Of a stretch of 64,000 bases of DNA, positions 1-64,000 are shown one piece after another. Numbering within the stretch: the first letter of the stretch is position 1; each line of letters opens with the position of its first letter. A program made the translations under genes and the position numbers. Below the pieces are notes generated by a model, which was given only the letters and a program-made list of their open reading frames with translations, was not told where the DNA came from and ran no database searches. The stretch comes from Bradyrhizobium sp. LHD-71 (GTDB lineage: Bacteria > Pseudomonadota > Alphaproteobacteria > Rhizobiales > Xanthobacteraceae): assembly GCF_031157255.1 (NCBI RefSeq), contig NZ_JAVIFX010000005.1, positions 124,001-188,000 of the forward strand, read 5' to 3'.

Positions 1-362
1 TAGCTTGAATCGATTTGGGATTCGTGTCACAGGGCCAACCTTCAGCCCAAAACCACGCAATATCCCGCGGATACTCAATTCCACTTCGATAAATCGCCCA
101 AGAAGCTGCTTGCGCGCAACCAGCAGCGCTCGAATCTCTTGAGCCCCTATCGACTTCGCGTGCACCGAGCTGAACCTCCCATCCCGATCAACTGGGCGAT
201 CCCGCGCGCATCCTTGCGATCTGTCTTGACTGTCATCGCAGATAATGTGGCGTCTACATGCCGCGTTTCCAGCAGAACCATTTGGAAGCCCGCTCTTTTT
301 AGCCCCGCATACAGCCATTGTGACAACGGCCCAGCCTCCAGCCCGATCCGCAGGCCTCGCTA
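1..362 (-). pseudogene. IS110-family transposase fragment, cut by window edge
   Basis: Reading the minus strand from about 362 down to 1 gives one continuous frame with typical IS110 transposase core sequence: an EAGPLSQWLYAGLK segment, then TVKTDRKDARGIAQL (the DEDD-type catalytic region before the linker), then ARKQLLGRFIEVE and GILRGFGLKVGPVTR. The 5' side is not intact: a stop lies immediately before the recognisable frame (near 362), and the N-terminal RuvC-like start is not found in frame upstream, so the gene is 5'-truncated or frameshifted. The 3' part runs off the window, so the element's true length cannot be judged. IS110 elements move circular intermediates and lack classical terminal inverted repeats, so no end could be defined. 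Called from motif recognition only. Confidence 0.75.
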
Positions 363-971
363 AGCTCTGCGGCGCCATCGTCTGCGAACGTTAGAACCAG
401 CGACAGGCCAAGCCTCGTGGAGCGATTTCGGCATTCTCCCACCAATACGGCGGATGCTGTCGCCCTTCCCGACTTGCTCCTGCCCAGACGACGACCGTTT
501 GTAGAGCTCCGCATTTCGGGCGACGATTTGGCCGCTCTGCAGAAGCCGCCTCAAATCGTTCAGGGAGTCAGCACGCTCAGCACGCTCCACCGCCTCATGA
601 AGCAGGATCCACATAGGTTACTGAAGGCCTTTGTTGCTCGATTATGTATCGGATGCGCAACAAGCGAAGCATCATCTTTCGCCCTAGCTCCTCGTCGAGG
701 CGCCCCGCGTCGAAACAAAAAAACGAGGCTTCACGCCAGCCAACCGCCTCTAGTTGGGACGCGCCGCCGTACATTGCTCTTGAGTTCTCGTTTGCACTTC
801 AATCCGTCTCGTTCGCAATTCGACGACCATTGAGCGGAGGGCGCGATCGCAGAAAATCGTAGTTCGGCGTACGAAATCGGAGAGTTGGTAGCGGGGGAGC
901 GCTACCGCCTTTTTCCCACACCACCTGCCGCGGCCTGAGTTGGCGAGTGGCAGGTATAATATTGTCTCGCG
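363..971. other. Non-coding stretch, no supported gene
   Basis: Short open frames on both strands here have no recognisable family motifs or ribosome-binding sites and overlap each other. The only structure seen is a hairpin at 887-906. The stretch separates the IS110 remnant from the end of the carboxylase gene and probably contains decayed sequence. Confidence 0.5.
887..914 (+). terminator. Hairpin with T-run
   Basis: A 7-bp perfect stem GGTAGCG/CGCTACC (887-893 with 900-906) and a 6-nt loop are followed by a pyrimidine tract with five T at 910-914. The T-run is on the plus-strand side, so it would best terminate transcription entering from the left. It may also protect the end of the converging minus-strand carboxylase operon. 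Confidence 0.4.
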
Positions 972-3900
972 TTACCAACCGTCCACACAAGGCCGCCGCT
1001 TGCCTTCGCGAACCGGCGAAGGTGGCAGCGAGCGCAACCCGGCGATAATCCAGCGCCGCGTATCCGCCGGATCGATCACCTCGTCCACCTCGAACAGGCT
1101 TCCAGCATTCAGGGCTTTGCCGCGCTCATAGAGCTCCCCTACCATTCGTTCGTAGGCGGCAAGCCGTTCGGCTGGATCCGAGATTGCCGCAAGCTCGCGA
1201 CGACGACCGAGCTTGACCTGCCCTTCCAACCCCATGCCGCCAAACTCGCCGGTCGGCCAAGCGACGGCAAACATGCCCACTCGCATTGACCCGCCGGTCA
1301 TGGCGAGCTTTCCGAGCCCATACGATTTGCGCGTCATGACGAAGAACGTCGGGATTGAGAGATTGGCGCCGATCAGATAGGTGCGACAGCAATGCCGGAC
1401 GAGAGCCGTCCTCTCGGCCTCGGGTCCCACCATGTTGCCTGGATTATCGTTTAGCGACAAAAGTGGGATATCATGGGCATCGCAAAGTTGCATGAAGCGC
1501 GCAGCCTTGTCAGCCGCATCGGCATCAATGGCGCCGCCAAGATGCATAGGGTTGTTGGCGATAACGCCGAGCGGCCGGCCTTCGATACGGATAAGGGCAG
1601 TGATCATACCGTGACCAAATCCGCGACGGATCTCAAGCACTGACCCCTCGTCGGCCAAGGTCTCGATTAAGCGCCGCATGTCATAGCCACGCAAACGATT
1701 TTCCGGGACTACGTATCTCAGCTCCCGCTGATCAGGGCACTTCCAGCTGTCGATTCGTCCCTGAAAATAAGACATATACTGTCGCGCAACCTTCACGGCC
1801 TCGGCCTCATCCTCAACGAGGATATCGACGACACCGTTCGGGACCTGAACTGACATTGGGCCCACTTCTTCAGGACGGTAGACGCCGAGACCACCGCCTT
1901 CGATCATCGCAGGTCCCGCCATGCCAATGGTGGAATTCGCGGTGGCAATGATCAGGTCACAACAGCCGAGCAGCACGGCATTGCCAGCAAAACAGCGGCC
2001 CGAAGCGATGCCCACCAACGGCACCAAGCCGGAAAGCCTCGGCAGACGATAAAAAGTATCGCTGAAGCTGACAAGATTGTCGGTATCGCTGCCGCGCCCG
2101 CCACCTCCTTCGCAAAAAATGACGACAGGCAACCGCCACCGTTCGGCCATCTCAAACACGCGGTCCTGCTTATGGTGCCCCATGTGACCCTGAGTGCCAG
2201 CCATTACTGTGTAGTCATAGGAGACGACCACAGCGCGGCTCTTCTCCTCGGCAAAGCGATCGCCATTGATTTGCGCGAGCCCCATGATTAGGCCGTCCGC
2301 CGGCGACTCTTCGATCAGTTGCTCCATCGACACGGTTCGTCGCCTTGCTGAAAGCACTAGCGAGCCGTACTCCACGAAAGTCCCCGGGTCGCAGAGGTCT
2401 TCGATGTTCTCGCGAGCAGTCCGCTGTCCGCTTGCTCGTCGCTTGGCAACCGCCTTCGGCCGGGCAGCATCGAGGGTGCTGGCGCGGCGGTCCAGCACCT
2501 CCTTCAAATCCGACCGAATGACGTCAAGATCGATCTCCTCTCCCGTGTGGCTGCGGCTGCCGAGTTCAGCACGCTCTTCGACAAACGCCAACGGATGGCT
2601 CTCGAAGACGGTGTCTCCGGCGGTCACGGTGAAAGTTCGCACGACGCCGGACACCGCGCTCGTTACGGCATGCTGCATTTTCATGGCTTCCAGCACGAGC
2701 ACTTCCTGCCCGGCAAGGACGCTTGCGCCCTCGTCGACGCTGAGGGACACGATCGTGCCCTGCATGGGTGAGCGTATTGGTACAGTCCCCTCGGGTCCAT
2801 CCGCCTCGGCCGCCGCATTGGCCTCCACCGTGACCTTGGCGTCAGACTTTCCGTAGAACACAACCGCCAGCGGATCACTCGTTTCCAGCTTGGCGCCCGG
2901 CCGGCGCTGTGCGACAGCGGCTTGCGGCTCAAAATAACGTATCGAATCGGGCTGAGCCGCTATCAGCGCTTCGACATTATCGTCAATGAACCGCGTATGC
3001 AGCTCACCCTTGAGGATCGCCGGATCCTTCAGTAACGCCCGCAGGAACGGAATGTTTGATACCACTCCGGAGACTCGAAATTCTGCGAGGACCCGCTCAG
3101 TTTTTGCAGCCGCATCATGGAAGCGATCGTTTGTCACATGAACGATGACTTTCGCAAGCAAAGAATCATAACGAGGATTGGTGCGATAGCCGGCGTAGCC
3201 GTAACCATCCACTCTCACGCCACGCCCGGACGGTGGTTCATAGACGCCGATCGTTCCGCCAGCCGAACGGACCGATCCGTCTGGCTGCATCGTTTCCAGA
3301 TTTACCCGCGCTTGGATTGCAAATCCGGACGGAGCAACGATATCTTCCTGCCGCAGCTTCAGATCGGCGAGACGTGCTCCAGCTGCAATTTTCAGCTGCG
3401 CTTCTACCAGATCAATCCCAGTCACTTCCTCGGTCACCGTATGCTCGACCTGTAGCCGCACGTTTGCCTCGATAAAGGCGATAGCGGCACCGTCAGTATT
3501 GTCGGCCGCATCGACGAGAAACTCGAACGTGCCTGCATTCAGATACTCGCCGGCCGCGGCGAGACGCGTCGCTGCTTGCAACAACCGCGCTCTGACCGCC
3601 GGCCGCAGGAACGGCGCCGGTGCGATCTCGAGAACTTTCTGGCGCTCGCGCTGAAGGCTGCATTCACGTTCCCACAGGTGCGCCACCGCACCTGTTCCGT
3701 CACCTACGATCTGTACCTCGATATGGCGAGCCCTCGGGAACAGCCGCTCGACGTAGACGTCGCCATTGCCGAAGGATTTCTCCGCTTCGGAGCGGCACCG
3801 TTCCATGGCATCGGCGAGCTTCTTCGGATCATTGACTGGCCGCATGCCACGTCCGCCGCCGCCCGCGATTGCCTTCACCATTACGGCTGCACCTGCTTCA

Positions 3901-4343
3901 AGCGAGGCCATGAAATCCCGGGCTTCATCGAGGGTCGTGGGGCCCGAAGTCCCTCGGATGACCGGCACGCGGTGCGCTGTTGCGAACGCCCGAGCCCTAG
4001 TCTTGTCACCGAACAGCGCAAGAGTGTCCGGGCGGGGACCCACAAAAACCAGACCAGCCTCAGCGCACGCCGCGGCGAACGCCGCACTCTCGCTCAGGAA
4101 GCCGTAGCCGGGATGGATCGCATCGCAGCCGGCATCCTTCGCGACCGAGATAATCTGAGAAGAATCAAGATAGGCCTTCGGTCCGATACCTTGCAGGGCG
4201 CGCGCGTCGTCGCACCGAGTGGCGTGCAGCGATGCAGTGTCGTCCTCGGAAAAGATACCGACGGTGCGAATCTTCTGATCGGCCGCCGCGCGGGCGATAC
4301 GGATCGCAATCTCGCCACGGTTGGCGATCAACAGGCTCTTCAT
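972..4343 (-). CDS. Single-chain acyl-CoA carboxylase (BC-BCCP-CT)
   Basis: This 1123-residue protein fuses all activities of a biotin-dependent acyl-CoA carboxylase. Residues 1-450 are biotin carboxylase (ANRGEIA start, ATP-grasp loop GGGGRGM, HIEVQIVGD). The biotinyl domain follows, with EAMKMQH placing the biotin on Lys555. From about 610 to 1105 lies a carboxyltransferase with both crotonase-like halves. This arrangement matches the long-chain acyl-CoA carboxylase (LCC) type known from Mycobacterium avium and Rhodopseudomonas palustris. It carboxylates the alpha carbon of an acyl-CoA using ATP and bicarbonate in the cytoplasm. The usual EMNxRLQVEHPVTE motif reads EANVRLQVEHTVTE. The gene lies 12 nt after the CoA-transferase and is probably last in the Opp operon. 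The final ~18 residues look like read-through into a palindromic intergenic repeat. The substrate is unknown. Confidence 0.93.
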   Translation of the reverse strand: MKSLLIANRGEIAIRIARAAADQKIRTVGIFSEDDTASLHATRCDDARALQGIGPKAYLDSSQIISVAKDAGCDAIHPGYGFLSESAAFAAACAEAGLVFVGPRPDTLALFGDKTRARAFATAHRVPVIRGTSGPTTLDEARDFMASLEAGAAVMVKAIAGGGGRGMRPVNDPKKLADAMERCRSEAEKSFGNGDVYVERLFPRARHIEVQIVGDGTGAVAHLWERECSLQRERQKVLEIAPAPFLRPAVRARLLQAATRLAAAGEYLNAGTFEFLVDAADNTDGAAIAFIEANVRLQVEHTVTEEVTGIDLVEAQLKIAAGARLADLKLRQEDIVAPSGFAIQARVNLETMQPDGSVRSAGGTIGVYEPPSGRGVRVDGYGYAGYRTNPRYDSLLAKVIVHVTNDRFHDAAAKTERVLAEFRVSGVVSNIPFLRALLKDPAILKGELHTRFIDDNVEALIAAQPDSIRYFEPQAAVAQRRPGAKLETSDPLAVVFYGKSDAKVTVEANAAAEADGPEGTVPIRSPMQGTIVSLSVDEGASVLAGQEVLVLEAMKMQHAVTSAVSGVVRTFTVTAGDTVFESHPLAFVEERAELGSRSHTGEEIDLDVIRSDLKEVLDRRASTLDAARPKAVAKRRASGQRTARENIEDLCDPGTFVEYGSLVLSARRRTVSMEQLIEESPADGLIMGLAQINGDRFAEEKSRAVVVSYDYTVMAGTQGHMGHHKQDRVFEMAERWRLPVVIFCEGGGGRGSDTDNLVSFSDTFYRLPRLSGLVPLVGIASGRCFAGNAVLLGCCDLIIATANSTIGMAGPAMIEGGGLGVYRPEEVGPMSVQVPNGVVDILVEDEAEAVKVARQYMSYFQGRIDSWKCPDQRELRYVVPENRLRGYDMRRLIETLADEGSVLEIRRGFGHGMITALIRIEGRPLGVIANNPMHLGGAIDADAADKAARFMQLCDAHDIPLLSLNDNPGNMVGPEAERTALVRHCCRTYLIGANLSIPTFFVMTRKSYGLGKLAMTGGSMRVGMFAVAWPTGEFGGMGLEGQVKLGRRRELAAISDPAERLAAYERMVGELYERGKALNAGSLFEVDEVIDPADTRRWIIAGLRSLPPSPVREGKRRPCVDGW

Positions 4344-4355
4344 ATGGTTACTCTC

Positions 4356-6662
4356 TCAACCGTTCAGCACAGCTCGGGTGCCGATTACGCCCTGCTCGCT
4401 CAGCTTGCTTAGATCCTGGGGGGAAAGGCCGAGATCGCCGCCAAGCACCGCGTCGTTATGCTCACCAAGGGTCGGTGATGGGTTACGCAGAGGCGGCCGT
4501 TGGCCATCTAATCGATAAGGCGCGTGCGGCACCACGTGGTGGCCGATGAACCGTCGCTCGGCCCGACGCCAGAATCCATCATGAATGAGTTGCGGATCGT
4601 CGAGTAGATCGATCGCAGCATAGACCTGTCCGGCGGGCACGTTTTTGGCTTGCATTGTCGCAACAAGCTCTGCGGCACTCCCGACAGAGAAGAAGGCGGC
4701 CACCGCACGCTCCATCTCTGCTTCGCGCGTTTTCATGACCGTCAGTTTGGCCGCGCTATCCACAGCCAGATCGGGGCGATTAATTATTGTCGCCACTGCG
4801 TTCCACTGTGGCGTCGTCTCGATCGAGATCGCAACCCAGCGATCGGGAACATTTGAGGCAACGACCGTGCGCAGTGCCGATGCCGGATGGCGACTGCCCT
4901 CCCGCTTGAGCGTCGTTTCCTGGACCGACTGCGCGATGATGGCGTCTGCACAAAGCTGGAAGAGGCATTCCACCTGCCCAAGATCGATGACCGATCCGGT
5001 GTTCTGCTTGTTCCGCTCGTACAGGGCGATCAGACAGGCGATCGCGCCATAAATGCCAGCGATCGGATCGCCGTAGGCGACATGCTGCATGGTTGGCGGA
5101 TCGTCGGCCTTGCCATTGACGAACGGCAGGCCGGAAGCTTGTTCGACCGTTGAGCCATAGGCGCGAAAGCTGCGCCAAGCCCCCTTTGCGCCAAACGCGC
5201 CCATCGCCAGGAAGATTAGGTCCGCCTTCTCCTTGATGAGTGAGTTTGCGCCGAGACCGAGCTTGTCCAATACGCCCGGAGCAAAGTTCTCGATCACGAG
5301 ATCCGATCCTGCCGCAAGTCGCCGCGTCAACGCTTTGCCCGCCTCCGACTTCAGATCGAGTGTCACGCCGTGCTTGTTGCGGTTCACCATCAAAAAGGAG
5401 GGCCGAGTCTCGTACGGCGGCGGATCACCTTCCATCGATCCATCAAATCCGCGCCACCAATCGAAGTGCGAGCACGATTCGACCTTCACCACGTCGGCGC
5501 CGAGATCGGCGAAATGCCGTGCTGCGAGCGGACCGGCCCAGCCCATTGACAGATCAAGCACGCGCAGACCGGACAGCGGCAAAGCGGGCACCTGCTTCGG
5601 CTTTCGGCGCTGCGCGGCTGTTGACGGCAGCGGCGTCGAATGAAAAGGCATCGACGGAGCCACAGCACCTTTCAATCCGGGTATGGATTCAAAGCTGCCG
5701 CGTTCTCGCCAGTGCGGCGTCTTCGGAAGATCCTTGAGATCGGGCACTGGCGCCATCGGAATACGCAGACGCTGGCCCTCATGCAACCAGAAGCTTGCCT
5801 GCTTCGTCTTGAAGGCCGCGATCAAGTGCTTGTCGAGTTCGTCTGCGTCAGTCATGCGCTGAAGCGACACGAGATGGTTCGGATTCTTCGCAAGATCAGG
5901 CTTCCCGATCAGGTCACACAACGAGCGCCACTGTGGTGGCGTCAGCGCCGTCACACCGATCCAGCCATCCCTCGCTTGATAAATGCCGCCCGGGAATGTC
6001 GGTGAGAAACGGTTGATCCCGCGGCGGACCGTGCGATCACCGGTCAGCGCGGCGCTTGCCGTGCCGCTTTCCGATAGACAGAGATTGGCTTCGAGAATGT
6101 TGACGTCGATCTTGCGGCCCGCCCAACCGTTCTGCTTGCCGAGAATCGCAGCCAAGCCCGCAATGAACGCTGTCGCCCCACCGATGATCTGCGGTGCGTG
6201 ACCGCGCGGCAGCATCGGCGCGCCGTCCTTTGGACCGGTCGCGTAAGCTACCGCACTCATGGCCTGGATGATCGCGTCGCTGCCGGTCCAGGCCCGATAT
6301 GGTCCTCCGCGCGCGAACCATGTCAATCCCAGGCGAGTGACATCGCTCAGGTTGGTCGAGTCGAGGGTGCCGTCCATGACCGCTACCGCGGCGGCATCCT
6401 GTCCTGCGATGACCAGGTCGGCACCCCTTCCAAACTTGCGCAGTGAGTTTTGGAGATCGTCATCGATGCATATCTTGCCGGCATCGAGCCAGCTCGCAAA
6501 GGCTTCACTGCCGGCACTGCCATAACCTACGCAAGACTTGTCGTGAGACCTGCCAAACTGATGGACTGTAGCGCCGTGCGCCACGAAGAGATGACCGCAA
6601 TAGCGCGTCGCCACGCCACCGTGAACTTCAAGGATCCTCAGACCGGAAAGTGCGCTGCTCAT
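4356..6662 (-). CDS. Tandem family III CoA-transferase (CaiB/BaiF)
   Basis: About 768 residues, twice the usual length, because two CaiB/BaiF-type domains are joined head to tail. The N half starts LSGLRILEVHGG and carries RKIDVNILEA; the C half starts LSGLRVLDLSMGWAGPLAAR and carries SVIDLGQVE. Each keeps the Asp that forms the acyl-aspartyl intermediate in formyl-CoA transferase relatives. The family moves CoA between carboxylic acids, so this gene probably activates the imported acid. Start: an upstream in-frame ATG at 6719 would overlap the ATPase gene by 40 nt; the ATG at 6662 lies 18 nt after that gene's stop with GAGAGG in front, so it is preferred. The N half is more divergent than the C half and may be the non-catalytic lobe. 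Donor and acceptor are unknown. Confidence 0.9.
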   Translation of the reverse strand: MSSALSGLRILEVHGGVATRYCGHLFVAHGATVHQFGRSHDKSCVGYGSAGSEAFASWLDAGKICIDDDLQNSLRKFGRGADLVIAGQDAAAVAVMDGTLDSTNLSDVTRLGLTWFARGGPYRAWTGSDAIIQAMSAVAYATGPKDGAPMLPRGHAPQIIGGATAFIAGLAAILGKQNGWAGRKIDVNILEANLCLSESGTASAALTGDRTVRRGINRFSPTFPGGIYQARDGWIGVTALTPPQWRSLCDLIGKPDLAKNPNHLVSLQRMTDADELDKHLIAAFKTKQASFWLHEGQRLRIPMAPVPDLKDLPKTPHWRERGSFESIPGLKGAVAPSMPFHSTPLPSTAAQRRKPKQVPALPLSGLRVLDLSMGWAGPLAARHFADLGADVVKVESCSHFDWWRGFDGSMEGDPPPYETRPSFLMVNRNKHGVTLDLKSEAGKALTRRLAAGSDLVIENFAPGVLDKLGLGANSLIKEKADLIFLAMGAFGAKGAWRSFRAYGSTVEQASGLPFVNGKADDPPTMQHVAYGDPIAGIYGAIACLIALYERNKQNTGSVIDLGQVECLFQLCADAIIAQSVQETTLKREGSRHPASALRTVVASNVPDRWVAISIETTPQWNAVATIINRPDLAVDSAAKLTVMKTREAEMERAVAAFFSVGSAAELVATMQAKNVPAGQVYAAIDLLDDPQLIHDGFWRRAERRFIGHHVVPHAPYRLDGQRPPLRNPSPTLGEHNDAVLGGDLGLSPQDLSKLSEQGVIGTRAVLNG

Positions 6663-6679
6663 CGTACAGTTTTTGCCTC

Positions 6680-7651
6680 TCACATTTGCGCGGCGTGGGG
6701 GCCGGTCAGCAAATGGCACGCGGCCTCGCGCCCGTCGGGGAGCTTTAGCAGCGGGGGATTGTCAATTTTGCAGACCGCCATCGCATATGGGCAGCGCGGA
6801 TGGAACTTGCAGCCGCTTGGTGGCTCAAGCGCGCTGCCAGTGTCGTCAAATCCATCGGCGGCCTTCGGCACGTAATCGGGGTCAGGACGGGGCACTGCAT
6901 TCAGTAGTGCTTGCGTATAGGGATGCTGAGGTGCAGAAAAAATCTGCTCGCTCGGACCGCACTCGACGACGCTACCGAGATAGATCACCGCCACCCGCGT
7001 CGACAGATGCTCGACGAGCGCTAGATCGTGCGCAATCAGGAGATAAGTGAGACCAAACTTCTCCTGGATGTCCATCAGCAGGTTCAGCACTTGCGCGCGG
7101 ATCGATACATCCAGCGCGGAAATCGGCTCATCCAGAATGATGATCTTCGGATTTAGTGCGAGAGCCCGCGCAATGGCGATACGCTGGCGCTGTCCGCCGG
7201 AGAATTCGTGCGGATAAAGATCCGCCGCAGCCGCCGGCAGCCCAACGATCTCCAGAAGCTCTGCGACGCGTGCATTCAGTGTGACCCGGTCGGGGCTGTA
7301 GTGCGCCAGGATCGGCTCGGTGATGATCCGCCGCACAGTCAATCGTGGATTGAGGGACGCATATGGATCCTGAAACACCGCCTGAACCTGCCGGCGATAA
7401 TCCTTGATCTCCGATCGCGACATCTCGCCGAGGCTCTTGCCGTCGAAGTTCACAGCGCCTGAGGACGGCTGTTCCAGCATCAGTGCCAGCTTCGCGATGG
7501 TGGTCTTGCCGCAGCCCGACTCGCCGACGAGTGCGACGGTCTGCCCCGCGGGGATCTCGAGATTGACGCCCTCTACGGCGCGGACGGTCGCCTTGCCTTG
7601 GTCGGTGCGAACGCTGAAGTGTTTGGAGAGATTACGAAGTTCGAGGCCCAT
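6680..7651 (-). CDS. Peptide/nickel-type ABC transporter ATPase (OppF/DppF-like)
   Basis: The 323-residue ATPase has Walker A GESGCGKTT, Q-loop VFQDPYASLNPR, signature FSGGQRQRIAIAR, Walker B IIILDEP and an H-loop in IAHDLALV. The C-terminal Cys-rich stretch around CKFHPRCPYA with a later Cys is the oligopeptide/dipeptide ATPase C-terminal domain. It energises the heterodimeric transporter whose partner ATPase is encoded directly upstream (8-nt gap). Both ATPases of the pair are present, with two permeases and a family 5 binding protein, so the importer is complete. Neighbouring CoA-transferase and carboxylase genes suggest that the cargo is an organic acid or conjugate rather than peptides, which is inference. 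Confidence 0.92.
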   Translation of the reverse strand: MGLELRNLSKHFSVRTDQGKATVRAVEGVNLEIPAGQTVALVGESGCGKTTIAKLALMLEQPSSGAVNFDGKSLGEMSRSEIKDYRRQVQAVFQDPYASLNPRLTVRRIITEPILAHYSPDRVTLNARVAELLEIVGLPAAAADLYPHEFSGGQRQRIAIARALALNPKIIILDEPISALDVSIRAQVLNLLMDIQEKFGLTYLLIAHDLALVEHLSTRVAVIYLGSVVECGPSEQIFSAPQHPYTQALLNAVPRPDPDYVPKAADGFDDTGSALEPPSGCKFHPRCPYAMAVCKIDNPPLLKLPDGREAACHLLTGPHAAQM

Positions 7652-7659
7652 GTGTCAGG

Positions 7660-8640
7660 TTACTGCTTTGCCGCGAGCCAGCAATTGACGGTATGGCCGC
7701 CGCCAACGTCGGTCGCAGGTGGATACTCGTCACACACCGCCATTCGCCTTGGACAGCGCGGCGCAAAACGGCAACCGTTCGGCAGATCCATCAGATTCGG
7801 CGGTTGGCCGGGAATCGCCGCAAGGCGACGCCGCTTCCGGCCAAGATGCGGAATCGCGTCGAGCAAGGCCTGCGTATAGGGATGCTGCGCATTGCGGTAG
7901 ATGTCACGTACCTTGCCCGTTTCGATGATACGGCCGGCATACATCACGGCGATGCGATGGCAGAGGCCGGCGACGATCGACAGATCGTGTGTGATCAAGA
8001 TGATGCCGACTTTCGAGTCATTCTGGATGCTGCGCAGCAGGCTCATGATCTGCACTTGGATCGTCACATCCAGCGCGGTGGTCGGCTCATCCGCGATCAA
8101 CAACCGCGGCGAACAGGCGATCGCCATCGCTGTGACCACACGCTGACGCATACCGCCGGAGAACTGGTGCGGATAGCTTTTCAATCTCCGCTCGGGCGAC
8201 GGGATGCGCACCCGCCGCAGACCAGCCGCGGCTGCGACCATTGCGTCGCGAACGGTCTTGACGAGCTTATGATACAGGAATGGCCTGGACACTTGGTCGC
8301 CGACGGTGAACACCGGATTGAGCGAAGTCATCGGGTCTTGCGAAATCATCGCCACCTTCGGTCCGCGGACCCGTCTTGCCATCTCTTCTTCGCCAAGCTG
8401 CAGGAGTTCTTCGCCGTCGAGCCTGACGCTACCGGCAATCTTTCCGCCTCCATGAATAGGCAATAGTTGCAAGATCGATAGACAGGTCATCGTCTTGCCT
8501 GAGCCGGATTCCCCCACGATGCCCAGCGTCTCGCCTTCGTTTACTTCAAAAGAAATTCCGTCGACCGCCTTCACCACGCCGCGGCGCAGATGCAGATGCG
8601 TTTGCAGGTTCTCGACTTGCAGAAGAGGCGTTGCACTCAA
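7660..8640 (-). CDS. Peptide/nickel-type ABC transporter ATPase (OppD/DppD-like)
   Basis: About 326 residues, with Walker A GESGSGKTM, Q-loop MISQDPMTSLNP, signature FSGGMRQRVVTA, Walker B LLIADEPTTALD and the Cys-rich oligopeptide C-terminal domain (CRFAPRCPRR). The open frame extends upstream to 9027, but that part is only the shadow of the permease gene. The chosen start is the TTG at 8640: it overlaps the permease stop as TTGA and has GGAGG six nt before it, giving the family's usual length and a first domain beginning LLQVENLQ. A TTG start coupled to the upstream stop suggests translational coupling. It pairs with the OppF-like ATPase downstream. Confidence 0.9.
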   Translation of the reverse strand: MSATPLLQVENLQTHLHLRRGVVKAVDGISFEVNEGETLGIVGESGSGKTMTCLSILQLLPIHGGGKIAGSVRLDGEELLQLGEEEMARRVRGPKVAMISQDPMTSLNPVFTVGDQVSRPFLYHKLVKTVRDAMVAAAAGLRRVRIPSPERRLKSYPHQFSGGMRQRVVTAMAIACSPRLLIADEPTTALDVTIQVQIMSLLRSIQNDSKVGIILITHDLSIVAGLCHRIAVMYAGRIIETGKVRDIYRNAQHPYTQALLDAIPHLGRKRRRLAAIPGQPPNLMDLPNGCRFAPRCPRRMAVCDEYPPATDVGGGHTVNCWLAAKQ

Positions 8641-9533
8641 AGCTGCCTCCGCTTCGGGTCGAGCAAATCGCGCAGCCAGTCGCCGACCAGATTCGAGGAC
8701 AGGCAGGTGAGCATGATGGCGATGCCCGGCATCGTGATGCCCCACCAGGCATAGGTGATGTACTGCCGCGCGTCGGAGAGCATTAGGCCCCAGGACGTGT
8801 CCGGCGCCTGGATACCGAGGCCAAGGAACGATAGCGAAGCCTCGAAGATGATCACCTGCCCAACCTGCAACGTCATCAGCACCAGAAGGGTGTTGAAGAT
8901 GTTCGGCAACAGGTGCCTGAAAAAGATCGTGATCGATCCACAGCCGGCAACCTTGGCGAACGAGACGTAGTCGCGCTCGCGTAACGACAGGACCTCGCTG
9001 CGGATGATACGACAATACCAGGTCCAATACGTGAGCACGATGACGATGACGACTGTGGACAGGCCAGGATCCATGGTTGCGGAGAAGATCAACGCCAGAG
9101 CGAGACCGGGAATCGCCATTTTGATCTCTGCAATGCGGATGATGGTTGTGTCGATGATGCCTCCGAAGTAGCCGGCGATGATGCCGAGCATCGTGCCGAT
9201 CGCACCCGAAAACGCGATCGCGTACAGCGCTACGATTGCAGACACCCGCGCGCCGGCAATGATGCGGGAAAGAACGTCGCGGCCGAGATTGTCAGTACCG
9301 AGCAAATAGTCGTACGTGCCTGCTGCCTGCCAGAACGGAGGCTTGAATGCAGCTCCCAGATTCAATCCGTTTGGATCATGGGGTGTCAAACCCTCGCCCC
9401 CGACAGCAGCGATCAACACCAGCACCAGAATGAGGATCGGAATCCACGGAGCGCCCTTCAGACGAAAGCGAACGAAAAACGGCAACGGCGCATCTGCTGC
9501 GGTCACTGGGGTCGGCGCCGAGGTCACGCTCAT
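8637..9533 (-). CDS. ABC transporter permease, OppC/DppC-like
   Basis: About 298 residues with the OppC N-terminal topology: a short cytoplasmic N-terminus, a first membrane segment (ILILVLVLIAAV), the periplasmic loop with YLLGTDNLGRDVLSR typical of this family, then five further hydrophobic segments and the EAA-like coupling loop before the last ones. The ATG at 9533 overlaps the stop of the upstream permease as ATGA; the longer open frame back to 9686 would lie inside that gene. It forms the membrane channel with the OppB-like subunit in the inner membrane. Confidence 0.92.
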   Translation of the reverse strand: MSVTSAPTPVTAADAPLPFFVRFRLKGAPWIPILILVLVLIAAVGGEGLTPHDPNGLNLGAAFKPPFWQAAGTYDYLLGTDNLGRDVLSRIIAGARVSAIVALYAIAFSGAIGTMLGIIAGYFGGIIDTTIIRIAEIKMAIPGLALALIFSATMDPGLSTVVIVIVLTYWTWYCRIIRSEVLSLRERDYVSFAKVAGCGSITIFFRHLLPNIFNTLLVLMTLQVGQVIIFEASLSFLGLGIQAPDTSWGLMLSDARQYITYAWWGITMPGIAIMLTCLSSNLVGDWLRDLLDPKRRQL

Positions 9534-10444
9534 AGCCGGATCCTTGGGTCGATGATGCTGTAGGACAAGTCGACCAGGAAATTCGACAGCACGAACAGGA
9601 TGGATGTGACAAGGACGCCTGCCTGGACCACCGGATAGTCGCGCGAGAACACCGCCTCCACCACCGTGCGGCCGAGCCCCGGCCAAGCGAATACCGTTTC
9701 CACGACGAACGCACCGCTCAGCATGGAGGCGAAGTAGACGCCCATGATGGTGACAAGTGGCAACAGCGCATTGCGGAAGGCGTACTTCCAGACCAACAGA
9801 CGTTCGGGCGTGCCGACGGAGCGGCCCATGCGAATGTAGTCGCTGTCAAGCACTTCGAGCATACCGGAGCGGATGATGCGCGTCTGCGCCGCTACCGGAT
9901 ACCAGCCGAGTGCAATCGCCGGTAGGATCACATGTTGCACGCCATCCGCGCCAAAGGCCGGAAGCCATTGCAGGCCGACGGCGAATACGAGGATGAGGAT
10001 GAGACCAACCCAGAATGAAGGAACCGCCTGCCCGAGCATGGCGATGATCCGTCCGATTTGGTCGATCCATGAGCCACGATACACCGCCGAAAGCACGCCA
10101 AGTGGAATGGCGAGCACTAGGCTGAAGGCAAATGCAGCCGTCGCCAAATAGATGGTCGCCGGCAACCTTTCGAATACCAGTGCAAGCGCCGGCATTTGCC
10201 AGCGATAGGATTGGCCGAAGTCACCCTGGAGAGCCTTCCAGAGGAAAATGAAATATTGCTCCCAGAGCGGGCGATCGAGACCGAGTTCTTGCTTCAGCGC
10301 ATCGATGGCCGACTGCGGTGCTTCCATCGGAAGCATGAGCGAAACCGGATCGCCCGAAAGGCGCGAGATCACGAAGATGATTAAGCTCGCGCCGAGAATG
10401 CTGATCGCCGCATTGAGCAAGCCCTTGGCGAAAATCGCTTTCAC
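9530..10444 (-). CDS. ABC transporter permease, OppB/DppB-like
   Basis: About 304 residues. The N-terminal TM segment (LLNAAISILGASLIIFVISRLSG) is followed by the periplasmic domain (LGLDRPLWEQYF, GDFGQSY) and five more TM segments ending SYSIIDPRIRL, all standard for the OppB/DppB family. The open frame starts at 10537, inside the binding-protein gene. I prefer the GTG at 10444, which follows a GAGA motif and lies 34 nt after the stop of that gene, so the N-terminus is somewhat uncertain. It acts with the OppC-like subunit encoded downstream. Confidence 0.88.
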   Translation of the reverse strand: MKAIFAKGLLNAAISILGASLIIFVISRLSGDPVSLMLPMEAPQSAIDALKQELGLDRPLWEQYFIFLWKALQGDFGQSYRWQMPALALVFERLPATIYLATAAFAFSLVLAIPLGVLSAVYRGSWIDQIGRIIAMLGQAVPSFWVGLILILVFAVGLQWLPAFGADGVQHVILPAIALGWYPVAAQTRIIRSGMLEVLDSDYIRMGRSVGTPERLLVWKYAFRNALLPLVTIMGVYFASMLSGAFVVETVFAWPGLGRTVVEAVFSRDYPVVQAGVLVTSILFVLSNFLVDLSYSIIDPRIRL

Positions 10445-10478
10445 AATCGTCTCATCTGCTAGGCCGTCCGTTCCGGAC

Positions 10479-12041
10479 TTACTTCTTGAAGCTGACTTCC
10501 TGGAACGCGCGCCACGATCCGGGCGATGGCCACGCACGGAAGTCGATACTGTCCCGCCAAGCGAGTGTCACGACTGGACGATAGGTCGGCACGCCGCCGA
10601 GCACATTCTCGTGCTTGTAGCGCGCGATCTTCTGGATCAGTCCGACCCGTTTCTCTGGGTCCATGGTGCCCTTCAACTCCTCGACCATAGAATCGGCCTT
10701 TTCGTCATTGGTGTAGGAGTAACTACCGAAGCCTTTGCCTTGAACGAAACTATGCAACATGCCGCCCCACGACGTTGCCGGATCGCCCGGCAGGCCGTGG
10801 CCCCACATCCACATCAGAACGCCGTCCATCTCCGGCGGTCCGCTGCGGCCACGACGACCCAGATTGATCCAGGCTGAATACTCAAGTCCCTGCACTTTGC
10901 AGCGGATACCGACCGTGCCCAGATAGGCAAACACGGCTTCGCCCATTTCCTTCACATTCGGTTCGCGCGGCGTGATCAGGTTGTAGCAGGGTGTCTCGAA
11001 GCCATTCGGATACCCGGCCTCGGTGAGCAACTGCTTCGCCTTGCGCATATCGTACGCGTAGGGCTTGAGGGTTGGATCGTAGCCGGTCGAGCCACGACCG
11101 ACCTGCGTGTACCGTTCGCCCTGTCCGAACAGTACGTTCTTGATGATCGCATCGACATCGACGGCGTGGGCCACCGCCTGACGTACCTTCAGCTTGCTGA
11201 ATGGCGAGTCCGATTTGTAGGCGGGAAAATCGATATACATGTTGTTCGGCGCCATGGCCGTGAAGGTCTTCACGCCCGGCATCTTCTTGATTTCTTCGAC
11301 GGCCGAGAGCGGCACCGCGTCGACCCAGTCGACAGCGCCGGACTTGAATGCGGCAACGCGTGTGAGATCTTCCGGAATGATCTTCAACACGAGATTCTTG
11401 ATCTTCGGACGTGCGTCCTTGTTCCAATAATCCTCGAAGGCCTCTAGCTTCAGGTCTTCCTTTATCGAACGCGAAACGAACTTCCATGGTCCGGTACCGA
11501 TCGGGGCCTTCGCGAAACCATCCTCACCCGCTTTCTCGTAATACTTCTTTGGCATCGCCCAGAGTTGCAGCGAGCCGACGATGTAATCACCGTCCGGCGC
11601 CTTGAAATGTAGCTTGAAATGATGGTCGTCGATGATTTCGAACTTTTCGACGTTGGCCTGCAGATGCGTCCAACGCGAAATCTTCGGATCCTTCAAGCGC
11701 TCGTAGGAGAACTCAAAATCCGCCGATGTCAGCGGATCGCCATTATGGAATTTCACGCCTTTGCGAATCTGAACATCGATAATTGGCTTGTCCGAGGTCC
11801 CCTCAATCTTCCAGGACTCCGCGAGCCAATTGACGGGCTTCAGGTCCGGATCGAACCGCACCAGCTGTTCGAACATTTGGCCGATGAAGTACTGGTCGAC
11901 TCCGGCCGAATAGCGCGCGGGATCGAGCACCGTCCCCTCGGCCGCAAGCGCAGCGACTAATGTATCCTTCGTTTGCGCCGCAACGGCCGAATTCAATGCC
12001 AGCAGGCCCAGCACTGTGGCAACAAGGCGCCCTGCAAACAT
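10479..12041 (-). CDS. Family 5 extracellular solute-binding protein
   Basis: The 520-residue protein opens with a Sec signal peptide (VATVLGLLALNSAVAAQ, cleavage near residue 22). The family 5 (OppA/DppA/NikA) fold follows: LDPARYS, IGQMFEQLVR, KGVKFHNGDPLTSADFEFSYER and the C-terminal lobe. It would capture the ligand in the periplasm and deliver it to the downstream OppB/C permeases. GGGAGG lies seven nt before the ATG. It is the first gene of the minus-strand transporter operon and is separated from the divergent GntR gene by a 210-nt regulatory region. A paralogous, broken binding-protein gene lies at 13033-14599; the two share the same motifs and length. Confidence 0.93.
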   Translation of the reverse strand: MFAGRLVATVLGLLALNSAVAAQTKDTLVAALAAEGTVLDPARYSAGVDQYFIGQMFEQLVRFDPDLKPVNWLAESWKIEGTSDKPIIDVQIRKGVKFHNGDPLTSADFEFSYERLKDPKISRWTHLQANVEKFEIIDDHHFKLHFKAPDGDYIVGSLQLWAMPKKYYEKAGEDGFAKAPIGTGPWKFVSRSIKEDLKLEAFEDYWNKDARPKIKNLVLKIIPEDLTRVAAFKSGAVDWVDAVPLSAVEEIKKMPGVKTFTAMAPNNMYIDFPAYKSDSPFSKLKVRQAVAHAVDVDAIIKNVLFGQGERYTQVGRGSTGYDPTLKPYAYDMRKAKQLLTEAGYPNGFETPCYNLITPREPNVKEMGEAVFAYLGTVGIRCKVQGLEYSAWINLGRRGRSGPPEMDGVLMWMWGHGLPGDPATSWGGMLHSFVQGKGFGSYSYTNDEKADSMVEELKGTMDPEKRVGLIQKIARYKHENVLGGVPTYRPVVTLAWRDSIDFRAWPSPGSWRAFQEVSFKK

Positions 12042-12251
12042 GTCGTTTCCTCCCGGCTTTTCTTAGCGGGTTAATTCTCCGGAGTATCAGCCGCAGCTGG
12101 CGGCACTGTCAATTGTCAATTATTTATAATTGACGCGGGAGGTTGTTATTGCAATTCACGAACGGACGTTTGCGCGGAGAGTCTGATCGTCCAAAGCGTC
12201 GCCGGCACAGAAATGATCATGCTCCGCAGAAGGGATTTGGAGAGACCATCG
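12042..12251. promoter_or_regulatory. Divergent promoter with GTCAATT palindrome
   Basis: An 8-bp inverted repeat GTCAATTA/TAATTGAC (12115-12122 and 12127-12134, 4-nt centre) is preceded by one more direct copy of GTCAATT (12108-12114). On the minus strand a TTGACA box (12107-12112) and GATACT (12083-12088), 18 bp apart, form a likely promoter for the binding-protein operon. The palindrome touches its -35 box. On the plus strand TATAAT (12125-12130) inside the palindrome could serve the GntR gene. The site is a good candidate operator for the GntR/FCD protein. Confidence 0.55.
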
Positions 12252-13028
12252 ATGGCTGGGAATCCAGCTTTAAAGCTGAAGATGCCGACCTTGCGCATGG
12301 CCAACGCAAAGCGACGCACGTTACTCGCGCGGACGATCCCTGAACAGATCGCTGACCATCTGGCCATCGCCATTATCAAGGGCGAATTCCGCGACGGCGA
12401 GCATTTGCCGGAGCAGAAGGTCGCGGCGCTGTTCAATGTCAGCCACGGCCCAGTGCGCGAAGCGATCCGTACGCTATCAAAGCGAGGTCTTGTGGAATTC
12501 CAGCCGCGGCGCGGCGCGTTCGTCATCGGCGTTACACTTGATGCCATCGCCGACATCTTCAACATCCGCGCCGTGCTGCTAGGTCTTTCGGCGCACAGCC
12601 TTGCGAGACTGCCGTCAAAGCAGCGACCGATGGCCGCGCTGAACGAACGCGCCGCCCACATCCGTGCACTCGCAGGCAGCCGAGGAACGGATCCGGAGAC
12701 CTTCGCGCATGCGCTCGGCCGTCTTGGCGCCCTTATCTTCCGCAGCTGCAGCAACGCGCACTTGACACGAATCCTGCGCGAGGAAGCCGCGGGCTCGCTC
12801 TGGGGCGATCTGTGGCGCGAGCACACGTTGGACTTTCTGACACAGAAGCGGCGCAACATCGCCGCCGCAGATTGGGTCGCCGTGGTCGACGCCATCGCGG
12901 CCGGCGATGGCGCCCGCGCATCACGGATCACGCGTAAGGCCCTTTTCGATTCCCGCGACTCGGCGATCGAGACGCTGCAGCGGCTGCGCGGCGAAACCGT
13001 TTCACCGTCGCGCTTCGTGCGGGAGTAA
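12252..13028 (+). CDS. GntR-family transcriptional regulator (FCD type)
   Basis: About 258 residues. Residues 25-90 form a GntR winged helix (IPEQIADHLAIAIIKGEF, LPEQKVAALFNVSHGPVREA, LVEFQPRRGAFV), followed by an all-helical FCD-type effector domain. The FCD Asp/His metal-binding set is not obvious, so the ligand is unclear. The ATG at 12252 is chosen because GGAGAG lies eight nt before it; an earlier in-frame ATG at 12213 lacks a good site. It is the only plus-strand gene in module 1 and lies between the functional and the broken binding-protein genes, divergent from the transporter operon. It is therefore the likely local repressor, responding to the transported acid or its CoA ester. Confidence 0.88.
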   Translation: MAGNPALKLKMPTLRMANAKRRTLLARTIPEQIADHLAIAIIKGEFRDGEHLPEQKVAALFNVSHGPVREAIRTLSKRGLVEFQPRRGAFVIGVTLDAIADIFNIRAVLLGLSAHSLARLPSKQRPMAALNERAAHIRALAGSRGTDPETFAHALGRLGALIFRSCSNAHLTRILREEAAGSLWGDLWREHTLDFLTQKRRNIAAADWVAVVDAIAAGDGARASRITRKALFDSRDSAIETLQRLRGETVSPSRFVRE

Positions 13029-13032
13029 TACG

Positions 13033-14599
13033 TTACTTGAACCCAATCTCCTGCATTCCGCGCCAATAGGAGGGCATGGCCCACGGCACGAAACGAACGT
13101 TGTCGCGCCACGCAATCGTAATTAACGGACGGTAGGTGGTGATGCCGGCAAGCACTTGGTCGTGTTTGATCTCGGCAATCTTCCGAATCATGACAATGCG
13201 CTTCTCCGGATCCATCTCGCGTTTCTGCTCCTCGATCAGCCGATCGAGCTCGGGCAGGCTGGTGTTTGACGAACTGCCGTAGCCGCGCGCGGGGTCGAAA
13301 GTGTGCAATGTCGCCGCCCACGCATTGCTGACATCGTTGCCCCCGTGGCCGTACATGCTGCTGGCGGCGCCATCCATCATCTTTTGGTTTGAACCTTCAG
13401 GCCAGCGCCGGATCAGATTGAGCCAGGCGTTGTATTCAACTCCCTGCAGTGGCTTGCAACGAATGCCGACGGCACCGAAATAAGCGAAGATTGCCTCCCC
13501 CACTTCCTTCAAGTTTGGTTCGCGCTGGGTGGTGAAGTTGTAGCACGGCGTGTCGAAGCCGCGCGCAAGGCCGGCCTCGGCGAGCAGCTGCCGGGACTTC
13601 TTTGGATCGTAGACGTAGGGTTTTTGCGCTGGGTCGTAGCCGAAATCATCCGGGCTGAGCTGGGCATAGCGCTCGCCCTGCCCGAATAGAACGCTCTTAA
13701 TGATTGCATCCATGTCGATCGCATGGGCCGCCGCACGTCGCACCCGCACGTCCTGCCAGGGGGAGCCATTGATGTGAGTCGCGAGCTGGATGTAGAGGTT
13801 GTTGGTGGTGTTCAGCGTCGCCGTTTTGATGCCGACCGTTTTGCGCAGCTCTTCGACTGAGGCAACAGGCACGGACTCAATCAGGTCGACCGCCCCAGTC
13901 TTTAGCGCCGCCACCCGCGTAAGATCCTCCGGAATGATCTTGATGTGCAGATGTCTTACAGTGGGTCTGTGTTCCTTGTTCCAGTAGTCGTCAAACAGGT
14001 CGAACTTGATGTCAGTCTTGATGTTGCGCGAGGCGAATTTCCACGGTCCCGTGCCGACGGGACGCGCGACAAACCCATCCTCGCCGACCTTAAGAAAGTA
14101 ACTTTTTGGCAGCGCCCATAGTCGCAGGCTGTCGGTATCGTAGGTAGCATCGCCTTCTCTGAAGTGTAGGCGAAAGTGGTAGGGGTTCACGATCTCGAAG
14201 CGTTCGACCGCGGCCTGCAAGTGTGCAATGCGGCTGACCTTCGGATCGCGCTGGCGATTGAAGGCAAACTCGAAATCCTCCGCCGTCAGCGGATCGCCAT
14301 TGTGAAATTTCACGCCTTTACGCAGGTGCACGTCAATGATCGGCTTGTCGTTGTTCCGATCCACCGAGTAAGATTCCGCCAACCAGTTTACGCGTTTTCC
14401 ATCCGGGCCGCGCCGCACAAGCTGCTCAAACATCTGCCCGATAAAATAATAATCCGCCCCAGCGGCGGCCCGGCTTGGGTCAAGGGTGGTGGATTCCGTG
14501 GAAGCCGACGGTGATGGTATCCTTCGGGTTTTCCTGCGGCCGTGCGGATGACGCACCCAAAAGCGTCAGTGTAAGTGCGTACATGAGCCAGGTTTTCAT
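13033..14599 (-). pseudogene. Second family 5 solute-binding protein, frameshifted
   Basis: From about 14500 downwards the frame encodes a nearly complete family 5 binding protein (TLDPSRAAAGADYYFIG, KGVKFHNGDPLTAEDFEF, ending MQEIGFK) closely resembling the protein at 10479-12041. The signal peptide lies in another frame: an ATG at 14599, with GGAGG seven nt before it, reads MKTWLMYALTLTLLGASSA then DTITVGF and hits a stop. Aligning with the paralog (DTLVAALAAEGTVLDP) shows that a single missing base near 14500 joins the two parts without a gap. The gene is therefore inactivated by a 1-nt deletion, or the consensus has an error there. The remainder has no further stops, so the lesion is recent. 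Confidence 0.82.
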
Positions 14600-14931
14600 T
14601 GTTGCTCCTCCCGCGCTCTGCTTTTGCTTTCTTCTGGGTCAGCCTGGCGACCGAGGGCAGCTTATGCGGGCCAGCAGATGCTTGGCGAGTTCAAGGTGTG
14701 ATGCGTATTTGGAAGGAAGTTGGTTGCAACGCACGCCCGCTTATTCGAGCGAGCGTCGCTCACAGGTGGCGCGCAACTGCAAAATCAAACAACGAATGCG
14801 GCCGATGACTGTTTAATCGGGCTTGTATGCGATATGTTGCACTCGATCGACAGCAACGACATCGCGACCGGGGCCCTTGAGTTTGGCGGCCATAATGGGT
14901 CCCGAACATGCCTTAGTGGTGTCGGTGGAGG
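14600..14931. other. Intergenic, nothing recognised
   Basis: The 332 nt between the broken binding-protein gene and the RES toxin hold only short frames without motifs. The promoter of the binding-protein gene should lie near 14615-14680, but no convincing -35/-10 pair was found. Confidence 0.4.
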
Positions 14932-15624
14932 CTATAGCGCGAAGATCGCATTGGTCCGGCAATTTCGGACCTTATCGACTCGCTCTCCATCCCAATGGTA
15001 GTCGAAGTGATCTGCCTGGACCGGAATATTCATGAGATCCGGCCAGAAGATAGCGACACATTCACCGCCTGCGCAACGCACGCTGCGATAGATGATTCCG
15101 TTCGCACCGCCGTCCCGGAGTCGTCGCCCCAAGGCCTGTGAAGCCTGGTAATCATCCGGGTCATGACAATGGTCGAGCGGCCTTGCATCATGCAGATCAA
15201 GATCGAGCCGGTTGACGAGCACGCGGAACTGCGAGGTCCACCCCGGATCCTCAGCGCTATTCGCCATCGTCACTCCGTGGTGATAGGCCGCCTCTCGAAT
15301 GGCAACCTCCTCGCGATCACCGGCACTGTAGACACCATAGGTCCCATCGGTGAAGCGTCCCGGTCGGTCGGTGCTGACGTGGACAAACGGGGCCATGAGG
15401 TAGCTGGCACCGGGTCCGCTGGCGCGCCGCTCCGGCGGGACCAAATCGAGCTTGCCGATGTGATCCCAGATGCGTGGATTGGTCTTCGACTCCGCGGACG
15501 CCAGCGCTTCCCAGTCCTGCGGGTCCGCAATATCCTCGAAAAGGTCGATGGGGGGATGGATGGAGCGAATGATCCGGTAAGCCTTAGGCCAACGCACCCG
15601 AACGAGCGGAATGGCGTCGTTCAC
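14932..15624 (-). CDS. RES-domain toxin (NAD+-degrading family)
   Basis: The 230-residue protein contains a RES domain: an N-terminal AYRIIR with the first conserved Arg, GRFTDGTYGVYSA around residues 90-101, the Glu-containing helix VAIREAAYHH (105-115) and YRSVRCAGG (179-187) carrying the conserved Ser. RES toxins are ADP-ribosyltransferase-like enzymes that deplete cellular NAD+. The gene overlaps the antitoxin gene by 4 nt (ATGA), in the usual antitoxin-first order. It sits between two catabolic operons and its codon use does not look foreign to them. Confidence 0.88.
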   Translation of the reverse strand: MNDAIPLVRVRWPKAYRIIRSIHPPIDLFEDIADPQDWEALASAESKTNPRIWDHIGKLDLVPPERRASGPGASYLMAPFVHVSTDRPGRFTDGTYGVYSAGDREEVAIREAAYHHGVTMANSAEDPGWTSQFRVLVNRLDLDLHDARPLDHCHDPDDYQASQALGRRLRDGGANGIIYRSVRCAGGECVAIFWPDLMNIPVQADHFDYHWDGERVDKVRNCRTNAIFAL

Positions 15625-16031
15625 CAGCCGCTACGCTCCGCATCGAGATATGAACGCACGCGCGCCAACGAGAAGATATCACCCTGGGCCATGATCTCGA
15701 CCGGGGTGCGTCCCTCAAAGGCTCGGTTCGACTTCTTCACCCAGGCGTATCCTCGCTCAGAATCGGAAAAGAGATAGCGCAGGCCTTTGTGAATCCCCAT
15801 GAGCAGCGAAAGACGCGTCGCGAGGTCGCGGTCGATGCGCCCGAGTTCGCCGGCCTTCCATCGCGCATAGGTGCGTGCGGCGAGCCCCCCAAGGATTTCG
15901 CGCGCCTCGGCATCGGATATCTGCCACTTCTCAAAGAGGCGGGTCACGGCGCGCGCCATTGCCTCCGCCTCGCTGGCAGTGATCTGCGGCACGTCCGGAA
16001 GAGCGTGTGTGCGCGGAATTTCCTGTAGCAC
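15621..16031 (-). CDS. Xre/MbcA-type antitoxin of the RES pair
   Basis: About 136 residues. The N-terminal half is a helix-turn-helix-like region (ISDAEAREILGGLAARTYARWK) and the C-terminal half is the toxin-binding domain (LLMGIHKGLRYLF, AWVKKSNRAFEGRTPVEIM, LARVRSYLDAERSGW), which fits the Xre/MbcA/ParS toxin-binding family (DUF2384). The frame is open up to 16073, but the GTG at 16031 has a perfect AAGGAGG six nt upstream and is the better start. It should neutralise the RES toxin and repress the shared promoter just upstream. Confidence 0.85.
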   Translation of the reverse strand: MLQEIPRTHALPDVPQITASEAEAMARAVTRLFEKWQISDAEAREILGGLAARTYARWKAGELGRIDRDLATRLSLLMGIHKGLRYLFSDSERGYAWVKKSNRAFEGRTPVEIMAQGDIFSLARVRSYLDAERSGW

Positions 16032-16051
16032 GGCGAACCTCCTTACGGCAT

Positions 16052-16109
16052 AAATTAGGGACAAATACGCCATTTGGCAAGAGCTTTTGCTAGGCTTATA
16101 GTCATAAGC
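16052..16109 (-). promoter_or_regulatory. Promoter and inverted repeat of RES/Xre operon
   Basis: On the minus strand TTGCCA (16075-16080) and TAATTT (16052-16057) are exactly 17 bp apart and lie 21 nt before the GTG start. Upstream of the -35 box is an inverted repeat GCTTAT/ATAAGC (16094-16099 and 16104-16109, 4-nt centre), a plausible autoregulatory operator. The remaining 295 nt up to the lyase gene show nothing else. Confidence 0.5.
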
Positions 16110-16404
16110 ACCGCCTTTCTGCTGGACTTGAACAGACCGCCGATTTTAGCCAAAGCGGGTCCGCTTGCTGCGCGAGGGCTGAAAAGCCTGCTTGCGCGCA
16201 ACCCGCCTCGCTCGTTCCGACAGGAATTCATACTGAGTCGAGTGTGTCGGTGCCGAGCGCAGAGGCCCGACGCAACAGTAGTGGCCGATCCGCCGAGGCA
16301 CCTCCGGGCGTATAGTTGAGACGAAGCGGGTTGTGGCGTCGGCCAGCAGAGCTGGCTTTCGCAATTTGTACAACGCTACTGAATTTCTGAAACCAAATTG
16401 CCGG

Positions 16405-17247
16405 CTAGGCGAGGCTCAATATGCGTCGCGCGCGAGCAGCGTGCGGAGCATCGATCATCACGCCGTCAACGACAACCACACTCGTTCCCGCGCTGGAGAA
16501 CGCAGCAAGCACCCTCTCGGCCCAAGCAATCTCTTCCGCGGACGGGCGAAAGACCTCGTTGATGACCGCGACCTGAGATGGATGGATCGCCGCCTTGGCG
16601 TCGAAGCCGTCGCGGCGCGCCTGAGCGGCCTCCGCCCACAAGCCGTCCGGATCACGAAAATCGGTGTACACTGCATCGATCGCGACAAGCCCCACGCGCT
16701 TCGCCGCCATCAGACACAGGTCGCGGGCGAGACGGAACGGACTACTGTATTCGCCAGATAGCAGACGATTGCCGGTCGATCCGAGGTCTGCCGCAAGATC
16801 CTCACTGCCCCAGAGCATGGCCTTCAGTCGCGGGTGACGCCAAGCATCCTGGGTAAGTGACAACGTTCCCGCCACTGTCTCTGTGGCAACGGTCATGACG
16901 CCGATCGAAGTTTGCCTGGATTCAAGCGGCGACAGCAGTGTGTCGAGCTGTTGCAGGTCCTCTGGGCCTTGTACCTTCGGCAACATCACGTAGTCAGGAC
17001 ACGCAGTCGCCGCAACGGCAATGTCATCCCTGCACCACTTCGTCCGCAAGCCGTTTATGCGGATAGCCGTCGCCGATTTGCCACGCTCTTGCCCGGCTAG
17101 ATGCGCTGCCAGCATGGCGCGCGCCTCCGCTTTTGCCGACGGCGCCACCGCATCTTCGAGGTCGTAGATAATGACGTCAGCCTCGCTCGACCTCGCGTTT
17201 TCCAGCATGCGCGGCCGGTCAGCGGGCACGGACAGCAGCGAGCGCAT
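16405..17247 (-). CDS. HpcH/HpaI (CitE-like) acyl-CoA lyase
   Basis: The 280-residue TIM-barrel protein belongs to the CitE/malyl-CoA lyase branch: RSLLSVPADRPRMLENA start, DVIIYDLEDAVAP with metal-binding acidic residues, AIRINGL, DYVMLPKVQ, and AAIHPSQVAVINEVF. Relatives cleave malyl-CoA, beta-methylmalyl-CoA, citramalyl-CoA or related 3-hydroxyacyl-CoAs into acetyl-CoA or another short acyl-CoA plus an oxo acid. It starts 1 nt after the stop of a MaoC hydratase. A MaoC hydratase plus CitE-like lyase pair is the arrangement of itaconyl-CoA hydratase with citramalyl-CoA lyase and of mesaconyl-CoA hydratase with malyl-CoA lyase. It is the last gene of the long module 2 operon. The exact substrate is inference. 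Confidence 0.88.
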   Translation of the reverse strand: MRSLLSVPADRPRMLENARSSEADVIIYDLEDAVAPSAKAEARAMLAAHLAGQERGKSATAIRINGLRTKWCRDDIAVAATACPDYVMLPKVQGPEDLQQLDTLLSPLESRQTSIGVMTVATETVAGTLSLTQDAWRHPRLKAMLWGSEDLAADLGSTGNRLLSGEYSSPFRLARDLCLMAAKRVGLVAIDAVYTDFRDPDGLWAEAAQARRDGFDAKAAIHPSQVAVINEVFRPSAEEIAWAERVLAAFSSAGTSVVVVDGVMIDAPHAARARRILSLA

Positions 17248-17248
17248 G

Positions 17249-17713
17249 TCAAGCCGCGGCTGCCTTCGGACGCAGGCGCATGAGCGCCTGACGATCGCAC
17301 ACGCCGCACATCACACCGTCTTGATTGAACGCTTCATGGCGCAGCGTTACGATTCCTTCGCAGGGACGCGATTTGCTTTCGCGCTTGTCCAGCACCGTGG
17401 TGCGTATCTTGACCGTATCGCCCTCGAACAGCGGGTGCGGAAATTTTACGTCTGTCATGCCGAGGTTCGCGACCGTCGTTCCGAGCGTGGTGTCGTTGAC
17501 CGACATACCGACCATGAGACCGAGCGTGAACAGGCTGTTGACCAGCGGACGCTTCCAGATGCTGCGCGCCGCCGCGGCATTATCGATGTGCACAGGCTGC
17601 GGGTTCATGGTGATGAGCGAGAACCACTTGTTGTCGGCCTCGGTAATGGTGCGTGTCCATTCGTGGTCAAATACCTGCCCTTTTTCGAATTCCTCAAACC
17701 ACAAGCCAGCCAT
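17249..17713 (-). CDS. MaoC-family hydratase
   Basis: The 154-residue hot-dog-fold protein has the MaoC signature in WFSLITMNPQPVHIDNAAAA (roughly residues 31-50), where the Asn/His pair corresponds to the hydratase motif, and VNSLFTLGLMVGM after it. It probably hydrates the double bond of an enoyl-CoA formed by the carboxylase encoded upstream and hands the hydroxyacyl-CoA to the lyase encoded downstream. AGGAGTG, overlapping the end of the upstream gene, lies seven nt before the ATG. The usual catalytic Asp before the motif is replaced by a Met-Asn context, as in the mesaconyl/itaconyl-CoA hydratase branch; this assignment is tentative. Confidence 0.85.
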   Translation of the reverse strand: MAGLWFEEFEKGQVFDHEWTRTITEADNKWFSLITMNPQPVHIDNAAAARSIWKRPLVNSLFTLGLMVGMSVNDTTLGTTVANLGMTDVKFPHPLFEGDTVKIRTTVLDKRESKSRPCEGIVTLRHEAFNQDGVMCGVCDRQALMRLRPKAAAA

Positions 17714-17716
17714 GTT

Positions 17717-19684
17717 TCACTCCTGTTCCAGGGGCACGATTTCGATAAGAGCCGCGCCGGCGGACACGGTGTCGCCGACTGCAACGTGAATTCGCCCGAT
17801 CCGCCCATCGATCGAAGCCTTCAGGGTGTGCACGAGCTTCATAGCCTCGATCTGGGCGAGGCTGTCGCCCTTAGCGACGCTCGCGCCGGCATCGGCTAGT
17901 AGCGCGGCAATGATCCCGGGCAACGGCGCGATCAGGATGTTGTCGGACGCCGCCTCGACAGCGCTCGATCCGGCTTCATCCGTTGCAAAGCCGACGTGAG
18001 CATCCAGCGTCAGTCCGTTCAACGCAACGACGATTCGGTCTTCCTGCACACTGCTGGCAGCCCGCTCATGCCATACGACGTCGTTGCCATCGGCGAACAT
18101 GGCGCGATATCCCCTGGCATCGACGCCGATGACGACCGCCGTCTCGCTACCGTCGTCGCGGACGAGCAGCTCGGCCTGCGCGGAACGGCGTTCACCCGTC
18201 ACGCGAAACCCGCTTCGCCTGAGCCAGGGGCTTGCATCGCCACCCACGTTGCAGCGCGCCCAGTGGATCGCGGCAAGACCGCGAAGCTCGCGTAGACTGG
18301 TCGCGCCGGGAGACCATCCCCCTGGAAACTCGGCCTCCAGGAAATCCGTCGTCATCCCCCCGCGAACGAAGGCCGGACGCGCGACGACATCTCTCAGCAT
18401 GCCGATATTCGTCGCAACCCCAAGCACCGCGGTCTCGGCTAGCGCCTTGCCGAGATTCGCGACCGCAGTTGCCCGATCTTCGCCATGAACGATCAGCTTG
18501 GCCACCATGCTGTCGTAGTGCAGGCTTATCTCCGAACCTTCGTCCACGCCGGTGTCGAAGCGCGCGCCCCGCGGCGTCTTCAACCCAACGATCCGGCCCG
18601 TCGCAGGCTGGAACGCTCGATCCGGCCGCTCGGTCGCGATGCGCGCCTCGATCGCATGACCGCGTGCGCGAATGTCTGCTTGCGAAGCCGGAAGCGCGAG
18701 CCCGGCCGCGACCCTGATCTGCCACTCGATCAGATCGATGCCGGTAACTTCTTCGGTGACCGGGTGTTCGACCTGCAGGCGCGTGTTCATCTCCAGAAAC
18801 AGCGGCTCGTCGCTACCCGCTTCCATGACGAACTCGACCGTTCCCGCGGACGTGTAGCCAATCGCACGGCCGAGACGGATCGCGCGGTCGTAGAGCTTCG
18901 TACGCGCGACGTCCGACAGGTGCGGCGCCGGCGATTCCTCGAACACCTTCTGATTCTTGCGCTGAATGGAGCAGTCGCGCTCGAACAGATGAAGCAGCGT
19001 TCCCTTGCCGTCGCCGATGAGCTGCACCTCGATGTGGCGCGGATGCGGAACCAGCTTCTCTAGCAGGACCTTGTCGTCGCCGAACGCGGAGCGCGCTTCG
19101 GCTCTGGCCGACTGCAGTGCCTCCGCGAATTGCTCCATGCAGTCGACGCGCCGCATCCCTCGCCCGCCGCCGCCAGCGGACGCTTTGATGAGCAGCGGAA
19201 ACCCGATGCGCTTCGCTTCGTTGGCCAGTCTTTCGACGGTCTGATCGGCGCCCAGATATCCAGCCACGGTCGGCACGCCCGCTGCGTCCGCGAGCTTCTT
19301 GGCCTCGATCTTCGATCCCATCGCCGCGATGACGTCGGCCGAGGGACCAATGAAGACCAACCCGGCTTCTTCGCAGGCGCGCGCGAACGCGGCATTTTCG
19401 GACAGGAAGCCGTACCCGGGATGAACCGCGTCGGCGCCACTCTCGCGCGCGGCGCCAATCATCGCCGCCACGTTCAGGTAACTCGCGCCGACCGCCGGCG
19501 GACCAATTCGTAGAGCCGCATCGGCCTGTCGCACATGCAGGGCATTTGCGTCGGCATCGGAATACACGGCGACGTTGCTGACACCGAGACGACGGCAGGT
19601 TCGCATGATGCGACAAGCTATCTCGCCGCGATTGGCGACGAGAATCCTGCGGATCGGTCGTGGAGCGGTGGCGAACGTCGTCAT
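17717..19684 (-). CDS. Acyl-CoA carboxylase alpha subunit (BC-BCCP)
   Basis: About 655 residues. The biotin carboxylase domain spans residues 1-460 (ILVANRGEIACRI, GGGGRGM, HIEVQLIGD, EMNTRLQVEHPVTEEVTG). A linker follows, and a biotinyl domain where EAMKLVH places biotin on Lys616. This is the architecture of 3-methylcrotonyl-, geranyl- and propionyl-CoA carboxylase alpha subunits. It would work with the carboxyltransferase encoded 2 nt upstream. The open frame begins at 19750 inside that gene; the ATG at 19684, just after its stop, is preferred. Because it sits with a MaoC hydratase and a lyase, carboxylation of a 3-methyl-branched enoyl-CoA is likely. Confidence 0.93.
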   Translation of the reverse strand: MTTFATAPRPIRRILVANRGEIACRIMRTCRRLGVSNVAVYSDADANALHVRQADAALRIGPPAVGASYLNVAAMIGAARESGADAVHPGYGFLSENAAFARACEEAGLVFIGPSADVIAAMGSKIEAKKLADAAGVPTVAGYLGADQTVERLANEAKRIGFPLLIKASAGGGGRGMRRVDCMEQFAEALQSARAEARSAFGDDKVLLEKLVPHPRHIEVQLIGDGKGTLLHLFERDCSIQRKNQKVFEESPAPHLSDVARTKLYDRAIRLGRAIGYTSAGTVEFVMEAGSDEPLFLEMNTRLQVEHPVTEEVTGIDLIEWQIRVAAGLALPASQADIRARGHAIEARIATERPDRAFQPATGRIVGLKTPRGARFDTGVDEGSEISLHYDSMVAKLIVHGEDRATAVANLGKALAETAVLGVATNIGMLRDVVARPAFVRGGMTTDFLEAEFPGGWSPGATSLRELRGLAAIHWARCNVGGDASPWLRRSGFRVTGERRSAQAELLVRDDGSETAVVIGVDARGYRAMFADGNDVVWHERAASSVQEDRIVVALNGLTLDAHVGFATDEAGSSAVEAASDNILIAPLPGIIAALLADAGASVAKGDSLAQIEAMKLVHTLKASIDGRIGRIHVAVGDTVSAGAALIEIVPLEQE

Positions 19685-19686
19685 GA

Positions 19687-21285
19687 TCACATCCGGTAGA
19701 CCGCCCGATGCTCCTGCCTGAGCGGTTGCATCGCGCCGGTTGCAAGACACAGCGAAAGGACCGAGCGCGTGTCCGCTGGCGCAATGATTCCGTCGTCCCA
19801 GACGCGAGCGGTGCAGAAGTAAGGATCGGATTTTTCCGCGAACTGCCGCCGCAAATCGGCTTCGTAAGTGGCGAGTTCGTCCTCAGTTGCGGGGTTGCGC
19901 GAGATACTGGCGCGCCGCAGGTCCATGAGCACGGACGACCCGATGTCCGGGTTCATGCCGCCAAGCCGTGCATTCGGCCACATGAACATGAAGCGCGGTC
20001 TGAAGCCGCGCCCGCTCATACCGTAATTGCCGGCGCCATAGGAGCTGCCAGTCACCAGCGTATAGCGCGGTACGCGTGCGTTCGACACGGCGTAAACGAG
20101 CTTGGCCGAGTGCTTTGCGATCCCGCCACGCTCGGCGTCGGAGCCGACCATGAAGCCCGTGGTATTCTGCAGAAAGAGCAATGGAACATTACGCTGGTCG
20201 CTCAGCGCGATGAAATGAACGCCCTTGACTGTGCTGTGTGAGAACAGCACGCCGTTGTTCGCAATGATGCCAACGGGAAATCCATCGATGTGGGCAAAAC
20301 CGCAGACCAGCGTTTCGCCGTACTGCGGCTTGAATTCGTGGAACTCGCTGCCGTCAGCAATGCGCGCGATGATCTCCCGCGGGTCGACGGGACGCGACAG
20401 ATCGGCCCCGACGATTCCGCCGAGATCGGCTGGATCGTAAAGAGGCTCGCGGGGAGCGATACGCCCGGAGATCGGCTGCCGATAATTCAGTGCGCTGACG
20501 ATGTCGCGAAGCTTGGCGATCGCTGCGCGCTCGTCGGCGGCGTAGTGATCGGATACACCTGACACGGTAGTGTGCATCAGCGCGCCACCGAGCGCATCGC
20601 GATCCACCACCTCGCTGATAGCGGCGCGCACGATCTGCGGGCCGCCGAGGTGAATGGAGGAGTTCGAGCCGACCATCACGAATTCGTCCGACAGCACGGG
20701 TATGTAGGCGCCGCCGGCCGTCGATTCTCCGAATACCGCGGCGACTTGCGGAATTCCCTCGGCGGACATCCGGCACTGGCGGTAGAACGTGCCGCCGAAG
20801 TGTTCTTGATCTGGAAAAACGTCCTCGAGGTTCTGCAGGTTGGCGCCACCGCAATCCACCAGATAGATGACGGGCAACCGGTTCTCGTGCGCAATGTCCT
20901 GCGCGCGAATGTGCTTGCGAACAGTCTCCTTGAAGAAGGATCCGCCCTTCACCGTCGCATCGTTGGCGATGATCATGCAGGTCGTGCCGCGAACGGTGCC
21001 GATCCCGGTGACGATGCCGGCCGACGGCAGCGAATTGTCGTAGATGCCCCAGCTCGCGAGCGGTGATAGCTCAAGGAATGGCGTCAACGGATCGACCAGC
21101 AGATCGATACGCTCGCGCACCGGGATCTTGTTGCGCTGGCGATGACGGGCAAGCATCTTCGCGCCGCCGCCGCCCAGCGCCCAGTCATATTTTGCGAGTA
21201 AGTCGGCGAGCAATCCTGCATAGGCCTGCGCATTGGCCCGAAATACTGGGTCACTCGGATCGCAGTTGCTCTTCAGCTTCGCCAT
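19687..21285 (-). CDS. Acyl-CoA carboxylase carboxyltransferase subunit (MccB/AtuC-like)
   Basis: The 532-residue carboxyltransferase has two crotonase-like halves. The N half carries ASWGIYDNSLPSAGIVTGIG, VDCGGANLQNLEDVFPD and STAGGAYIPVLSDE. The C half carries IANNGVLFSHSTVKG, FLQNTTGFMVG and GSSYGAGNYGMSGRGF. Length and motifs fit the methylcrotonyl/geranyl-CoA carboxylase beta group better than propionyl-CoA carboxylase. It transfers carboxyl from biotin on the neighbouring BC-BCCP subunit to an enoyl- or acyl-CoA. It lies 42 nt after the PaaK-like gene, the widest gap inside this stretch of the operon. Confidence 0.92.
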   Translation of the reverse strand: MAKLKSNCDPSDPVFRANAQAYAGLLADLLAKYDWALGGGGAKMLARHRQRNKIPVRERIDLLVDPLTPFLELSPLASWGIYDNSLPSAGIVTGIGTVRGTTCMIIANDATVKGGSFFKETVRKHIRAQDIAHENRLPVIYLVDCGGANLQNLEDVFPDQEHFGGTFYRQCRMSAEGIPQVAAVFGESTAGGAYIPVLSDEFVMVGSNSSIHLGGPQIVRAAISEVVDRDALGGALMHTTVSGVSDHYAADERAAIAKLRDIVSALNYRQPISGRIAPREPLYDPADLGGIVGADLSRPVDPREIIARIADGSEFHEFKPQYGETLVCGFAHIDGFPVGIIANNGVLFSHSTVKGVHFIALSDQRNVPLLFLQNTTGFMVGSDAERGGIAKHSAKLVYAVSNARVPRYTLVTGSSYGAGNYGMSGRGFRPRFMFMWPNARLGGMNPDIGSSVLMDLRRASISRNPATEDELATYEADLRRQFAEKSDPYFCTARVWDDGIIAPADTRSVLSLCLATGAMQPLRQEHRAVYRM

Positions 21286-21327
21286 TTCAGGGTACTCTTC
21301 GGATCGTTTGCTCGAGCATCATGTGCG

Positions 21328-22542
21328 TTAGTTGGAGCGGTCCTCGGCGATGGCAGTCGGATGGCCGAAGTCGCCGGCTTGCGCGATCGTGACCAAGCGA
21401 TCGGCGCGTAGGCGCGTCAGAGTTTGAAAGCATTCTGCTACCTGGTCGGAGGAAAACGCCGCGCCTGCGGTGGGTAACAGTTCGAGAGTGATCGTCTCAC
21501 GGTGCCCGATCTTGCCGATCCGTAGCCTCGCTTCGGCAAGGCCATCGACGCGATCGACCAGCAAGCGCAGGTGATCGGGATACACGAATATCTCGCGAAT
21601 TTTTCGGGCGGCGCCCACGCGACCCTCGAGTGGTGCGAGGCGGTCGACACCGCCGTCTGGCGACAGGCTTTGCGCCCGGCCGAGATCGCCTGTGCCGAAG
21701 CGGATCAATGGCCAGCCCGGCGTCAGCGTCGTGACGACAACTTCGCCAATTTCGCCGACCGGCACCGGCGCGCCGGTGACCGGATCGCATATCTGGACGT
21801 AGCGGTCTTCGTGGATTCGGTAGCTGGCGTCGTCACCTGTCTCGTAGCCGATCAGTCCGAAGTCCGCGGTGCCGTAGCAGGACCAAGTCTTGAGGGCGAA
21901 TTCGCTTTCGATCGCACGCCGCTTGGCCGACCAGTCTCCGAACTCGCCGCCGAGGAAGGCATGTCGAAGCCCCCAATCGCGCGGCAGGACATGTCCGCTC
22001 TTTCTAAGCTGTTCGACCAACGTTGCGAAGAAAGCCGTGCTGCCGAGGAAGACCGTCGGTTTCAACCTCACCAAAAGCTCGGCCTGTAGTTCGGTATTTC
22101 CGGTCCCACCCGGAATGACCGTGACGCCGGCGGCGCGCAATCCGCGATCGAACAGAAGGCCGGCCGGCACGAGGTGATAGGCCCACGTGTTCAGAGCGAC
22201 ATCGCCTGCCCTGACTCCGGCGGCACGGACCATCATGTCCATGCCGTGGCCGCCGCTATCGGCGGCAGGAGACGGCTCGCAGATGGGTCCCGGCGAGACA
22301 TAGATATGACCGAGTTCGGCAACATCGCAGGCAAGGAAGCCGCCGAACGGCGGGTCCTGCGCCTGCATCGCCAGCAACGTTTCCTTCTTCAGCACGGCAA
22401 GGCGGTTGAGCGCGTCGGCGGAGGTGAAATCGGCCGCGCTCAGCCCGGCCTCGGCAAAACGCCGCGCCAGCGCCGGCGCCTTCCTCTCCGCGTCGGCGTA
22501 GACAGTGCGCAGGCGCGCGAAACGGTCGCGATCGTTACTCAT
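21328..22542 (-). CDS. PaaK-like adenylate-forming enzyme with atypical P-loop
   Basis: About 404 residues, similar in length and layout to phenylacetate-CoA ligases. An N-terminal acyl-binding lobe precedes FGDWSAKRRAIESEF, SCYGTADFGLIGYE (adenine-binding loop), GEIGEVVVTTL, PLIRFGTGDLG, and a C-terminal lobe with KIREIFVYPDHL. The Ser/Thr/Gly-rich phosphate-binding loop expected after HIYVS is replaced by PGPICEPSPA, so ATP chemistry could be altered. ATG at 22542 overlaps the LivF stop as ATGA; the longer frame to 22713 lies inside LivF. It probably makes or handles a CoA thioester of the imported acid, as a second activating enzyme beside the ligase at 26544. Confidence 0.82.
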   Translation of the reverse strand: MSNDRDRFARLRTVYADAERKAPALARRFAEAGLSAADFTSADALNRLAVLKKETLLAMQAQDPPFGGFLACDVAELGHIYVSPGPICEPSPAADSGGHGMDMMVRAAGVRAGDVALNTWAYHLVPAGLLFDRGLRAAGVTVIPGGTGNTELQAELLVRLKPTVFLGSTAFFATLVEQLRKSGHVLPRDWGLRHAFLGGEFGDWSAKRRAIESEFALKTWSCYGTADFGLIGYETGDDASYRIHEDRYVQICDPVTGAPVPVGEIGEVVVTTLTPGWPLIRFGTGDLGRAQSLSPDGGVDRLAPLEGRVGAARKIREIFVYPDHLRLLVDRVDGLAEARLRIGKIGHRETITLELLPTAGAAFSSDQVAECFQTLTRLRADRLVTIAQAGDFGHPTAIAEDRSN

Positions 22543-23336
22543 CCAAGCCACCGTTTGCGGCGCCGGTAGTGCTTGATGTTCTCGAAGCGGTTTCGCCCGT
22601 CGGCTCCCGCATAGCCGAGGTAGAACTCCTGAACATCCTGATTGTTTTCGAGTTGTGCGCGCGTTCCGTGCAGGACGACGCGCCCGCCATCCATCACATA
22701 GCCGTAGTCGCATTGGCCGATCGCCGCGCGTGCGTTTTGTTCGACGAGGAGAATCGTCAGACCCTCTTCGCGCTTGATGCGCCCGATAATCTCGAACAGT
22801 TGCTCGACCAGGATCGGCGCAAGGCCCATCGAAGGTTCGTCGAGCATCAACAATTTGGGCCGCGCAAGCAGCGCTCGCCCGATCAGCAGCATCTGCATCT
22901 CCCCGCCGGACAAATAACCAGCAGTTCGTTTCAGGAGCGCGGGCAGCCGTGGAAAATACCCGAAGACCCGTTGGAGATCGTCCTTTACCGCTTTCTGGTC
23001 GGAGCGACGGTGCGCACCGACCAGCAGATTCTGTTCGACGGTCAGATGCTCAAGCACCTTTCTCCCCTCCATCACCTGAACAATGCCCCGGCCGAAGATG
23101 TCGGTCGGAGCGCCGTTGGTAATGTCCGCTCCGTCGAAGTGAACCCTGCCGGCAGTGACCTTGCCGAGATCGCTGCGCAGCAGGCCGGAGATCGCCTTGA
23201 GCGTGGTCGTCTTGCCCGCGCCATTCGAGCCCAGCAAAACGGCCATCTTGCCGTCGGGCACCTCCAGGTTCGCAGAACGCAGAACATGGATGACCCCGCC
23301 GTAGACGACGTCGACGTTGGAGAGGACCAGGCTCAT
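22539..23336 (-). CDS. livF: Branched-chain-type ABC transporter ATPase (LivF-like)
   Basis: The 265-residue ATPase shows Walker A GSNGAGKTT, Q-loop region GIVQVMEGRKV, signature YLSGGEMQMLLIGR, Walker B LLMLDEPSMGLAP and H-loop LLVEQNARAA, all as in LivF. It has a C-terminal extension ending KHYRRRKRWLG, which is nearly identical to the tail of the second LivF in this window. It pairs with the LivG-like ATPase at 28493 to drive the LivH/LivM permease. The substrate is probably an organic acid rather than leucine, because ligase and carboxylase genes lie in the same operon. Confidence 0.92.
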   Translation of the reverse strand: MSLVLSNVDVVYGGVIHVLRSANLEVPDGKMAVLLGSNGAGKTTTLKAISGLLRSDLGKVTAGRVHFDGADITNGAPTDIFGRGIVQVMEGRKVLEHLTVEQNLLVGAHRRSDQKAVKDDLQRVFGYFPRLPALLKRTAGYLSGGEMQMLLIGRALLARPKLLMLDEPSMGLAPILVEQLFEIIGRIKREEGLTILLVEQNARAAIGQCDYGYVMDGGRVVLHGTRAQLENNQDVQEFYLGYAGADGRNRFENIKHYRRRKRWLG

Positions 23337-23354
23337 GGGCGCCTCAGGCTTCCG

Positions 23355-24548
23355 CTACCACTTCGCCAAGGCAGGAACCGTCATCCAGCCGTTGCCGAAG
23401 GCTTCAATCTTTCCGCTCTTCACGACCTCGGCGCTGGCCTTGATCTCGCCGATGGGGAACGGGGCGGATGCGTCGAAGTCAAGGGTCGGCAGAGAACCGA
23501 GCAATTCCTCTTCAGTGAACTTGTTGTCGAGGAGCGCATTGCGCATCGCCTCACCCGTCACCTTGTCGGCACCGACCTTGGCAATCGCCTTCTCCAGCAC
23601 GCGGAACGCGAGCAGCGCCTGCGCGGCGGACTGCGCCGTGATCAAGCCCCACTTTCCTTCCTTCTTATACGCATCGTAGGCCTTTTCGATCGGCAGGCCG
23701 GGACGCTCGGGCGGAGCGAAGGAAAAGGCAGAGAACGAGCCTTCGATGCTCGCAAGATCGATGCCCTTGGCCACCTCGGTCAGGCCGTTGTGGGTCGATG
23801 CGACGATCGGGATCTTGACCCCAAGTTCGCCCATCGCCTTGGCGGCGGCGACGACCTGGACTGTCGTGCCGCCGATCAGCAGCACGTCCGGATTGCCCGC
23901 GGCAAGCGTGCGGACGTTAGCCGCTAGCGACACCGGTGAGGTTTCGACCCACTGCGTCTCCAGCACCTCGAAGCGGTCGGGGTAGGTGGCCGCGAGCTTT
24001 CGGACACCATTCACCTGATCGACGAAGCCAGCTTGGTTCTGGGTGCTAATCGGGCCGATCACCAGCTTCTTTTTCTTCTGCTCTTGCAACGTCGAAAACA
24101 GCCCTGCAAACTCATGGCTATAGGTTGGGCGGATCGAATAGTGCCATCCGTCCGGAACCCAAACGACGCCGACCATTGCAGTCCCGATCAGCATCGGCAC
24201 CTTGTCGCTCGGCAGGCGCTTCATCAGCGTTACGAGATCGGGCGATCCGAATCCAAGATGCATAATCGGCTTATCGCTCGCCAGGATCGCAGGCCAAGTC
24301 TTCGCGATCTGCGCCGAGTCGTAGCGCATGTCGTAGATCTTGATCTTCACGTTGACGCCGAGCTTCTGGCCGACTTCCTTATTCCACCAATCCGCCATAG
24401 CGTTGATTCCCGACATCGCGTTGGGCATCACGTCGGCAAACGGACCGGAATAGTCGGCGCTGGCACTGAAAACGTATTCCGCCGCTGACGCGGAGACGCT
24501 GGAGACAGCCATCATGGCCGCAGCGATGAAACTCGTCTTAAGTTTCAT
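23355..24548 (-). CDS. Branched-chain-type periplasmic binding protein
   Basis: The 397-residue protein starts with a Sec signal peptide (LKTSFIAAAMMAVSSVSASA, cleavage near residue 23) and continues with a type I periplasmic-binding (Peripla_BP_6) fold: YSGPFADVMPNAMSGINAMADWW, then NVKIKIYDMRYDSAQ, and NPDVLLIGGTTVQVVAAAKAMGELG in the second lobe. It captures ligand in the periplasm for the adjacent LivH/LivM channel. It lies between LivM (47-nt gap) and LivF (18-nt gap). The binding pocket does not obviously carry the amino-acid recognition residues, and members of this family often bind aromatic or aliphatic acids. Confidence 0.9.
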   Translation of the reverse strand: MKLKTSFIAAAMMAVSSVSASAAEYVFSASADYSGPFADVMPNAMSGINAMADWWNKEVGQKLGVNVKIKIYDMRYDSAQIAKTWPAILASDKPIMHLGFGSPDLVTLMKRLPSDKVPMLIGTAMVGVVWVPDGWHYSIRPTYSHEFAGLFSTLQEQKKKKLVIGPISTQNQAGFVDQVNGVRKLAATYPDRFEVLETQWVETSPVSLAANVRTLAAGNPDVLLIGGTTVQVVAAAKAMGELGVKIPIVASTHNGLTEVAKGIDLASIEGSFSAFSFAPPERPGLPIEKAYDAYKKEGKWGLITAQSAAQALLAFRVLEKAIAKVGADKVTGEAMRNALLDNKFTEEELLGSLPTLDFDASAPFPIGEIKASAEVVKSGKIEAFGNGWMTVPALAKW

Positions 24549-24595
24549 GTCACTCCTCCCTAGTTTTTATCAATCTGAGTTGCAGTCACGGCACT

Positions 24596-25651
24596 TCAAT
24601 TGCGTGGAAACGGCCAAAGCTGGAACGTGGTCCGCAGCACCGCCCAGCGGTGCGCTAGCCCGCGCGGTTCGAAGATAAGAGCGATCAGAATGCAGCCACC
24701 GAGGACGATCGACGTGAGCGCAAACAGGAGCCCACCACTCGCGCCGGATTGCATCAGCGTATTGGCGACGTCGTGCAGCGTCTCTTGCAAGAGCGTGATG
24801 AACACGACACCGAGGATCGCGCCGAGCGGACTGTGGGCGCCGCCGACGATGAGCATGCCGAGATACCAGACAGAGGCAAACAACGTGAAGCTCGACACCG
24901 TCACGAACTGGAGAAAATAGGCAGTGCAGGCGCCGGCGACGCCGGCGAACAGCGAGCCGACGAAGAACGACATCACCTTGATGCGGAACACGGGCACGCC
25001 CATAACCTCCGCAACCACGTCGTTGTCGCGTACCGCCAACATTGCCCGTCCAAAGCGCGAACGGCCAAGATTGAACGCCGCAACCGTCAGCAGTGCGGCA
25101 AGCGCCAGGGTGAAGTAGTAGAAATGGATCGGCGCGCCGAGCGTCAACGTTCCGAAGCGGATCGGCTCCACCGGCATGCCGACCAGGCCGCCGAGCCATT
25201 CCATCGGCAGCGCAAGGATTATGATCGGAAAGACAACCTGCGCGGCGAGCGTTGTTAGCGCGAGATAGAACCCCTTTACGCGCGCGGCGGGGAGCGCGAA
25301 CAGGATCGACGTCAGACCGGCCATCAGAGCGGCGAGCGGAATCACGATGAAGAACGGAAGGCCGTAGCCAGACAGCTTCGCCGCAGCAAATGCGCCGACA
25401 CCCACGAAGGCCGATTGCGCGACGTTGATCTGCCCGGCCATACCGACGGTGACGTAGAGCCCGTAGACGGCCATCAGCGTGATGAACATGTGCGAGAAGA
25501 CGCCGAGCATGTAAGGGCCGGCGACGGCCGGATAGCCAACCAGCGCACAGGCGAGGACGACGAGCCAGGCGCGGGATCGCGTGGTCCGCAGAACCGCGGA
25601 TTCCTGAGTGTACTTCAGCGATTGAACCCCGGTCGGCAGCATGGTCGTCAA
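24596..25651 (-). CDS. livM: Branched-chain-type ABC permease (LivM-like)
   Basis: The 351-residue membrane protein has around ten hydrophobic segments. Its family motifs include LYVTVGMAGQINVAQSAFVGVGAFA, GFYLALTTLAAQVVF, GRAMLAVRDNDVVAEVMGV and MLIVGGAHSPLGAILG. Together with LivH it forms the inner-membrane channel. Its ATG overlaps the LivH stop by 4 nt (ATGA), so production of the two is coupled. The C-terminal end reads RTTFQLWPFPRN. Confidence 0.92.
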   Translation of the reverse strand: MTTMLPTGVQSLKYTQESAVLRTTRSRAWLVVLACALVGYPAVAGPYMLGVFSHMFITLMAVYGLYVTVGMAGQINVAQSAFVGVGAFAAAKLSGYGLPFFIVIPLAALMAGLTSILFALPAARVKGFYLALTTLAAQVVFPIIILALPMEWLGGLVGMPVEPIRFGTLTLGAPIHFYYFTLALAALLTVAAFNLGRSRFGRAMLAVRDNDVVAEVMGVPVFRIKVMSFFVGSLFAGVAGACTAYFLQFVTVSSFTLFASVWYLGMLIVGGAHSPLGAILGVVFITLLQETLHDVANTLMQSGASGGLLFALTSIVLGGCILIALIFEPRGLAHRWAVLRTTFQLWPFPRN

Positions 25652-26547
25652 AGTCTCTCGATCTTTTTCCAGCCGAACAGGCCTTGCGGGCGGATGAGCA
25701 GAACGACGATCATCACCAGGTAGGGCAGTACGCCGGACGCGGCGCCATTAGTGAGCGGATCCAGGTACGCCATGGCGAGAACCTCGCCGAGGCCGATCAG
25801 GATGCCGGCGAGGGGCGCGCCGCGGATGGATTCGAGGCCGCCGAGCAAAGCGACCGGCAGCGCCTTGAAGCCGATCTGCGCTACGTCCAGCGAAACAATC
25901 CGCCCCGAAAGCAACACCACCGCGGCGCAGGTTGCGACCACAGTGCCGAGGATCCAGGCGACCGCAATCGCCCAGCGCACCGACACGCCGAGCGAGAGTG
26001 CAATGTCGTGGCTCTCGGCGACGGCGGCGAGGCGCAGCCCCTGGCGCGTGCGCGTGAAGAACGCATGCAGACCGAAGGCCACCACCAGCGTGAACGCGCC
26101 ACCGATAAACAGGCGCGTATTGATCAGGAAGGGACCAACCATGAAACCGCCCTCGGGCAGGATCACTGGGAACGGCCGCGTTGCGGCTGTCCAGCCGAGT
26201 TGCGCGAGGCCGCGCAAAAGGATCAGTAGCGCAATGCTGGCCATAAAGATCGCGAACGCCGGTTGACTGATGAGCGGACGGAATACGAGCCGTTCCAGCG
26301 CAAGGCCAAACAGCACGCAGAACGCCAAAGTCGCGACGAGGCTTGCCAGCAACGGCAGCCCGTAGCCGAACTGCGTCAACCCCAGCGTGAAAGTCCACAA
26401 AACCAGCGCGCCGAAGACCAGCACCTCGCCCTGCGCGAGGTTGACGATCCGTGACGCGCGATAGATGACGACGAACGATATGGCGACAAGTCCGTAGACG
26501 AGCCCCACCATCACCCCTTCAATCAGCAGCTGAACAAGCGCGGTCAC
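25648..26547 (-). CDS. livH: Branched-chain-type ABC permease (LivH-like)
   Basis: The 299-residue permease carries LivH landmarks: LVQLLIEGVMVGLVYGLVAI at the N-terminus, YRASRIVNLAQGEVLVFGA, the coupling-loop region GLRLAAVAESHDIALSLGV, and LPVALLGGLESIRGAPLAGILIG near the end. Eight or so membrane segments are visible. It overlaps the upstream acyl-CoA ligase gene by 4 nt (ATGA) and the downstream LivM gene likewise, which makes it the centre of a tightly packed set. Confidence 0.92.
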   Translation of the reverse strand: MTALVQLLIEGVMVGLVYGLVAISFVVIYRASRIVNLAQGEVLVFGALVLWTFTLGLTQFGYGLPLLASLVATLAFCVLFGLALERLVFRPLISQPAFAIFMASIALLILLRGLAQLGWTAATRPFPVILPEGGFMVGPFLINTRLFIGGAFTLVVAFGLHAFFTRTRQGLRLAAVAESHDIALSLGVSVRWAIAVAWILGTVVATCAAVVLLSGRIVSLDVAQIGFKALPVALLGGLESIRGAPLAGILIGLGEVLAMAYLDPLTNGAASGVLPYLVMIVVLLIRPQGLFGWKKIERL

Positions 26548-28496
26548 GGCAGCGCCTCCAGGGTGTTGAGAGCGACATCCGCGCGCAGCCTGCTCGTCGA
26601 TCCATCCTGATAGCGCACCTCAATCTCGGTAGGCAGCGTGGGACTGCCGCGATAGAGCCCTTCGATCATCGCAGCATAGCGCCGATGTATCTGCTCTCGA
26701 CGAAGCTTGCGCGAACGGGTGAGTTCCGCCTCGTCAGCGTCCAGTTCCTTCGGCAGGTTGGCGAAAGCCGCCACGCGCGCCGGCGCGTCGACCAGCCGGT
26801 TGACGTCGCGGATCGTGCGGGCGACTTCCTCGCGAATGGCCGGCAGCTGGCTGAGTTCGGGAAACGTCCCGAACGCCAGGCCGTGCAGTTCGGCGAACCT
26901 TCCCGCAATCTCGGCGTCGATGTTGACGAGCGCCACCACGCGGTCCCTGCTCTCATCGCCAATGACGATCGCGTCGCGGATCATCGAGGAAGCTCGCAGC
27001 CGGTTCTCGATGAACTGCGGCGGATAGGCGTGACCGCCCTTCAGCTTGCGCAGGTCCTTCAGCCTATCGAGGAACAGAAGTTCGCCGCTTTCGTCGAGGC
27101 GAACAGCGTCGCCGGTGTGATAGCCCTCATCCCACGCACCAACACCGGATGTCGCCTCGGCATCGTTCAGATAGCCGTCGAACGCCAGCACCTTCAGGCG
27201 AAGTTGCCCCTGCTCGTCGATCCAACCCTCGATGGGTTCGGCGATCGTCGGATCGGATGGCATCAGCGAACCCATCGTATGCGGGCTCTTGCTGCCCGGG
27301 CGATGGGTCGAGATCAGTCCGAGCTCGGTGGATCCGTAGAGATTGCCGAGCGGGATGCCAAAGGCACGGAAGCGTTCGAATAGCTCTCCGGAGAGGCCCG
27401 AACCGCCGGACAGCACCGCGCGGGCTCGCGTGAGCCCCAGCAATTCACGGATGCCACTGAGAATGAGCAGGTCGGCCAGGGGATGCAGCGCGATTCTCTC
27501 GAACCAGCCGTCCTCGCGACGCACGCGTTTCAGGCCCTGCCCTAGGCCCCATTGATAGAGCCGGCGGCGCATCGGGCCGGCGTCCATCATACGCGCCTCG
27601 ATGTTGGAAGCCTGCATCTCCCACTGGCGCGGCGTGAACATCAGGAACTCGGGGCCGACCTCGCGTAGGTCGCGTTGGACGGTCTCGGGCTTCTCCGCGA
27701 AATGCACGACCAGCGGGGCAAGTAGCGGTAGCGCGACGCCGAAGAACTGCTCCGCAGCCCACGCCGGCGAGATGTAGGAGAGGTAGTTGCCGCCTGGTTT
27801 GACGTCGAGCGCACCGAGCAGGCGGTGCGCGTTGTCGAGGATGAAGGCGTGCGACAGCATGGCCGCCTTCGGCCGTCCGGTCGTACCCGACGTGTAGCAA
27901 TAGACGGCAATGTTGCGCGCCGCTCCTGCGGCGATCTCGCCGCTCACCCAGGCGTCGTCGCGATGACCGTTGCCGGCATCGAGCAGCGTCTTGATCGCGA
28001 CGAGCTTCGGCTCGGCGTAGTTCCACAGGCCGCGTCCGTCGAAGTAGATGATGCGCCGGACGTGCGTGGCGGCTGTCATGCAGCCTAGGATCTTGTCGAC
28101 CTGTTCCTGATCCTCGCCGACGACCATCGCCGCGCGGGCATGAGTGAGGGCATATCCGAGCTCATCTGCCGTCGCATCGGGATAAACGCTGACGGTGATC
28201 GCACCGATTGCGTGCGCAGCCAGTTCCAGCAGGTACTGCTCCTCGACGTTCTCCGAGATGATGGCCAGAACCTCGCCACGCTGAAGGCCGAGAGCAGCAA
28301 GGCCTCGCGCCGAACACTTCACCCGGTCGTAGACCCACTCCCAGGACCGCGTGTGCCAGATGCCCGCACGCTTCGACTTCAGCGCTGTCCGCTCACCGAA
28401 CTCGTTGGCGTTGTCCCGCAAGATCTGCGGCAGCGTCCTGCCCTGCGACTGGCGCTCGGTCGCGACATGTTCCGCCTTTAGCGCAGCTAGGCTCAT
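26544..28496 (-). CDS. Long-chain-type acyl-CoA ligase embedded in Liv operon
   Basis: The 650-residue adenylate-forming enzyme has the P-loop YTSGTTGRPKAAM, NLYGSTELGLIS (A5-like), GYHTGDAVRLDESGEL and LKDLRKLKGGHAYPPQFIE, the hinge and catalytic C-terminal region. Its size and a long insert (GLKRVRREDGWFERIAL) match FAA1/FadD15-type long-chain ligases. It would convert an imported carboxylic acid to its CoA thioester with ATP. It overlaps LivG upstream and LivH downstream by 4 nt each, so it is an integral part of the transporter operon, suggesting uptake coupled to activation. Confidence 0.92.
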   Translation of the reverse strand: MSLAALKAEHVATERQSQGRTLPQILRDNANEFGERTALKSKRAGIWHTRSWEWVYDRVKCSARGLAALGLQRGEVLAIISENVEEQYLLELAAHAIGAITVSVYPDATADELGYALTHARAAMVVGEDQEQVDKILGCMTAATHVRRIIYFDGRGLWNYAEPKLVAIKTLLDAGNGHRDDAWVSGEIAAGAARNIAVYCYTSGTTGRPKAAMLSHAFILDNAHRLLGALDVKPGGNYLSYISPAWAAEQFFGVALPLLAPLVVHFAEKPETVQRDLREVGPEFLMFTPRQWEMQASNIEARMMDAGPMRRRLYQWGLGQGLKRVRREDGWFERIALHPLADLLILSGIRELLGLTRARAVLSGGSGLSGELFERFRAFGIPLGNLYGSTELGLISTHRPGSKSPHTMGSLMPSDPTIAEPIEGWIDEQGQLRLKVLAFDGYLNDAEATSGVGAWDEGYHTGDAVRLDESGELLFLDRLKDLRKLKGGHAYPPQFIENRLRASSMIRDAIVIGDESRDRVVALVNIDAEIAGRFAELHGLAFGTFPELSQLPAIREEVARTIRDVNRLVDAPARVAAFANLPKELDADEAELTRSRKLRREQIHRRYAAMIEGLYRGSPTLPTEIEVRYQDGSTSRLRADVALNTLEALP

Positions 28497-29281
28497 GACT
28501 TCGCTCCGCCGAGGTAGGCTGCAATCACACGCGGATTGTCCGAAACTTCGGCCGGAGTTCCACTGGCGATGACCTCTCCGAAGTCGACGACGGTCACCCG
28601 ATCCGAGATCGCCATCACCACTTCCATGTCGTGCTCGACCAGAACGACGGGAATCTTCAATCCTTCGCGGATATCGAGAATGAAGCGAGCCAGATCGCCT
28701 TTCTCCTCGGTGCTCATGCCGGCCATCGGTTCGTCCATGATCAAGACCTTCGGCTCGAGCGCAAGCGCGCGGCCAAGATCCACGCGCTTGCGGATGCCGT
28801 AAGGCATGTCGCCGACGACGGCGTGACGCATCTCTTCGAGTTCGAGGAAGCCTATGATCGCTTCCGCCTTCGCGGTGAACGTTTCCTCCTCGTGCCGGAC
28901 CGCGCCCCAGTAGCAGAGGCCGCCGATGAAGCCCGTACGCATGCGCGCGTGAAACCCCGACAGGATGTTCTCGCGCGCCGTCATCGAAGAGTAGGTCTGG
29001 ATGCCTTGGAACGTTCGGCCAATGCCGAGCGCGGCTCGCCTGTGCGGCTTGAGACCTGAGATATCCTTACTGCAGAACCGCACGGAGCCGGCTTGCGGGC
29101 GATAAAATCCGGATAGGCAATTGAGCAGGCTAGACTTGCCGGCGCCGTTCGGGCCGATTACCGCGTGGATCTGTCCTTCGTCGACGCGCAACGATACCGA
29201 GCGGAGCGCATGAATTGCGCCGAATCGCAGGCTCAGGCTGTCTGCCTCTAGCACCGTTCGCTCGTGCGCAACGCCGCTCAT
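28493..29281 (-). CDS. livG: Branched-chain-type ABC transporter ATPase (LivG-like)
   Basis: The 262-residue ATPase has Walker A GPNGAGKSS, the LivG-typical segment IGRTFQGIQTYSSMTARENIL, Walker B VLIMDEPMAGMSTEEK and H-loop VLVEHDMEVV. The signature motif is degenerate (MPYGIRKRVDLGRAL rather than LSGGQ), as is common in LivG. It works with LivF. It is separated by 105 nt from the acyl-CoA dehydrogenase upstream, a gap without an obvious promoter or terminator, so read-through from the TetR promoter is likely. Confidence 0.92.
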   Translation of the reverse strand: MSGVAHERTVLEADSLSLRFGAIHALRSVSLRVDEGQIHAVIGPNGAGKSSLLNCLSGFYRPQAGSVRFCSKDISGLKPHRRAALGIGRTFQGIQTYSSMTARENILSGFHARMRTGFIGGLCYWGAVRHEEETFTAKAEAIIGFLELEEMRHAVVGDMPYGIRKRVDLGRALALEPKVLIMDEPMAGMSTEEKGDLARFILDIREGLKIPVVLVEHDMEVVMAISDRVTVVDFGEVIASGTPAEVSDNPRVIAAYLGGAKS

Positions 29282-29386
29282 GCAACACTCCCGATCGCGC
29301 CGCGACCACGTCGCGCGCGCTACATGTTCATGTCGTGAAGTCCCGAACGGACACCGGCCTCCGAACCGGCGCCCGCGGTTCGGCAG

Positions 29387-30547
29387 CTAAAATGTAACGT
29401 CCAGTCCGCACTCACGCGCGATCAAGAGCGTCTGGATCTGCGACGAGCCGTCGCCGATCGTGCAGACCCTGTTGTCGCGCAGGTAGCGCGAAACGGGACA
29501 ATCATCCATGAACCCCCAACCGCCATGAACCTGGATCGCCATGTTGGCGACCTCAGAGCCGGTCTCGGTTGCGTGAAGCTTGGCCATCGACAGCGCCTTC
29601 AAATCCTCGCGGCCCACATCGACAAGCCACGCAGCGCGGTAGGTGACGAGGCGAGCGCTGTCGACCTTGAGCGCCATCTTCGCGACCATTTCTTGCACGA
29701 GCTGCAGCCGTCCGATGCTTCCGCCAAACGCCTGCCGCGATTTTGCATAGGCGATCGAATGATCGAGACTTGCTTGCGCCAGACCGAGCGAGCACGCGGC
29801 AAGAAAAAGGCGTGCGGCCTGATAGCCTTTGTGCAACACCCAGCGGCCACCATGCACTTTGCCGACGATTGCCGTCTCAGGCAGCCGGCAATCGTCGAGA
29901 TACAGCGGACGCGTATCGGAAGACCGCCAACCCATCTTTCGATACTTTTTTCCGCGCGTGTATCCCTTTGTGTCGCTTGGCACCAGAAACAGCGTGTACT
30001 GCTTCTTCGCCTCACTTTTTGGGCTCGACACACACAGGATGAGCGCAAAGGACGAAATGTCGGTCCCGGGATTGGTGATGTAGGCTTTCTCGCCGCCGAG
30101 CGACCATATGCCGCCGCCGAGATCTGTCGCACGCGTCTTAAATCCCGCCGTATCGCTACCCGCATCGGGCTCGGTCCCAGCGATCGAACAGATCTTGCGA
30201 CCGGCAATGATGTCCGGCAGCCAAGTCTTCTTTTGCTCATCTGTTCCGAAGCGGGCAACGGTCAGCCCGGTTGCGATCGAGACCATCGTCGACACGGCAA
30301 TCGATTGATCCGCGCGGGCTAGCTCTTCGATTGCTAGCACCGCTTCGAATACGCCGAGACCGAGCCCCCCGAGATCCTGCGGGAACGGAATCGACATTAC
30401 GCCCAGGTCGCCAATCTTACGGAACAGATCGGTCGGAAAAACTCCGTCGTGGTCAAGCTGCTCCGCGCGTGGCGCAATTTCCGCCTGCGCGAACTCCCGA
30501 ACGCGCTCTTGGAGCGCTTGCTGGTCCGGTGTCAGATCGAAATGCAC
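29387..30547 (-). CDS. Acyl-CoA dehydrogenase with Asp at catalytic-base position
   Basis: About 386 residues with the full acyl-CoA dehydrogenase fold: N-terminal helices, AGTEPDAGSD (FAD/substrate loop), a middle beta domain, AKSRQAFGGSIGRLQLVQ, and MAIQVHGGWGFMDDCPVSRYLRD. It oxidises an acyl-CoA to the 2-enoyl-CoA with electrons going to ETF. At the position of the usual catalytic Glu (IxEGTxxIQ) the sequence reads IGDGSSQIQ, with Asp366, and no Glu is seen at the isovaleryl-type alternative site. The frame is open to 30640, but the GTG at 30547, preceded by GGGGAGG, is preferred. It lies 46 nt after the TetR gene. Confidence 0.9.
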   Translation of the reverse strand: MHFDLTPDQQALQERVREFAQAEIAPRAEQLDHDGVFPTDLFRKIGDLGVMSIPFPQDLGGLGLGVFEAVLAIEELARADQSIAVSTMVSIATGLTVARFGTDEQKKTWLPDIIAGRKICSIAGTEPDAGSDTAGFKTRATDLGGGIWSLGGEKAYITNPGTDISSFALILCVSSPKSEAKKQYTLFLVPSDTKGYTRGKKYRKMGWRSSDTRPLYLDDCRLPETAIVGKVHGGRWVLHKGYQAARLFLAACSLGLAQASLDHSIAYAKSRQAFGGSIGRLQLVQEMVAKMALKVDSARLVTYRAAWLVDVGREDLKALSMAKLHATETGSEVANMAIQVHGGWGFMDDCPVSRYLRDNRVCTIGDGSSQIQTLLIARECGLDVTF

Positions 30548-30593
30548 TACAACCTCCCCTGTCGAACGCGCCTCTTCGGGACGCTTTACGCTG

Positions 30594-31235
30594 TCATTTG
30601 TGGATGTTGGCCGTGAGCTCCTTACTGGGCTTCGCCGCAAGCCCTCTCGTCGCCATTTCGATCAAGGCATTCGCAACCTCGTCGGCCGACCACGCGCCCT
30701 CCGGCGAATACCACTTCGTCACCCAATGAACGGCGCCGAGCAGCATGAACATCGCCAGCTTCGGGTTCAGCGGCAGAATGCTGCCGTCGGCGATTCCCTC
30801 GCGAACAAGGCGACGCATTCGCTCCTCAAAATCGTCACGCAGAGCAATGATATGCTTAGCCTGTTTCCCCGTTAGCGCATTCTCTTCGAGAATAAGCACA
30901 GGCACGCCCATGGCGCCGATCATCTCCCGTAGATAGCCGGCCATGCCTATCTGGATTTTCTCTAGGCCGTTGCGCCCTTCAGCCTCGCCTCTGTCCATGC
31001 TCTCGCGGGCTATTTCCATGGCCTCTTCATGACATGCATACAGCAGGTCCTGCTTGCTCTGGACGTAACGGTAGAGCGCGGCTTTGGTCACGCCGAGCCG
31101 TTCCGCGACGTCATCGAGTGTCGCTCCGTGGCTGCCCCGCCGGTTGAAAACCTTGGCGGCCTCTCGAACGATCGCCTTGCGCTTCGTTTCGAGCAGTTCT
31201 TCGCGGTCTGGAAGGGCATTCGCCCAGCGGGGCAT
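30594..31235 (-). CDS. TetR-family regulator of module 2
   Basis: The 213-residue protein has an N-terminal TetR helix-turn-helix (REAAKVFNRRGSHGATLDDVAERLGVTKAALYRYVQSK, residues 24-62) and an all-helical ligand-binding domain with MAGYLREMIGAMG and LGAVHWVTKWYSPEG, as in TetR regulators of fatty-acid and acyl-CoA catabolism. It is the first gene of the module 2 operon. A consensus promoter overlapped by an inverted repeat lies just upstream. It is therefore likely an autorepressor released by an acyl-CoA. AAGGA precedes the ATG by seven nt. Confidence 0.92.
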   Translation of the reverse strand: MPRWANALPDREELLETKRKAIVREAAKVFNRRGSHGATLDDVAERLGVTKAALYRYVQSKQDLLYACHEEAMEIARESMDRGEAEGRNGLEKIQIGMAGYLREMIGAMGVPVLILEENALTGKQAKHIIALRDDFEERMRRLVREGIADGSILPLNPKLAMFMLLGAVHWVTKWYSPEGAWSADEVANALIEMATRGLAAKPSKELTANIHK

Positions 31236-31265
31236 CGTCGTTCCTTTCAGCGGCTGCGTCGGTGA

Positions 31266-31308
31266 AACGTACTGGTTACTTATGTCACTGTCAATTTGTT
31301 TAAGTAAC
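31266..31308 (-). promoter_or_regulatory. Module 2 promoter with TetR-type operator
   Basis: On the minus strand TTGACA (31289-31294) and TACGTT (31266-31271) are 17 bp apart. An inverted repeat GTTACTTA/TAAGTAAC (31275-31282 and 31301-31308) brackets the -35 box with 18 nt between arms. Further GTAACGT copies at 31304-31310 and 31315-31321 extend to the right. Position and symmetry suggest TetR autorepression and control of the diverging racemase remnant. Confidence 0.6.
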
Positions 31309-31383
31309 GTTGCGGTAACGTGTGTAAAGATGGCGAAGGCTCACTGGATGCAGTGATATTGACCAAAATGGCGGAGCGAGAAA

Positions 31384-31500
31384 TATGGGCGGTCCCCTGG
31401 AAAGACTACGCGTCGTCGAGATGCCGGCGATCGGTCGGAATGCTGCTCGCGGAATTGGCGCGGCGCGCTTGAGAGATGTTATCAGTCGACAACACCTCAC
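31384..31500 (+). pseudogene. Remnant of CaiB/BaiF-type racemase N-terminus
   Basis: The ATG at 31384 begins MGGPLERLRVVEMPAIG, the standard start of alpha-methylacyl-CoA racemase/CaiB proteins. A shift of frame then gives MLLAELA, followed by a stop, and a further shift gives EMLSVD (family consensus GxLLADLGADVIxVD). Only about 40 codons are recognisable, with at least two frameshifts. The open frame to 31712 that follows shows no family resemblance. It diverges from the TetR gene, as an active racemase gene for branched acyl-CoAs would. The IS66 remnant just downstream may have caused the truncation. Confidence 0.55.
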
Positions 31501-31757
31501 GACCTGAACCTGCGGCAGGCTTTCGAACGTATCTGAGGTGGAGCCCCGCAAACGAGGCACTCCAGCGTCTTGGCAAGATCGCTTCAGTCATGACCTTCCG
31601 GCAATCAACGTTTGATACGGTCGGCGTAGCTACGGCTGCCAACTTACGTCTCGATGCCCCAAAAGAATTGACGTGGGACTGGCTGCTCATCATGGCATTC
31701 TTCACGCCGTAAGCACCCGGTAGAGGCCGCCTGGCGGAGGTGAGCGCGGGCTGGAAG

Positions 31758-31789
31758 TCATAGGACTATTTCTAGGGATAGTCCTATGA
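31758..31789. repeat. Perfect 12-bp inverted repeat at tnpA start
   Basis: TCATAGGACTAT (31758-31769) and ATAGTCCTATGA (31778-31789) form a perfect stem with an 8-nt loop. The right arm contains the presumptive tnpA start codon (31786-31788), so the hairpin would hide the translation start in mRNA. Confidence 0.65.
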
Positions 31790-32095
31790 CGAACGGGCCG
31801 GTCGAGGTGATCACGTCGGTTCAGCGGCGGCGGCGCTGGTCTTCGGAGGAGAAGCGACGGATTGTAGCTGCGGCGATCGAACCCGGAGCCGTCGCATCCG
31901 AGGTGGCACGGGCGGACATGATTCATGTGAGCTAATTGTTTCGCTGGTGGCAAGAACTGTGCGGGCCTGCGCGCGAGACGCCTGAGTTTGCGCCGGTGGC
32001 AGTCGTGCCGGACGCCGCGGCTTCGAGCATGATCGAGATCGAGTTCGCGAGCGGAGCCCGCATGCGGATCGCAGGCGCGGCCGATCCGGCAAGGC
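31786..32095 (+). pseudogene. IS66 accessory protein TnpA, broken
   Basis: From the ATG at 31786 the frame reads RRRRWSSEEKRRIVAAAIEPGA and VASEVARAD, the helix-turn-helix of IS66 TnpA. It meets an in-frame TAA at 31933-31935 where the family has Gln (consensus NQLFRW), and resumes LFRWWQEL and then MIEIEFASGARMRIAGAADPA, the conserved C-terminus. Beyond about 32090 the similarity is lost. The nonsense mutation and the missing TnpB/TnpC show it is inactive. Confidence 0.75.
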
Positions 32096-32285
32096 ATCGA
32101 GCTCAGAGGCGATCGGCAAGAAGAAGAATGTCAACGTGTTCAGCTCTAAGTGCCCTCAGCGCGCGAGAAAAATCGGCCTTGAGCACCTGCCGGTTGGCGG
32201 GTGCAGTACCATCGAATCGCTGCCTGGCCGTGGCGACCCGCAAGAAAGCACATCGAGATGCTCCTGTTTCGCTGCATTCGCGGAA

Positions 32286-32380
32286 GTTACCGTTCGATCA
32301 CATTTAGTAATGTGATCGAACGCTCATATTTATCCTTGTGAGCGATCGATAACATTGCGATAATGTGATCGAATGGTAAC
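32286..32380 (+). promoter_or_regulatory. HipB operators and hipBA promoter
   Basis: A perfect 14-bp inverted repeat CGTTCGATCACATT (32291-32304), spaced by TAGT, matches AATGTGATCGAACG (32309-32322). A second, imperfect copy is TCGATAACATT (32346-32356) with AATGTGATCGA (32362-32372). The outer arms GTTACC...CACATT (32286-32304) and 32362-32380 also pair over 19 bp with one mismatch. TTGTGA (32336-32341) and GATAAT (32359-32364), 17 bp apart, make a promoter overlapped by the second operator. Confidence 0.7.
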
Positions 32381-32397
32381 TTGAAAGGGTGCCCATC

Positions 32398-32691
32398 ATG
32401 CAGGTCCGCACAGCAAAGGACATCGGCGCTTTCATACGGGATCGCCGGAAGAAGCAGAAACTCGATCAGGCCGAGCTTGCCGAGAAAGTGGGCGTCAATC
32501 GGCGATGGGTTCTGGAGGTCGAGCGCGGCAAGCCGCGAGCGGAGATCGGTCTTGTTCTTAAAACACTCAACGCACTGGGGCTGACCCTCAGCATCGAGAC
32601 CGACGCCATAAAGGATCACGCTGTCGGTCAAGAGGTCGAGATGATCGATATTGACGACGTGGTCGCTCGAGCCAAAAGGCCGAAGTCATGA
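32398..32691 (+). CDS. hipB: HipB-like antitoxin (Xre helix-turn-helix)
   Basis: About 97 residues with a central helix-turn-helix (IRDRRKKQKLDQAELAEKVGVNRRWVLEVERGKPR) followed by VLKTLNALGLTLSIE, the typical HipB layout, and a charged C-terminal tail. It would bind and inhibit the HipA kinase and repress the operon through the palindromes just upstream. The ATG at 32398 is preferred over an in-frame GTG at 32389 because GAAAGGG lies eight nt before it. It overlaps hipA by 4 nt. HipA is intact, so the pair may be functional despite surrounding decay. Confidence 0.9.
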   Translation: MQVRTAKDIGAFIRDRRKKQKLDQAELAEKVGVNRRWVLEVERGKPRAEIGLVLKTLNALGLTLSIETDAIKDHAVGQEVEMIDIDDVVARAKRPKS

Positions 32692-34001
32692 GCGAGCTCA
32701 CCGTCATCCTCGCCAACCAAGTGGTCGGCATTGTCCGGCAGGACAAGCGCGGGCGCTTGAAGTTCATCTATGACGACACATGGCGCAGCGCTCGTGGCGC
32801 TTACCCGCTCTCTCTTTCCATGCCGCTGGCGGCGAGCGAGCACCCGCACGATGTGATCGAATCCTTCATCTGGGGGTTGTTGCCCGATAACGAGCTCGTG
32901 CTCGGCAGGTGGGCGAAGAAGTTCCAGGTCTCGCCGCGAAGCGCTTTCGGGCTGATCTCTCAGGTCGGCGAGGACTGTGCGGGCGCCGTCCAGTTCGTCC
33001 GGCCGGATCGCCTCGATGTCATCCTGGCGGATGACGGAGGGGAGATTGCCTGGCTCGATGAGCAGGATATTGCCGCGCGGCTGAAATTGCTGCGGGAAGA
33101 TCACTCGGCGTGGCGCCGCCCCGGCGATACCGGCCAGTTCAGTCTCGCCGGCGCCCAGCCCAAGACCGCGCTCCTGCTCCAAGACGATAAATGGGGTCTG
33201 CCCTCGGGGCCGATTCCGACGACGCATATTCTGAAGCCGCCGACCGGCAATTTCGACGGCCATGCCGAGAACGAGCATTTCTGCCTGGCGCTGGCGCGCG
33301 CGGTCGGGTTGCCGGCTGCCACCTCCACCGTCGCGCGCTTCGGCGAGGAGGTCGCTTTCGTCGTCGAACGGTACGACCGGCGCATGACCGCACGGGGTAT
33401 CCAGCGCATCCATCAGGAAGATATCTGCCAGGCGCTCGGCATTCCGCCGACAAAGAAGTACGAGAATGAGGGCGGTCCGAGCGTCGCCGATATTGTCAAT
33501 CTCCTGAAGGAGAACTCCGGCGCGGCACAGGAAGACGTGAAGGCCTTCCTTGGCGCTATCGCGTTCAATTGGCTTGTGGCCGGAACCGACGCGCACGCAA
33601 AGAACTACTCGATCCTGATCGGCACCGGTGGTCGTATCCGTCTGGCGCCGCTCTATGATGTGGCCAGCATCCTGCCCTATGATGACTATGATGCGATGAA
33701 GATACGTCTCGCGATGAAGGTGGGAGGTAAGTACCGGATTCGCGATATTACCGGACGCAGTTGGATCAAACTGTCCGAAGAGCTTCGCCTCGACAGGGAC
33801 GGGGTCATCGATCAGGTTCGCCAGATGGCGGCTCGATTGCCGAAAGAGATCGAAATTATCGGCACGGAACTGGTTGCAACGGGGATCAAACATCCGCTGA
33901 TTGAGCGTCTAACAGAGCGCATCGCCAAGCGTGCCAGGAGTTGCGAGCGGCTGATAGAAGCCGCAATAAGTGCCTCAGACGCCGCCGCCGGCACGGGCTA
34001 G
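32688..34001 (+). CDS. hipA: HipA-family serine/threonine kinase toxin
   Basis: The 437-residue kinase keeps the catalytic residues of E. coli HipA at nearly the same positions: FSLAGAQPKTA with autophosphorylated Ser152, Lys183 in HILKPP, ENEHFCL, the catalytic loop GTDAHAKNYS with Asp301, and PLYDVAS with metal-binding Asp324. HipA phosphorylates glutamyl-tRNA synthetase and halts translation; other HipA-like kinases choose other tRNA synthetases, so the target is open. No frameshift or stop disturbs it. The gene overlaps hipB by 4 nt. It sits between an IS66 remnant and Fic/AlpA pseudogenes, suggesting acquisition in an island. Confidence 0.93.
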   Translation: MSELTVILANQVVGIVRQDKRGRLKFIYDDTWRSARGAYPLSLSMPLAASEHPHDVIESFIWGLLPDNELVLGRWAKKFQVSPRSAFGLISQVGEDCAGAVQFVRPDRLDVILADDGGEIAWLDEQDIAARLKLLREDHSAWRRPGDTGQFSLAGAQPKTALLLQDDKWGLPSGPIPTTHILKPPTGNFDGHAENEHFCLALARAVGLPAATSTVARFGEEVAFVVERYDRRMTARGIQRIHQEDICQALGIPPTKKYENEGGPSVADIVNLLKENSGAAQEDVKAFLGAIAFNWLVAGTDAHAKNYSILIGTGGRIRLAPLYDVASILPYDDYDAMKIRLAMKVGGKYRIRDITGRSWIKLSEELRLDRDGVIDQVRQMAARLPKEIEIIGTELVATGIKHPLIERLTERIAKRARSCERLIEAAISASDAAAGTG

Positions 34002-34171
34002 GTGTTCTGGTGCGTTGAGACCGCTCCTCACATGTAATTGCGTGGGCTTCACGCGACTGCAAGCGCATCACCCCGCATCCCATTGCCTCAGATTCTGCCG
34101 GCCTTCATCTTGGGACGCTACCGCACCCTGATGGACTGCTGGCAGACGCAATGGATGGCTCCGGGACAACC

Positions 34172-34330
34172 ATGGATGACACGAGCAGAACGCCGCAGGC
34201 AGGCGACGAGCTTTGGGACCTCAAAGTCGTCGCTGGCAAAACGGGGCTGTCGCGCTCGACCATCTATGCCTACGTCGCTGGCGGGATCTTTCCGGCGCAG
34301 CGACGACCGGGACCGCGACGCGTCGCCTAG
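34172..34330 (+). pseudogene. AlpA-like helix-turn-helix fragment with nonsense stop
   Basis: The frame from 34172 reads ELWDLKVVAGKTGLSRSTIYAYVAGGIFP then RPGPRRVA and stops at TAG (34328-34330), where AlpA-family proteins have Trp followed by a final helix. These 52 codons are a phage/island-type AlpA regulator cut by a TGG-to-TAG change. The Fic remnant follows immediately in the next frame. Confidence 0.6.
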
Positions 34331-34774
34331 CTTGCCTGATGAGCACGAAGTGGCCGGATACGCCGAGGCGATGGACCTCGTGTTCGAGGCCTACGCCGAC
34401 ATGCGCCCCACCGAAAACCATATCCGCCAACTACACCAGACCTTGCTATGTCACAGCGACAAGGTGCGCGCCATCGCGACTCCCATAAGACGCTCTCTAA
34501 CAATGTCGTGGCGCTCGACGCGGACGGGCGGGAGATCGGCATCGTATTCGAGACGACCGCGCCGTTCGACACACCGCGCGAAATGGAGGCCCTCGTCGCT
34601 AAGGCGCTGCATCCGTTCCTCACCGTTGCCGTCTTCATCGTGGTATTGCTGGCGATCCATCCTTTTCAAGATGCAAACGGGCGGCTCTCACGCGTGGTCA
34701 CCACGCTCTTCGTGTTGGGTTGCTGTTCTCCAAACAGCTTAGCGGGCAGCCACACTCTGTTCACCTTGCCTTAG
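34331..34774 (+). pseudogene. Fic-domain protein, frameshifted and deleted
   Basis: The frame starting near 34331 gives HEVAGYAEAMDLVFEAYADMRP and IRQLHQTLL, the N-terminal part of a Fic protein. At about 34465 the similarity shifts frame to YKTLSNNVVA-like sequence, VFETTAPFDTPREMEALVA and then, after a missing stretch, AIHPFQDANGRLSR, the AMPylation motif (HPFxxGN with Ala for the first Gly). The C-terminus is lost after VVTTLF. At least one frameshift, one internal deletion and the truncation make it non-functional. It probably derives from a Fic gene with the AlpA-like fragment upstream. Confidence 0.75.
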
Positions 34775-35335
34775 TGACACCAAAGATCGTCAGCTTCAAC
34801 GGGTTCACTTCTGTTAAGAAGACGATGCCCTGCAGGGAGATCATCCATTCTCTTTGCCTTCGCCCGAGCGACGGGCTCTATCTAAACTCAGAACGAGCCA
34901 CTTGCCTTCGCCGCAATACCCACTTCTACGATGAGGGTGTAACTGACCTGCCCGAGTACCTCCTCGGTATTATTGGGATGAAAGCCTGCCCTCCACGCAG
35001 GACAGTCCCGGCAAATCTTGTAGGTCGAATCTCCTAGCAGTAGGAACGGAAAGTCTGAGGCGGCGAACTCCTCATGGGCTCCCGGCCGGGCCGGTGATGG
35101 ATTGGACCATGGCGCTGAAAGACACCTCAACACGAAGTGCGGACCTGCTGAAGCGATCACGGGTGTTGTGGCTGGCACCATCGCAGAGTTCTACGCACGC
35201 CGCTGCCAAGAACTTGCGGTGGGTCAGTTTCTTCTGCGAGACGATCTTAACTTGGCAGCCTTGCGATTTGTCAGTCCAGCTCGTGCGAGCAAGCATTCAG
35301 ATCGGCGATTGTCAGACTTGCGAGCGCCGGCGGCC
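34775..35335. other. Intergenic, no recognised gene
   Basis: A minus-strand frame at 34888-35181 (97 codons, with CRDCPAWRAGFHPNN and VLGQVSYTLIVEVG) has some protein-like character but no recognised family, and the neighbouring frame at 35072-35296 continues it imperfectly. It may be decayed coding DNA. This stretch is where a terminator for the module 3 operon ending at 35336 would be expected; none was found. Confidence 0.35.
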
Positions 35336-36124
35336 TCAGGCAAGCCAGCGCTTGCGTCGTCGATAGTGCTTCACAGCGCGGTAATCGATACTGTGACCGC
35401 CGCCGAGATAGGCCGCCTCGACATCCGGATTGCCTTTCACAACCTCGGCGCTGCCGCTCATCACAACCCGGCCGTTCTCGACCAGGTAGGCTCGCTCCGC
35501 GACTTCGAGCGCTGCCGCAGCGTTCTGCTCGACCAGCAGGACGGCCACTCCTGCTTCCTTGTTGATGCGTCTGATGATGTCGAAGATCTCGTCAACCAGA
35601 AACGGCGCAAGCCCGAGGCTTGGCTCGTCCAGAAGCAGCAGTTTCGGTTCGGTCATCAGCGCACGTCCGATCGCGAGCATCTGCTGCTCGCCGCCCGAGA
35701 GATAGCCGGACTTGGTGCGGGCGCGTTCGGTGAGGCGCGGGAACCACGCGAACACGCGCTCCTTCAGTTGCCTGACGTGCGCAGCACTGCGATGCATCGA
35801 GGCAGCCGCAAGCAGATTTTCCTCCGGTGTGAGCTGGCCGAACACGCGCCGCCCCTCAAGCACATGCACGATACCAGCACGCACGCGCTCGGGCGGGTCG
35901 AGATCCAGAAGATCATGCCCCTGGAAGGCAATCGCGCCCCGTGTGACCTCGCCCCGCTCGGGCTTCAGCAATCCGCTGATCGATTTGAGCGTCGTGCTCT
36001 TGCCGGCGCCATTGGCGCCGAGAAGAGCCACCAGGCCTCCCTCGGGCACGTCGATCGAGATGCTTTTGACCGCGAGAAACACGCGGTCATAGACGACCTC
36101 GATATTGTTCAGACTCAAGAGCAC
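35336..36124 (-). CDS. livF: Branched-chain-type ABC transporter ATPase (LivF-like, copy 2)
   Basis: The 262-residue ATPase carries Walker A GANGAGKST, GIVHVLEGRRVFGQLTPEENL, signature YLSGGEQQMLAIGR, Walker B LLLLDEPSLGLAP and H-loop LLVEQNAAAA. The C-terminus KHYRRRKRWLA repeats the tail of the LivF at 22539, which is not general to LivF and marks the two as the same subfamily. It is the last gene of the module 3 operon and starts 1 nt after the stop of the binding protein. Confidence 0.92.
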   Translation of the reverse strand: MLLSLNNIEVVYDRVFLAVKSISIDVPEGGLVALLGANGAGKSTTLKSISGLLKPERGEVTRGAIAFQGHDLLDLDPPERVRAGIVHVLEGRRVFGQLTPEENLLAAASMHRSAAHVRQLKERVFAWFPRLTERARTKSGYLSGGEQQMLAIGRALMTEPKLLLLDEPSLGLAPFLVDEIFDIIRRINKEAGVAVLLVEQNAAAALEVAERAYLVENGRVVMSGSAEVVKGNPDVEAAYLGGGHSIDYRAVKHYRRRKRWLA

Positions 36125-36125
36125 G

Positions 36126-37382
36126 TTACTTGCCCGACTTCTTGAACTCTTCCGAGTATTTCTTGATCTCGGACCAAACCAGATCCTGATTGGCGGTGAA
36201 CCAGTCGGTTTGAGGCGCGAACTTGGCGCCGTCCCACCGCGCGATGCGGCCTTTGCCGCCGCCTTGATGGTCCTGGCTGGTCACGGTGATCCCGGGCAGC
36301 ATGCCTTCAGCGGTGAAGTCGCTGATGGAGCGGATGCCAGCGTTCAGCCACGGTCCGGTCACGGGACCATTCGGCGCTTTCTCCGCCGCCTTGCGAACGC
36401 CTTCCGCAGCGATCGCCGCCATCATCACACCGATATTGTAGTAGCTTGTGCCGACCTTGGCTTCCTGCCCCGCGCCCTTGCCCTTACCGACGACCTCCGA
36501 AAGGATCTGCTGTATCACCTTCGGATCCCGTCCGCCGGCCGCGGCTTCGAACTTGATGACACCTTTGCAGGCGTCCTTGCCGACGACGTCCATGTCGGAT
36601 TCCGAAAGCCAGACGCTCGAAGAAATGCGGTCCATCTTGAGACCGTTGCGAACAGCCTCGGAAAGCGCCACGGTCTGACCGACACCCGCACCCCAGAAGA
36701 TAATCCAGTCTGGCTGCGCACGCCGGACCTGCGGCCAGATCGCCGCCTGATCGTTGCCCGGCGGCGCATAAGGGAAGGTCTGGAGTGAATAGCCGAGCTT
36801 CCCGGCCAGCGCTTGGAAAATCGGGATCGGCTCCTTGCCGAAAGGCGTATCGATGTGCACGAGCACGATCTTCTTGCCCCTCAAATCCTTGTCCTGCTGA
36901 CGGAAGTAGTCGATTAGCAGGCCTGCCTGTGTCCAGTAGTTCGGCGAAAGCGGCATCACGTAAGGAAAGGCCTCGCCGTCCGCGGCGTCGCTGCGACCGG
37001 AAAGCGTCGTCACCATATTGATCTTGTCCTCCAACGCACGCGGGACCAGCGCCCGGGCGACCGGTGTCGACAGCGGATCGATCAGCACCGCGCCTTCGCG
37101 CTTCATGCGCTCATAAGCCTCGATGGCGCGGGGTATATCGTTTCCGTGATCGGTAATGTCCGCCAATATCTTGTAGCCACCCGCGCCGCCGCGATCGTTG
37201 ATCAGCGTGAGATAGTCACGATGGCCCTGGGCGTATTCGGCGGTCACGAAGGTGTAGACTCGGGTGAAGTCCATCGGCATGCCGATCTTCACGATCCTGT
37301 CTTGCGCCCAAGTCGTGACGGTGGTTCCGGTGAGCATCGTTGCCGCGGTGCTAGCTATGAAGGTGCGTCGGTCAACGTTCAT
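36126..37382 (-). CDS. Branched-chain-type periplasmic binding protein (copy 2)
   Basis: About 418 residues. The N-terminus DRRTFIASTAATML resembles a twin-arginine (Tat) signal followed by a short hydrophobic core and AQ cleavage site. The mature part is a type I periplasmic-binding fold (IGMPMDFTRVYTFVTAEYAQGHRDYLT, LINDRGGAGGYKI, WIIFWGAGVGQTVALSEAVRNG). It differs in sequence from the binding protein at 23355, so the two systems probably take up different ligands. The ATG at 37382 is chosen because GGAGG lies eight nt upstream; ATGs further up at 37388 and 37460 fit less well. Confidence 0.88.
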   Translation of the reverse strand: MNVDRRTFIASTAATMLTGTTVTTWAQDRIVKIGMPMDFTRVYTFVTAEYAQGHRDYLTLINDRGGAGGYKILADITDHGNDIPRAIEAYERMKREGAVLIDPLSTPVARALVPRALEDKINMVTTLSGRSDAADGEAFPYVMPLSPNYWTQAGLLIDYFRQQDKDLRGKKIVLVHIDTPFGKEPIPIFQALAGKLGYSLQTFPYAPPGNDQAAIWPQVRRAQPDWIIFWGAGVGQTVALSEAVRNGLKMDRISSSVWLSESDMDVVGKDACKGVIKFEAAAGGRDPKVIQQILSEVVGKGKGAGQEAKVGTSYYNIGVMMAAIAAEGVRKAAEKAPNGPVTGPWLNAGIRSISDFTAEGMLPGITVTSQDHQGGGKGRIARWDGAKFAPQTDWFTANQDLVWSEIKKYSEEFKKSGK

Positions 37383-37432
37383 CTGCATTTCCTCCATTTT
37401 GTTCCGGCTCGAAATCGCGGCCGGTTTGCTTG

Positions 37433-38506
37433 TCATTTCCTGGCGTAGCGGAACGGCCAAACCAGGAAGTAGTTACGAACGTTGTCGTAGATCTTTGCGA
37501 GCCCGAGCGGCTCGAGCACCAGGAAGCCGACGATCAGCGCGCCGTAGAGCATCAGCGGGATATGCGCGCGCAGGTCACTGGAGAGAGAAAGACCGGCACC
37601 GGCCGCGATCGATGCCACCAGATTGTTCAACACGATCGGTGTGAACAGTATAAGCGCTGCGCCGAAGAAGCTGCCGAGCACGGAGCCGAGCCCGCCGACG
37701 ATCACCATCGCCACGATCTGAACTGACAGATCGATGTGGAACTGGTCCGGCGACACGCTGCGCAGATAACAGACGACGAGCACCGCGCCGACCACGCCAC
37801 CGATAAACGACGACGTCCAGAACGCAAGCAGCTTGTATTTGAACGTGCTTACACCGATGACTTCCGCGGCGTAGTCCTTCTCTCGCACCGCGGCGAGCGC
37901 GCGTCCGAAGCCGGTGCGGTGTACGTTCAGCATGAACAACGTGACCACCGTGCAGACCGCCAGCGCGAAGTAATAGGTCGCGATGTCGCCCTCGATACGC
38001 AACCCGAGAAAGCGGACGGGGGGAACCTGGATCGTCGCCTGCGTGCCGCCGCTGATCGCCGGCACGTGCGCGATAACAAAATCGACGATGTATTGCATCG
38101 CAAGCGTGGACATCGCGAGATAGAGCGTTTTTACCCGAAGAGCTGCGAAACCGAAGATCACACCGATCATCGCGCTCGCAAGACCGCCCGCAATCATCGC
38201 GATCTCGAACGGAACGCCGGCGCGCACCAGATGCACAGACGAGTAGGCGCCGATTGCCATCACCGCGCCGTAACCCAAATGAATCTGCCCGGCACCGCCC
38301 ATCAGCAGGTTGAGGCCGAGCGCCGCCATGGACCAGATCAGCCACGGCAGCAGATAGGCGACGAGGTAAAGGCGGTCGATCAGGAACGGCGCCACTATCA
38401 GGAAGGCTGCAATGGTCCCGACGAGATAGCGGTCGAACGGCAGCGGCCACAGCATCCGCTCATGGCGATAGGAGGTATGACGAATGCCTGCGCGACGGTA
38501 CAGCAT
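37433..38506 (-). CDS. livM: Branched-chain-type ABC permease (LivM-like, copy 2)
   Basis: The 357-residue membrane protein has the LivM pattern: LGLNLLMGGAGQIHLGYGAVMAIGAY, then LYLAMSTLAMQYIVDF, GRALAAVREKDYAAEVIGV and MVIVGGLGSVLGSFFG, with about ten hydrophobic segments. A hydrophilic N-terminal lead of some 18 residues precedes the first membrane segment, and a second ATG at residue 18 (MLWPLPF) could be the real start. It begins 1 nt after the LivH stop. Confidence 0.9.
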   Translation of the reverse strand: MLYRRAGIRHTSYRHERMLWPLPFDRYLVGTIAAFLIVAPFLIDRLYLVAYLLPWLIWSMAALGLNLLMGGAGQIHLGYGAVMAIGAYSSVHLVRAGVPFEIAMIAGGLASAMIGVIFGFAALRVKTLYLAMSTLAMQYIVDFVIAHVPAISGGTQATIQVPPVRFLGLRIEGDIATYYFALAVCTVVTLFMLNVHRTGFGRALAAVREKDYAAEVIGVSTFKYKLLAFWTSSFIGGVVGAVLVVCYLRSVSPDQFHIDLSVQIVAMVIVGGLGSVLGSFFGAALILFTPIVLNNLVASIAAGAGLSLSSDLRAHIPLMLYGALIVGFLVLEPLGLAKIYDNVRNYFLVWPFRYARK

Positions 38507-38507
38507 C

Positions 38508-39395
38508 TCAAACGCGCTCGATCTGCTCGCGGCCGAACAGCCCGTAGGGCCGCACCAGGAGCGTCATCAGAATGATCAGGGATGCGACGATGTCGCGGGT
38601 GCCGCCGCCGACCAGCGGGTCGACGATGCCGGTTGCGAGGCTCTCGCAGACGCCGACGATGACACCTGCGAGAAGCACGCCCGGAATGCTGTCGAGCCCA
38701 CCAAGGATGGCGATCGCGAGCGCCTTCATCAGCAGTAGCGACAAGCTCCAGTCGACCCCCTGGGTCGATCCCCATAAAATGCCGGCGGCCGTCGCGGTGC
38801 CGGCCGCAAGACCCCAGGCGATAGCGATCGCGCGCTCGACCCGGATGCCAACCGACCACGACGCCCCCTGATCGTCGGACACCGCACGCATTATGATACC
38901 GGCGCGCGAATTGAACAACACGATCGTCCCGACGATCAAGACGGCGGACGTGATACCGCCGATCAGGTAGGCGCGATTGATCAGCATCTCGCCGAGGAAC
39001 ATCGGCGCCTGTGGGATCCCGAGATCAAGCCGCTTCACCGCGACGCCGAAGAACCCAGGCATCATCCCGCGCAGAAAAATCTCCATGCCGAAGGTGACCA
39101 TGATGATCATAATGATCGGCTGGCCGACCATATGCCGCAGCACTGCGCGCTCGATCACGAAGCCGAGCCCGAACATCGTGACGAGCGCGAGGGGTATGGC
39201 CACCCACAGCGGCGCCCCCATCAACGTCGCAAACGCCCAGGCAACATAGCTCCCGGTCATCGCGATCGCACCCTGCGCGAAATTGGCAACGCTGGAGGTC
39301 TTGTAGACGAGCACAATGCCGACAGCGACGAGCGCATACATCAAGCCCACCAGCGCGCCGGTGATCGCCAGTTCACCGATCAGCCACAGATCCAT
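38508..39395 (-). CDS. livH: Branched-chain-type ABC permease (LivH-like, copy 2)
   Basis: The 295-residue permease shows LIGELAITGALVGLMYALVA, VYKTSSVANFAQGAIAMTG, the coupling region RAVSDDQGASWSVGIRVERA and LAIAILGGLDSIPGVLLAG. It forms the channel with LivM encoded downstream. Its start codon shares one base with the stop of the acyl-CoA ligase gene (TGATG). Confidence 0.92.
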   Translation of the reverse strand: MDLWLIGELAITGALVGLMYALVAVGIVLVYKTSSVANFAQGAIAMTGSYVAWAFATLMGAPLWVAIPLALVTMFGLGFVIERAVLRHMVGQPIIMIIMVTFGMEIFLRGMMPGFFGVAVKRLDLGIPQAPMFLGEMLINRAYLIGGITSAVLIVGTIVLFNSRAGIIMRAVSDDQGASWSVGIRVERAIAIAWGLAAGTATAAGILWGSTQGVDWSLSLLLMKALAIAILGGLDSIPGVLLAGVIVGVCESLATGIVDPLVGGGTRDIVASLIILMTLLVRPYGLFGREQIERV

Positions 39396-41344
39396 CAGCC
39401 GACCTCCCGGATCGACAGCGTGCGCCGGATCGTTCCGGTTTCGCCGCTCTCGTAGACGATACGTGCGTCCTGCTCGACCGTTCGCGCACCCGAATACAGC
39501 GCGTCGATCAGCGACGCGTAGCGCTCCTCGATCACGTTGCGGCGTAGCTTGCGCGTGCGGGTGATCTCGCCGTCATCCGCGTCGAAATCCTTGTGCAGGT
39601 TGACGAAGCGCCGGACGCGCAGATGTTGCGGCAGCAGCTCGTTGACATGCCGGAGCACCGAGGCGGTAAGATCGTAAACCTGCGGACGCTGTGAAAGCTC
39701 CGCATACGACGCGAACGAAATCCCCTCGTCCTCGGCCCAGTGCCCCACCGCCTCGTGGTCAATGCAGGCGATCGCACACAGACCGGCGCGACCGGCACCC
39801 AGCACCGCGACGTTGCGGATGTAGGGCGAGAACTTGATACGGTTCTCGATGTAGTTCGGGATATAGCGTTCGCCGGCGGCCGTATGCACGACCTCACTCA
39901 CGCGGCCGAGCACGACCAGATCGCCGCCATTCTCGAAGTAGCCGGCGTCTCCCGTGTGCAGCCAGCCGTCGGCGAGCGCCTTCCCGCTCGCCTCCGGATC
40001 ATCGAAATACCCGTCGATCACCGAACTCGACTTGATGAGGATCTCGCCTTTGTCGTCGATGCGAACCTCGACGCCCGGCAGCGGGTTGCCGATCGCATGG
40101 AGCGTCACGGCACCGTCGGCCTGCGCCGCCGTGAGGGCGCAGCTTTCGGTCTGCCCGTAGATCTGCCTGAGATTGACCCCGAGCGCGCGAAAGAACAGGA
40201 AGGTGTCTTCGCCAATCGCCTCGCCGCCCGTGAAGGCATGGCGGACGAGCGACACACCGAGATAGTCCTTCACGGGACCGAATACCAATATCTCTCCTGC
40301 AAACATCAGCAGGCGCTCAACGACACTCGGAGGCGTTCCGGCGAGGCGGCGACGTTCGATTTCGATGGCTCGCGGCACGAAGTATTTGAAGAGCGCGCGC
40401 TTTGCCCTGGTGGAATCCTCGATGCCGACCTGGACGCGCGTCAGCATGTTGTCCCAGGCGCGCGGGGCCGCCAGATACCAGGTCGGCGCGGCTTCGCGCA
40501 GGTCGCGCAGCACCGTCTCCTGTCGCTCCGGTATGTTGACGGTGAAGCGCAGCAGCACCGCGGCCGCAAGGCTGAACATGAAGTCCCCGACCCATGCGGC
40601 CGGCAGATAGGCGTAGTAGTCCTCGTGCTCGTCGATGACGCCGCCGGCGCGCGCGTTCAACACCCCGCCAATCACGTTGCGATGGCGCAGCGGCACACCT
40701 TTCGGCGCGCCCGTCGTTCCGGAGGAATGCATCAGCACCGCGATGTCTTCGGCGGTGGCGTGCGAGACCAGATCGGTCGCCAATGCCGGCTTGGCGGCCA
40801 GCAGCGCCCGCCCGCGCAAGAGCATCTCGTCATACGAGACGATGACATCGTCGGGGTAACCGGACAGGCCGCGCGGATCGTCGTAGACGATCCTGTGCGG
40901 GCGCCCCGTACGTTCGCGGAGCTCGAGCAGCTTGTCGACCTGCTCCTGATCCTCGGCGACCGCGATGCGAGGCTCGCCGTAGCGGGTATAGTGGGTCAGC
41001 TCCTCGGGCGGCACGTCCGGGAACACCGGCGAAGGGAACGCCCGCAGCGCAGTTGCGGCGATCATCGAAAGATAAAGACGCATGCGGTTATCGCCGATGA
41101 CCGTCAGCGCCTGCCCCGGCCCGAGCCCGATCGATTGGAACGCGGCGGCGAGCGCCAGCGTCTCGGCAAAGACTTCACGCCAGGTGCGCTCCTGCCAGAT
41201 GCCGTAATCACGCTCGCGAAAGGCCACGCGATCGGCGCTCTCGTGCGCGTTGCGTGCGAGAGCGGCAATCAGCGTCGCCGGCACGCCGTCCGGCCGCGTC
41301 GGCCAGGACGTGACAAACCGGACCGGCGGAACATGAGCATTCAT
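39395..41344 (-). CDS. Long-chain-type acyl-CoA ligase embedded in Liv operon (copy 2)
   Basis: The 649-residue adenylate-forming enzyme matches the ligase at 26544 in length and layout: P-loop HSSGTTGAPKGVPL, QIYGQTESCALT, GWLHTGDAGYFENGGDL, LGRVSEVVHTAAGERYIPNYIEN. In the last motif the catalytic-Lys region differs from its paralog, though RTRKLRRNVI near the C-terminus is shared. It should activate an imported acid to its CoA ester. It overlaps LivG by 4 nt and LivH by 1 nt, repeating the arrangement of module 2. Confidence 0.92.
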   Translation of the reverse strand: MNAHVPPVRFVTSWPTRPDGVPATLIAALARNAHESADRVAFRERDYGIWQERTWREVFAETLALAAAFQSIGLGPGQALTVIGDNRMRLYLSMIAATALRAFPSPVFPDVPPEELTHYTRYGEPRIAVAEDQEQVDKLLELRERTGRPHRIVYDDPRGLSGYPDDVIVSYDEMLLRGRALLAAKPALATDLVSHATAEDIAVLMHSSGTTGAPKGVPLRHRNVIGGVLNARAGGVIDEHEDYYAYLPAAWVGDFMFSLAAAVLLRFTVNIPERQETVLRDLREAAPTWYLAAPRAWDNMLTRVQVGIEDSTRAKRALFKYFVPRAIEIERRRLAGTPPSVVERLLMFAGEILVFGPVKDYLGVSLVRHAFTGGEAIGEDTFLFFRALGVNLRQIYGQTESCALTAAQADGAVTLHAIGNPLPGVEVRIDDKGEILIKSSSVIDGYFDDPEASGKALADGWLHTGDAGYFENGGDLVVLGRVSEVVHTAAGERYIPNYIENRIKFSPYIRNVAVLGAGRAGLCAIACIDHEAVGHWAEDEGISFASYAELSQRPQVYDLTASVLRHVNELLPQHLRVRRFVNLHKDFDADDGEITRTRKLRRNVIEERYASLIDALYSGARTVEQDARIVYESGETGTIRRTLSIREVG

Positions 41345-42156
41345 GCGGCGGCTCCGACGTGGCGTTTGGCGGCGCGTTCGCCAAGGTAGGCCTGGATCAC
41401 GCGCGGTTCGGAGATCGCCTCGAGCGGCTTGCCCTGCGCGATATTCTCGCCGTAACTCAGCACCATCACGCGATCGCAGATCGAGGTCACCACGTCCATG
41501 TGGTGCTCGATCATCAGCACGGTCGTGTTGCGCTCCTCGCGCGCATCGAGGATGAAACGGGCGATGTATTCCTTCTCTTCCTTGTTCATCCCGGCCATCG
41601 GCTCATCCAGGATGAGCAGACGCGGATCGGCCGCTAGCGCGCGCGCAAGCTCCACGCGCTTCTGAAGGCCGAGAGGAATGACCTCGACCGGCTCGTCGCG
41701 GATATCCTGAAGCTGCATGAAGTCGATCAGTTCCTCGACCGCGCGGCGATGCGCTACTTCGTGCCGCGCCGCCCAGACCCAGTAGAACAGCGTTGCGAGC
41801 GCGCCTGAGCCAACACCCATATGGACGTGACGGCCGAGCAGGATGTTGTCGAGCACGGTCATGCCGCGGAACAAGGCCAGATTCTGGAACGTGCGCGCCA
41901 CACCATGCGCCGCGATGCGATGCGGCCGCATGCGGGTGGTATCGGCGCCGAAGATGGCGACACTGCCTCTCTGCGGGCGATAGAAGCCGGTCACGACATT
42001 GACGAGGCTGGTCTTGCCACTTCCATTCGGACCGACCAGCCCGAAGATCTCGCCCGGCATGATGTCGAAGCTCAGGCCTTTGAGGGCGCGCAGCCCACCG
42101 AACGACAATTCGATGTCGCGGCATTCGAGCACGGCGCTGGCTGAGCCTTCTGTCAT
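41341..42156 (-). CDS. livG: Branched-chain-type ABC transporter ATPase (LivG-like, copy 2)
   Basis: The 271-residue ATPase has Walker A GPNGSGKTS, ARTFQNLALFRGMTVLDNIL, degenerate signature IPLGLQKRVELARAL, Walker B LLILDEPMAGMNKEEK and H-loop LMIEHHMDVV. It is paired with the LivF at 35336. It starts 4 nt after the carboxyltransferase gene and overlaps the ligase by 4 nt, so carboxylase and transporter genes are transcribed together. Confidence 0.92.
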   Translation of the reverse strand: MTEGSASAVLECRDIELSFGGLRALKGLSFDIMPGEIFGLVGPNGSGKTSLVNVVTGFYRPQRGSVAIFGADTTRMRPHRIAAHGVARTFQNLALFRGMTVLDNILLGRHVHMGVGSGALATLFYWVWAARHEVAHRRAVEELIDFMQLQDIRDEPVEVIPLGLQKRVELARALAADPRLLILDEPMAGMNKEEKEYIARFILDAREERNTTVLMIEHHMDVVTSICDRVMVLSYGENIAQGKPLEAISEPRVIQAYLGERAAKRHVGAAA

Positions 42157-42160
42157 CGCG

Positions 42161-43768
42161 TCACATCCGGAACACGCCGTAGTGGGGTCGATCGATCGGT
42201 GCGTTCAGCGCCGCCGAAATCGCGATGCCTAGCGCGTTGCGCGTATCGACCGGGTCCAGGATACCGTCATCCCACATCTCGGACGTCGAATAGTACGCGC
42301 TCTGCTGGCGTCTGTATTCCTGAAGAATCGGCTCGCGGATCTCGTCGATTTCATCGTTCGACAACATCCGTCCCTCCCGCGAAAGCTGCCGCACCTTGAT
42401 ATCGGCGAGCACATTTGCCGCCTGCTCGGCGCCCATCACGGAAATCTGGCTCTGCGGCCACATGAACAGAAAGCGCGGGTCGAAAGCCCGGCCGGACATG
42501 CCGTAGTTGCCGGCACCGAACGAGCCGTTGCAGATGACGGTGATCTTCGGCACTTCGCTTCCCGATACGGCCATGATCATCTTGGCCCCGTCCTTGGTGA
42601 TGCCGCGGTGCTCGTAGTCGCGACCAACCATGTAACCGGTGATGTTCTGCAGAAACAGCATCGGGACCTGGTGTTGGTTACAGAGCTGCATGAAATGCGC
42701 GCCCTTGAGCGAGGAATCGTTGAACAGCACGCCGTTGTTGGCGAGGATTCCGACCTTGAACCCCCACAGATGCGCGAAGCCGCAGACGAGTGTCGTCCCG
42801 TAGGCCGGCTGATATTCATGGAAACGGCTGCCGTCGACAAGGCGCGCAATAATCTCCCGCGCGTCGAATTGCGTCTTGATGTCGCGCGGGATCAGGCCGT
42901 AGAGTTCTTCCGGATCGTAATAGGGCGGCTCGGGATTGGTGCGCTGCACGTCAAACTTCGACGGAAGCCCAAACTGGGCGACGATCTCGCGGGCGATCGC
43001 GATTGCCTGTTCTTCAGAGACGGCGGGATAATCCGCGGTGCCGGAAATGCGCGTGTGGGTGTCGGCCCCTCCGAGCTCCTCCACGCCGACGATCTCACCG
43101 GTGGCGGCCTTCACCAGCGGCGGTCCACCGAGGAAGATCGCGCCGGTGCCGCGCACGATCACGTTGTATTCGGACAGCGCCGGCACGTAAGCGCCGCCGG
43201 CCGTGCAGTGTCCGAGAACGAGGGCGACCTGTGGCACGCCCAGCTTCGAAAGGATCGCCTGGTTGCGGAAGATGCGGCCCGCCAAATACCGATCCGCGAA
43301 CAGGTCCGCCTGCAGCGGCAGGAAACCGCCGGCGCTGTCGCAGAGATGGACCACCGGCAGTCGGTTCTCGATCGCGATGTCGAGCGTGCGCACAATCTTC
43401 TTGACCGAATGCGGGTACCACGCTCCGCCCTTCACGCTCGCGTCGTCGGCATGGATGATCACTTCACGGCCGCTGACGATGCCGATGCCGGACACGATGC
43501 CCGCTCCCGGCACCTCGCCGTCGTAGGACTGGTTCGCCGCCAGCGTCGACAGCTCGAGGAACGGCGTGCCGGGATCGAGCAGCATCTCGATGCGGTCGCG
43601 AACGAACATCTTGTTCTGCCGCTTCAGCCGTTCGATATCACGCGCAGGACGCTCGCGACGCGCCGCGCTCTGACGCGCCTTGAGGTTTGCGGCGAGCTTG
43701 CGGTTGTGGGCGCTGTTGGCCCCAAACTCTTCCGAACCGGTATCAAGGCGGCTTTCGATGCGGCGCAT
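42161..43768 (-). CDS. Acyl-CoA carboxylase carboxyltransferase subunit (copy 2)
   Basis: The 535-residue carboxyltransferase has both halves: STLAANQSYDGEVPGAGIVSG, LCDSAGGFLPLQADLF, CTAGGAYVPALSEYN, then ANNGVLFNDSSLKGAHF, FLQNITGYMVGRDYEH and CNGSFGAGNYGMSGRAF. It is closest in layout to the methylcrotonyl/geranyl-CoA carboxylase beta group, like the protein at 19687. It works with the separate BCCP and BC proteins encoded just upstream (1-nt gap to BCCP). The N-terminal ~20 residues before NSAHNRKLAANL vary from relatives, so the start is slightly uncertain. Confidence 0.92.
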   Translation of the reverse strand: MRRIESRLDTGSEEFGANSAHNRKLAANLKARQSAARRERPARDIERLKRQNKMFVRDRIEMLLDPGTPFLELSTLAANQSYDGEVPGAGIVSGIGIVSGREVIIHADDASVKGGAWYPHSVKKIVRTLDIAIENRLPVVHLCDSAGGFLPLQADLFADRYLAGRIFRNQAILSKLGVPQVALVLGHCTAGGAYVPALSEYNVIVRGTGAIFLGGPPLVKAATGEIVGVEELGGADTHTRISGTADYPAVSEEQAIAIAREIVAQFGLPSKFDVQRTNPEPPYYDPEELYGLIPRDIKTQFDAREIIARLVDGSRFHEYQPAYGTTLVCGFAHLWGFKVGILANNGVLFNDSSLKGAHFMQLCNQHQVPMLFLQNITGYMVGRDYEHRGITKDGAKMIMAVSGSEVPKITVICNGSFGAGNYGMSGRAFDPRFLFMWPQSQISVMGAEQAANVLADIKVRQLSREGRMLSNDEIDEIREPILQEYRRQQSAYYSTSEMWDDGILDPVDTRNALGIAISAALNAPIDRPHYGVFRM

Positions 43769-43769
43769 G

Positions 43770-44234
43770 TTACGCCTCCACCGTGGCGAGCGTGGCTAGC
43801 GTGGCGAGCGGCGCGGAGCGATCGAAAGACTGGCCCATCGCGACGTGCACGGTGTCGATCCGGCCATCGCGTGGCGCCTTTACGGAGGTCTCGAGCTTCA
43901 TGCTCTCGATCACCAGCAATGTGTCGCCGCGCGCGACGGCCTCGCCCGCTTTCACCATCACCGTGACGACGGTGCCGGGCATCGGCGCCAAGATGGTGTC
44001 ATCGGTCGAGCCGTCGGCATGGCTGCCGTAGTAGGCAACCGGCTCGTGATAGCGGAACGTCTGCGCCTCACCGTCGAGCCAGACATGGATCGTATCGCCG
44101 TCGACCGCGACGATCGCGTCGTGATCATTCGTGATGCGGTAGCTGCAGTCGTCAACATGGACTCGGTAGGCGTCGGCCTCGCGCTGCGCGAAAACGCGAT
44201 ATTCCGTACCGTCGATCGAAAAAATGGCGCGCAT
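43770..44234 (-). CDS. Stand-alone biotin carboxyl carrier protein
   Basis: The 154-residue protein consists of an N-terminal beta-rich segment of about 75 residues, resembling the linker/BT region of acyl-CoA carboxylase alpha subunits (YRVHVDDCSYRI, HVWLDGEAQTFRY). A biotinyl domain follows (ILAPMPGTVVTVMVKAGEAV, ESMKLE with biotin on Lys113). In most such enzymes this is fused to BC; here it is a separate gene whose ATG shares one base with the BC stop (TGATG). It ends in a short ATL repeat before VEA. It would carry CO2 from the BC at 44234 to the CT at 42161. Confidence 0.92.
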   Translation of the reverse strand: MRAIFSIDGTEYRVFAQREADAYRVHVDDCSYRITNDHDAIVAVDGDTIHVWLDGEAQTFRYHEPVAYYGSHADGSTDDTILAPMPGTVVTVMVKAGEAVARGDTLLVIESMKLETSVKAPRDGRIDTVHVAMGQSFDRSAPLATLATLATVEA

Positions 44235-45739
44235 CAGTTTCGCCAGCCTCCCATCGCGTTGTGCGGCTGCGGGCCATCATCGGCGGCATCGCGGACGGGA
44301 CGGACCGAGAGTGCGCCGATCGCGAGCATCCGCCGCAGCGTCGCGGCAGAAACCGGCTCGGAGGCGATCTCGGGATGAGCATCAAGAAAACCGGTGTGGA
44401 TATCGCCCTCGCGAAACGCCGGATGCGCAACCAGGCGATGCAGGAAACTGACGTTGGTTTCGCAGCCGAGCAGCACGAACTGCTGAAGCGCCGACAACGC
44501 TCGCTGGCGTGCCTCTTCGCGATCCTTACCATGCACGATCAGCTTCGCGAGCATCGGATCAAAGGCGGTCGTGATCGCCTGGCCCTCGGTCACTCCAATA
44601 TCGAGCCGCAGACCAGGGCCACGGCCATCATGGATTTTCAACGCGCGGCCGGTGGTCGGCGCGAAACCCCGCGCCGGGCTTTCCGCATAGATGCGGCATT
44701 CGATGGCGTGACCCTGCGTCGCAATATCGGCCTGCGTGAAACCAAGCGGCTCATTTGCCGCAACCCGAAGCTGCTCCCGCACGAGATCGATGCCGGTAAC
44801 CATCTCGGTGACCGGATGCTCGACTTGCAGCCGTGTGTTCATTTCGAGAAAATAGAACTCGCCGGCCCCATAGATGAACTCAACCGTACCGGCATTGCGA
44901 TAGCCTGCCGCGCGCGCGATGCCTGCAGCCGTCTCGCAGATACGAGCACGCTCCGATGCCGACATTGCCGGCGACGGCGTTTCCTCGATGATCTTCTGAA
45001 AGCGCCGTTGCACAGAGCACTCACGCTCGAACAGATGCACGACATTGCCGTGGGCATCGCCCAACACCTGCACCTCGATATGACGCGGGTTTTCGATGTA
45101 GCGCTCGACATAGAGCCGGCCGTCACCGAAATAGCGCTGCCCTTCGCTTCGTGCGCGGACAATCTCTTCCGCAAGCACTGAGGCATCGCGCACGATGTGC
45201 ATGCCCTTGCCGCCTCCGCCGGCAGACGGCTTGATCAACAGCGGAAAGCCGACCGCCCTGGCGCGCTCGGTGAATGTCATCGGATCATCGTCCTCGATCG
45301 CCGACGGGGCAACCGGGAAGCCGTGCTTCTGCACAAACGCGCGCGCGCGCACCTTGTCACCCATCAGTTCGATCACTTCCGGTGTCGGACCGATGAAGGT
45401 GAGACCCGCGTCCGCGACCGCACGCGCAAATGCAGCGTTCTCCGAGAGAAAACCGTAGCCGGGATGGATGACGCCGGCGCCTGCTGCCCGCGCCGCGGCA
45501 ATGATCTGCGGGCCATCGAGATAGGCCGCCACCGGTGTCGCGCCCTTGATTTCGATCGCCTTGCTTGCGGCGCGTACCGCCGGCGCGTCGGAATCGACCG
45601 CGTGATGGATCACGACCGCCTTCAGATCCAGCGCCTCCACCGTCTTCAGGATGCGCAGCGCGATCTCGCCGCGGTTTGCGATCAGCACAGTATCGAACGG
45701 CCAGCCCGCAGCCGATATATGGCGTTGCGGCGCCGTCAT
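44234..45739 (-). CDS. Stand-alone biotin carboxylase subunit
   Basis: About 501 residues comprising only biotin carboxylase: VLIANRGEIALRIL, GYGFLSENAAFA, ATP-grasp GGGGKGM, HIEVQVLGD, EMNTRLQVEHPVTEMVTG and the C-terminal lid region. The protein ends without a biotinyl domain, which is supplied by the next gene. It uses ATP and bicarbonate to carboxylate biotin. The frame extends to 46039 inside the TetR gene; the ATG at 45739 overlaps the TetR stop as ATGA and starts the family's usual N-terminus after a 17-residue lead. Confidence 0.92.
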   Translation of the reverse strand: MTAPQRHISAAGWPFDTVLIANRGEIALRILKTVEALDLKAVVIHHAVDSDAPAVRAASKAIEIKGATPVAAYLDGPQIIAAARAAGAGVIHPGYGFLSENAAFARAVADAGLTFIGPTPEVIELMGDKVRARAFVQKHGFPVAPSAIEDDDPMTFTERARAVGFPLLIKPSAGGGGKGMHIVRDASVLAEEIVRARSEGQRYFGDGRLYVERYIENPRHIEVQVLGDAHGNVVHLFERECSVQRRFQKIIEETPSPAMSASERARICETAAGIARAAGYRNAGTVEFIYGAGEFYFLEMNTRLQVEHPVTEMVTGIDLVREQLRVAANEPLGFTQADIATQGHAIECRIYAESPARGFAPTTGRALKIHDGRGPGLRLDIGVTEGQAITTAFDPMLAKLIVHGKDREEARQRALSALQQFVLLGCETNVSFLHRLVAHPAFREGDIHTGFLDAHPEIASEPVSAATLRRMLAIGALSVRPVRDAADDGPQPHNAMGGWRN

Positions 45740-46353
45740 GTGCGCTTCCGACGGCCGCGCAAGGCGAGCCCGTTCACCAGCACGTCCGTCATTGCGCGTG
45801 CCACACGCGGCACGTCGACCGGCTTGCTGCCGTTGATGTGACGCCACGAGGTATGCTCGATCGCACCGAAGAGCATGTCGCGGACGAGCCGTGGGTCCAT
45901 GCCGGCGACGACCTCGCCGTCCGCAATCCCCTGATCCACGATCTTCAGCAGGATCGAGGTGTAGCGCCGATTGAGCTGCTGAATCGCCGAGCCGCGGTAA
46001 TCGCTTGCGGTACGGACTTCGGAGATGAACAGGCGGCACAGATCGCGATCGGCGATGAACACATGCAGATGCTCGCTGATGAGAACGTAGAGTCGGTCGG
46101 CGAATGTCCGGCCTTTTGCGATCTTCGGCTCGAGATCGGCAATGATGCGCTCATAGAAGCGCTCGAGCACTGTCTCGAGCAGATCCCGCTTGTTCTCGAA
46201 ATACTTGTAGATCAGCCCGTCGGAGATGTCGGCGGCGCGGGCGATGTCGGTGATCGAAGCGGTGGAGTAGCCGTTTTCGGCGAACACCCGCGTGGCCGCG
46301 GCGAGGATCGCGTCATAGCGGTCGCGCATGCGCTGCGGGCTGATCGCAGGCAT
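45736..46353 (-). CDS. TetR-family regulator of module 3
   Basis: The 205-residue protein has a TetR helix-turn-helix (ILAAATRVFAENGYSTASITDIARAADISDGLIYKYF, residues 16-52) and a helical ligand-binding domain (FISEVRTASDYRGSAIQQLNRRY, MLFGAIEHTSWRHING). It leads the minus-strand operon and diverges from the acyl-CoA dehydrogenase gene at 46533. An inverted repeat between them suggests that it controls both directions, in the manner of AtuR or LiuR-type regulators of isoprenoid-acid catabolism. The ligand is probably an acyl-CoA. Confidence 0.92.
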   Translation of the reverse strand: MPAISPQRMRDRYDAILAAATRVFAENGYSTASITDIARAADISDGLIYKYFENKRDLLETVLERFYERIIADLEPKIAKGRTFADRLYVLISEHLHVFIADRDLCRLFISEVRTASDYRGSAIQQLNRRYTSILLKIVDQGIADGEVVAGMDPRLVRDMLFGAIEHTSWRHINGSKPVDVPRVARAMTDVLVNGLALRGRRKRT

Positions 46354-46457
46354 CAGGCGACTTCGAATTCACGACGGCGAAATGCCCACGCGACCATAAG
46401 CTGGTGTTCCCTCCATGATCGGGGTGGGATTCGATCCTCCCCCTCTTGATTAGCCAT

Positions 46458-46486
46458 AATGAATACGCTTCATTTTGGTTTGTCAA
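46458..46486 (-). promoter_or_regulatory. Module 3 promoter with AATGAA palindrome
   Basis: On the minus strand TTGACA (46481-46486) lies 17 bp from TTCATT (46458-46463), the best promoter for the TetR operon. The palindrome AATGAA/TTCATT (46458-46463 and 46469-46474, 5-nt centre) lies in the spacer and -10 box, as expected for a TetR operator. The divergent dehydrogenase gene probably shares this site. Confidence 0.55.
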
Positions 46487-46532
46487 CGCGATGGCCGCTT
46501 GAAGCAGCCGCGAGACCACAGGGAGGACGTCG

Positions 46533-47738
46533 ATGATGGTTGATCAACTGCAGCTGAACTCATTGGCCTCGCACGGTTTTCGCCTATCCGCCGCCCAGCA
46601 AGAGATTCTCGACACGGCAGACCGGTTCGCCGCGGGCGAGCTTTACCCGCTGCAGAAAAGAATGGACGACGAAGAGTGGTGGCCGCCGCAGACGATGCCG
46701 GCGCTGGCGCGCATGGGCTTTCTCGGGGTCACGGTTCCGACCGAGCTCGGCGGCCTGGACGCCGACTTCTTCACGTCGGGTCTAATCACACAAGGACTTG
46801 CACGCTGGAATCCGGCGGTCGCGCTGAGCTACGTGGCCCACGAGAACCTGTGCCTAAACAACATCGCACGTAACGGTTCGGATGCGGTGCGCCGGCGCTA
46901 TCTGCCAAAGCTCTGCAGCGGCAAGGCAATCGGCGCGCTCGGTTTGACCGAACCGGGCGCCGGCTCCGATGCGCTCGGCTCAATGGCAACCACCGCGCGG
47001 CGGGACGGCGATGACTACGTGCTCAACGGCCGCAAGCTCTTCATCACCAACGGACCGGTGGCCGACGTCCTGCTCGTCTACGCCAAGACCGACAAGCAGA
47101 AAGGCCCAAAAGGCATCTCGGCTTTTGTGATCGAGAAGGGTTTTCCCGGATTCCAGATCGCTCAGAAGCTCGACAAGATGGGCTTTCGCGGCAGCACGAC
47201 GGCCGAACTCGTGTTCGATGATTGCCGCGTGCCCGCCGACAACCGCGTCGGCGAGGAGAACGCGGGCGTCGCCGTCGTGATGAGCGGGCTCGACCTCGAA
47301 CGCGCTATCGTCGCGATGATCAATCTCGGCATGGCCGAACGTGCGTTCGCACTTGCCCTCGACTATGCAAAGGCGCGCAAGCAATTCGGCAAGCTCATCG
47401 GCGAGTTTCAGCTCGTCCAGGCCAAGCTTGCCGACATGTATACGACGATCGAGACGATGCGCACCTATTGCTATCGCACCCTCGCCGAAGCAAACGACCT
47501 CGAGATCGGCAGCGGAGGTCGCGGCAACATTCACATGCTCACCGCATCCTGCATACTTTATGCGGCGGAAGGTTGCACGCGCGTGATCGGCGATGCCGTG
47601 CAGATTTTCGGCGGCGCCGGATATATGCGCGAGTCCGAGATCAACCGGCTCTACCGCGCGACAAAGCTTCTGGAAATCGGCGCCGGAACGACGGAGATTC
47701 GCAAACTGATCATCGGCGGTGAATTGATGCGTGATTGA
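46533..47738 (+). CDS. Isovaleryl-type acyl-CoA dehydrogenase
   Basis: The 401-residue flavoenzyme has LTEPGAGSD (139-146), GRKLFITNG, GFRGSTTAELVFDDCRVP, MSGLDLERAIVA, KARKQFGKLIGEFQLVQAKLADMYT and IFGGAGYMRESEINRLYR. The Glu of DLERA (Glu256) sits where isovaleryl-CoA dehydrogenase has its catalytic base, while the usual C-terminal site reads IGAGTTEI with Ala, as in that subgroup. It should oxidise a 3-methyl-branched acyl-CoA (isovaleryl-, citronellyl- or similar) to the 2-enoyl-CoA, giving the substrate for a carboxylase. GGGAGG precedes the ATG by six nt. It is divergent from TetR and ends 1 nt before the convergent SDR gene. Confidence 0.92.
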   Translation: MMVDQLQLNSLASHGFRLSAAQQEILDTADRFAAGELYPLQKRMDDEEWWPPQTMPALARMGFLGVTVPTELGGLDADFFTSGLITQGLARWNPAVALSYVAHENLCLNNIARNGSDAVRRRYLPKLCSGKAIGALGLTEPGAGSDALGSMATTARRDGDDYVLNGRKLFITNGPVADVLLVYAKTDKQKGPKGISAFVIEKGFPGFQIAQKLDKMGFRGSTTAELVFDDCRVPADNRVGEENAGVAVVMSGLDLERAIVAMINLGMAERAFALALDYAKARKQFGKLIGEFQLVQAKLADMYTTIETMRTYCYRTLAEANDLEIGSGGRGNIHMLTASCILYAAEGCTRVIGDAVQIFGGAGYMRESEINRLYRATKLLEIGAGTTEIRKLIIGGELMRD

Positions 47739-48584
47739 TCATTCGGAGAACCAGGTGGGCCGCGGAATGGTCCACTGGTCGCCCCAGACCTGATTGCCGC
47801 CGTCAACCGTCACGACCTCGCCCGTCATGAAGGCACCGGAGGGGCCTGCGAGATAGCAGACCGCGTTTGCGATGTCGCAGACGTCGCCAAAGCGCTTCAT
47901 GAGGTTCGTCCTCGGCATGTCGCGGCGGGCCTCTTCAGGATAGACCTCCATTCCCTCGGTCGAGATGATGCCCGGCGCCACGCAGTTGACCCGGATGCCG
48001 AGCGGCGCCCATTCGATGGCGACCGTCTTTGACCCATAGATGACGCCGGCGCGTGCCGCACAAGTGTGCGCGACGCCTGGCATGCCGCGACTGACGACGG
48101 CGACGATATTCACGATCGCGCCTCCACGCTTCGCGTCACGCCAGCGGCGCGCCGCCTGTTGCATCATGTACCAGGTGCCGTTCAAGTTGGTGTCGATGAC
48201 CGCATTCCAGCCTTTCGGCGAGAAGTCGATCGCGGCTTGCGGGAACTGCCCGCCGGCGTTGTTCACGACGACATCCAGCGTGCCGAAAGTCTCCCATACG
48301 GTATCATAAAGTCGTGCCACCGCGTCCGGATCGCGGATCGACATCGGCCGGACAAGCACATCGGCGCCCAACGCGCGCAGCTTGCCGGCAGTCTCGTTCA
48401 GCCGTCCTTCATCTCGACCGCACAGTGCGACCTTCGCACCGAGGCGCGCGAAGTGAAACGCGATCGCCTTGCCGATGCCACGTCCGGCACCGGAAACGAG
48501 GGCGACCTGCCCCTCGAACAAGCCATCGCGAAACGTCAGAGGCATCGTGGCAAGTTCATCGTCACTGCGGCCAAACTGAGTCAT
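47739..48584 (-). CDS. SDR-family oxidoreductase lacking the YxxxK pair
   Basis: The 281-residue Rossmann protein has the cofactor motif SGAGRGIGKA, DVVVNNAGG and the C-terminal GEVVTVDGG of classical short-chain dehydrogenases. In the active-site helix, however, the aligned sequence is TCAARAGV, so both the catalytic Tyr and Lys are replaced. This resembles 2,4-dienoyl-CoA reductase-type SDRs, which lack the standard Tyr. A role as dienoyl- or hydroxyacyl-CoA reductase in isoprenoid-acid oxidation (compare AtuB/AtuG) is inference. It is last in the minus-strand set and overlaps the MaoC gene by 4 nt. Confidence 0.85.
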   Translation of the reverse strand: MTQFGRSDDELATMPLTFRDGLFEGQVALVSGAGRGIGKAIAFHFARLGAKVALCGRDEGRLNETAGKLRALGADVLVRPMSIRDPDAVARLYDTVWETFGTLDVVVNNAGGQFPQAAIDFSPKGWNAVIDTNLNGTWYMMQQAARRWRDAKRGGAIVNIVAVVSRGMPGVAHTCAARAGVIYGSKTVAIEWAPLGIRVNCVAPGIISTEGMEVYPEEARRDMPRTNLMKRFGDVCDIANAVCYLAGPSGAFMTGEVVTVDGGNQVWGDQWTIPRPTWFSE

Positions 48585-49027
48585 GTCCGTCCTTTCGTCC
48601 GCACAAGCACGTTTGCGACGCCGGTCTGCACATTCTCGTCGCGCTGGTTGCGGACGTCGAGCTGCAGCGTGACGACACCTCGGTCGGGCCTTCTGGTCGG
48701 CCTCTTCTCCAGCACGGTCACCAGCGCCGCTATGGTATCGCCCGGCCGCACCGGCTTCATGAACTTCCAGGAAATGTCGAGCAGACCAAGCACCGTGCCA
48801 TCCATCAGACCCGCGCGCGAGGCGAGGCCAAACGTCATTCCGACGACCATCGGCCCATGGGTGATGCGGCCACCGAAATCGCTCTCCTGCGCGAATACTT
48901 CATCCATATGCAGCGGGTTGAAATCGGCCGTGAGCCCGGCGAACGTGGAGATATCTGCGTCGACGACAGTGCGACGCGGCGTGTCGAAGTGCTGCCCGAC
49001 CTCGAACTCCTCGTAGTGGCGCCCCAT
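48581..49027 (-). CDS. MaoC-family (R)-enoyl-CoA hydratase
   Basis: The 148-residue hot-dog protein holds a full hydratase-2 motif: FAGLTADFNPLHMDEVFA, with the catalytic Asp and His at about residues 35 and 40, and FGGRITHGPMVVGM. It hydrates 2-enoyl-CoAs to (R)-3-hydroxyacyl-CoAs. Unlike the MaoC protein at 17249, it keeps the catalytic Asp. Its ATG shares one base with the stop of the ligase gene upstream, and it overlaps the SDR gene by 4 nt. Confidence 0.9.
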   Translation of the reverse strand: MGRHYEEFEVGQHFDTPRRTVVDADISTFAGLTADFNPLHMDEVFAQESDFGGRITHGPMVVGMTFGLASRAGLMDGTVLGLLDISWKFMKPVRPGDTIAALVTVLEKRPTRRPDRGVVTLQLDVRNQRDENVQTGVANVLVRTKGRT

Positions 49028-50661
49028 CAGGTGTCCTTCCGCTCGGTGCGCGTCTTGCGCGCACGCAGATCGAACATGCCCGACAGCGCCCGCGGATCGG
49101 CCCCGCCGGGGAAAATCTGGTGCTTCTGGATCTTCTGCGTGCCGGTCGTAGGTAGCGTGTCGGTGAAATAGATCCAGCCCGGCGCCTTGAAGTAGGCAAG
49201 CTGCGCGTAGCAGTGACGGAACAGCACGTCGGCTTTCGCCTCACGCTCCCGGTCGTCATGCAACACGACGCATGCCAGCACTTCCTCTTCCCGCGTCTCG
49301 TCCGGGACGGCGAGCACCGCGACCTGCTTCACGGCTGCATGCGCCTGCAACGTGGCCTCGACCTCGGCGGCGGCAATGTTTTCACCGGAGCGGCGGATGA
49401 TGTTCTTCTTGCGATCGACAAAATGCAACATGCCGTCGGGATCCTGCTGCACGGTGTCGCCGGTGTGAAACCAGTTGCCACGCCAGGCGTGCGCAGTCGC
49501 GGCCTCGTCCTTCAAGTATCCCGAATAGAAGCCGCGCCGCGGCGTTTCGACTGAATGGCGCAGGACCATCTCTCCAGGCACACCGCGCGGTACGTCGTTG
49601 TCGTTTTCATCGACGACGCGCACCTCTATCCCCGGCACCGGACGGCCGAAGGCCCGAGTTCCGACCTGGCGCGGCGGCTGGTTGTCGAACAGTAGCCGCA
49701 CCATCTCGGTCATGCCCCACACTTCGATGAGCGGAAAGCCGAAGCGCTGCTCGAACGTGGCGTGAAGCTGCGGCTCGACACCCGCGCCGATGGCGAAACG
49801 CACCGCGTGCCCACGCTCTTCCTCGCCTGCCAGTCGCCCGAGCAGCAGCGGAACGATCACGCCGAGATAATGCACAACCGTCGCGGCCGTCTCTTTCACC
49901 TCGCTCCACCAGCGATTGGGATGAAACCGGTCCGGCTGAATCTGGCAGCTCCCGTTCAGCATCGCACCGTAAAACGAGACGACCGCGGAATTGCAGTGGT
50001 AGACTGGCAGTGGATTGTAGATGCGGTCTCCCTCGGGCCGGAACGTCGCGAGCCCGCCGCCGTTGGCATACCAGGCCCCCGAAGCAAGTTCATAACCGTG
50101 CGACAGCATGCAGCCCTTCGGGCGCCCTGTCGTGCCCGACGTGTAGAGGATGCTTGCCTCACTTTCCGCCGTGATAGGACGATTCCCGGCGCTGGTGCGC
50201 GCAGGCGGAAGCGCCGAACCGTCATCGAACACGACGATCGGCGGGCGATGCGCGCTCACATTCATTCCGGCTTCAAGCTGCTCGCGCCGCTCAGGCGCGG
50301 CGAGCGCTAATACGGGCTCCGAATGCTCCAGCAGATAAGCGATCTCGTTCGCACGGTAGTCCGGGTTGATCGGCACTGCGGACACACCGAGGCTGTTGAG
50401 TGCCAGCTTGTGCAGGAAGTATTCGGGCCGATTGTCGAGCAACACGGCCACACGATGTCCGGGCCCGAATCCGGCGGAGCGATAGCGTGCAACCAGCGCG
50501 CTCACTTCGCGCCCTGCCTGCGCAAATGAGATCTCGTAGCCGTTCTGGTGATAGGGCCGATGCGCACCTTTGGGCACCGCCAGGAACGGACGCGCTCCAT
50601 ACGCCTGCTGGGCGGCCGCGAACGCCTCGCCAATCGTCGTGCTGTCGTCGATTTCAATCAT
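49027..50661 (-). CDS. CaiC-like acyl-CoA synthetase
   Basis: The 544-residue adenylate-forming enzyme has P-loop YTSGTTGRPKGCM, EVWGMTEMVRLLFD, GNWFHTGDTVQQD, DRKKNIIRRSGENIAAAEVE and the catalytic Lys near TTGTQKIQKH. It is about 100 residues shorter than the two ligases in the Liv operons and resembles crotonobetaine/carnitine or medium-chain ligases. It would activate an acid made or imported by module 3, a role comparable to AtuH. It overlaps the AtuA-like gene by 4 nt. Confidence 0.9.
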   Translation of the reverse strand: MIEIDDSTTIGEAFAAAQQAYGARPFLAVPKGAHRPYHQNGYEISFAQAGREVSALVARYRSAGFGPGHRVAVLLDNRPEYFLHKLALNSLGVSAVPINPDYRANEIAYLLEHSEPVLALAAPERREQLEAGMNVSAHRPPIVVFDDGSALPPARTSAGNRPITAESEASILYTSGTTGRPKGCMLSHGYELASGAWYANGGGLATFRPEGDRIYNPLPVYHCNSAVVSFYGAMLNGSCQIQPDRFHPNRWWSEVKETAATVVHYLGVIVPLLLGRLAGEEERGHAVRFAIGAGVEPQLHATFEQRFGFPLIEVWGMTEMVRLLFDNQPPRQVGTRAFGRPVPGIEVRVVDENDNDVPRGVPGEMVLRHSVETPRRGFYSGYLKDEAATAHAWRGNWFHTGDTVQQDPDGMLHFVDRKKNIIRRSGENIAAAEVEATLQAHAAVKQVAVLAVPDETREEEVLACVVLHDDREREAKADVLFRHCYAQLAYFKAPGWIYFTDTLPTTGTQKIQKHQIFPGGADPRALSGMFDLRARKTRTERKDT

Positions 50662-52445
50662 CGGGTAGCCATCATTAGCTGATCGGCAAGCGTTCGCGGA
50701 ATGGCGATGGGGAAATCCATCAGCATCTGCGCGAAAGCCTTGCCTTGGGGATCGATGCGCAGCGATGCGACACCGCCACCGCCGAGCGCGTCGTGCAGGA
50801 CGAAATTGAGCGCATTCATGCCCGGCAGATCGTAGCGGTCGACACGCGTTACACCGGTCTGAGCGAAGAAGGCTGCTACGGCCTCCGGGGTTAGCGCGGC
50901 GCGCAACCAGGGCATATATTCCGTGCGTCGTGCAAGTATCCCGATGTTTGCAGTATTGCCTTTGTCGCCACTACGGCCCACGGCGAGCGCGATCAGCGGC
51001 GCGCTGGCATCGGCTACCTCTGCCGGCGCACTTTGGTACGGCTCGTCGGCGCTGGGCGAAAGCCGTGCCGACGCCGCAAAGGGCACCTCGAACTCCCCGC
51101 CGCAGATCGCAACACGCGGTGTCAGGCTCGCCTTCGGCCACAGGAACGAGAACAACCGCATGACCGGCTGCACGGCCGGCCGGCCGGCGAAGAACCCGGT
51201 GAGCCCTTGCGCCATCGAAGACGCTGCCGGTGCGATCTCGCGCGCGAGAATTTCGAGCGCTTTCTCGCTCGCGTGCCGTGCGCCGATCTTCAGCACGACC
51301 TCGCGGGCTGCGCTGCTTTGGGCTGCGGCGCCATACACCGCTTCGGTGCCGAGCACCTCCAGCGAGGTTTCGGTAAAATCGCCTAGCCCGCGCTCGGCGA
51401 GCAGACGTCGCACGCGAGCGAGGATCGCCTCGCCCGCGTGCTGCGCCTTCGGCCCAGCATCGCGTCCCGCAATCGTCACGGTGCCGATCGTGCGAAAGCC
51501 GTCATGCCACGTCGCGCTGACTTTCAGCTCGGCCGTCGGTGGCCGACCACGCGCCCCGCTGACGCTTACGCGGTTTGCTCCGTCCGCAACGATGGTTACC
51601 GCGCGGAAATCGCACACGACATCCGGCAGCACATAGGCCACGGGATCTCCGATCTCGTAGAGCATCTGCTCACCGACGGATAGCGGCGAAACGAGACCGC
51701 CGGTCCCCTCCGCTTTGGTGATCGTGAAGGTCCCGTCCGCGGCACAGTCGGCGATCGGCAAGCCCATGTCGTCCCAGCCGGGTACGTCACGCCAGTCCGT
51801 GAACAATCCTCCGGTCACCTGCGCGGAGCATTCGATCAGGTGTCCGGCCAGACTTGCCTGCGCAAGCTTGTCGTAGTCGCTCCACGACCAGCCAAAGGCG
51901 TGCACAAGCGCGCCGAGCGTCACCGCCGAATCGACACAACGGCCGGTGATCACCACATCTGCGCCGCGGTCGAGCGCGGCCGCGATCGGCTGCGCGCCGA
52001 AATAAGCGTTTGCGCTCAAGAGCCTTTCCGGCAGCGCTGCGCCGCTGAACATCTCGCGCGCGTCCGCCGCACGGATCGTGTCGATCTGTGCCATCACGTC
52101 GTCGCCGGTGACGACGGCGATCTTGAGTGGGACGCCGACCGCCTCAGCGCGTTTCGCCAACGCTGCCGCGCAGGCGACAGGATTGACACCACCCGCGTTC
52201 GAGACGACGCGAATGCCGCGCCGTCTGATCTCCGGCAGCAACGGGGCGACCATCTCGACGAAATCGGGAACGTAGCCAAGCTCCGCCTTGCGCGCACGGA
52301 CGCGCGCGAGCAGCGACATTGTGACCTCGGCGAGATAGTCGAACACAAGGAAGTCAATCTCACCGCGCATCACAAGCTGGCCTGCGCCTTCGAGGCTGTC
52401 ACCCCAAAAGCCAGCGGCACCGCCGATGCGGATGGTCTTTGCCAT
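50658..52445 (-). CDS. atuA: AtuA-family protein (DUF1446)
   Basis: About 595 residues. Residues 1-360 form the DUF1446/AtuA core (IRIGGAAGFWGDS, SNAGGVNPVACA, VVITGRCVDSAVTLGAL, HLIECSAQVTGGLFTDW), and the C-terminal ~110 residues (LIALAVGRSGDKGNTANIGIL, ALGGGGVASLRID) form the AtuA-like ferredoxin-fold domain. AtuA is required for growth on citronellol/geraniol in pseudomonads, but its reaction is not known. Together with the branched acyl-CoA dehydrogenase, hydratases, ligase and carboxylase it points to acyclic isoprenoid-acid degradation. Two ATGs overlap the hydratase stop (52448 and 52445); the second is used. The frame upstream belongs to the hydratase. Confidence 0.88.
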   Translation of the reverse strand: MAKTIRIGGAAGFWGDSLEGAGQLVMRGEIDFLVFDYLAEVTMSLLARVRARKAELGYVPDFVEMVAPLLPEIRRRGIRVVSNAGGVNPVACAAALAKRAEAVGVPLKIAVVTGDDVMAQIDTIRAADAREMFSGAALPERLLSANAYFGAQPIAAALDRGADVVITGRCVDSAVTLGALVHAFGWSWSDYDKLAQASLAGHLIECSAQVTGGLFTDWRDVPGWDDMGLPIADCAADGTFTITKAEGTGGLVSPLSVGEQMLYEIGDPVAYVLPDVVCDFRAVTIVADGANRVSVSGARGRPPTAELKVSATWHDGFRTIGTVTIAGRDAGPKAQHAGEAILARVRRLLAERGLGDFTETSLEVLGTEAVYGAAAQSSAAREVVLKIGARHASEKALEILAREIAPAASSMAQGLTGFFAGRPAVQPVMRLFSFLWPKASLTPRVAICGGEFEVPFAASARLSPSADEPYQSAPAEVADASAPLIALAVGRSGDKGNTANIGILARRTEYMPWLRAALTPEAVAAFFAQTGVTRVDRYDLPGMNALNFVLHDALGGGGVASLRIDPQGKAFAQMLMDFPIAIPRTLADQLMMATR

Positions 52446-53263
52446 CATCGCCCCGTCCAAACCGGCGCGCGCTTCTCGTTGAAGGCGCGAAATCCCTCGC
52501 GCGCATCCTCGGTTTGAGCCATCTGCGGCAGCACGCGCTGCGCATACTCGAGGCACACGCCTAGCGGCAGCGCGTCCATCGTCGCGAGCGCGCGCCGTCC
52601 GATCCGGATCGCGGTCGGCGAGCTTGCCGCGATCGACGCAACGAGCTGCTCCACTTTCTCGTCGAGCTTCTCGGCGGAGACAACGTGATTGACGACGCCG
52701 TGCGCCAGCGCTTCCGCGGCCGTAATCGGCTCACCCGTCACACAAATCTCCAGAACCTTGCGCCGTGAGATGGTTCGCAGCAGCCATGGCAAGATCATCA
52801 TCGGGAACAACCCGATCCGCGACTCCGGCGTGCCGAACCTCGCATTGTCGACGGCCACAGCGAAATCGCATGCGCAGACAAGGCCAAAGCCACCGGCCAG
52901 CGCGTGCCCGTTGACGCGTGCAATCACTGGAACCGGGCAATCGACGATGGCGCGAAAGAGTTCGACGACCGGATTGTCCACCTCTGCAGGATCGACACGA
53001 AACGGATCGCCCTTCGCGTCCGGCTTGAGGTCGCCGCCGGCGCAGAACGTTCGACCGGCTCCGGTGATGACGACCGCTCGAACGCCGTCCTCGATGCGAG
53101 CGCTGGCAACGCTCTCGCGCAGACCGCGCAACACCGATTCGTTCAGCGCATTGCGCCGTTGCTCGCGGTCAATCGTAAGCCACATCGCGGCGCCGCGATG
53201 CTCCTGGTGTACCTCCTGCACGGCCGACCTCCCATATTGAGTCGGATTCATTTTGAGCCACAT
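52445..53263 (-). CDS. Enoyl-CoA hydratase/isomerase
   Basis: The 272-residue crotonase has AGRTFCAGGDL (oxyanion-hole loop), NGHALAGGFGLVCACDFAVA, and the active-site region FGTPESRIGLFPMMILPWLL, where one Glu of the usual Glu pair is seen. It hydrates or isomerises an enoyl-CoA; AtuE- or LiuC-like glutaconyl-CoA hydration is the contextual guess. It is the first gene of the minus-strand set ending at 47739. The start is uncertain: ATG at 53263 or 53251, neither with a strong ribosome-binding site. Confidence 0.88.
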   Translation of the reverse strand: MWLKMNPTQYGRSAVQEVHQEHRGAAMWLTIDREQRRNALNESVLRGLRESVASARIEDGVRAVVITGAGRTFCAGGDLKPDAKGDPFRVDPAEVDNPVVELFRAIVDCPVPVIARVNGHALAGGFGLVCACDFAVAVDNARFGTPESRIGLFPMMILPWLLRTISRRKVLEICVTGEPITAAEALAHGVVNHVVSAEKLDEKVEQLVASIAASSPTAIRIGRRALATMDALPLGVCLEYAQRVLPQMAQTEDAREGFRAFNEKRAPVWTGR

Positions 53264-53289
53264 TAGCCAGCACAGAGCAAAATGACAAT

Positions 53290-53487
53290 CACCTTGCCGC
53301 TGCCGGCCACCGTGCCAGCAGCTCCCTCCTGCTCAATTCCGTCAGGCGTTTCACTCGATGCGACCGTGAGCTAGCGATGCTCGCCCAACGGCACGTCATG
53401 TTTCACGATGAGGCCAAGGGTTTTTGTGTAGAATTCCAGCGCCTTGGACTAGTCGTCGACAAAGACGGTCGTGACATAGATTCTCAT
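53290..53487 (-). pseudogene. Glyoxalase/VOC-family gene with two nonsense stops
   Basis: Starting at the ATG at 53487 the frame reads MRIYVTTVFVDD, stop, SKALEFYTKTLGLIVKHDVPLGEHR, stop, LTVASSETPDG. This is a vicinal-oxygen-chelate (glyoxalase-like) protein with TAG where the family has Gln (53449-53451) and Trp (53371-53373). Similarity ends near 53290, well short of the family's ~130 residues. Together with the ArsR remnant upstream it represents a decayed ArsR-VOC operon. Confidence 0.75.
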
Positions 53488-53792
53488 GGGATTTTTTCCT
53501 TCCTGAAGATGTCTATGAAGCCAGATGGTCGCCGCTTGTCGCAGCGCTTTGAAATCGAGAGAGTGGATTTTGGTCCGGCCCGACCAAGAACGTGAACCAG
53601 TCCGGCCTTCTCCAACATGTCGACATGTTGGGTGATCGTCTGCCGGGAGATAGCTTTGTCGCCCTCCGCGACTGACACGGCACAAATCTGGAATAGCGAC
53701 TGGTTCGGCTGCTCACGCAGCCGGATCTATGATCCTGCGACGGATAGGTCGGCCAATGCCTTGAAAACGCGGTCAAGCTGTTCAGCATTCAT
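53488..53792 (-). pseudogene. ArsR-family regulator, nonsense and frameshift
   Basis: From the ATG at 53792 the frame gives MNAEQLDRVFKALADLSVAGS, then a TAG stop, then IRLREQPNQSLFQICAVSVAEGDKAISRQTITQHVDMLEKAGLVHV, the ArsR winged helix. The C-terminal part GRTKIHSLDFKALRQAATIWL continues in another frame, so there is also a frameshift near 53590. Relatives precede a VOC gene in the same way. Inactive. Confidence 0.75.
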
Positions 53793-53924
53793 CCCGCACA
53801 ATGATTTATTGCATGTCAGTGTGCTCGGCATCTGTCGCGGAAATCCTATAGACCGTCCCGAAACTCTTTCTCCGTTTCATGATTTCCGCGCATTGTGCGC
53901 GAGAAGGCTGATCAGATTACCAGC

Positions 53925-54371
53925 CTACCCTTCAATTTTGCCCTCCAGAATGATCCGGGCGTCGCCACGCCATGCGCGCATCTTGAAGAATGCCCGCCTT
54001 TCTGCGTCGTAGCCTCGGAACACGTAGAAGGTGGCATCATCCTCATCAGCGAACTGCGCTAGAAATTCCAACGGCACGCCGTTGTGGAAACACCAATCGA
54101 CCTCCCCAACCCATATGGGAGGTTCACCCACGGAACGGAAAAGCCCCTCCGTGACCGACGCCAGCCACTTCGTAAGGTCGGCGGGCGCTTCGACCTCGAA
54201 GCGCCTGAAAAGTTCGTCCTCGAAATCCTTGTCCCACGACGATGCCGCGTAGGTGCTCTCCGTGAAATTGTGAAGAGCGGAGGCAAATTGTCCTCGCGGC
54301 GATCTCAGTTCGGCAACGGCCGCACGACCTTTCTCCTGAAATTTCTTTCTCAGTTCCTCTATCCGAGACAA
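53925..54371 (-). CDS. Conserved-looking hypothetical protein
   Basis: A 148-residue soluble protein that I do not recognise. The N-terminal 30 residues are highly charged and probably helical (IEELRKKFQEKGRAAVAELRS). The rest is mixed, with LFRRFEVEAPADLTKW, PPIWVGEVDWCFHNGVPLEFLAQFADEDDATFYVFRGY and a basic/acidic C-terminus. There is no signal peptide or membrane segment. The start is a TTG at 54371 with AGGAGG six nt before it, which supports a real gene despite the rare start codon. It stands alone among pseudogenes, so a role as an orphan immunity or SMI1-like protein is possible but unsupported. Confidence 0.6.
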   Translation of the reverse strand: MSRIEELRKKFQEKGRAAVAELRSPRGQFASALHNFTESTYAASSWDKDFEDELFRRFEVEAPADLTKWLASVTEGLFRSVGEPPIWVGEVDWCFHNGVPLEFLAQFADEDDATFYVFRGYDAERRAFFKMRAWRGDARIILEGKIEG

Positions 54372-54894
54372 TCGCCTCCTCCTTCGCGAAAGTTAGGCAA
54401 GCGGTCCCAAAATGCCTGGTCCGATTCCTGATGGTGGTGGTGCATGGAAGGCTATCACGACGGCACATCGTTCAGGAACCGATCGGTCGCAACTGCTGCT
54501 TCTGCCTGAATCTGTTGACGACTATGTGGGGCGGACAACCCGGTTCGCTTGTGTCGGCGAAGATATTCACGCCAAGATCGCCATCGGTCCCCCAACACCA
54601 ACTGCACGGCTGCCCCAGTCGCGTCGCCTTCAATTTCCACCCGTGATCTATTCCGCGTGCGGCAAGATCGGAGGCCACTTGTTCGGCGCGTGCGCGTGCG
54701 ATCTTGAGGTTCGCCGCGCGTGAGCCGAGGTCATTCCCAAGCCCTCAGACGAGACGAGTGTCCGCGATGTTTCGGCGAATTTGGTGCTTGGAATTTCGCA
54801 CTCGTAAAGGTTTCCGGGACAGCACAGTTGCGCGTTCTTGCAAGCTGCGATTGCATCAAAACGCGCGGGAGGAAAATGAGAGGTCTTGAATCCA
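54372..54894. other. Intergenic with possible decayed coding fragment
   Basis: On the minus strand around 54730-54620 a frame reads AANLKIARARAEQVASDLAARGID, which resembles the peptidoglycan-binding OmpA-like domain (NLxLSxxRAxAVxxxLxxxGI). It is followed by unrelated residues to a stop at 54472, and an in-frame stop lies just before it. If real it is a small remnant. Nothing else is recognised. Confidence 0.3.
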
Positions 54895-55155
54895 ATGTGT
54901 AAACTGGCCTTTGTCGGTGCGGCGTTCATTTTTGCCGCGTTCACTGCTGTTGATGCTCACGCGCTTCCGATCGCTCCTTCAGACCCGGCATCCCAAATCG
55001 ACCAGGTGATTCAGATCCGTCAAGGATGTGGGCTTGGCTGGCACCGAGGCCCTGGTGGCGGCTGCCGCCGAAATACGGCTGCTGGCGGACCTCGCGGCGC
55101 TAATCGATGCTGGTTCGTCCGGACGCAACGGGGCGCGCGTAAGATCTGCCGCTAG
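54895..55155 (+). CDS. Small secreted GCG-motif protein
   Basis: An 86-residue protein with a clear Sec signal peptide (LAFVGAAFIFAAFTAVDAHA, cleavage about residue 22) and a mature part of about 60 residues rich in Gly, Cys and Arg: QGCGLGWHRGPGGGCRRN and a later NRCWF...KICR. The GCGxGWHRGPxGxC pattern is typical of small exported proteins in Bradyrhizobium and relatives whose function is unknown. Four mature Cys residues could form two disulphides. ATG at 54895 (GAGAGG about 12 nt before) is used; a TTG at 54886 is the alternative. Confidence 0.72.
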   Translation: MCKLAFVGAAFIFAAFTAVDAHALPIAPSDPASQIDQVIQIRQGCGLGWHRGPGGGCRRNTAAGGPRGANRCWFVRTQRGARKICR

Positions 55156-55315
55156 GCCACCCTTAACGCGGCTTTGCGCCTCGCATATCCGGAAAACGCA
55201 ACACTGGACAGCTCGTCCTCGAAGAACCGGGCGAGCCAACGCGCAAATTCGAAACGATCGCGACGCAAGAAACCGGGCGATCAAGAGTTGCGCCGCAGCG
55301 CGAGAGAACGACAAC

Positions 55316-56497
55316 ATGATAACTCGGCGTGACTTCCTGCAGGCTACCAGTGGCCTGGCCGGAACTTTCTTCACCGGAATATGGCCGCGCATCGCGAACG
55401 CCGATCCGATCCAGTCCATTCAGAATCTGGTCGATGACTATTGTCGAGAGTCCTTGAACAATTACGGGGCGAATGTTGGCGTCGTCGTCGGCATCGTCAC
55501 GCCGGACAATGCCTCAAACAACGGGCGGATTATCTTCGCGGGTCAGAAAGCGCTCACCGACCCCTACGGGAAGCCCCTGGAGCTCAACGAGCGCACCCCG
55601 TTCGAAATCGGCTCGACCTCAAAGGTCTTCACGTCCGGGATCCATTATATGTTGCACGGCCCTTACGAGGGTACGCTCGGTTCCTGGTTGGGGCGCAGGA
55701 TGACGATGTCGCGAACAGTCGCAAGCATCAGCTTGAAAAATCTTGCCGTCTATCAGACGGGACTGGCGGAGGATAACAGGGGCGGCGTCTATCCACCAAC
55801 AATGATGGAGAGTCTGACGAACCTTTTCGACGTCATGGCGGGGCTCACGCCGCCATTTCGGCAGGGCACCTGCTATTCCTACTCCAACATCGGGTGGGCA
55901 CTTCTCAGCATGGCGACGGTCAAACTCGATAGCACCGACACACAAGAATTCGCCCGCACATACAATGAAAACCTCGTGAAATTCTGTCGCGGCTTTTCCG
56001 CGATCAACACCCAGGTCTTCCATCCCGACTTCAAGCCGCGCTTGCCGATGGGCTACACGCGCAAATTCGCTCCGCTGTCATCGCGCAGCAAGTATCAGCC
56101 GTCCAGAGAGGCAGGATACGGGTCGGGGGGCATTGTCAGCACTGGCGCCGACATGATGCAGTTCTTGCTCTACAACATGGGACTTCTTCCCGGTGGACTG
56201 ACCGATCCCGCCCTTACTTATCAGCAGAAGGAAACCGTTCGGGCTGCTCCCTGTTCTGGTAGAGGACCGGGTCCGATGACAAGTGCCGGCTGGTTCCACG
56301 CCAAAACCGAGACATCTCGAGGAGTGGCCGTCGTGCTCAACAAAAACGGCGGCGTTCCCGGCTTCACATCTTGGATGGGGTTCAGGAGCTGGCGGGGACC
56401 AGGTGCGCCTTCATCTCAAGGCGTGTTTGTGCTCAGCAATAGTCCTGCTAGCACGAGGATCGGGACCAGCGCCATGAAGATTCTCCTAAGCGGTTGA
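55316..56497 (+). CDS. Tat-exported serine hydrolase, beta-lactamase/class C fold
   Basis: The 393-residue protein starts with a twin-arginine signal (ITRRDFLQATSGLAG) and has the class C beta-lactamase/penicillin-binding-protein-like triad: GSTSK (SxxK, near residue 108), YSN (YxN) in YSYSNIGWALLSM, and a C-terminal KNGG (KTG-like). The SxxK Ser would be the acylating nucleophile. Family members include esterases, D-aminopeptidases and AmpC-type lactamases; this one is not assignable further. The frame is open from 55028, but the ATG at 55316, with GAGAGAA before it, begins the signal. No neighbour suggests a pathway. Confidence 0.85.
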   Translation: MITRRDFLQATSGLAGTFFTGIWPRIANADPIQSIQNLVDDYCRESLNNYGANVGVVVGIVTPDNASNNGRIIFAGQKALTDPYGKPLELNERTPFEIGSTSKVFTSGIHYMLHGPYEGTLGSWLGRRMTMSRTVASISLKNLAVYQTGLAEDNRGGVYPPTMMESLTNLFDVMAGLTPPFRQGTCYSYSNIGWALLSMATVKLDSTDTQEFARTYNENLVKFCRGFSAINTQVFHPDFKPRLPMGYTRKFAPLSSRSKYQPSREAGYGSGGIVSTGADMMQFLLYNMGLLPGGLTDPALTYQQKETVRAAPCSGRGPGPMTSAGWFHAKTETSRGVAVVLNKNGGVPGFTSWMGFRSWRGPGAPSSQGVFVLSNSPASTRIGTSAMKILLSG

Positions 56498-56536
56498 GAA
56501 ACGCCGCATCACGAGCGCGCTTTCCATGGCACATTC

Positions 56537-56830
56537 TTGGTGTTCTGCCCGCGACGCTACGACCCTTTGCAATTGCAAAAAACGCACTCCGGCAATTCGG
56601 ATAACGGCTTTTTTTGGTCTCGCCACCGGGTGCTGGCCATCCAGGAGCGAGTATCGAGCGGCGTCACCAATGCGCTAGGCATCACCGGCGATCAGCTTAG
56701 CACAGGCGTTCTCGACGACCTATTGGGCCTGATCGTTCTTATCGTTGGCGTCTGGGCCCTCATCGAGCTTGGCTTCCCGCGTGGTCCAGCCGGGCCGAAC
56801 GCATATGGACCTGATCCGCTGGAAATCTGA
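56537..56830 (+). pseudogene. Partial DUF805-like membrane protein
   Basis: The frame ends with LLGLIVLIVGVWALIELGFPRGPAGPNAYGPDPLE, the last membrane segment and the highly conserved RGxxGPNxYGPDPL tail of DUF805 inner-membrane proteins. Earlier DUF805 segments are not found in this frame: only about one membrane helix and the tail remain, so it is a 5'-truncated or shifted remnant. Function unknown. Confidence 0.5.
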
Positions 56831-57272
56831 CGGAGCTAAGCGCAGACGCCGTGTTCTGGGTGCGTGGATCTCAGACGTCTGCTGCATGCATTCCCTTACC
56901 GCGTCTTCTGCAAATTTTCGATCAAGGCCAATCGCATTCTTCCTATTGTATCGGAACCCAATCAACAGCCATTACTCATGGCTCGTTGCTCAAATCGGCA
57001 CGCCAACGGTTTTGCAGGACGTCGAAGGTTAGTGCTAATCAGCATCCGCAAAGCACTCGCGAGCAGTGCTGATGCGCTGCTCGCACAACTCACCAACATG
57101 GCGCGATGCGGCACATCGCATTCAATGGCTCCGGGCGCGTTCCTCTCCGCCCACCGTGGAACCTGAAGGCAAGCCGCAATTAGGCCGTGCTCAGTCGAAA
57201 ATTGCGTCTCACTCTCGCCCCACTCTCGCAGAAGAAACGAGACTTGGGAGCGCGTGGTTACGGGTGGGCTGC
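56831..57272. other. Intergenic, nothing recognised
   Basis: Several overlapping short frames on both strands show no motif, signal or ribosome-binding site. No clear promoter for the exported-protein gene at 57273 was identified. Confidence 0.4.
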
Positions 57273-58003
57273 ATGGCGAACCGAACATTTCAACTCATGT
57301 TGGCGATGCTCGCGGGCGTCGTGCTGACGGCGACCTCGGGCAGCGCTGCGCCAGCCGCCGACGAATGTCTCGCCAAGCCGAAGGGCCCGGCGCCTGCAGG
57401 CAAGCATTGGTACTATCAAACGAACCGCACAACTCAGCGCAAGTGCTGGTATCTAGCCGACGCACGCGCGAAAATCGTAGAGCCACGCGACCGAAAGCAG
57501 CGGACGCAGCACCTCCCGACGATCGCGGAACAACCATGCAGCAGCCTCCAGTCGCGAACGCGCATGCGGAACTAAATGAGCAGCCGCAGGCGAAGCAACC
57601 GGCGGTGCCTATGCCACAGCCCTTGCCCGAGACACATACACAGTCCAAGCCCGAAACATTGCAGGGTGCGGCTGACGGCACGAATACGCGCAATTGGGCG
57701 CTTGCCTCGCGTTGGCCCGATCAGTCCATTGCGTACTCTTCTGATCGCACAGCGACGGTCGACGATCGCGTGCCGGTTTCACGAGCCGAAGAACCACAGC
57801 CGATACTCGCCGCGAATCCGGTCGCGCCGGTGGAGCGGCCGTCAATCGCCGCCGAGAATTCCTACTACACACCTTTTGGCCAAATCGTAGCTGCCCTCAT
57901 CGTTGTTGTCGTTGTTGGCGGAGTGATCTTCATGTCCTTGGTTTCACGGCGGCGTCACCGGTCATTGGCGACCCTTGAAGATTACCACACAGAGTCCGTT
58001 TAG
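57273..58003 (+). pseudogene. Exported membrane-anchored protein, frameshifted
   Basis: The first part, from the ATG at 57273, is a signal peptide (LMLAMLAGVVLTATSGSAA) followed by ECLAKPKGPAPAGKHWYYQTNRTTQRKCWYLAD, a pattern common in small alphaproteobacterial exported proteins. After about 57480 this frame turns basic and stops at 57575, while the +1-related frame continues with a Pro/Gln-rich stretch, IVAALIVVVVVGGVIFMSLV (a membrane segment) and a short cytoplasmic tail to 58003. The natural protein is thus periplasmic head, Pro-rich linker and C-terminal anchor, and one indel near 57480 breaks it. A sequencing error is possible. Confidence 0.6.
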
Positions 58004-58571
58004 GCCTCATCAGTGGACATGCCAAAAACCTGGCGCCGCGTCAGTTTCGTGCCAGGACCCGTTGGTGCGTCTCTCGCTGCGAGGTGAGCCAGTGATCAGT
58101 TGGCAACATAATGCCCGTCGATCACCATCAAGCCCCTGCGCGTGAAGAGCTGTGCCATTGATCCGTCGGTGGTGACGGAAAGGCACATCCTGCGAGGTTG
58201 AGTCTTCTGCCAATTGCGACGGAAATGATTGGCCACGACCTGCCATGAGCCCGTGTCAAATTCAGTCGGCTCGCTCCCCCTTCAGCGCGTCCGCGCTACC
58301 GTCGGCGTTGAGCCGTATTCGATCGGGCCCTCGTGCCGCGGCGTGGCCGTAGAGTATGGTCTTGCCCGGAAGCGTCCGCGACGCTCACCGGTCCCTTCAA
58401 GCGGAATATTGCTGAGGCGGCACGTCGCGGCGATTTCATCCCAATGCCGCCTGACGTAACTGCTTTCAAGTCCAACATGATAGGGACTGGCTTCTCTCCA
58501 GCGCGGATATCCACCGCCACGAGAATAAAACCCCGTCATGAATTCAGGAATGCGCGCAATCGCTCTCACAA
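58004..58571. other. Intergenic, no supported gene
   Basis: On the minus strand short protein-like pieces occur (for example GSWQVVANHFRRNWQK and MAQLFTRRGLMVIDGHYV around 58240-58100), but each is closed by stops. I do not recognise the family; it is probably decayed coding DNA. Confidence 0.3.
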
Positions 58572-58829
58572 TCAAGGCGTGAAATTTCGTCGGACGTAGC
58601 CACGACGTGTTTTTCGGACGAGCCAAGCCTCGAGTGCCTCGACGGCCTGCACCCGCCCAGCGAACAGATCGAGACGCCGGCGGCCACGCTGGCCGAGACG
58701 CCCCCATTCGCGCACCAATGCGGTATCGCCAAAGAGGGTCGGCTCGATCGTGAGCACGTAGAACCGGGCCATGTTACGCGCCGAGTCGCAGCGTTCGAGC
58801 ACAAGATATTGCACCGTGAGTTTGGACAT
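58572..58829 (-). CDS. WGR-domain protein
   Basis: About 85 residues consisting of a single WGR domain: NMARFYVLTIEPTLFGDTALVREWGRLGQRGRRRLDLF with the name-giving Trp-Gly-Arg, then VQAVEALEAWLVRKTRRGY. The WGR fold occurs in PARPs and in many short alphaproteobacterial proteins, usually near mobile-element genes, and may bind nucleic acid. The ATG at 58829 is used; one at 58844 is also possible. No operon partner is apparent. Confidence 0.82.
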   Translation of the reverse strand: MSKLTVQYLVLERCDSARNMARFYVLTIEPTLFGDTALVREWGRLGQRGRRRLDLFAGRVQAVEALEAWLVRKTRRGYVRRNFTP

Positions 58830-59749
58830 GCGCCAGAATCGCACGCGCCGAATCTACCGTCCAATTAAACTATTGAATCGATCGCGGGCTATCGATTCAG
58901 AATTTTCATACCAGCGATCAAAGCGATTGCGGAGCGTTCAACGACCTATCTCAGGCGATCTTCCGGCTTTGTGCGCTTCTCACCAAGCGCGAAATAGGCG
59001 TCGCCGTGTCGCGCCGGGCTGGCGGCTACGCTGAAGCCCCGCGAGCGAAACCGCAAAGTCCATCCTATGCTACGCTCGGCGGGCGGCTGGTACGAAGGGG
59101 ATGTCGAGTGGGCGGATCGTCGCGATCGCCTTTCCGCATCTCTTCACGGCGTTCGAGCGCCGCTGCGCCGAGCGCACCGTCAAGGATTCGTGACCGGACG
59201 TCCTGGGAGGCGATCCTCGGCGCGGTTCTCCCGCCCGACGAGCGTCTGTTCAGCAGCACGTCGCGGCGAGATCGACGCCCTCACGTACAAGCTCGACCGG
59301 CAGGAGAAGGCGATCGCCGAGTTTCGAGGCGCGATCGCGATTGCGTCGCGTGGGGTAACAGACCAAGGGCGTCACCATTTCGGGCGCAAGCGGAGACGCG
59401 AACACGTGCGGTGGAGCGAAGTCGAGCGGGCGGCGGCCTGCTGTAATCTCCCCGGTTTCGGCGTCGGATGACCCTTGGCCGTCACCCCCTCGGTTTGTGC
59501 TGCGGTCTGAACCGTCCGCGGTCCGCTTCAAGGGCAAGTCGCGAAGCGATCGGCGCCCGCCGTCTCGCGATGAGCAGCCGCGTCCTTCGCAGGCCTGAAG
59601 GCCCGCTCGCCCGCAACCCGCCATGCTCGCGCCCTGGCAGCCGCCGCCCCCTGAAGCGGCCCGCTGGGCCGGTTCTGGTCAACCGCACCCAAGGGAGCGA
59701 CCGCCAAGGGCCCAGCGCTCCAAAGGTGAAACCGAGAAAGGATCTCATC
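58830..59749. other. Long stretch without a supported gene
   Basis: Frames of 60-150 codons occur on both strands but overlap, lack motifs and look like GC-rich shadows. A frame at 59067-59471 has a coiled-coil-like piece (LDRQEKAIAEFRGAIA) but no convincing start or family. The stretch probably contains decayed island DNA and the promoter of the gene at 59750. Confidence 0.35.
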
Positions 59750-60337
59750 ATGACCAAGACCGCCCGCTCCCCTCGCTCCACCGCGCGCGTCATTCCGCTC
59801 CGCCGCGGCGCGACGCTCGAAATGGTCCACCTCGCCTGCCCCGACTCCGCGCAGACGTTGCGCATCTCCGAGAGCTTCGGCCTCGCAGTTCTCGACAGCG
59901 ACGGCATTCGCGACTTGCACGAGCGGCTGATCGTCGAGACCGCCGACGCTCTCAAGGACGGCCTGAGCGACCGCGCGATGGAAATCCACCTTCAGCGCAT
60001 CGTGGGCGCCTACGTCGGATCGGCCCACGGTGCCGGCCAGTTCTACTCCCGCGCGGTCACTGAGGCGCGCGATGCGACCGCCAAGCTTGCCAACGACGCA
60101 CGCGACGAGGACCTCAACCGCCCTGTCGGCGTCGACACCCAGGCGCAGCGCAAGCGCGAGTTCGCGGCCGACATGGGGCTTCAGGCGCACGCTCTCCGCA
60201 TGGCGGCCGAGGGCGCGGTCGCCGCCTATGAGCAGGTTATCGGCGAGGCCTGGAAGCCTTTCGAGCGGCCGGTCGAACACGCCGGTGAAAACGTGTCGAA
60301 GAAGGCCGCCGCGACCCAGTTGGCGGCTTTCGAGTAA
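59750..60337 (+). CDS. Island/plasmid-type conserved hypothetical protein
   Basis: About 195 residues, soluble and mostly helical. A basic N-terminus (RSPRSTARVIPLRRGA) is followed by LHERLIVETADALKDGLSDRAMEIHLQRIVGAYVGSAHGAGQFYSRAV, then RKREFAADMGLQAHALRMAAEGAVAAYEQVIGEAW. I recognise the type only as a gene that accompanies ArdC-like and DUF736 genes on alphaproteobacterial plasmids and integrative elements; no function is known. The ATG at 59750, with AAAGGA about nine nt before it, is preferred to the open frame from 59468. A rho-independent terminator follows. Confidence 0.75.
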   Translation: MTKTARSPRSTARVIPLRRGATLEMVHLACPDSAQTLRISESFGLAVLDSDGIRDLHERLIVETADALKDGLSDRAMEIHLQRIVGAYVGSAHGAGQFYSRAVTEARDATAKLANDARDEDLNRPVGVDTQAQRKREFAADMGLQAHALRMAAEGAVAAYEQVIGEAWKPFERPVEHAGENVSKKAAATQLAAFE

Positions 60338-60382
60338 GCCACACGGCGGGGACTTCGGCCTCGCCTCTCACACGCTCCCGCT

Positions 60383-60412
60383 CAGGGCCGGTCGCGAGAT
60401 CGGCCCTGTTTT
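60383..60412 (+). terminator. Rho-independent terminator
   Basis: An 8-bp stem CAGGGCCG/CGGCCCTG (60383-60390 and 60401-60408) is followed directly by TTTT (60409-60412). It lies 46 nt after the stop of the hypothetical gene and separates it from ardC. Confidence 0.7.
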
Positions 60413-60623
60413 ATGTCGCTGGCTAAGCCACCACGAGAAGCGGCGTTCTGCGTAGCGGCCCCTCCCGATCGGCGGTCCATGCGGCGGATACGACGCACGC
60501 GCAACGGCTGCGCCGTCCTCCGCTGCGCTTCGGCCCGGTCGGGTGCGCGAGCGCGGGATGCCGCCGCCGCGGACCTCGTGAGGGGCCGCGGCAGTCGCGG
60601 CCTCCGAAACGGAGGTCATCGAA

Positions 60624-61550
60624 ATGAGCAGGAAGGAAGAAAAACCGCGCGCCGACGTCTACGGGCGGATCACCGATCGCATCGTCGCCGACCTGGAGCG
60701 CGGCGTGCGGCCCTGGGTCAGGCCATGGGATGCGGCCAACGCCGCTGGTCGTATCATGCGGCCACTGCGGCACAACGGAATGCCGTACCGAGGCATCAAC
60801 GTCGTACTGCTCTGGTCGGAAGCCGTCGCGCGCGGCTTCGCGTCGTCGACATGGATGACGTTCAAGCAGTCGCGCGAGCTCGGCGGTTACATCCGCAAAG
60901 GTGAGAGCGGAACGATGGTGGTTTATGCCAATAAGGTCACCAAGACCGAGACGGACGACAACGGAGACGACGTCGAGCGGACAGCGGCGTTCCTTCGGGC
61001 CTACACGGTGTTCTGCGTCGATCAAATCGACGGCCTCCCCGAGCTGTACTACAAGTCCACTACTCCGAGAGCCCCGCCGGCGCAGCGCATCGCGCACGCC
61101 GACGCGTTCTTCGCCAGCACCGGTGCGACGATCCGGCACGGCGGCGACAAGGCTTACTTCGCGCCGTCGCTCGATCTCATCCAGATGCCGCCATTCGAGA
61201 GCTTCCGCGACGCCGAGAGCTACGCGGCAACGCTCGCGCACGAGTGCGTGCACTGGACGGCGCCGGCGCACCGAGTCAACCGCGACCTCAGCCGCTACGC
61301 GAAGGACCGCAGCGAACGGGCCCGCGAAGAACTGGTCGCGGAGCTCGGCGCCTGCTTCCTCAGCGCCGACCTCGGGATAGTGCCCGAGCTCGAGCCGCGC
61401 GCCGACCACGCGAGCTACCTGGCTTCGTGGTTGGGAGTGCTGTCCAACGACAAGCGCTTTATCTTTGCTGCGGCGGCGCATGCGCAGCGCGCTGTCACCT
61501 ATTTGCACGGCCTCCAGCCGAAATCGGCTGAAATCGACCAGGCGACATGA
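60624..61550 (+). CDS. ArdC-like antirestriction protein (zincin-like)
   Basis: The 308-residue protein has the ArdC N-terminal single-strand-DNA-binding domain (YGRITDRIVADLERGVRPWVRPWD, MPYRGINVVLLW, TWMTFKQSRELGGYIRKGESGTMVVYA) and a C-terminal zincin-like metallopeptidase domain with LAHECVHW, the HExxH zinc motif at about residues 210-214. ArdC proteins travel on conjugative plasmids and protect incoming DNA from host restriction. CGGAGGT lies seven nt before the ATG. Its presence marks the right part of the window as plasmid- or ICE-derived. Confidence 0.9.
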   Translation: MSRKEEKPRADVYGRITDRIVADLERGVRPWVRPWDAANAAGRIMRPLRHNGMPYRGINVVLLWSEAVARGFASSTWMTFKQSRELGGYIRKGESGTMVVYANKVTKTETDDNGDDVERTAAFLRAYTVFCVDQIDGLPELYYKSTTPRAPPAQRIAHADAFFASTGATIRHGGDKAYFAPSLDLIQMPPFESFRDAESYAATLAHECVHWTAPAHRVNRDLSRYAKDRSERAREELVAELGACFLSADLGIVPELEPRADHASYLASWLGVLSNDKRFIFAAAAHAQRAVTYLHGLQPKSAEIDQAT

Positions 61551-62207
61551 GCGCACTCAATTCATCGCGGACGCTTGCCTCACCGGCCGCCTTTCGTCAG
61601 CTCACGAGGGCCCCGCCTCGCCGTGGGGCCATTTGGCGTATCTTCAATCGTGCGCGGCATCCGGAGAGCGGTGCCTTCCTTCCCATCTCGTCCAACCGCG
61701 TGGTCGGGACGCGCCGCGCGGGATTACCGAGTCCCGAGATGTCCGCCAGTTCCTGACCGGGTGTCTTCCTTGAGCGGCGAAAGCGTGACGCGTCGTGAAT
61801 TGCGCTCGTCTGGCATCGCCGTCGCGGGGGCGAGGCCACGAACGAGCCTTCGGCGCCGCTGGCGAATCTCTTTGTCGCCGTGCCCTGTCTCATCGTGCGC
61901 TGCAGCGTGCCTGTCGCCAGATCATATTCCCTCGGCCAACCTGGCGCGCCCAATGCGTCCTCGATTTGGCGTGTCTAACCGAAGGCCGTCGTCGCTTGCG
62001 CTCCGCCTCGATTCCAAGACCGCAACGGTCGTTCTCGGCTTTCTTCCCCTGGCCGCTGCGCGTCAATTCCTCGCGAGACAAGAAAGCCGCGCGCTGGCCG
62101 CCCTCTACTGCGTGCCGGCCCTCCGGGTGCGGTCCAATCGCCTTCGGTCAACGACTGCCATCGAGGCCGCGGTGGTCGCGGCCCGAGAACCGAAAGAGGA
62201 TACGAAC
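61551..62207. other. Intergenic, no supported gene
   Basis: Overlapping GC-rich frames on the plus strand (61547-61756 and 61575 onwards) lack motifs; the latter only becomes real at the DUF736 start codon. A short GC-rich hairpin occurs near 61608-61632 (GGCCCC/GGGGCC arms), probably a terminator for ardC without a T-run. Confidence 0.4.
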
Positions 62208-62522
62208 ATGGCTACCATCGGCAACTTCAGCGTGAACGGCAATGGCTTCGTGGGCACCGTCAAGACTCTCGCTCTCGGCACCGTGAAGGCCAAGATCGTC
62301 GCGGCCGACCGCACTTCGGACAAGGCTCCTGACTACCGCATCTTCGCGGGCACAATTGAGTTCGGCGCCGCGTGGAAGAAAAAGTCCCAGGAGCAGAACC
62401 GCGACTATCTCTCGGTCAAACTCGACGACCCGAGCTTTCCGGCTCCGATCTACGCCACGCTGGTCGAGGTGGAAGGCGAGGAAGGCCACTCGCTCATCTG
62501 GTCGCGCCCGAGCCGCGACTGA
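62208..62522 (+). CDS. DUF736-family protein
   Basis: The 104-residue protein has [45 protein letters not shown] then [35 protein letters not shown], diagnostic of DUF736. The family occurs on rhizobial plasmids and integrative elements near conjugation genes; its function is unknown. AAAGAGGA lies six nt before the ATG at 62208. It is followed by a strong GC-rich hairpin. Confidence 0.9.
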
Positions 62523-62534
62523 GGCTCGGTGCAA

Positions 62535-62560
62535 AAGGCCCCGCCTCGCGGCGGGGCCTT
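62535..62560 (+). terminator. GC-rich hairpin after DUF736 gene
   Basis: A perfect 11-bp stem AAGGCCCCGCC/GGCGGGGCCTT (62535-62545 and 62550-62560) with a TCGC loop, 13 nt after the stop. Only two T residues close the stem and no longer T-run follows, so it may act as an mRNA-stabilising or weak termination signal. Confidence 0.65.
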
Positions 62561-62587
62561 CCAGCGTTCGCGGAAAGGGGAATGATC

Positions 62588-62856
62588 ATGTGCAAGGTGC
62601 TGAATGCCCGGAAGGTCGGTAAACGCTCGGATGGATCGCGGGTCTACATCGGTCGGCCCACCAAGTGGGGCAATCCGTTCGTGATCGGGCGTGACGGCGC
62701 GCGCGCCGAGGTCATCCGAGGTATCGCGCCTGGATCGCCCCACAGCCTGCGCTGATGGGCACGCTCGACGAACTGCGCGGACGCGACCTCGTCTGCTGGT
62801 GCGCGCCGCTCGCTTGCCACGGCGACGTGCTCCTCGGTCTCGCGAACCGACGGTGA
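62588..62856 (+). pseudogene. DUF4326-family gene with single-base frameshift
   Basis: From the ATG at 62588 (AAAGGGG about seven nt before) the frame reads [43 protein letters not shown], the DUF4326 N-terminal half, and then leaves similarity and stops at 62755. The other frame continues [44 protein letters not shown] to 62856, the C-terminal half with the WCAPxxCHGD motif. One missing base near 62720 restores EVIRxYRAWIA. Either the gene was inactivated recently or the consensus has an error. Confidence 0.8.
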
Positions 62857-62972
62857 TCAGTCGCCTGTCCGATCTAATCTCGCAAGACGGTCAGGCATGT
62901 CGAGCAGCTTCATCGCTGGCGCGGCGATCGTCCGACGTGTCCGGCGGGTTCCGCGGCGTACCGCACTGAGCG

Positions 62973-64000
62973 CTACAGAATTCCCCACGCCCGATACCGT
63001 CCTCTGCCGGTCGCTTCGCGCAGTCCGAGCTCCGCGACCAGGTTCTGGGCGGCGCGTGGCGTGATGCCGAGTTCTGCGCCGATCATGCCGGCGGAGGCGA
63101 TCGGCCGGGTCAGCACGTAGTCGAGCAGGGCTGGCAGTTTTGAGCTGGCGCGGCGGCCGGCGAGTTTTCGGGCGAGCAGTGTGCGGGCCATGAGCCAGCG
63201 ATCATGATGCTTGAGCCCCGCCGCCGCCGCGGCGGTGATCGCCTCGAGTTGGACGGCGAGCCGTGTCGCGGCATCGCCCGGCCGCCGCCGTTTGCGCGGG
63301 ATGGTTTTGAGGCCCTCGTGGAGACAGGGCAGATGCCAACGGGCCTTGCCGCGGGCGCGCAACACGCTTGCTGCGAGCAGCCGGCCGAGCCAGGGCGTAT
63401 GTTGCAGCGGTTCAATCGCGATCCACGCATCGGCCGCGATCGCTGCCGCGAGCGTCGGTGCCAATACGCGAACCTGGTCGACGACGGATCTCCAGTCGGC
63501 GAGACGTTCGTCCTCGTCCCAGTCGAGGTCGTAGACCAGCGGATCCGGCTCGGGGCGGTGCCTGGGGCGCCTAGTCTCGCCGGTGAGCGCGCGGTCGGTC
63601 TTGGCGATGGCGGCATCGACGGCAGCGAAGGCGGCCGCTAGCCGGTCGTCGGTCTCTGTGATGCCACGCGACTCGTCCACGTTCGCGTGGCCCACGCCCG
63701 CGTCGGCATCCTCCGCCAGGTCGACGCTTGCCGCTTCCTTCCGGTTGCCCCTTCCCTCCTCCCCACCGCGGCCGCGCAAGGTTTTGAGGCCGGCCGCCGA
63801 CAGCGCCCACGCCGGCTTGGCGGCGGCGATGCGACGCCGCGTCCGCAGCACCGCGTGGGCGCGGGTCAGCTCATGGGTGGGGCTGCGGACATCCATGCCG
63901 GCGTCGTGGAGCACCAGATCTTCCAGGTGGACGAGCTCGCCCGCGAGCCACAGACTGGCGCAGGCATCTATATAATGTGTGCGAGCGACAAAGCCGTCAC
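62973..64000 (-). CDS. RHE_PE00001-family DNA-binding protein, 5' end off window
   Basis: The frame is open through the right edge: upstream of the first ATG in the window (63914) it continues to 64000 with VARTHYIDACASLWLAGELVHLEDLVLHD, so the start lies outside. Recognisable family parts are MDVRSPTHELTRAHAVLRTRRRIA, WALSAAGLKTLRGRGG, YDLDWDEDERLADW, LQHTPWLGRLLAASVLR, GLKTIPRKRRR and a C-terminal winged-helix-like SAGMIGAELGITPRAAQNLVAELGLREATGRGRYRAWGIL. The family is common on rhizobial plasmids and islands and carries DUF1612 plus a helix-turn-helix; its function is unknown. Confidence 0.88.
   Translation of the reverse strand, partial: DGFVARTHYIDACASLWLAGELVHLEDLVLHDAGMDVRSPTHELTRAHAVLRTRRRIAAAKPAWALSAAGLKTLRGRGGEEGRGNRKEAASVDLAEDADAGVGHANVDESRGITETDDRLAAAFAAVDAAIAKTDRALTGETRRPRHRPEPDPLVYDLDWDEDERLADWRSVVDQVRVLAPTLAAAIAADAWIAIEPLQHTPWLGRLLAASVLRARGKARWHLPCLHEGLKTIPRKRRRPGDAATRLAVQLEAITAAAAAGLKHHDRWLMARTLLARKLAGRRASSKLPALLDYVLTRPIASAGMIGAELGITPRAAQNLVAELGLREATGRGRYRAWGIL

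Follow-up and report, generated by a model that had tools for sequence, protein, structure and literature searches.

Bacteria are known to remove beta-methyl branches, which block ordinary beta-oxidation, through the Pseudomonas-type Atu cluster and its GCC, and this removal decides whether they can mineralise terpenoid acids. A gene cluster in Bradyrhizobium sp. LHD-71 raises the question of whether there is a second way to the same end, because it carries counterparts of Atu genes together with a three-subunit carboxylase. The cluster lies in the window, the 64,000-nucleotide stretch of contig NZ_JAVIFX010000005.1 that was analyzed here, and a sequence-only reading had proposed that it encodes an Atu-like pathway for 3-methyl-branched acids. 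The gene set, which looks complete, and a carboxyltransferase (CT) that resembles MCC and GCC more than PCC are consistent with that proposal. The module is probably a catabolic regulon for carboxylic acids that exceed isovalerate in size and carry a beta-methyl branch, and these acids are probably isoprenoid.

The genes previously named between 42161 and 53263 are real, with open frames and strong family matches. All are on the minus strand except that for an isovaleryl-CoA-dehydrogenase-like acyl-CoA dehydrogenase (ACAD, 46533 to 47738, plus strand), whose best five PDB matches were all isovaleryl-CoA dehydrogenases (330 to 367 bits). One operon starts with an enoyl-CoA hydratase of the crotonase family (ECH, 52445 to 53263; PF00378, E 5.6e-59), which probably begins at the GTG at 53221, behind GGGAGG. 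AtuE (4zu2) matched this hydratase with 117.5 bits, and 21 other crotonases scored higher. AtuA follows (50658 to 52448; PF07287, E 4.6e-146; PF23544, E 8.2e-29; both above the family cut-offs); its open frame, 50658 to 52556 (632 amino acids), is over-long, and an ATG at 52448 forms an ATGA overlap with the stop codon of ECH. Next are an AMP-binding acyl-CoA synthetase (49027 to 50661; PF00501, E 1.2e-63), a MaoC-like hydratase (48581 to 49027; PF01575, E 3.9e-25), and an SDR oxidoreductase (47739 to 48584; PF13561, E 2.6e-53). Beyond ACAD lie a TetR-family regulator (45736 to 46353; PF00440, PF17932, and PF08359, with a YsiA-like match for the C-terminal domain) and the carboxylase genes.

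The branched-chain-type ABC importer assigned to the module by the sequence-only reading is present, but it lies at 35336 to 42156, just outside 42161 to 53263, and a second acyl-CoA synthetase is located inside it. The importer genes, also on the minus strand, encode a LivG-like ATPase (41341 to 42156; PF00005, PF12399) and LivH, LivM, a binding protein, and LivF (35336 to 39395; PF02653 twice, PF13458, PF00005). The synthetase between them (39395 to 41344, minus strand; PF00501, E 5.4e-58) matched the FadD11 model below its cut-off. Comparison with solved structures did not reveal the transported ligand from the binding protein, whose nearest structure, 4ru0, is labeled with no more than a putative family.

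As had been proposed, the carboxylase consists of three separate gene products rather than an AtuC/AtuF pair: a free-standing biotin carboxylase without a biotin domain (BC, 44234 to 45697; PF00289, PF02786, PF02785), a biotin carrier protein with an ESMKLE site (BCCP, 43770 to 44234; PF00364, E 6e-17), and CT (42161 to 43768, assigned from PDB matches, tree, and gate residue), all on the minus strand. The long BC frame runs into the TetR gene, and its 5' end, at about 45.7 kb, is therefore approximate. The alpha subunits of MCC and GCC are fused BC/BCCP proteins, according to the accessible part of PMC3199775. BC aligned to residues 11 to 494 of the host's fused MccA. Residues 8 to 149 of BCCP aligned to residues 533 to 674 of the fused subunit of module 2, another cluster in the window (E 1.6e-19), and the N-terminal half of BCCP resembles the stretch that precedes the biotin domain in a fused alpha subunit.

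Grouping of CT with propionyl-CoA carboxylase had been named beforehand as an outcome that would speak against the pathway, and it was not found: CT matched MCC with 615 bits, GCC with 443, and the first PCC entry below these with 272. Entries 9tps and 4q0g carry propionyl or acetyl names, yet their scores rank with the MCC entries. The phylogeny against MCC and GCC references that had been suggested was also built, with the L016 rows and L077_1626 left out. The split-type CTs grouped in a single clade (100/100), apart from the MCC rows (82/78), and this clade joined GCC at 94/83 in a tree with a very long outgroup. The clade keeps the three-residue insert of MCC and has Ala or Gly in place of the Phe that closes the MCC pocket. 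The window CT retains the insert and has Ala at the position of Phe191 of MCC (human numbering) and Gly162 of GCC, as counted by hand from printed alignments. Mutants of MCC and GCC, described in the accessible part of PMC4673880, showed that this gate residue affects substrate size. The gate was Ala or Gly in 20/20 split-type CTs of loci found with AtuA as the query (L015 and L016 being nearly identical) and Ala in all 14 loci found with CT as the query (L119 being on the same contig as L030); in all 34 loci, BCCP was a separate gene adjoining CT. Phe was present in 11/11 MCC-type CTs (three PDB entries, the host MCC on contig 18, module 2 of the window, and six second CTs of related loci) and in the CT of L127.

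Assignment of the carboxylase to known types was rejected in each case: as a propionyl-CoA carboxylase because PCC-type entries ranked below GCC, as MCC because Ala or Gly replaces the gate Phe and CT falls outside the MCC clade, and as GCC because the window CT has Ala rather than Gly, the insert is kept, and BC and BCCP are separate. By sequence, CT belongs to a third gamma-carboxylase clade, and its pocket is predicted from the gate residue to be roomier and open. The best reading is that the acyl-CoA substrates would be larger than 3-methylcrotonyl-CoA, with cyclic acids possible.

A lyase for the final cleavage had been reported as missing from the module. However, both parts of AtuA have the fold of a solved lyase. 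The predicted structure of AtuA (pLDDT 91.7) matched chain A of 9evf, a citramalate lyase solved as an ADP-pyruvate complex, over 420 aligned residues (model residues 2 to 450; Z 32.7, rmsd 3.4; next entry, Z 9.4). The C-terminal domain alone (residues 470 to 596) matched chain B (Z 10.5, rmsd 2.9, 100/105 aligned; next entry, 8.2; Foldseek E 1.6e-4). By fold, AtuA is thus a fusion of the domains that form chains A and B of this enzyme, with which (9erq/9evf) it shares 18% identity. Matching by eye, with 9erq positions counted by hand from printed alignments, indicated that 9erq shares GR..D.A, EC, YE..DP, and a Lys with residues conserved across 54 AtuA proteins. In the accessible part of a 2025 review, an AtuA-like pair is reported to cleave a tertiary-hydroxy acyl-CoA. 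A shared fold does not imply a shared substrate, and on the strength of the model AtuA is the best candidate for the carbon-carbon lyase of the module.

The use of AtuA as a marker of the carboxylase pathway was rejected. Two more full-length AtuA genes of the host neighbor CoA-transferase III genes, and the fetched 19 kb gave no match to CT or BC. Among the remaining AtuA loci of the class, a good share had no carboxylase in the fetched DNA. Because AtuA can accompany CoA-transferases where no carboxylase is present, AtuA alone is no proof of the pathway.

The module has its own promoter signature. A palindrome, AATGAATACGCTTCATT, proposed as an operator, is located between the TetR and ACAD genes (46458 to 46474; exact pattern match) and occupies the same place in related loci. 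A weaker copy (53236 to 53252; 10/12 core positions) lies where the ECH-AtuA operon begins, a place that the palindrome also occupies in L009, L010, L011, L012, and others. In the 46 split-type loci, the 43,384 promoter bases held 31 sites (Markov mean, 1.06; maximum over 100 runs, 4), and the 802,418 nonpromoter bases held 10; at 11/12 matches or better, promoters held 17 sites and the other 802,418 bases none. The 32 loci outside motif discovery had 12 promoter sites (mean, 0.82; largest, 5), and no site was detected in the promoters of 58 other AtuA loci (mean, 1.31). Promoter sites were present in only 20 of the 46 split-type loci and absent from most Roseobacter-type loci, which speaks against the main reading. 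In three genomes of one genus the AtuA-SDR and carboxylase genes are on different contigs, and both contigs carry the palindrome.

Whole-locus counts gave a modest enrichment, with 41 sites in the 46 split-type loci versus 18.0 from a dinucleotide model and 10 in the 58 other loci versus 20.7. In comparison with base shuffles there were 40 sites versus 4.8 in split-type loci and 11 versus 8.8 in the others, L016 being counted among the others here and in the split set for the dinucleotide model. Because the dinucleotide model raises the expectation over that from base shuffling, the comparison of promoters with other positions was relied upon. By hand count, 34 of the 40 sites were at starts of module genes and 6 were elsewhere. 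The AtuR-type 13-bp inverted repeat, at three or fewer mismatches, was not found in the TetR-ACAD gap or at the ECH start, and it matched 38 times over the whole window versus 29 expected. The palindrome is proposed as the operator of the TetR protein.

The arrangement is not due to chance, because CT, BCCP, BC, AtuA, and ECH occur together in 19 examined loci besides the window. One scan for relatives of AtuA returned 27 loci, most of them alphaproteobacterial and two from gammaproteobacterial metagenome-assembled genomes; near copies among the loci include L009/L011 and L015/L016. L117, L118, and L120, all of one genus, had no nearby BC, and within split-type loci a MaoC match besides that of the window was listed only in L121. 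GCC-type CTs also occur in AtuA loci. AtuA with at least 53% identity was present in 14/14 other genomes with a split CT, versus any AtuA match in 44/190 sampled genomes and a match of at least 540 bits in about 27/190 (counted by eye, host included, two partial in length); a few candidates per genome (3 or 6) were scored, and a missing match is therefore no proof of absence. Against the main reading, none of the 14 loci found with CT had AtuA in the fetched 17 to 19 kb; in G317 and G413 it was just beyond, on the same contig, and in 8/14 genomes the best AtuA (53 to 58% identity) was elsewhere. No palindrome was found near the start of the best AtuA in G186, G366, G300, G286, or G335; G082 and G237 had a copy with only 9/12 matches and G330 one with 10/12, each 310 bases away. 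In the AtuA tree, 20 of the 21 rows labeled split-type, some of them on the basis of a nearby split BC or a split CT elsewhere in the genome, fell within one clade of 23 (98/98). L006, L031, and L032 fall in that clade as well, and the link between AtuA and carboxylase type is therefore not strict.

Could the module instead be a redundant pathway for leucine or isovalerate, with an unusual 3-methylcrotonyl-CoA carboxylase and with AtuA cleaving HMG-CoA? By raw score CT is nearest to MCC and ACAD to isovaleryl-CoA dehydrogenase, which are points for this explanation and against the main reading. It is nevertheless improbable, because every split-type CT examined has Ala or Gly at the MCC Phe, and the accessible part of PMC4673880 describes F191G MCC as essentially inactive on 3-methylcrotonyl-CoA. 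Moreover, contig 18 of the host already has a CT with a Phe gate next to a fused alpha subunit, the window holds a second Phe-gate module, and 10/14 other split-CT genomes also have an MCC-like CT (53 to 55% identity; gate residues unread in these ten). Another explanation accepts the same enzymology for an alicyclic or other nonisoprenoid branched acid, with the open pocket holding a ring or bulky group in place of a prenyl tail. The accessible portion of PMC12016498, partly from unpublished data, attributes a step of naphthalene degradation, the opening of a cyclohexane ring at a tertiary hydroxyl, to the AtuA-like pair ThnQ/ThnS; in a Tritonibacter island, the surroundings of the split module include an HMG-CoA lyase and a gene that matched cyclohexanecarboxyl-CoA dehydrogenase with 522 bits, short of the 575-bit cut-off; and in L053 two monooxygenase-like genes are near AtuA. 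However, such neighbors differ among genomes and none was seen beside the window module, and desaturation by an isovaleryl-CoA-dehydrogenase-like enzyme followed by gamma-carboxylation directly fits a 3-methyl acyl chain. We consider this explanation unlikely. The neighbors, which vary by locus and were put to Pfam in part, included no common gene for an upstream oxidation from which the substrate could be identified.

The cleavage had been assigned instead to a CitE-like lyase at 16405, which would leave AtuA with another role. According to the accessible part of PMC6689899, Rv2498c, which is also CitE-like, acts in leucine breakdown as a beta-hydroxyacyl-CoA lyase. The protein at 16405, however, belongs to module 2, which has a MaoC, a fused BC-BCCP, a Phe-gate CT, Liv, and ACAD of its own. 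Two other genomes (L130 and L131) conserve that gene order, and their fetched stretches had no AtuA. With the modeled lyase fold in both parts of AtuA, borrowing of this protein seems very improbable, and the suggestion was dropped.

The preferred reading is thus a pathway for beta-methyl-branched acids. The acid would be imported by Liv, activated by the two acyl-CoA synthetases, and oxidized by ACAD to a 3-methyl-2-enoyl-CoA, to which the open-pocket carboxylase would add CO2 at the gamma carbon. Hydration by ECH would yield a 3-hydroxy-3-alkylglutaryl-CoA, and AtuA, perhaps with a role for ATP/ADP, would cleave it to a 3-oxoacyl-CoA and acetate, followed by ordinary thiolysis. TetR, probably sensing an acyl-CoA, would act on the conserved palindrome at the operon starts. 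A wider proposal is tentative and falls a little short of probable. In it, three-subunit enzymes with an open pocket would be a third family of acyl-CoA carboxylases acting on the gamma carbon; together with a fused AtuA lyase, they would serve a regulon of alphaproteobacteria for removing the beta-methyl groups of isoprenoid or terpenoid acids. AtuA proteins in general would then be lyases of tertiary 3-hydroxy acids that release acetate and may depend on a nucleotide.

A second type of carboxylase for this task, with a regulatory site of its own, would allow the ability to be predicted in alphaproteobacteria without AtuC/AtuF, and the open gate offers a simple way to tell large-substrate carboxylases from others annotated as MCC or PCC. 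The function of AtuA has been described as speculated, and the fold match supplies a concrete candidate reaction. The suggestion that the variant is undescribed agrees with the top-ranked matches in the open-licence literature, in whose titles and abstracts no split gamma-carboxylase with AtuA was recognized, a weak form of absence.

Like the Atu pathway of Pseudomonas and Thauera, as given in the accessible parts of PMC4847356 and PMC9973270, the module has AtuA, an acyl-CoA dehydrogenase, a gamma-carboxylase, a hydratase, an SDR, an acyl-CoA synthetase, and TetR. It differs in its three-subunit carboxylase, whose CT falls in a clade of its own and retains the MCC-type insert, in a palindrome unlike the 13-bp AtuR sites, and in the linked Liv importer and second synthetase. 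GCC (AtuC/AtuF) shares the small gate residue and the gamma-carboxylase lineage but has a fused BC-BCCP subunit, no three-residue insert, and its own CT clade. MCC has the highest raw similarity and the insert, whereas in the module the gate Phe is replaced and the alpha subunit is split. Citramalate lyase, an AtuA-family protein, shares the fold of both parts and the conserved residues; it consists of two chains, whereas the window AtuA is one fused protein for which a different substrate is expected.

All of the genes that a sequence-only reading had named for the split module (module 3, 42161-53263) were found in the window, so the gene set is real. Genes for an enoyl-CoA hydratase (ECH), AtuA, an acyl-CoA synthetase, MaoC and an SDR follow in this order on the reverse strand from 53263 to 47739. 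The acyl-CoA dehydrogenase (ACAD) gene lies on the forward strand (46533-47738), opposite to its flanking genes, and the reverse strand continues from 46353 to 35336 with TetR, biotin carboxylase (BC), biotin carrier (BCCP), carboxyltransferase (CT), LivG, a second acyl-CoA synthetase, LivH, LivM, the binding protein and LivF. AtuA starts at 52448, where an ATGA overlaps the ECH stop. The locus represents a new Atu-pathway variant whose carboxylase is distinct; the earlier interpretation was right in kind, as an Atu variant, and wrong on the lyase.

That reading had found module 3 to lack a lyase and proposed the CitE-like lyase at 16405 instead, but AtuA itself has the solved citramalate lyase fold in both of its parts. 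A profile built from 54 AtuA proteins and run against the PDB had a single convincing relative, 9erq/9evf, which bears the name AtuA family protein / citramalate lyase subunit A (E 3.4e-8, versus 0.24 for the next entry). Modelled with AlphaFold (mean pLDDT 91.7), the window AtuA matched 9evf_A, from the citramalate lyase-ADP-pyruvate complex, with a Foldseek E of 2.5e-24 and, in VIA-align, Z 32.7 and rmsd 3.4 over 420 residues, versus Z 9.4 for a runner-up that covered one small domain. Folded alone, the C-terminal domain (residues 470-596; pLDDT 89.1) had 9evf chain B as its top match (Foldseek E 1.6e-4; Z 10.5, rmsd 2.9, 100/105 residues; next entry Z 8.2). With the main part matching one chain and the C-terminal domain the other, the window AtuA is, by predicted fold, a fusion of both citramalate lyase chains. 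R170, D173, A175, E206, C207, Y264, E265, P269 and K309 are among the residues invariant in the 54 proteins and common to 9erq, in an alignment matched by eye. Because citramalate and 3-hydroxy-3-alkylglutaryl-CoA have a C(OH)-CH2-COO unit in common, it is plausible that AtuA would cleave the latter with release of acetate, as for citramalate; only the ADP in the 9evf crystal suggests that ATP may have a role in the reaction.

AtuA matches in many of a group of fetched loci (L080, L081, L094-L112) are split over two frames of ∼460 and ∼120 amino acids, resembling the two chains of the solved lyase. Besides the window AtuA, the host genome (7.48 Mb, 82 contigs) carries two more AtuA genes of full length, as well as one distant relative. 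The two full-length genes stand with ECH, ACAD and CoA-transferase III genes (L006:5568-15788 and L007:7295-13280), and a carboxylase was not found in the fetched 19 kb around them, as if their substrates already bore a second carboxyl group.

Lombard and Moreira (PMC3199775) ascribe fused BC/BCCP subunits to 3-methylcrotonyl- and geranyl-CoA carboxylases (MCC and GCC) and the three-subunit form to archaeal acetyl/propionyl-CoA carboxylase. Residues 8-149 of the 154-amino-acid BCCP align to 533-674 of the fused subunit of module 2 (E 1.6e-19), and BC matches the host's fused MccA in its N-terminal part; these alignments place the subunit cut just after the BC domain. The CT scored 615 bits with human MCC beta, 614 with Pseudomonas MCC and 443 with Pseudomonas GCC, the first propionyl-CoA carboxylase ranking below these at 272. 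Jurado et al. showed by mutation that the larger substrate is kept out of MCC by Phe191 and that GCC has Gly at this position without the three preceding residues, and they proposed both differences as annotation guides (PMC4673880). Like MCC, the window CT retains the three residues, but its gate is Ala rather than Phe; the gate is small, as is the Gly of GCC, yet the residues that GCC lacks are present. Among AtuA-seeded loci, split-type CTs (from loci with separate BC and BCCP genes) had A or G at the gate in 20/20 (A 6, G 14), and GCC-type CTs had G in 12 and A in one (L073), all with the deletion; a distant CT (L086) had S. The gate was F in all 11 MCC-type CTs (human, Pseudomonas and mycobacterial chains, the host contig 18 MCC, window module 2 and six second CTs of related loci). 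In a maximum-likelihood tree, the 19 different split-type CTs grouped together (100/100), separately from the MCC (82/78) and GCC (99/98) clades; the split-type clade joins GCC at 94/83 with a very long outgroup, so that GCC is only a candidate sister.

A palindrome, AATGAATACGCTTCATT, lies at 46458 in the TetR-ACAD gap, with a weaker copy at the ECH start (53236), and may resemble the Bacillus FadR/YsiA box. No AtuR-type 13-bp site was found at these two promoters. Across 46 split-type loci, the 250-base stretches ahead of module gene starts (43,384 bases) contained 31 palindromes at the 10-of-12 level (20/46 loci), versus a Markov expectation of 1.06 on average and 4 at most (100 runs, same stretches); outside module promoters there were 10 in 802,418 bases. 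The 32 split-type loci outside motif discovery, some from genomes that also supplied discovery loci, had 12 promoter palindromes (mean expected 0.82, largest 5), and promoters of 58 other AtuA loci, the control, had none (mean expected 1.31). Over whole split-type loci the excess was modest (41 versus 18 by a dinucleotide model), and the palindrome was absent from most Roseobacter-type loci. Beside one Roseobacter-type split module, a protein with two tandem TetR DNA-binding domains is encoded in place of the palindrome (L021:2603-4162). In three genomes of one genus (G169, G042 and G306), AtuA-SDR and carboxylase genes are on different contigs with the palindrome at both, 34-35 bases before AtuA, which supports a single regulon there.

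As loci had otherwise been chosen by AtuA, 385 genomes of the class were searched with the CT alone, giving a sample independent of AtuA. CT orthologues (67-79% identity, at least 820 bits) were separated by a clean gap from ordinary MCCs (at most 56%, at most 664 bits) and comprised 15 matches in 14 genomes other than the host. Of these matches, 14 were in newly fetched loci; the remaining one (in G057) was L055, already in the set, with gate G. In the new loci, gate Ala and an adjacent BCCP were found in 14/14, BC inside the fetched stretch in 11/14 and an ACAD of at least 46% identity in 9/14; AtuA was in 0/14 of these stretches. Searched genome-wide, all 14 genomes with a split CT had an AtuA with 53% identity or more, versus any AtuA match in 44/190 sampled genomes and one of at least 540 bits in ∼27; the chance probability is small by a naive estimate, but the 14 genomes represent only 8 genera. 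In G057, G317 and G413, AtuA and CT are neighbours, and they lie apart with a common palindrome in the three same-genus genomes; in the other eight neither tie was found.

Module 2 (16405-31235) comprises the CitE-like lyase, a MaoC with a mesaconyl-CoA-hydratase match, fused BC-BCCP, an F-gate CT, a Liv importer with synthetase, ACAD and TetR. It is flanked by a RES/Xre toxin-antitoxin-like pair (14932-16073) and a HipA-like gene (32688-34001). The module has counterparts in Phreatobacter and in a Hyphomonadaceae MAG (CT identity, 81-85%), both of which also carry the split module, and Tritonibacter horizontis has three gamma-carboxylase modules, including a split one, within ∼33 kb, with an HMG-CoA lyase (L127-L129). 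We suggest that large-pocket and then small-pocket carboxylases in series, like Atu then Liu, would explain such grouping. Also in the Tritonibacter island are a thiolase gene and one that matches cyclohexanecarboxyl-CoA dehydrogenase, with a score under the cut-off. Module 2 resembles the mycobacterial leucine route with Rv2498c (PMC6689899).
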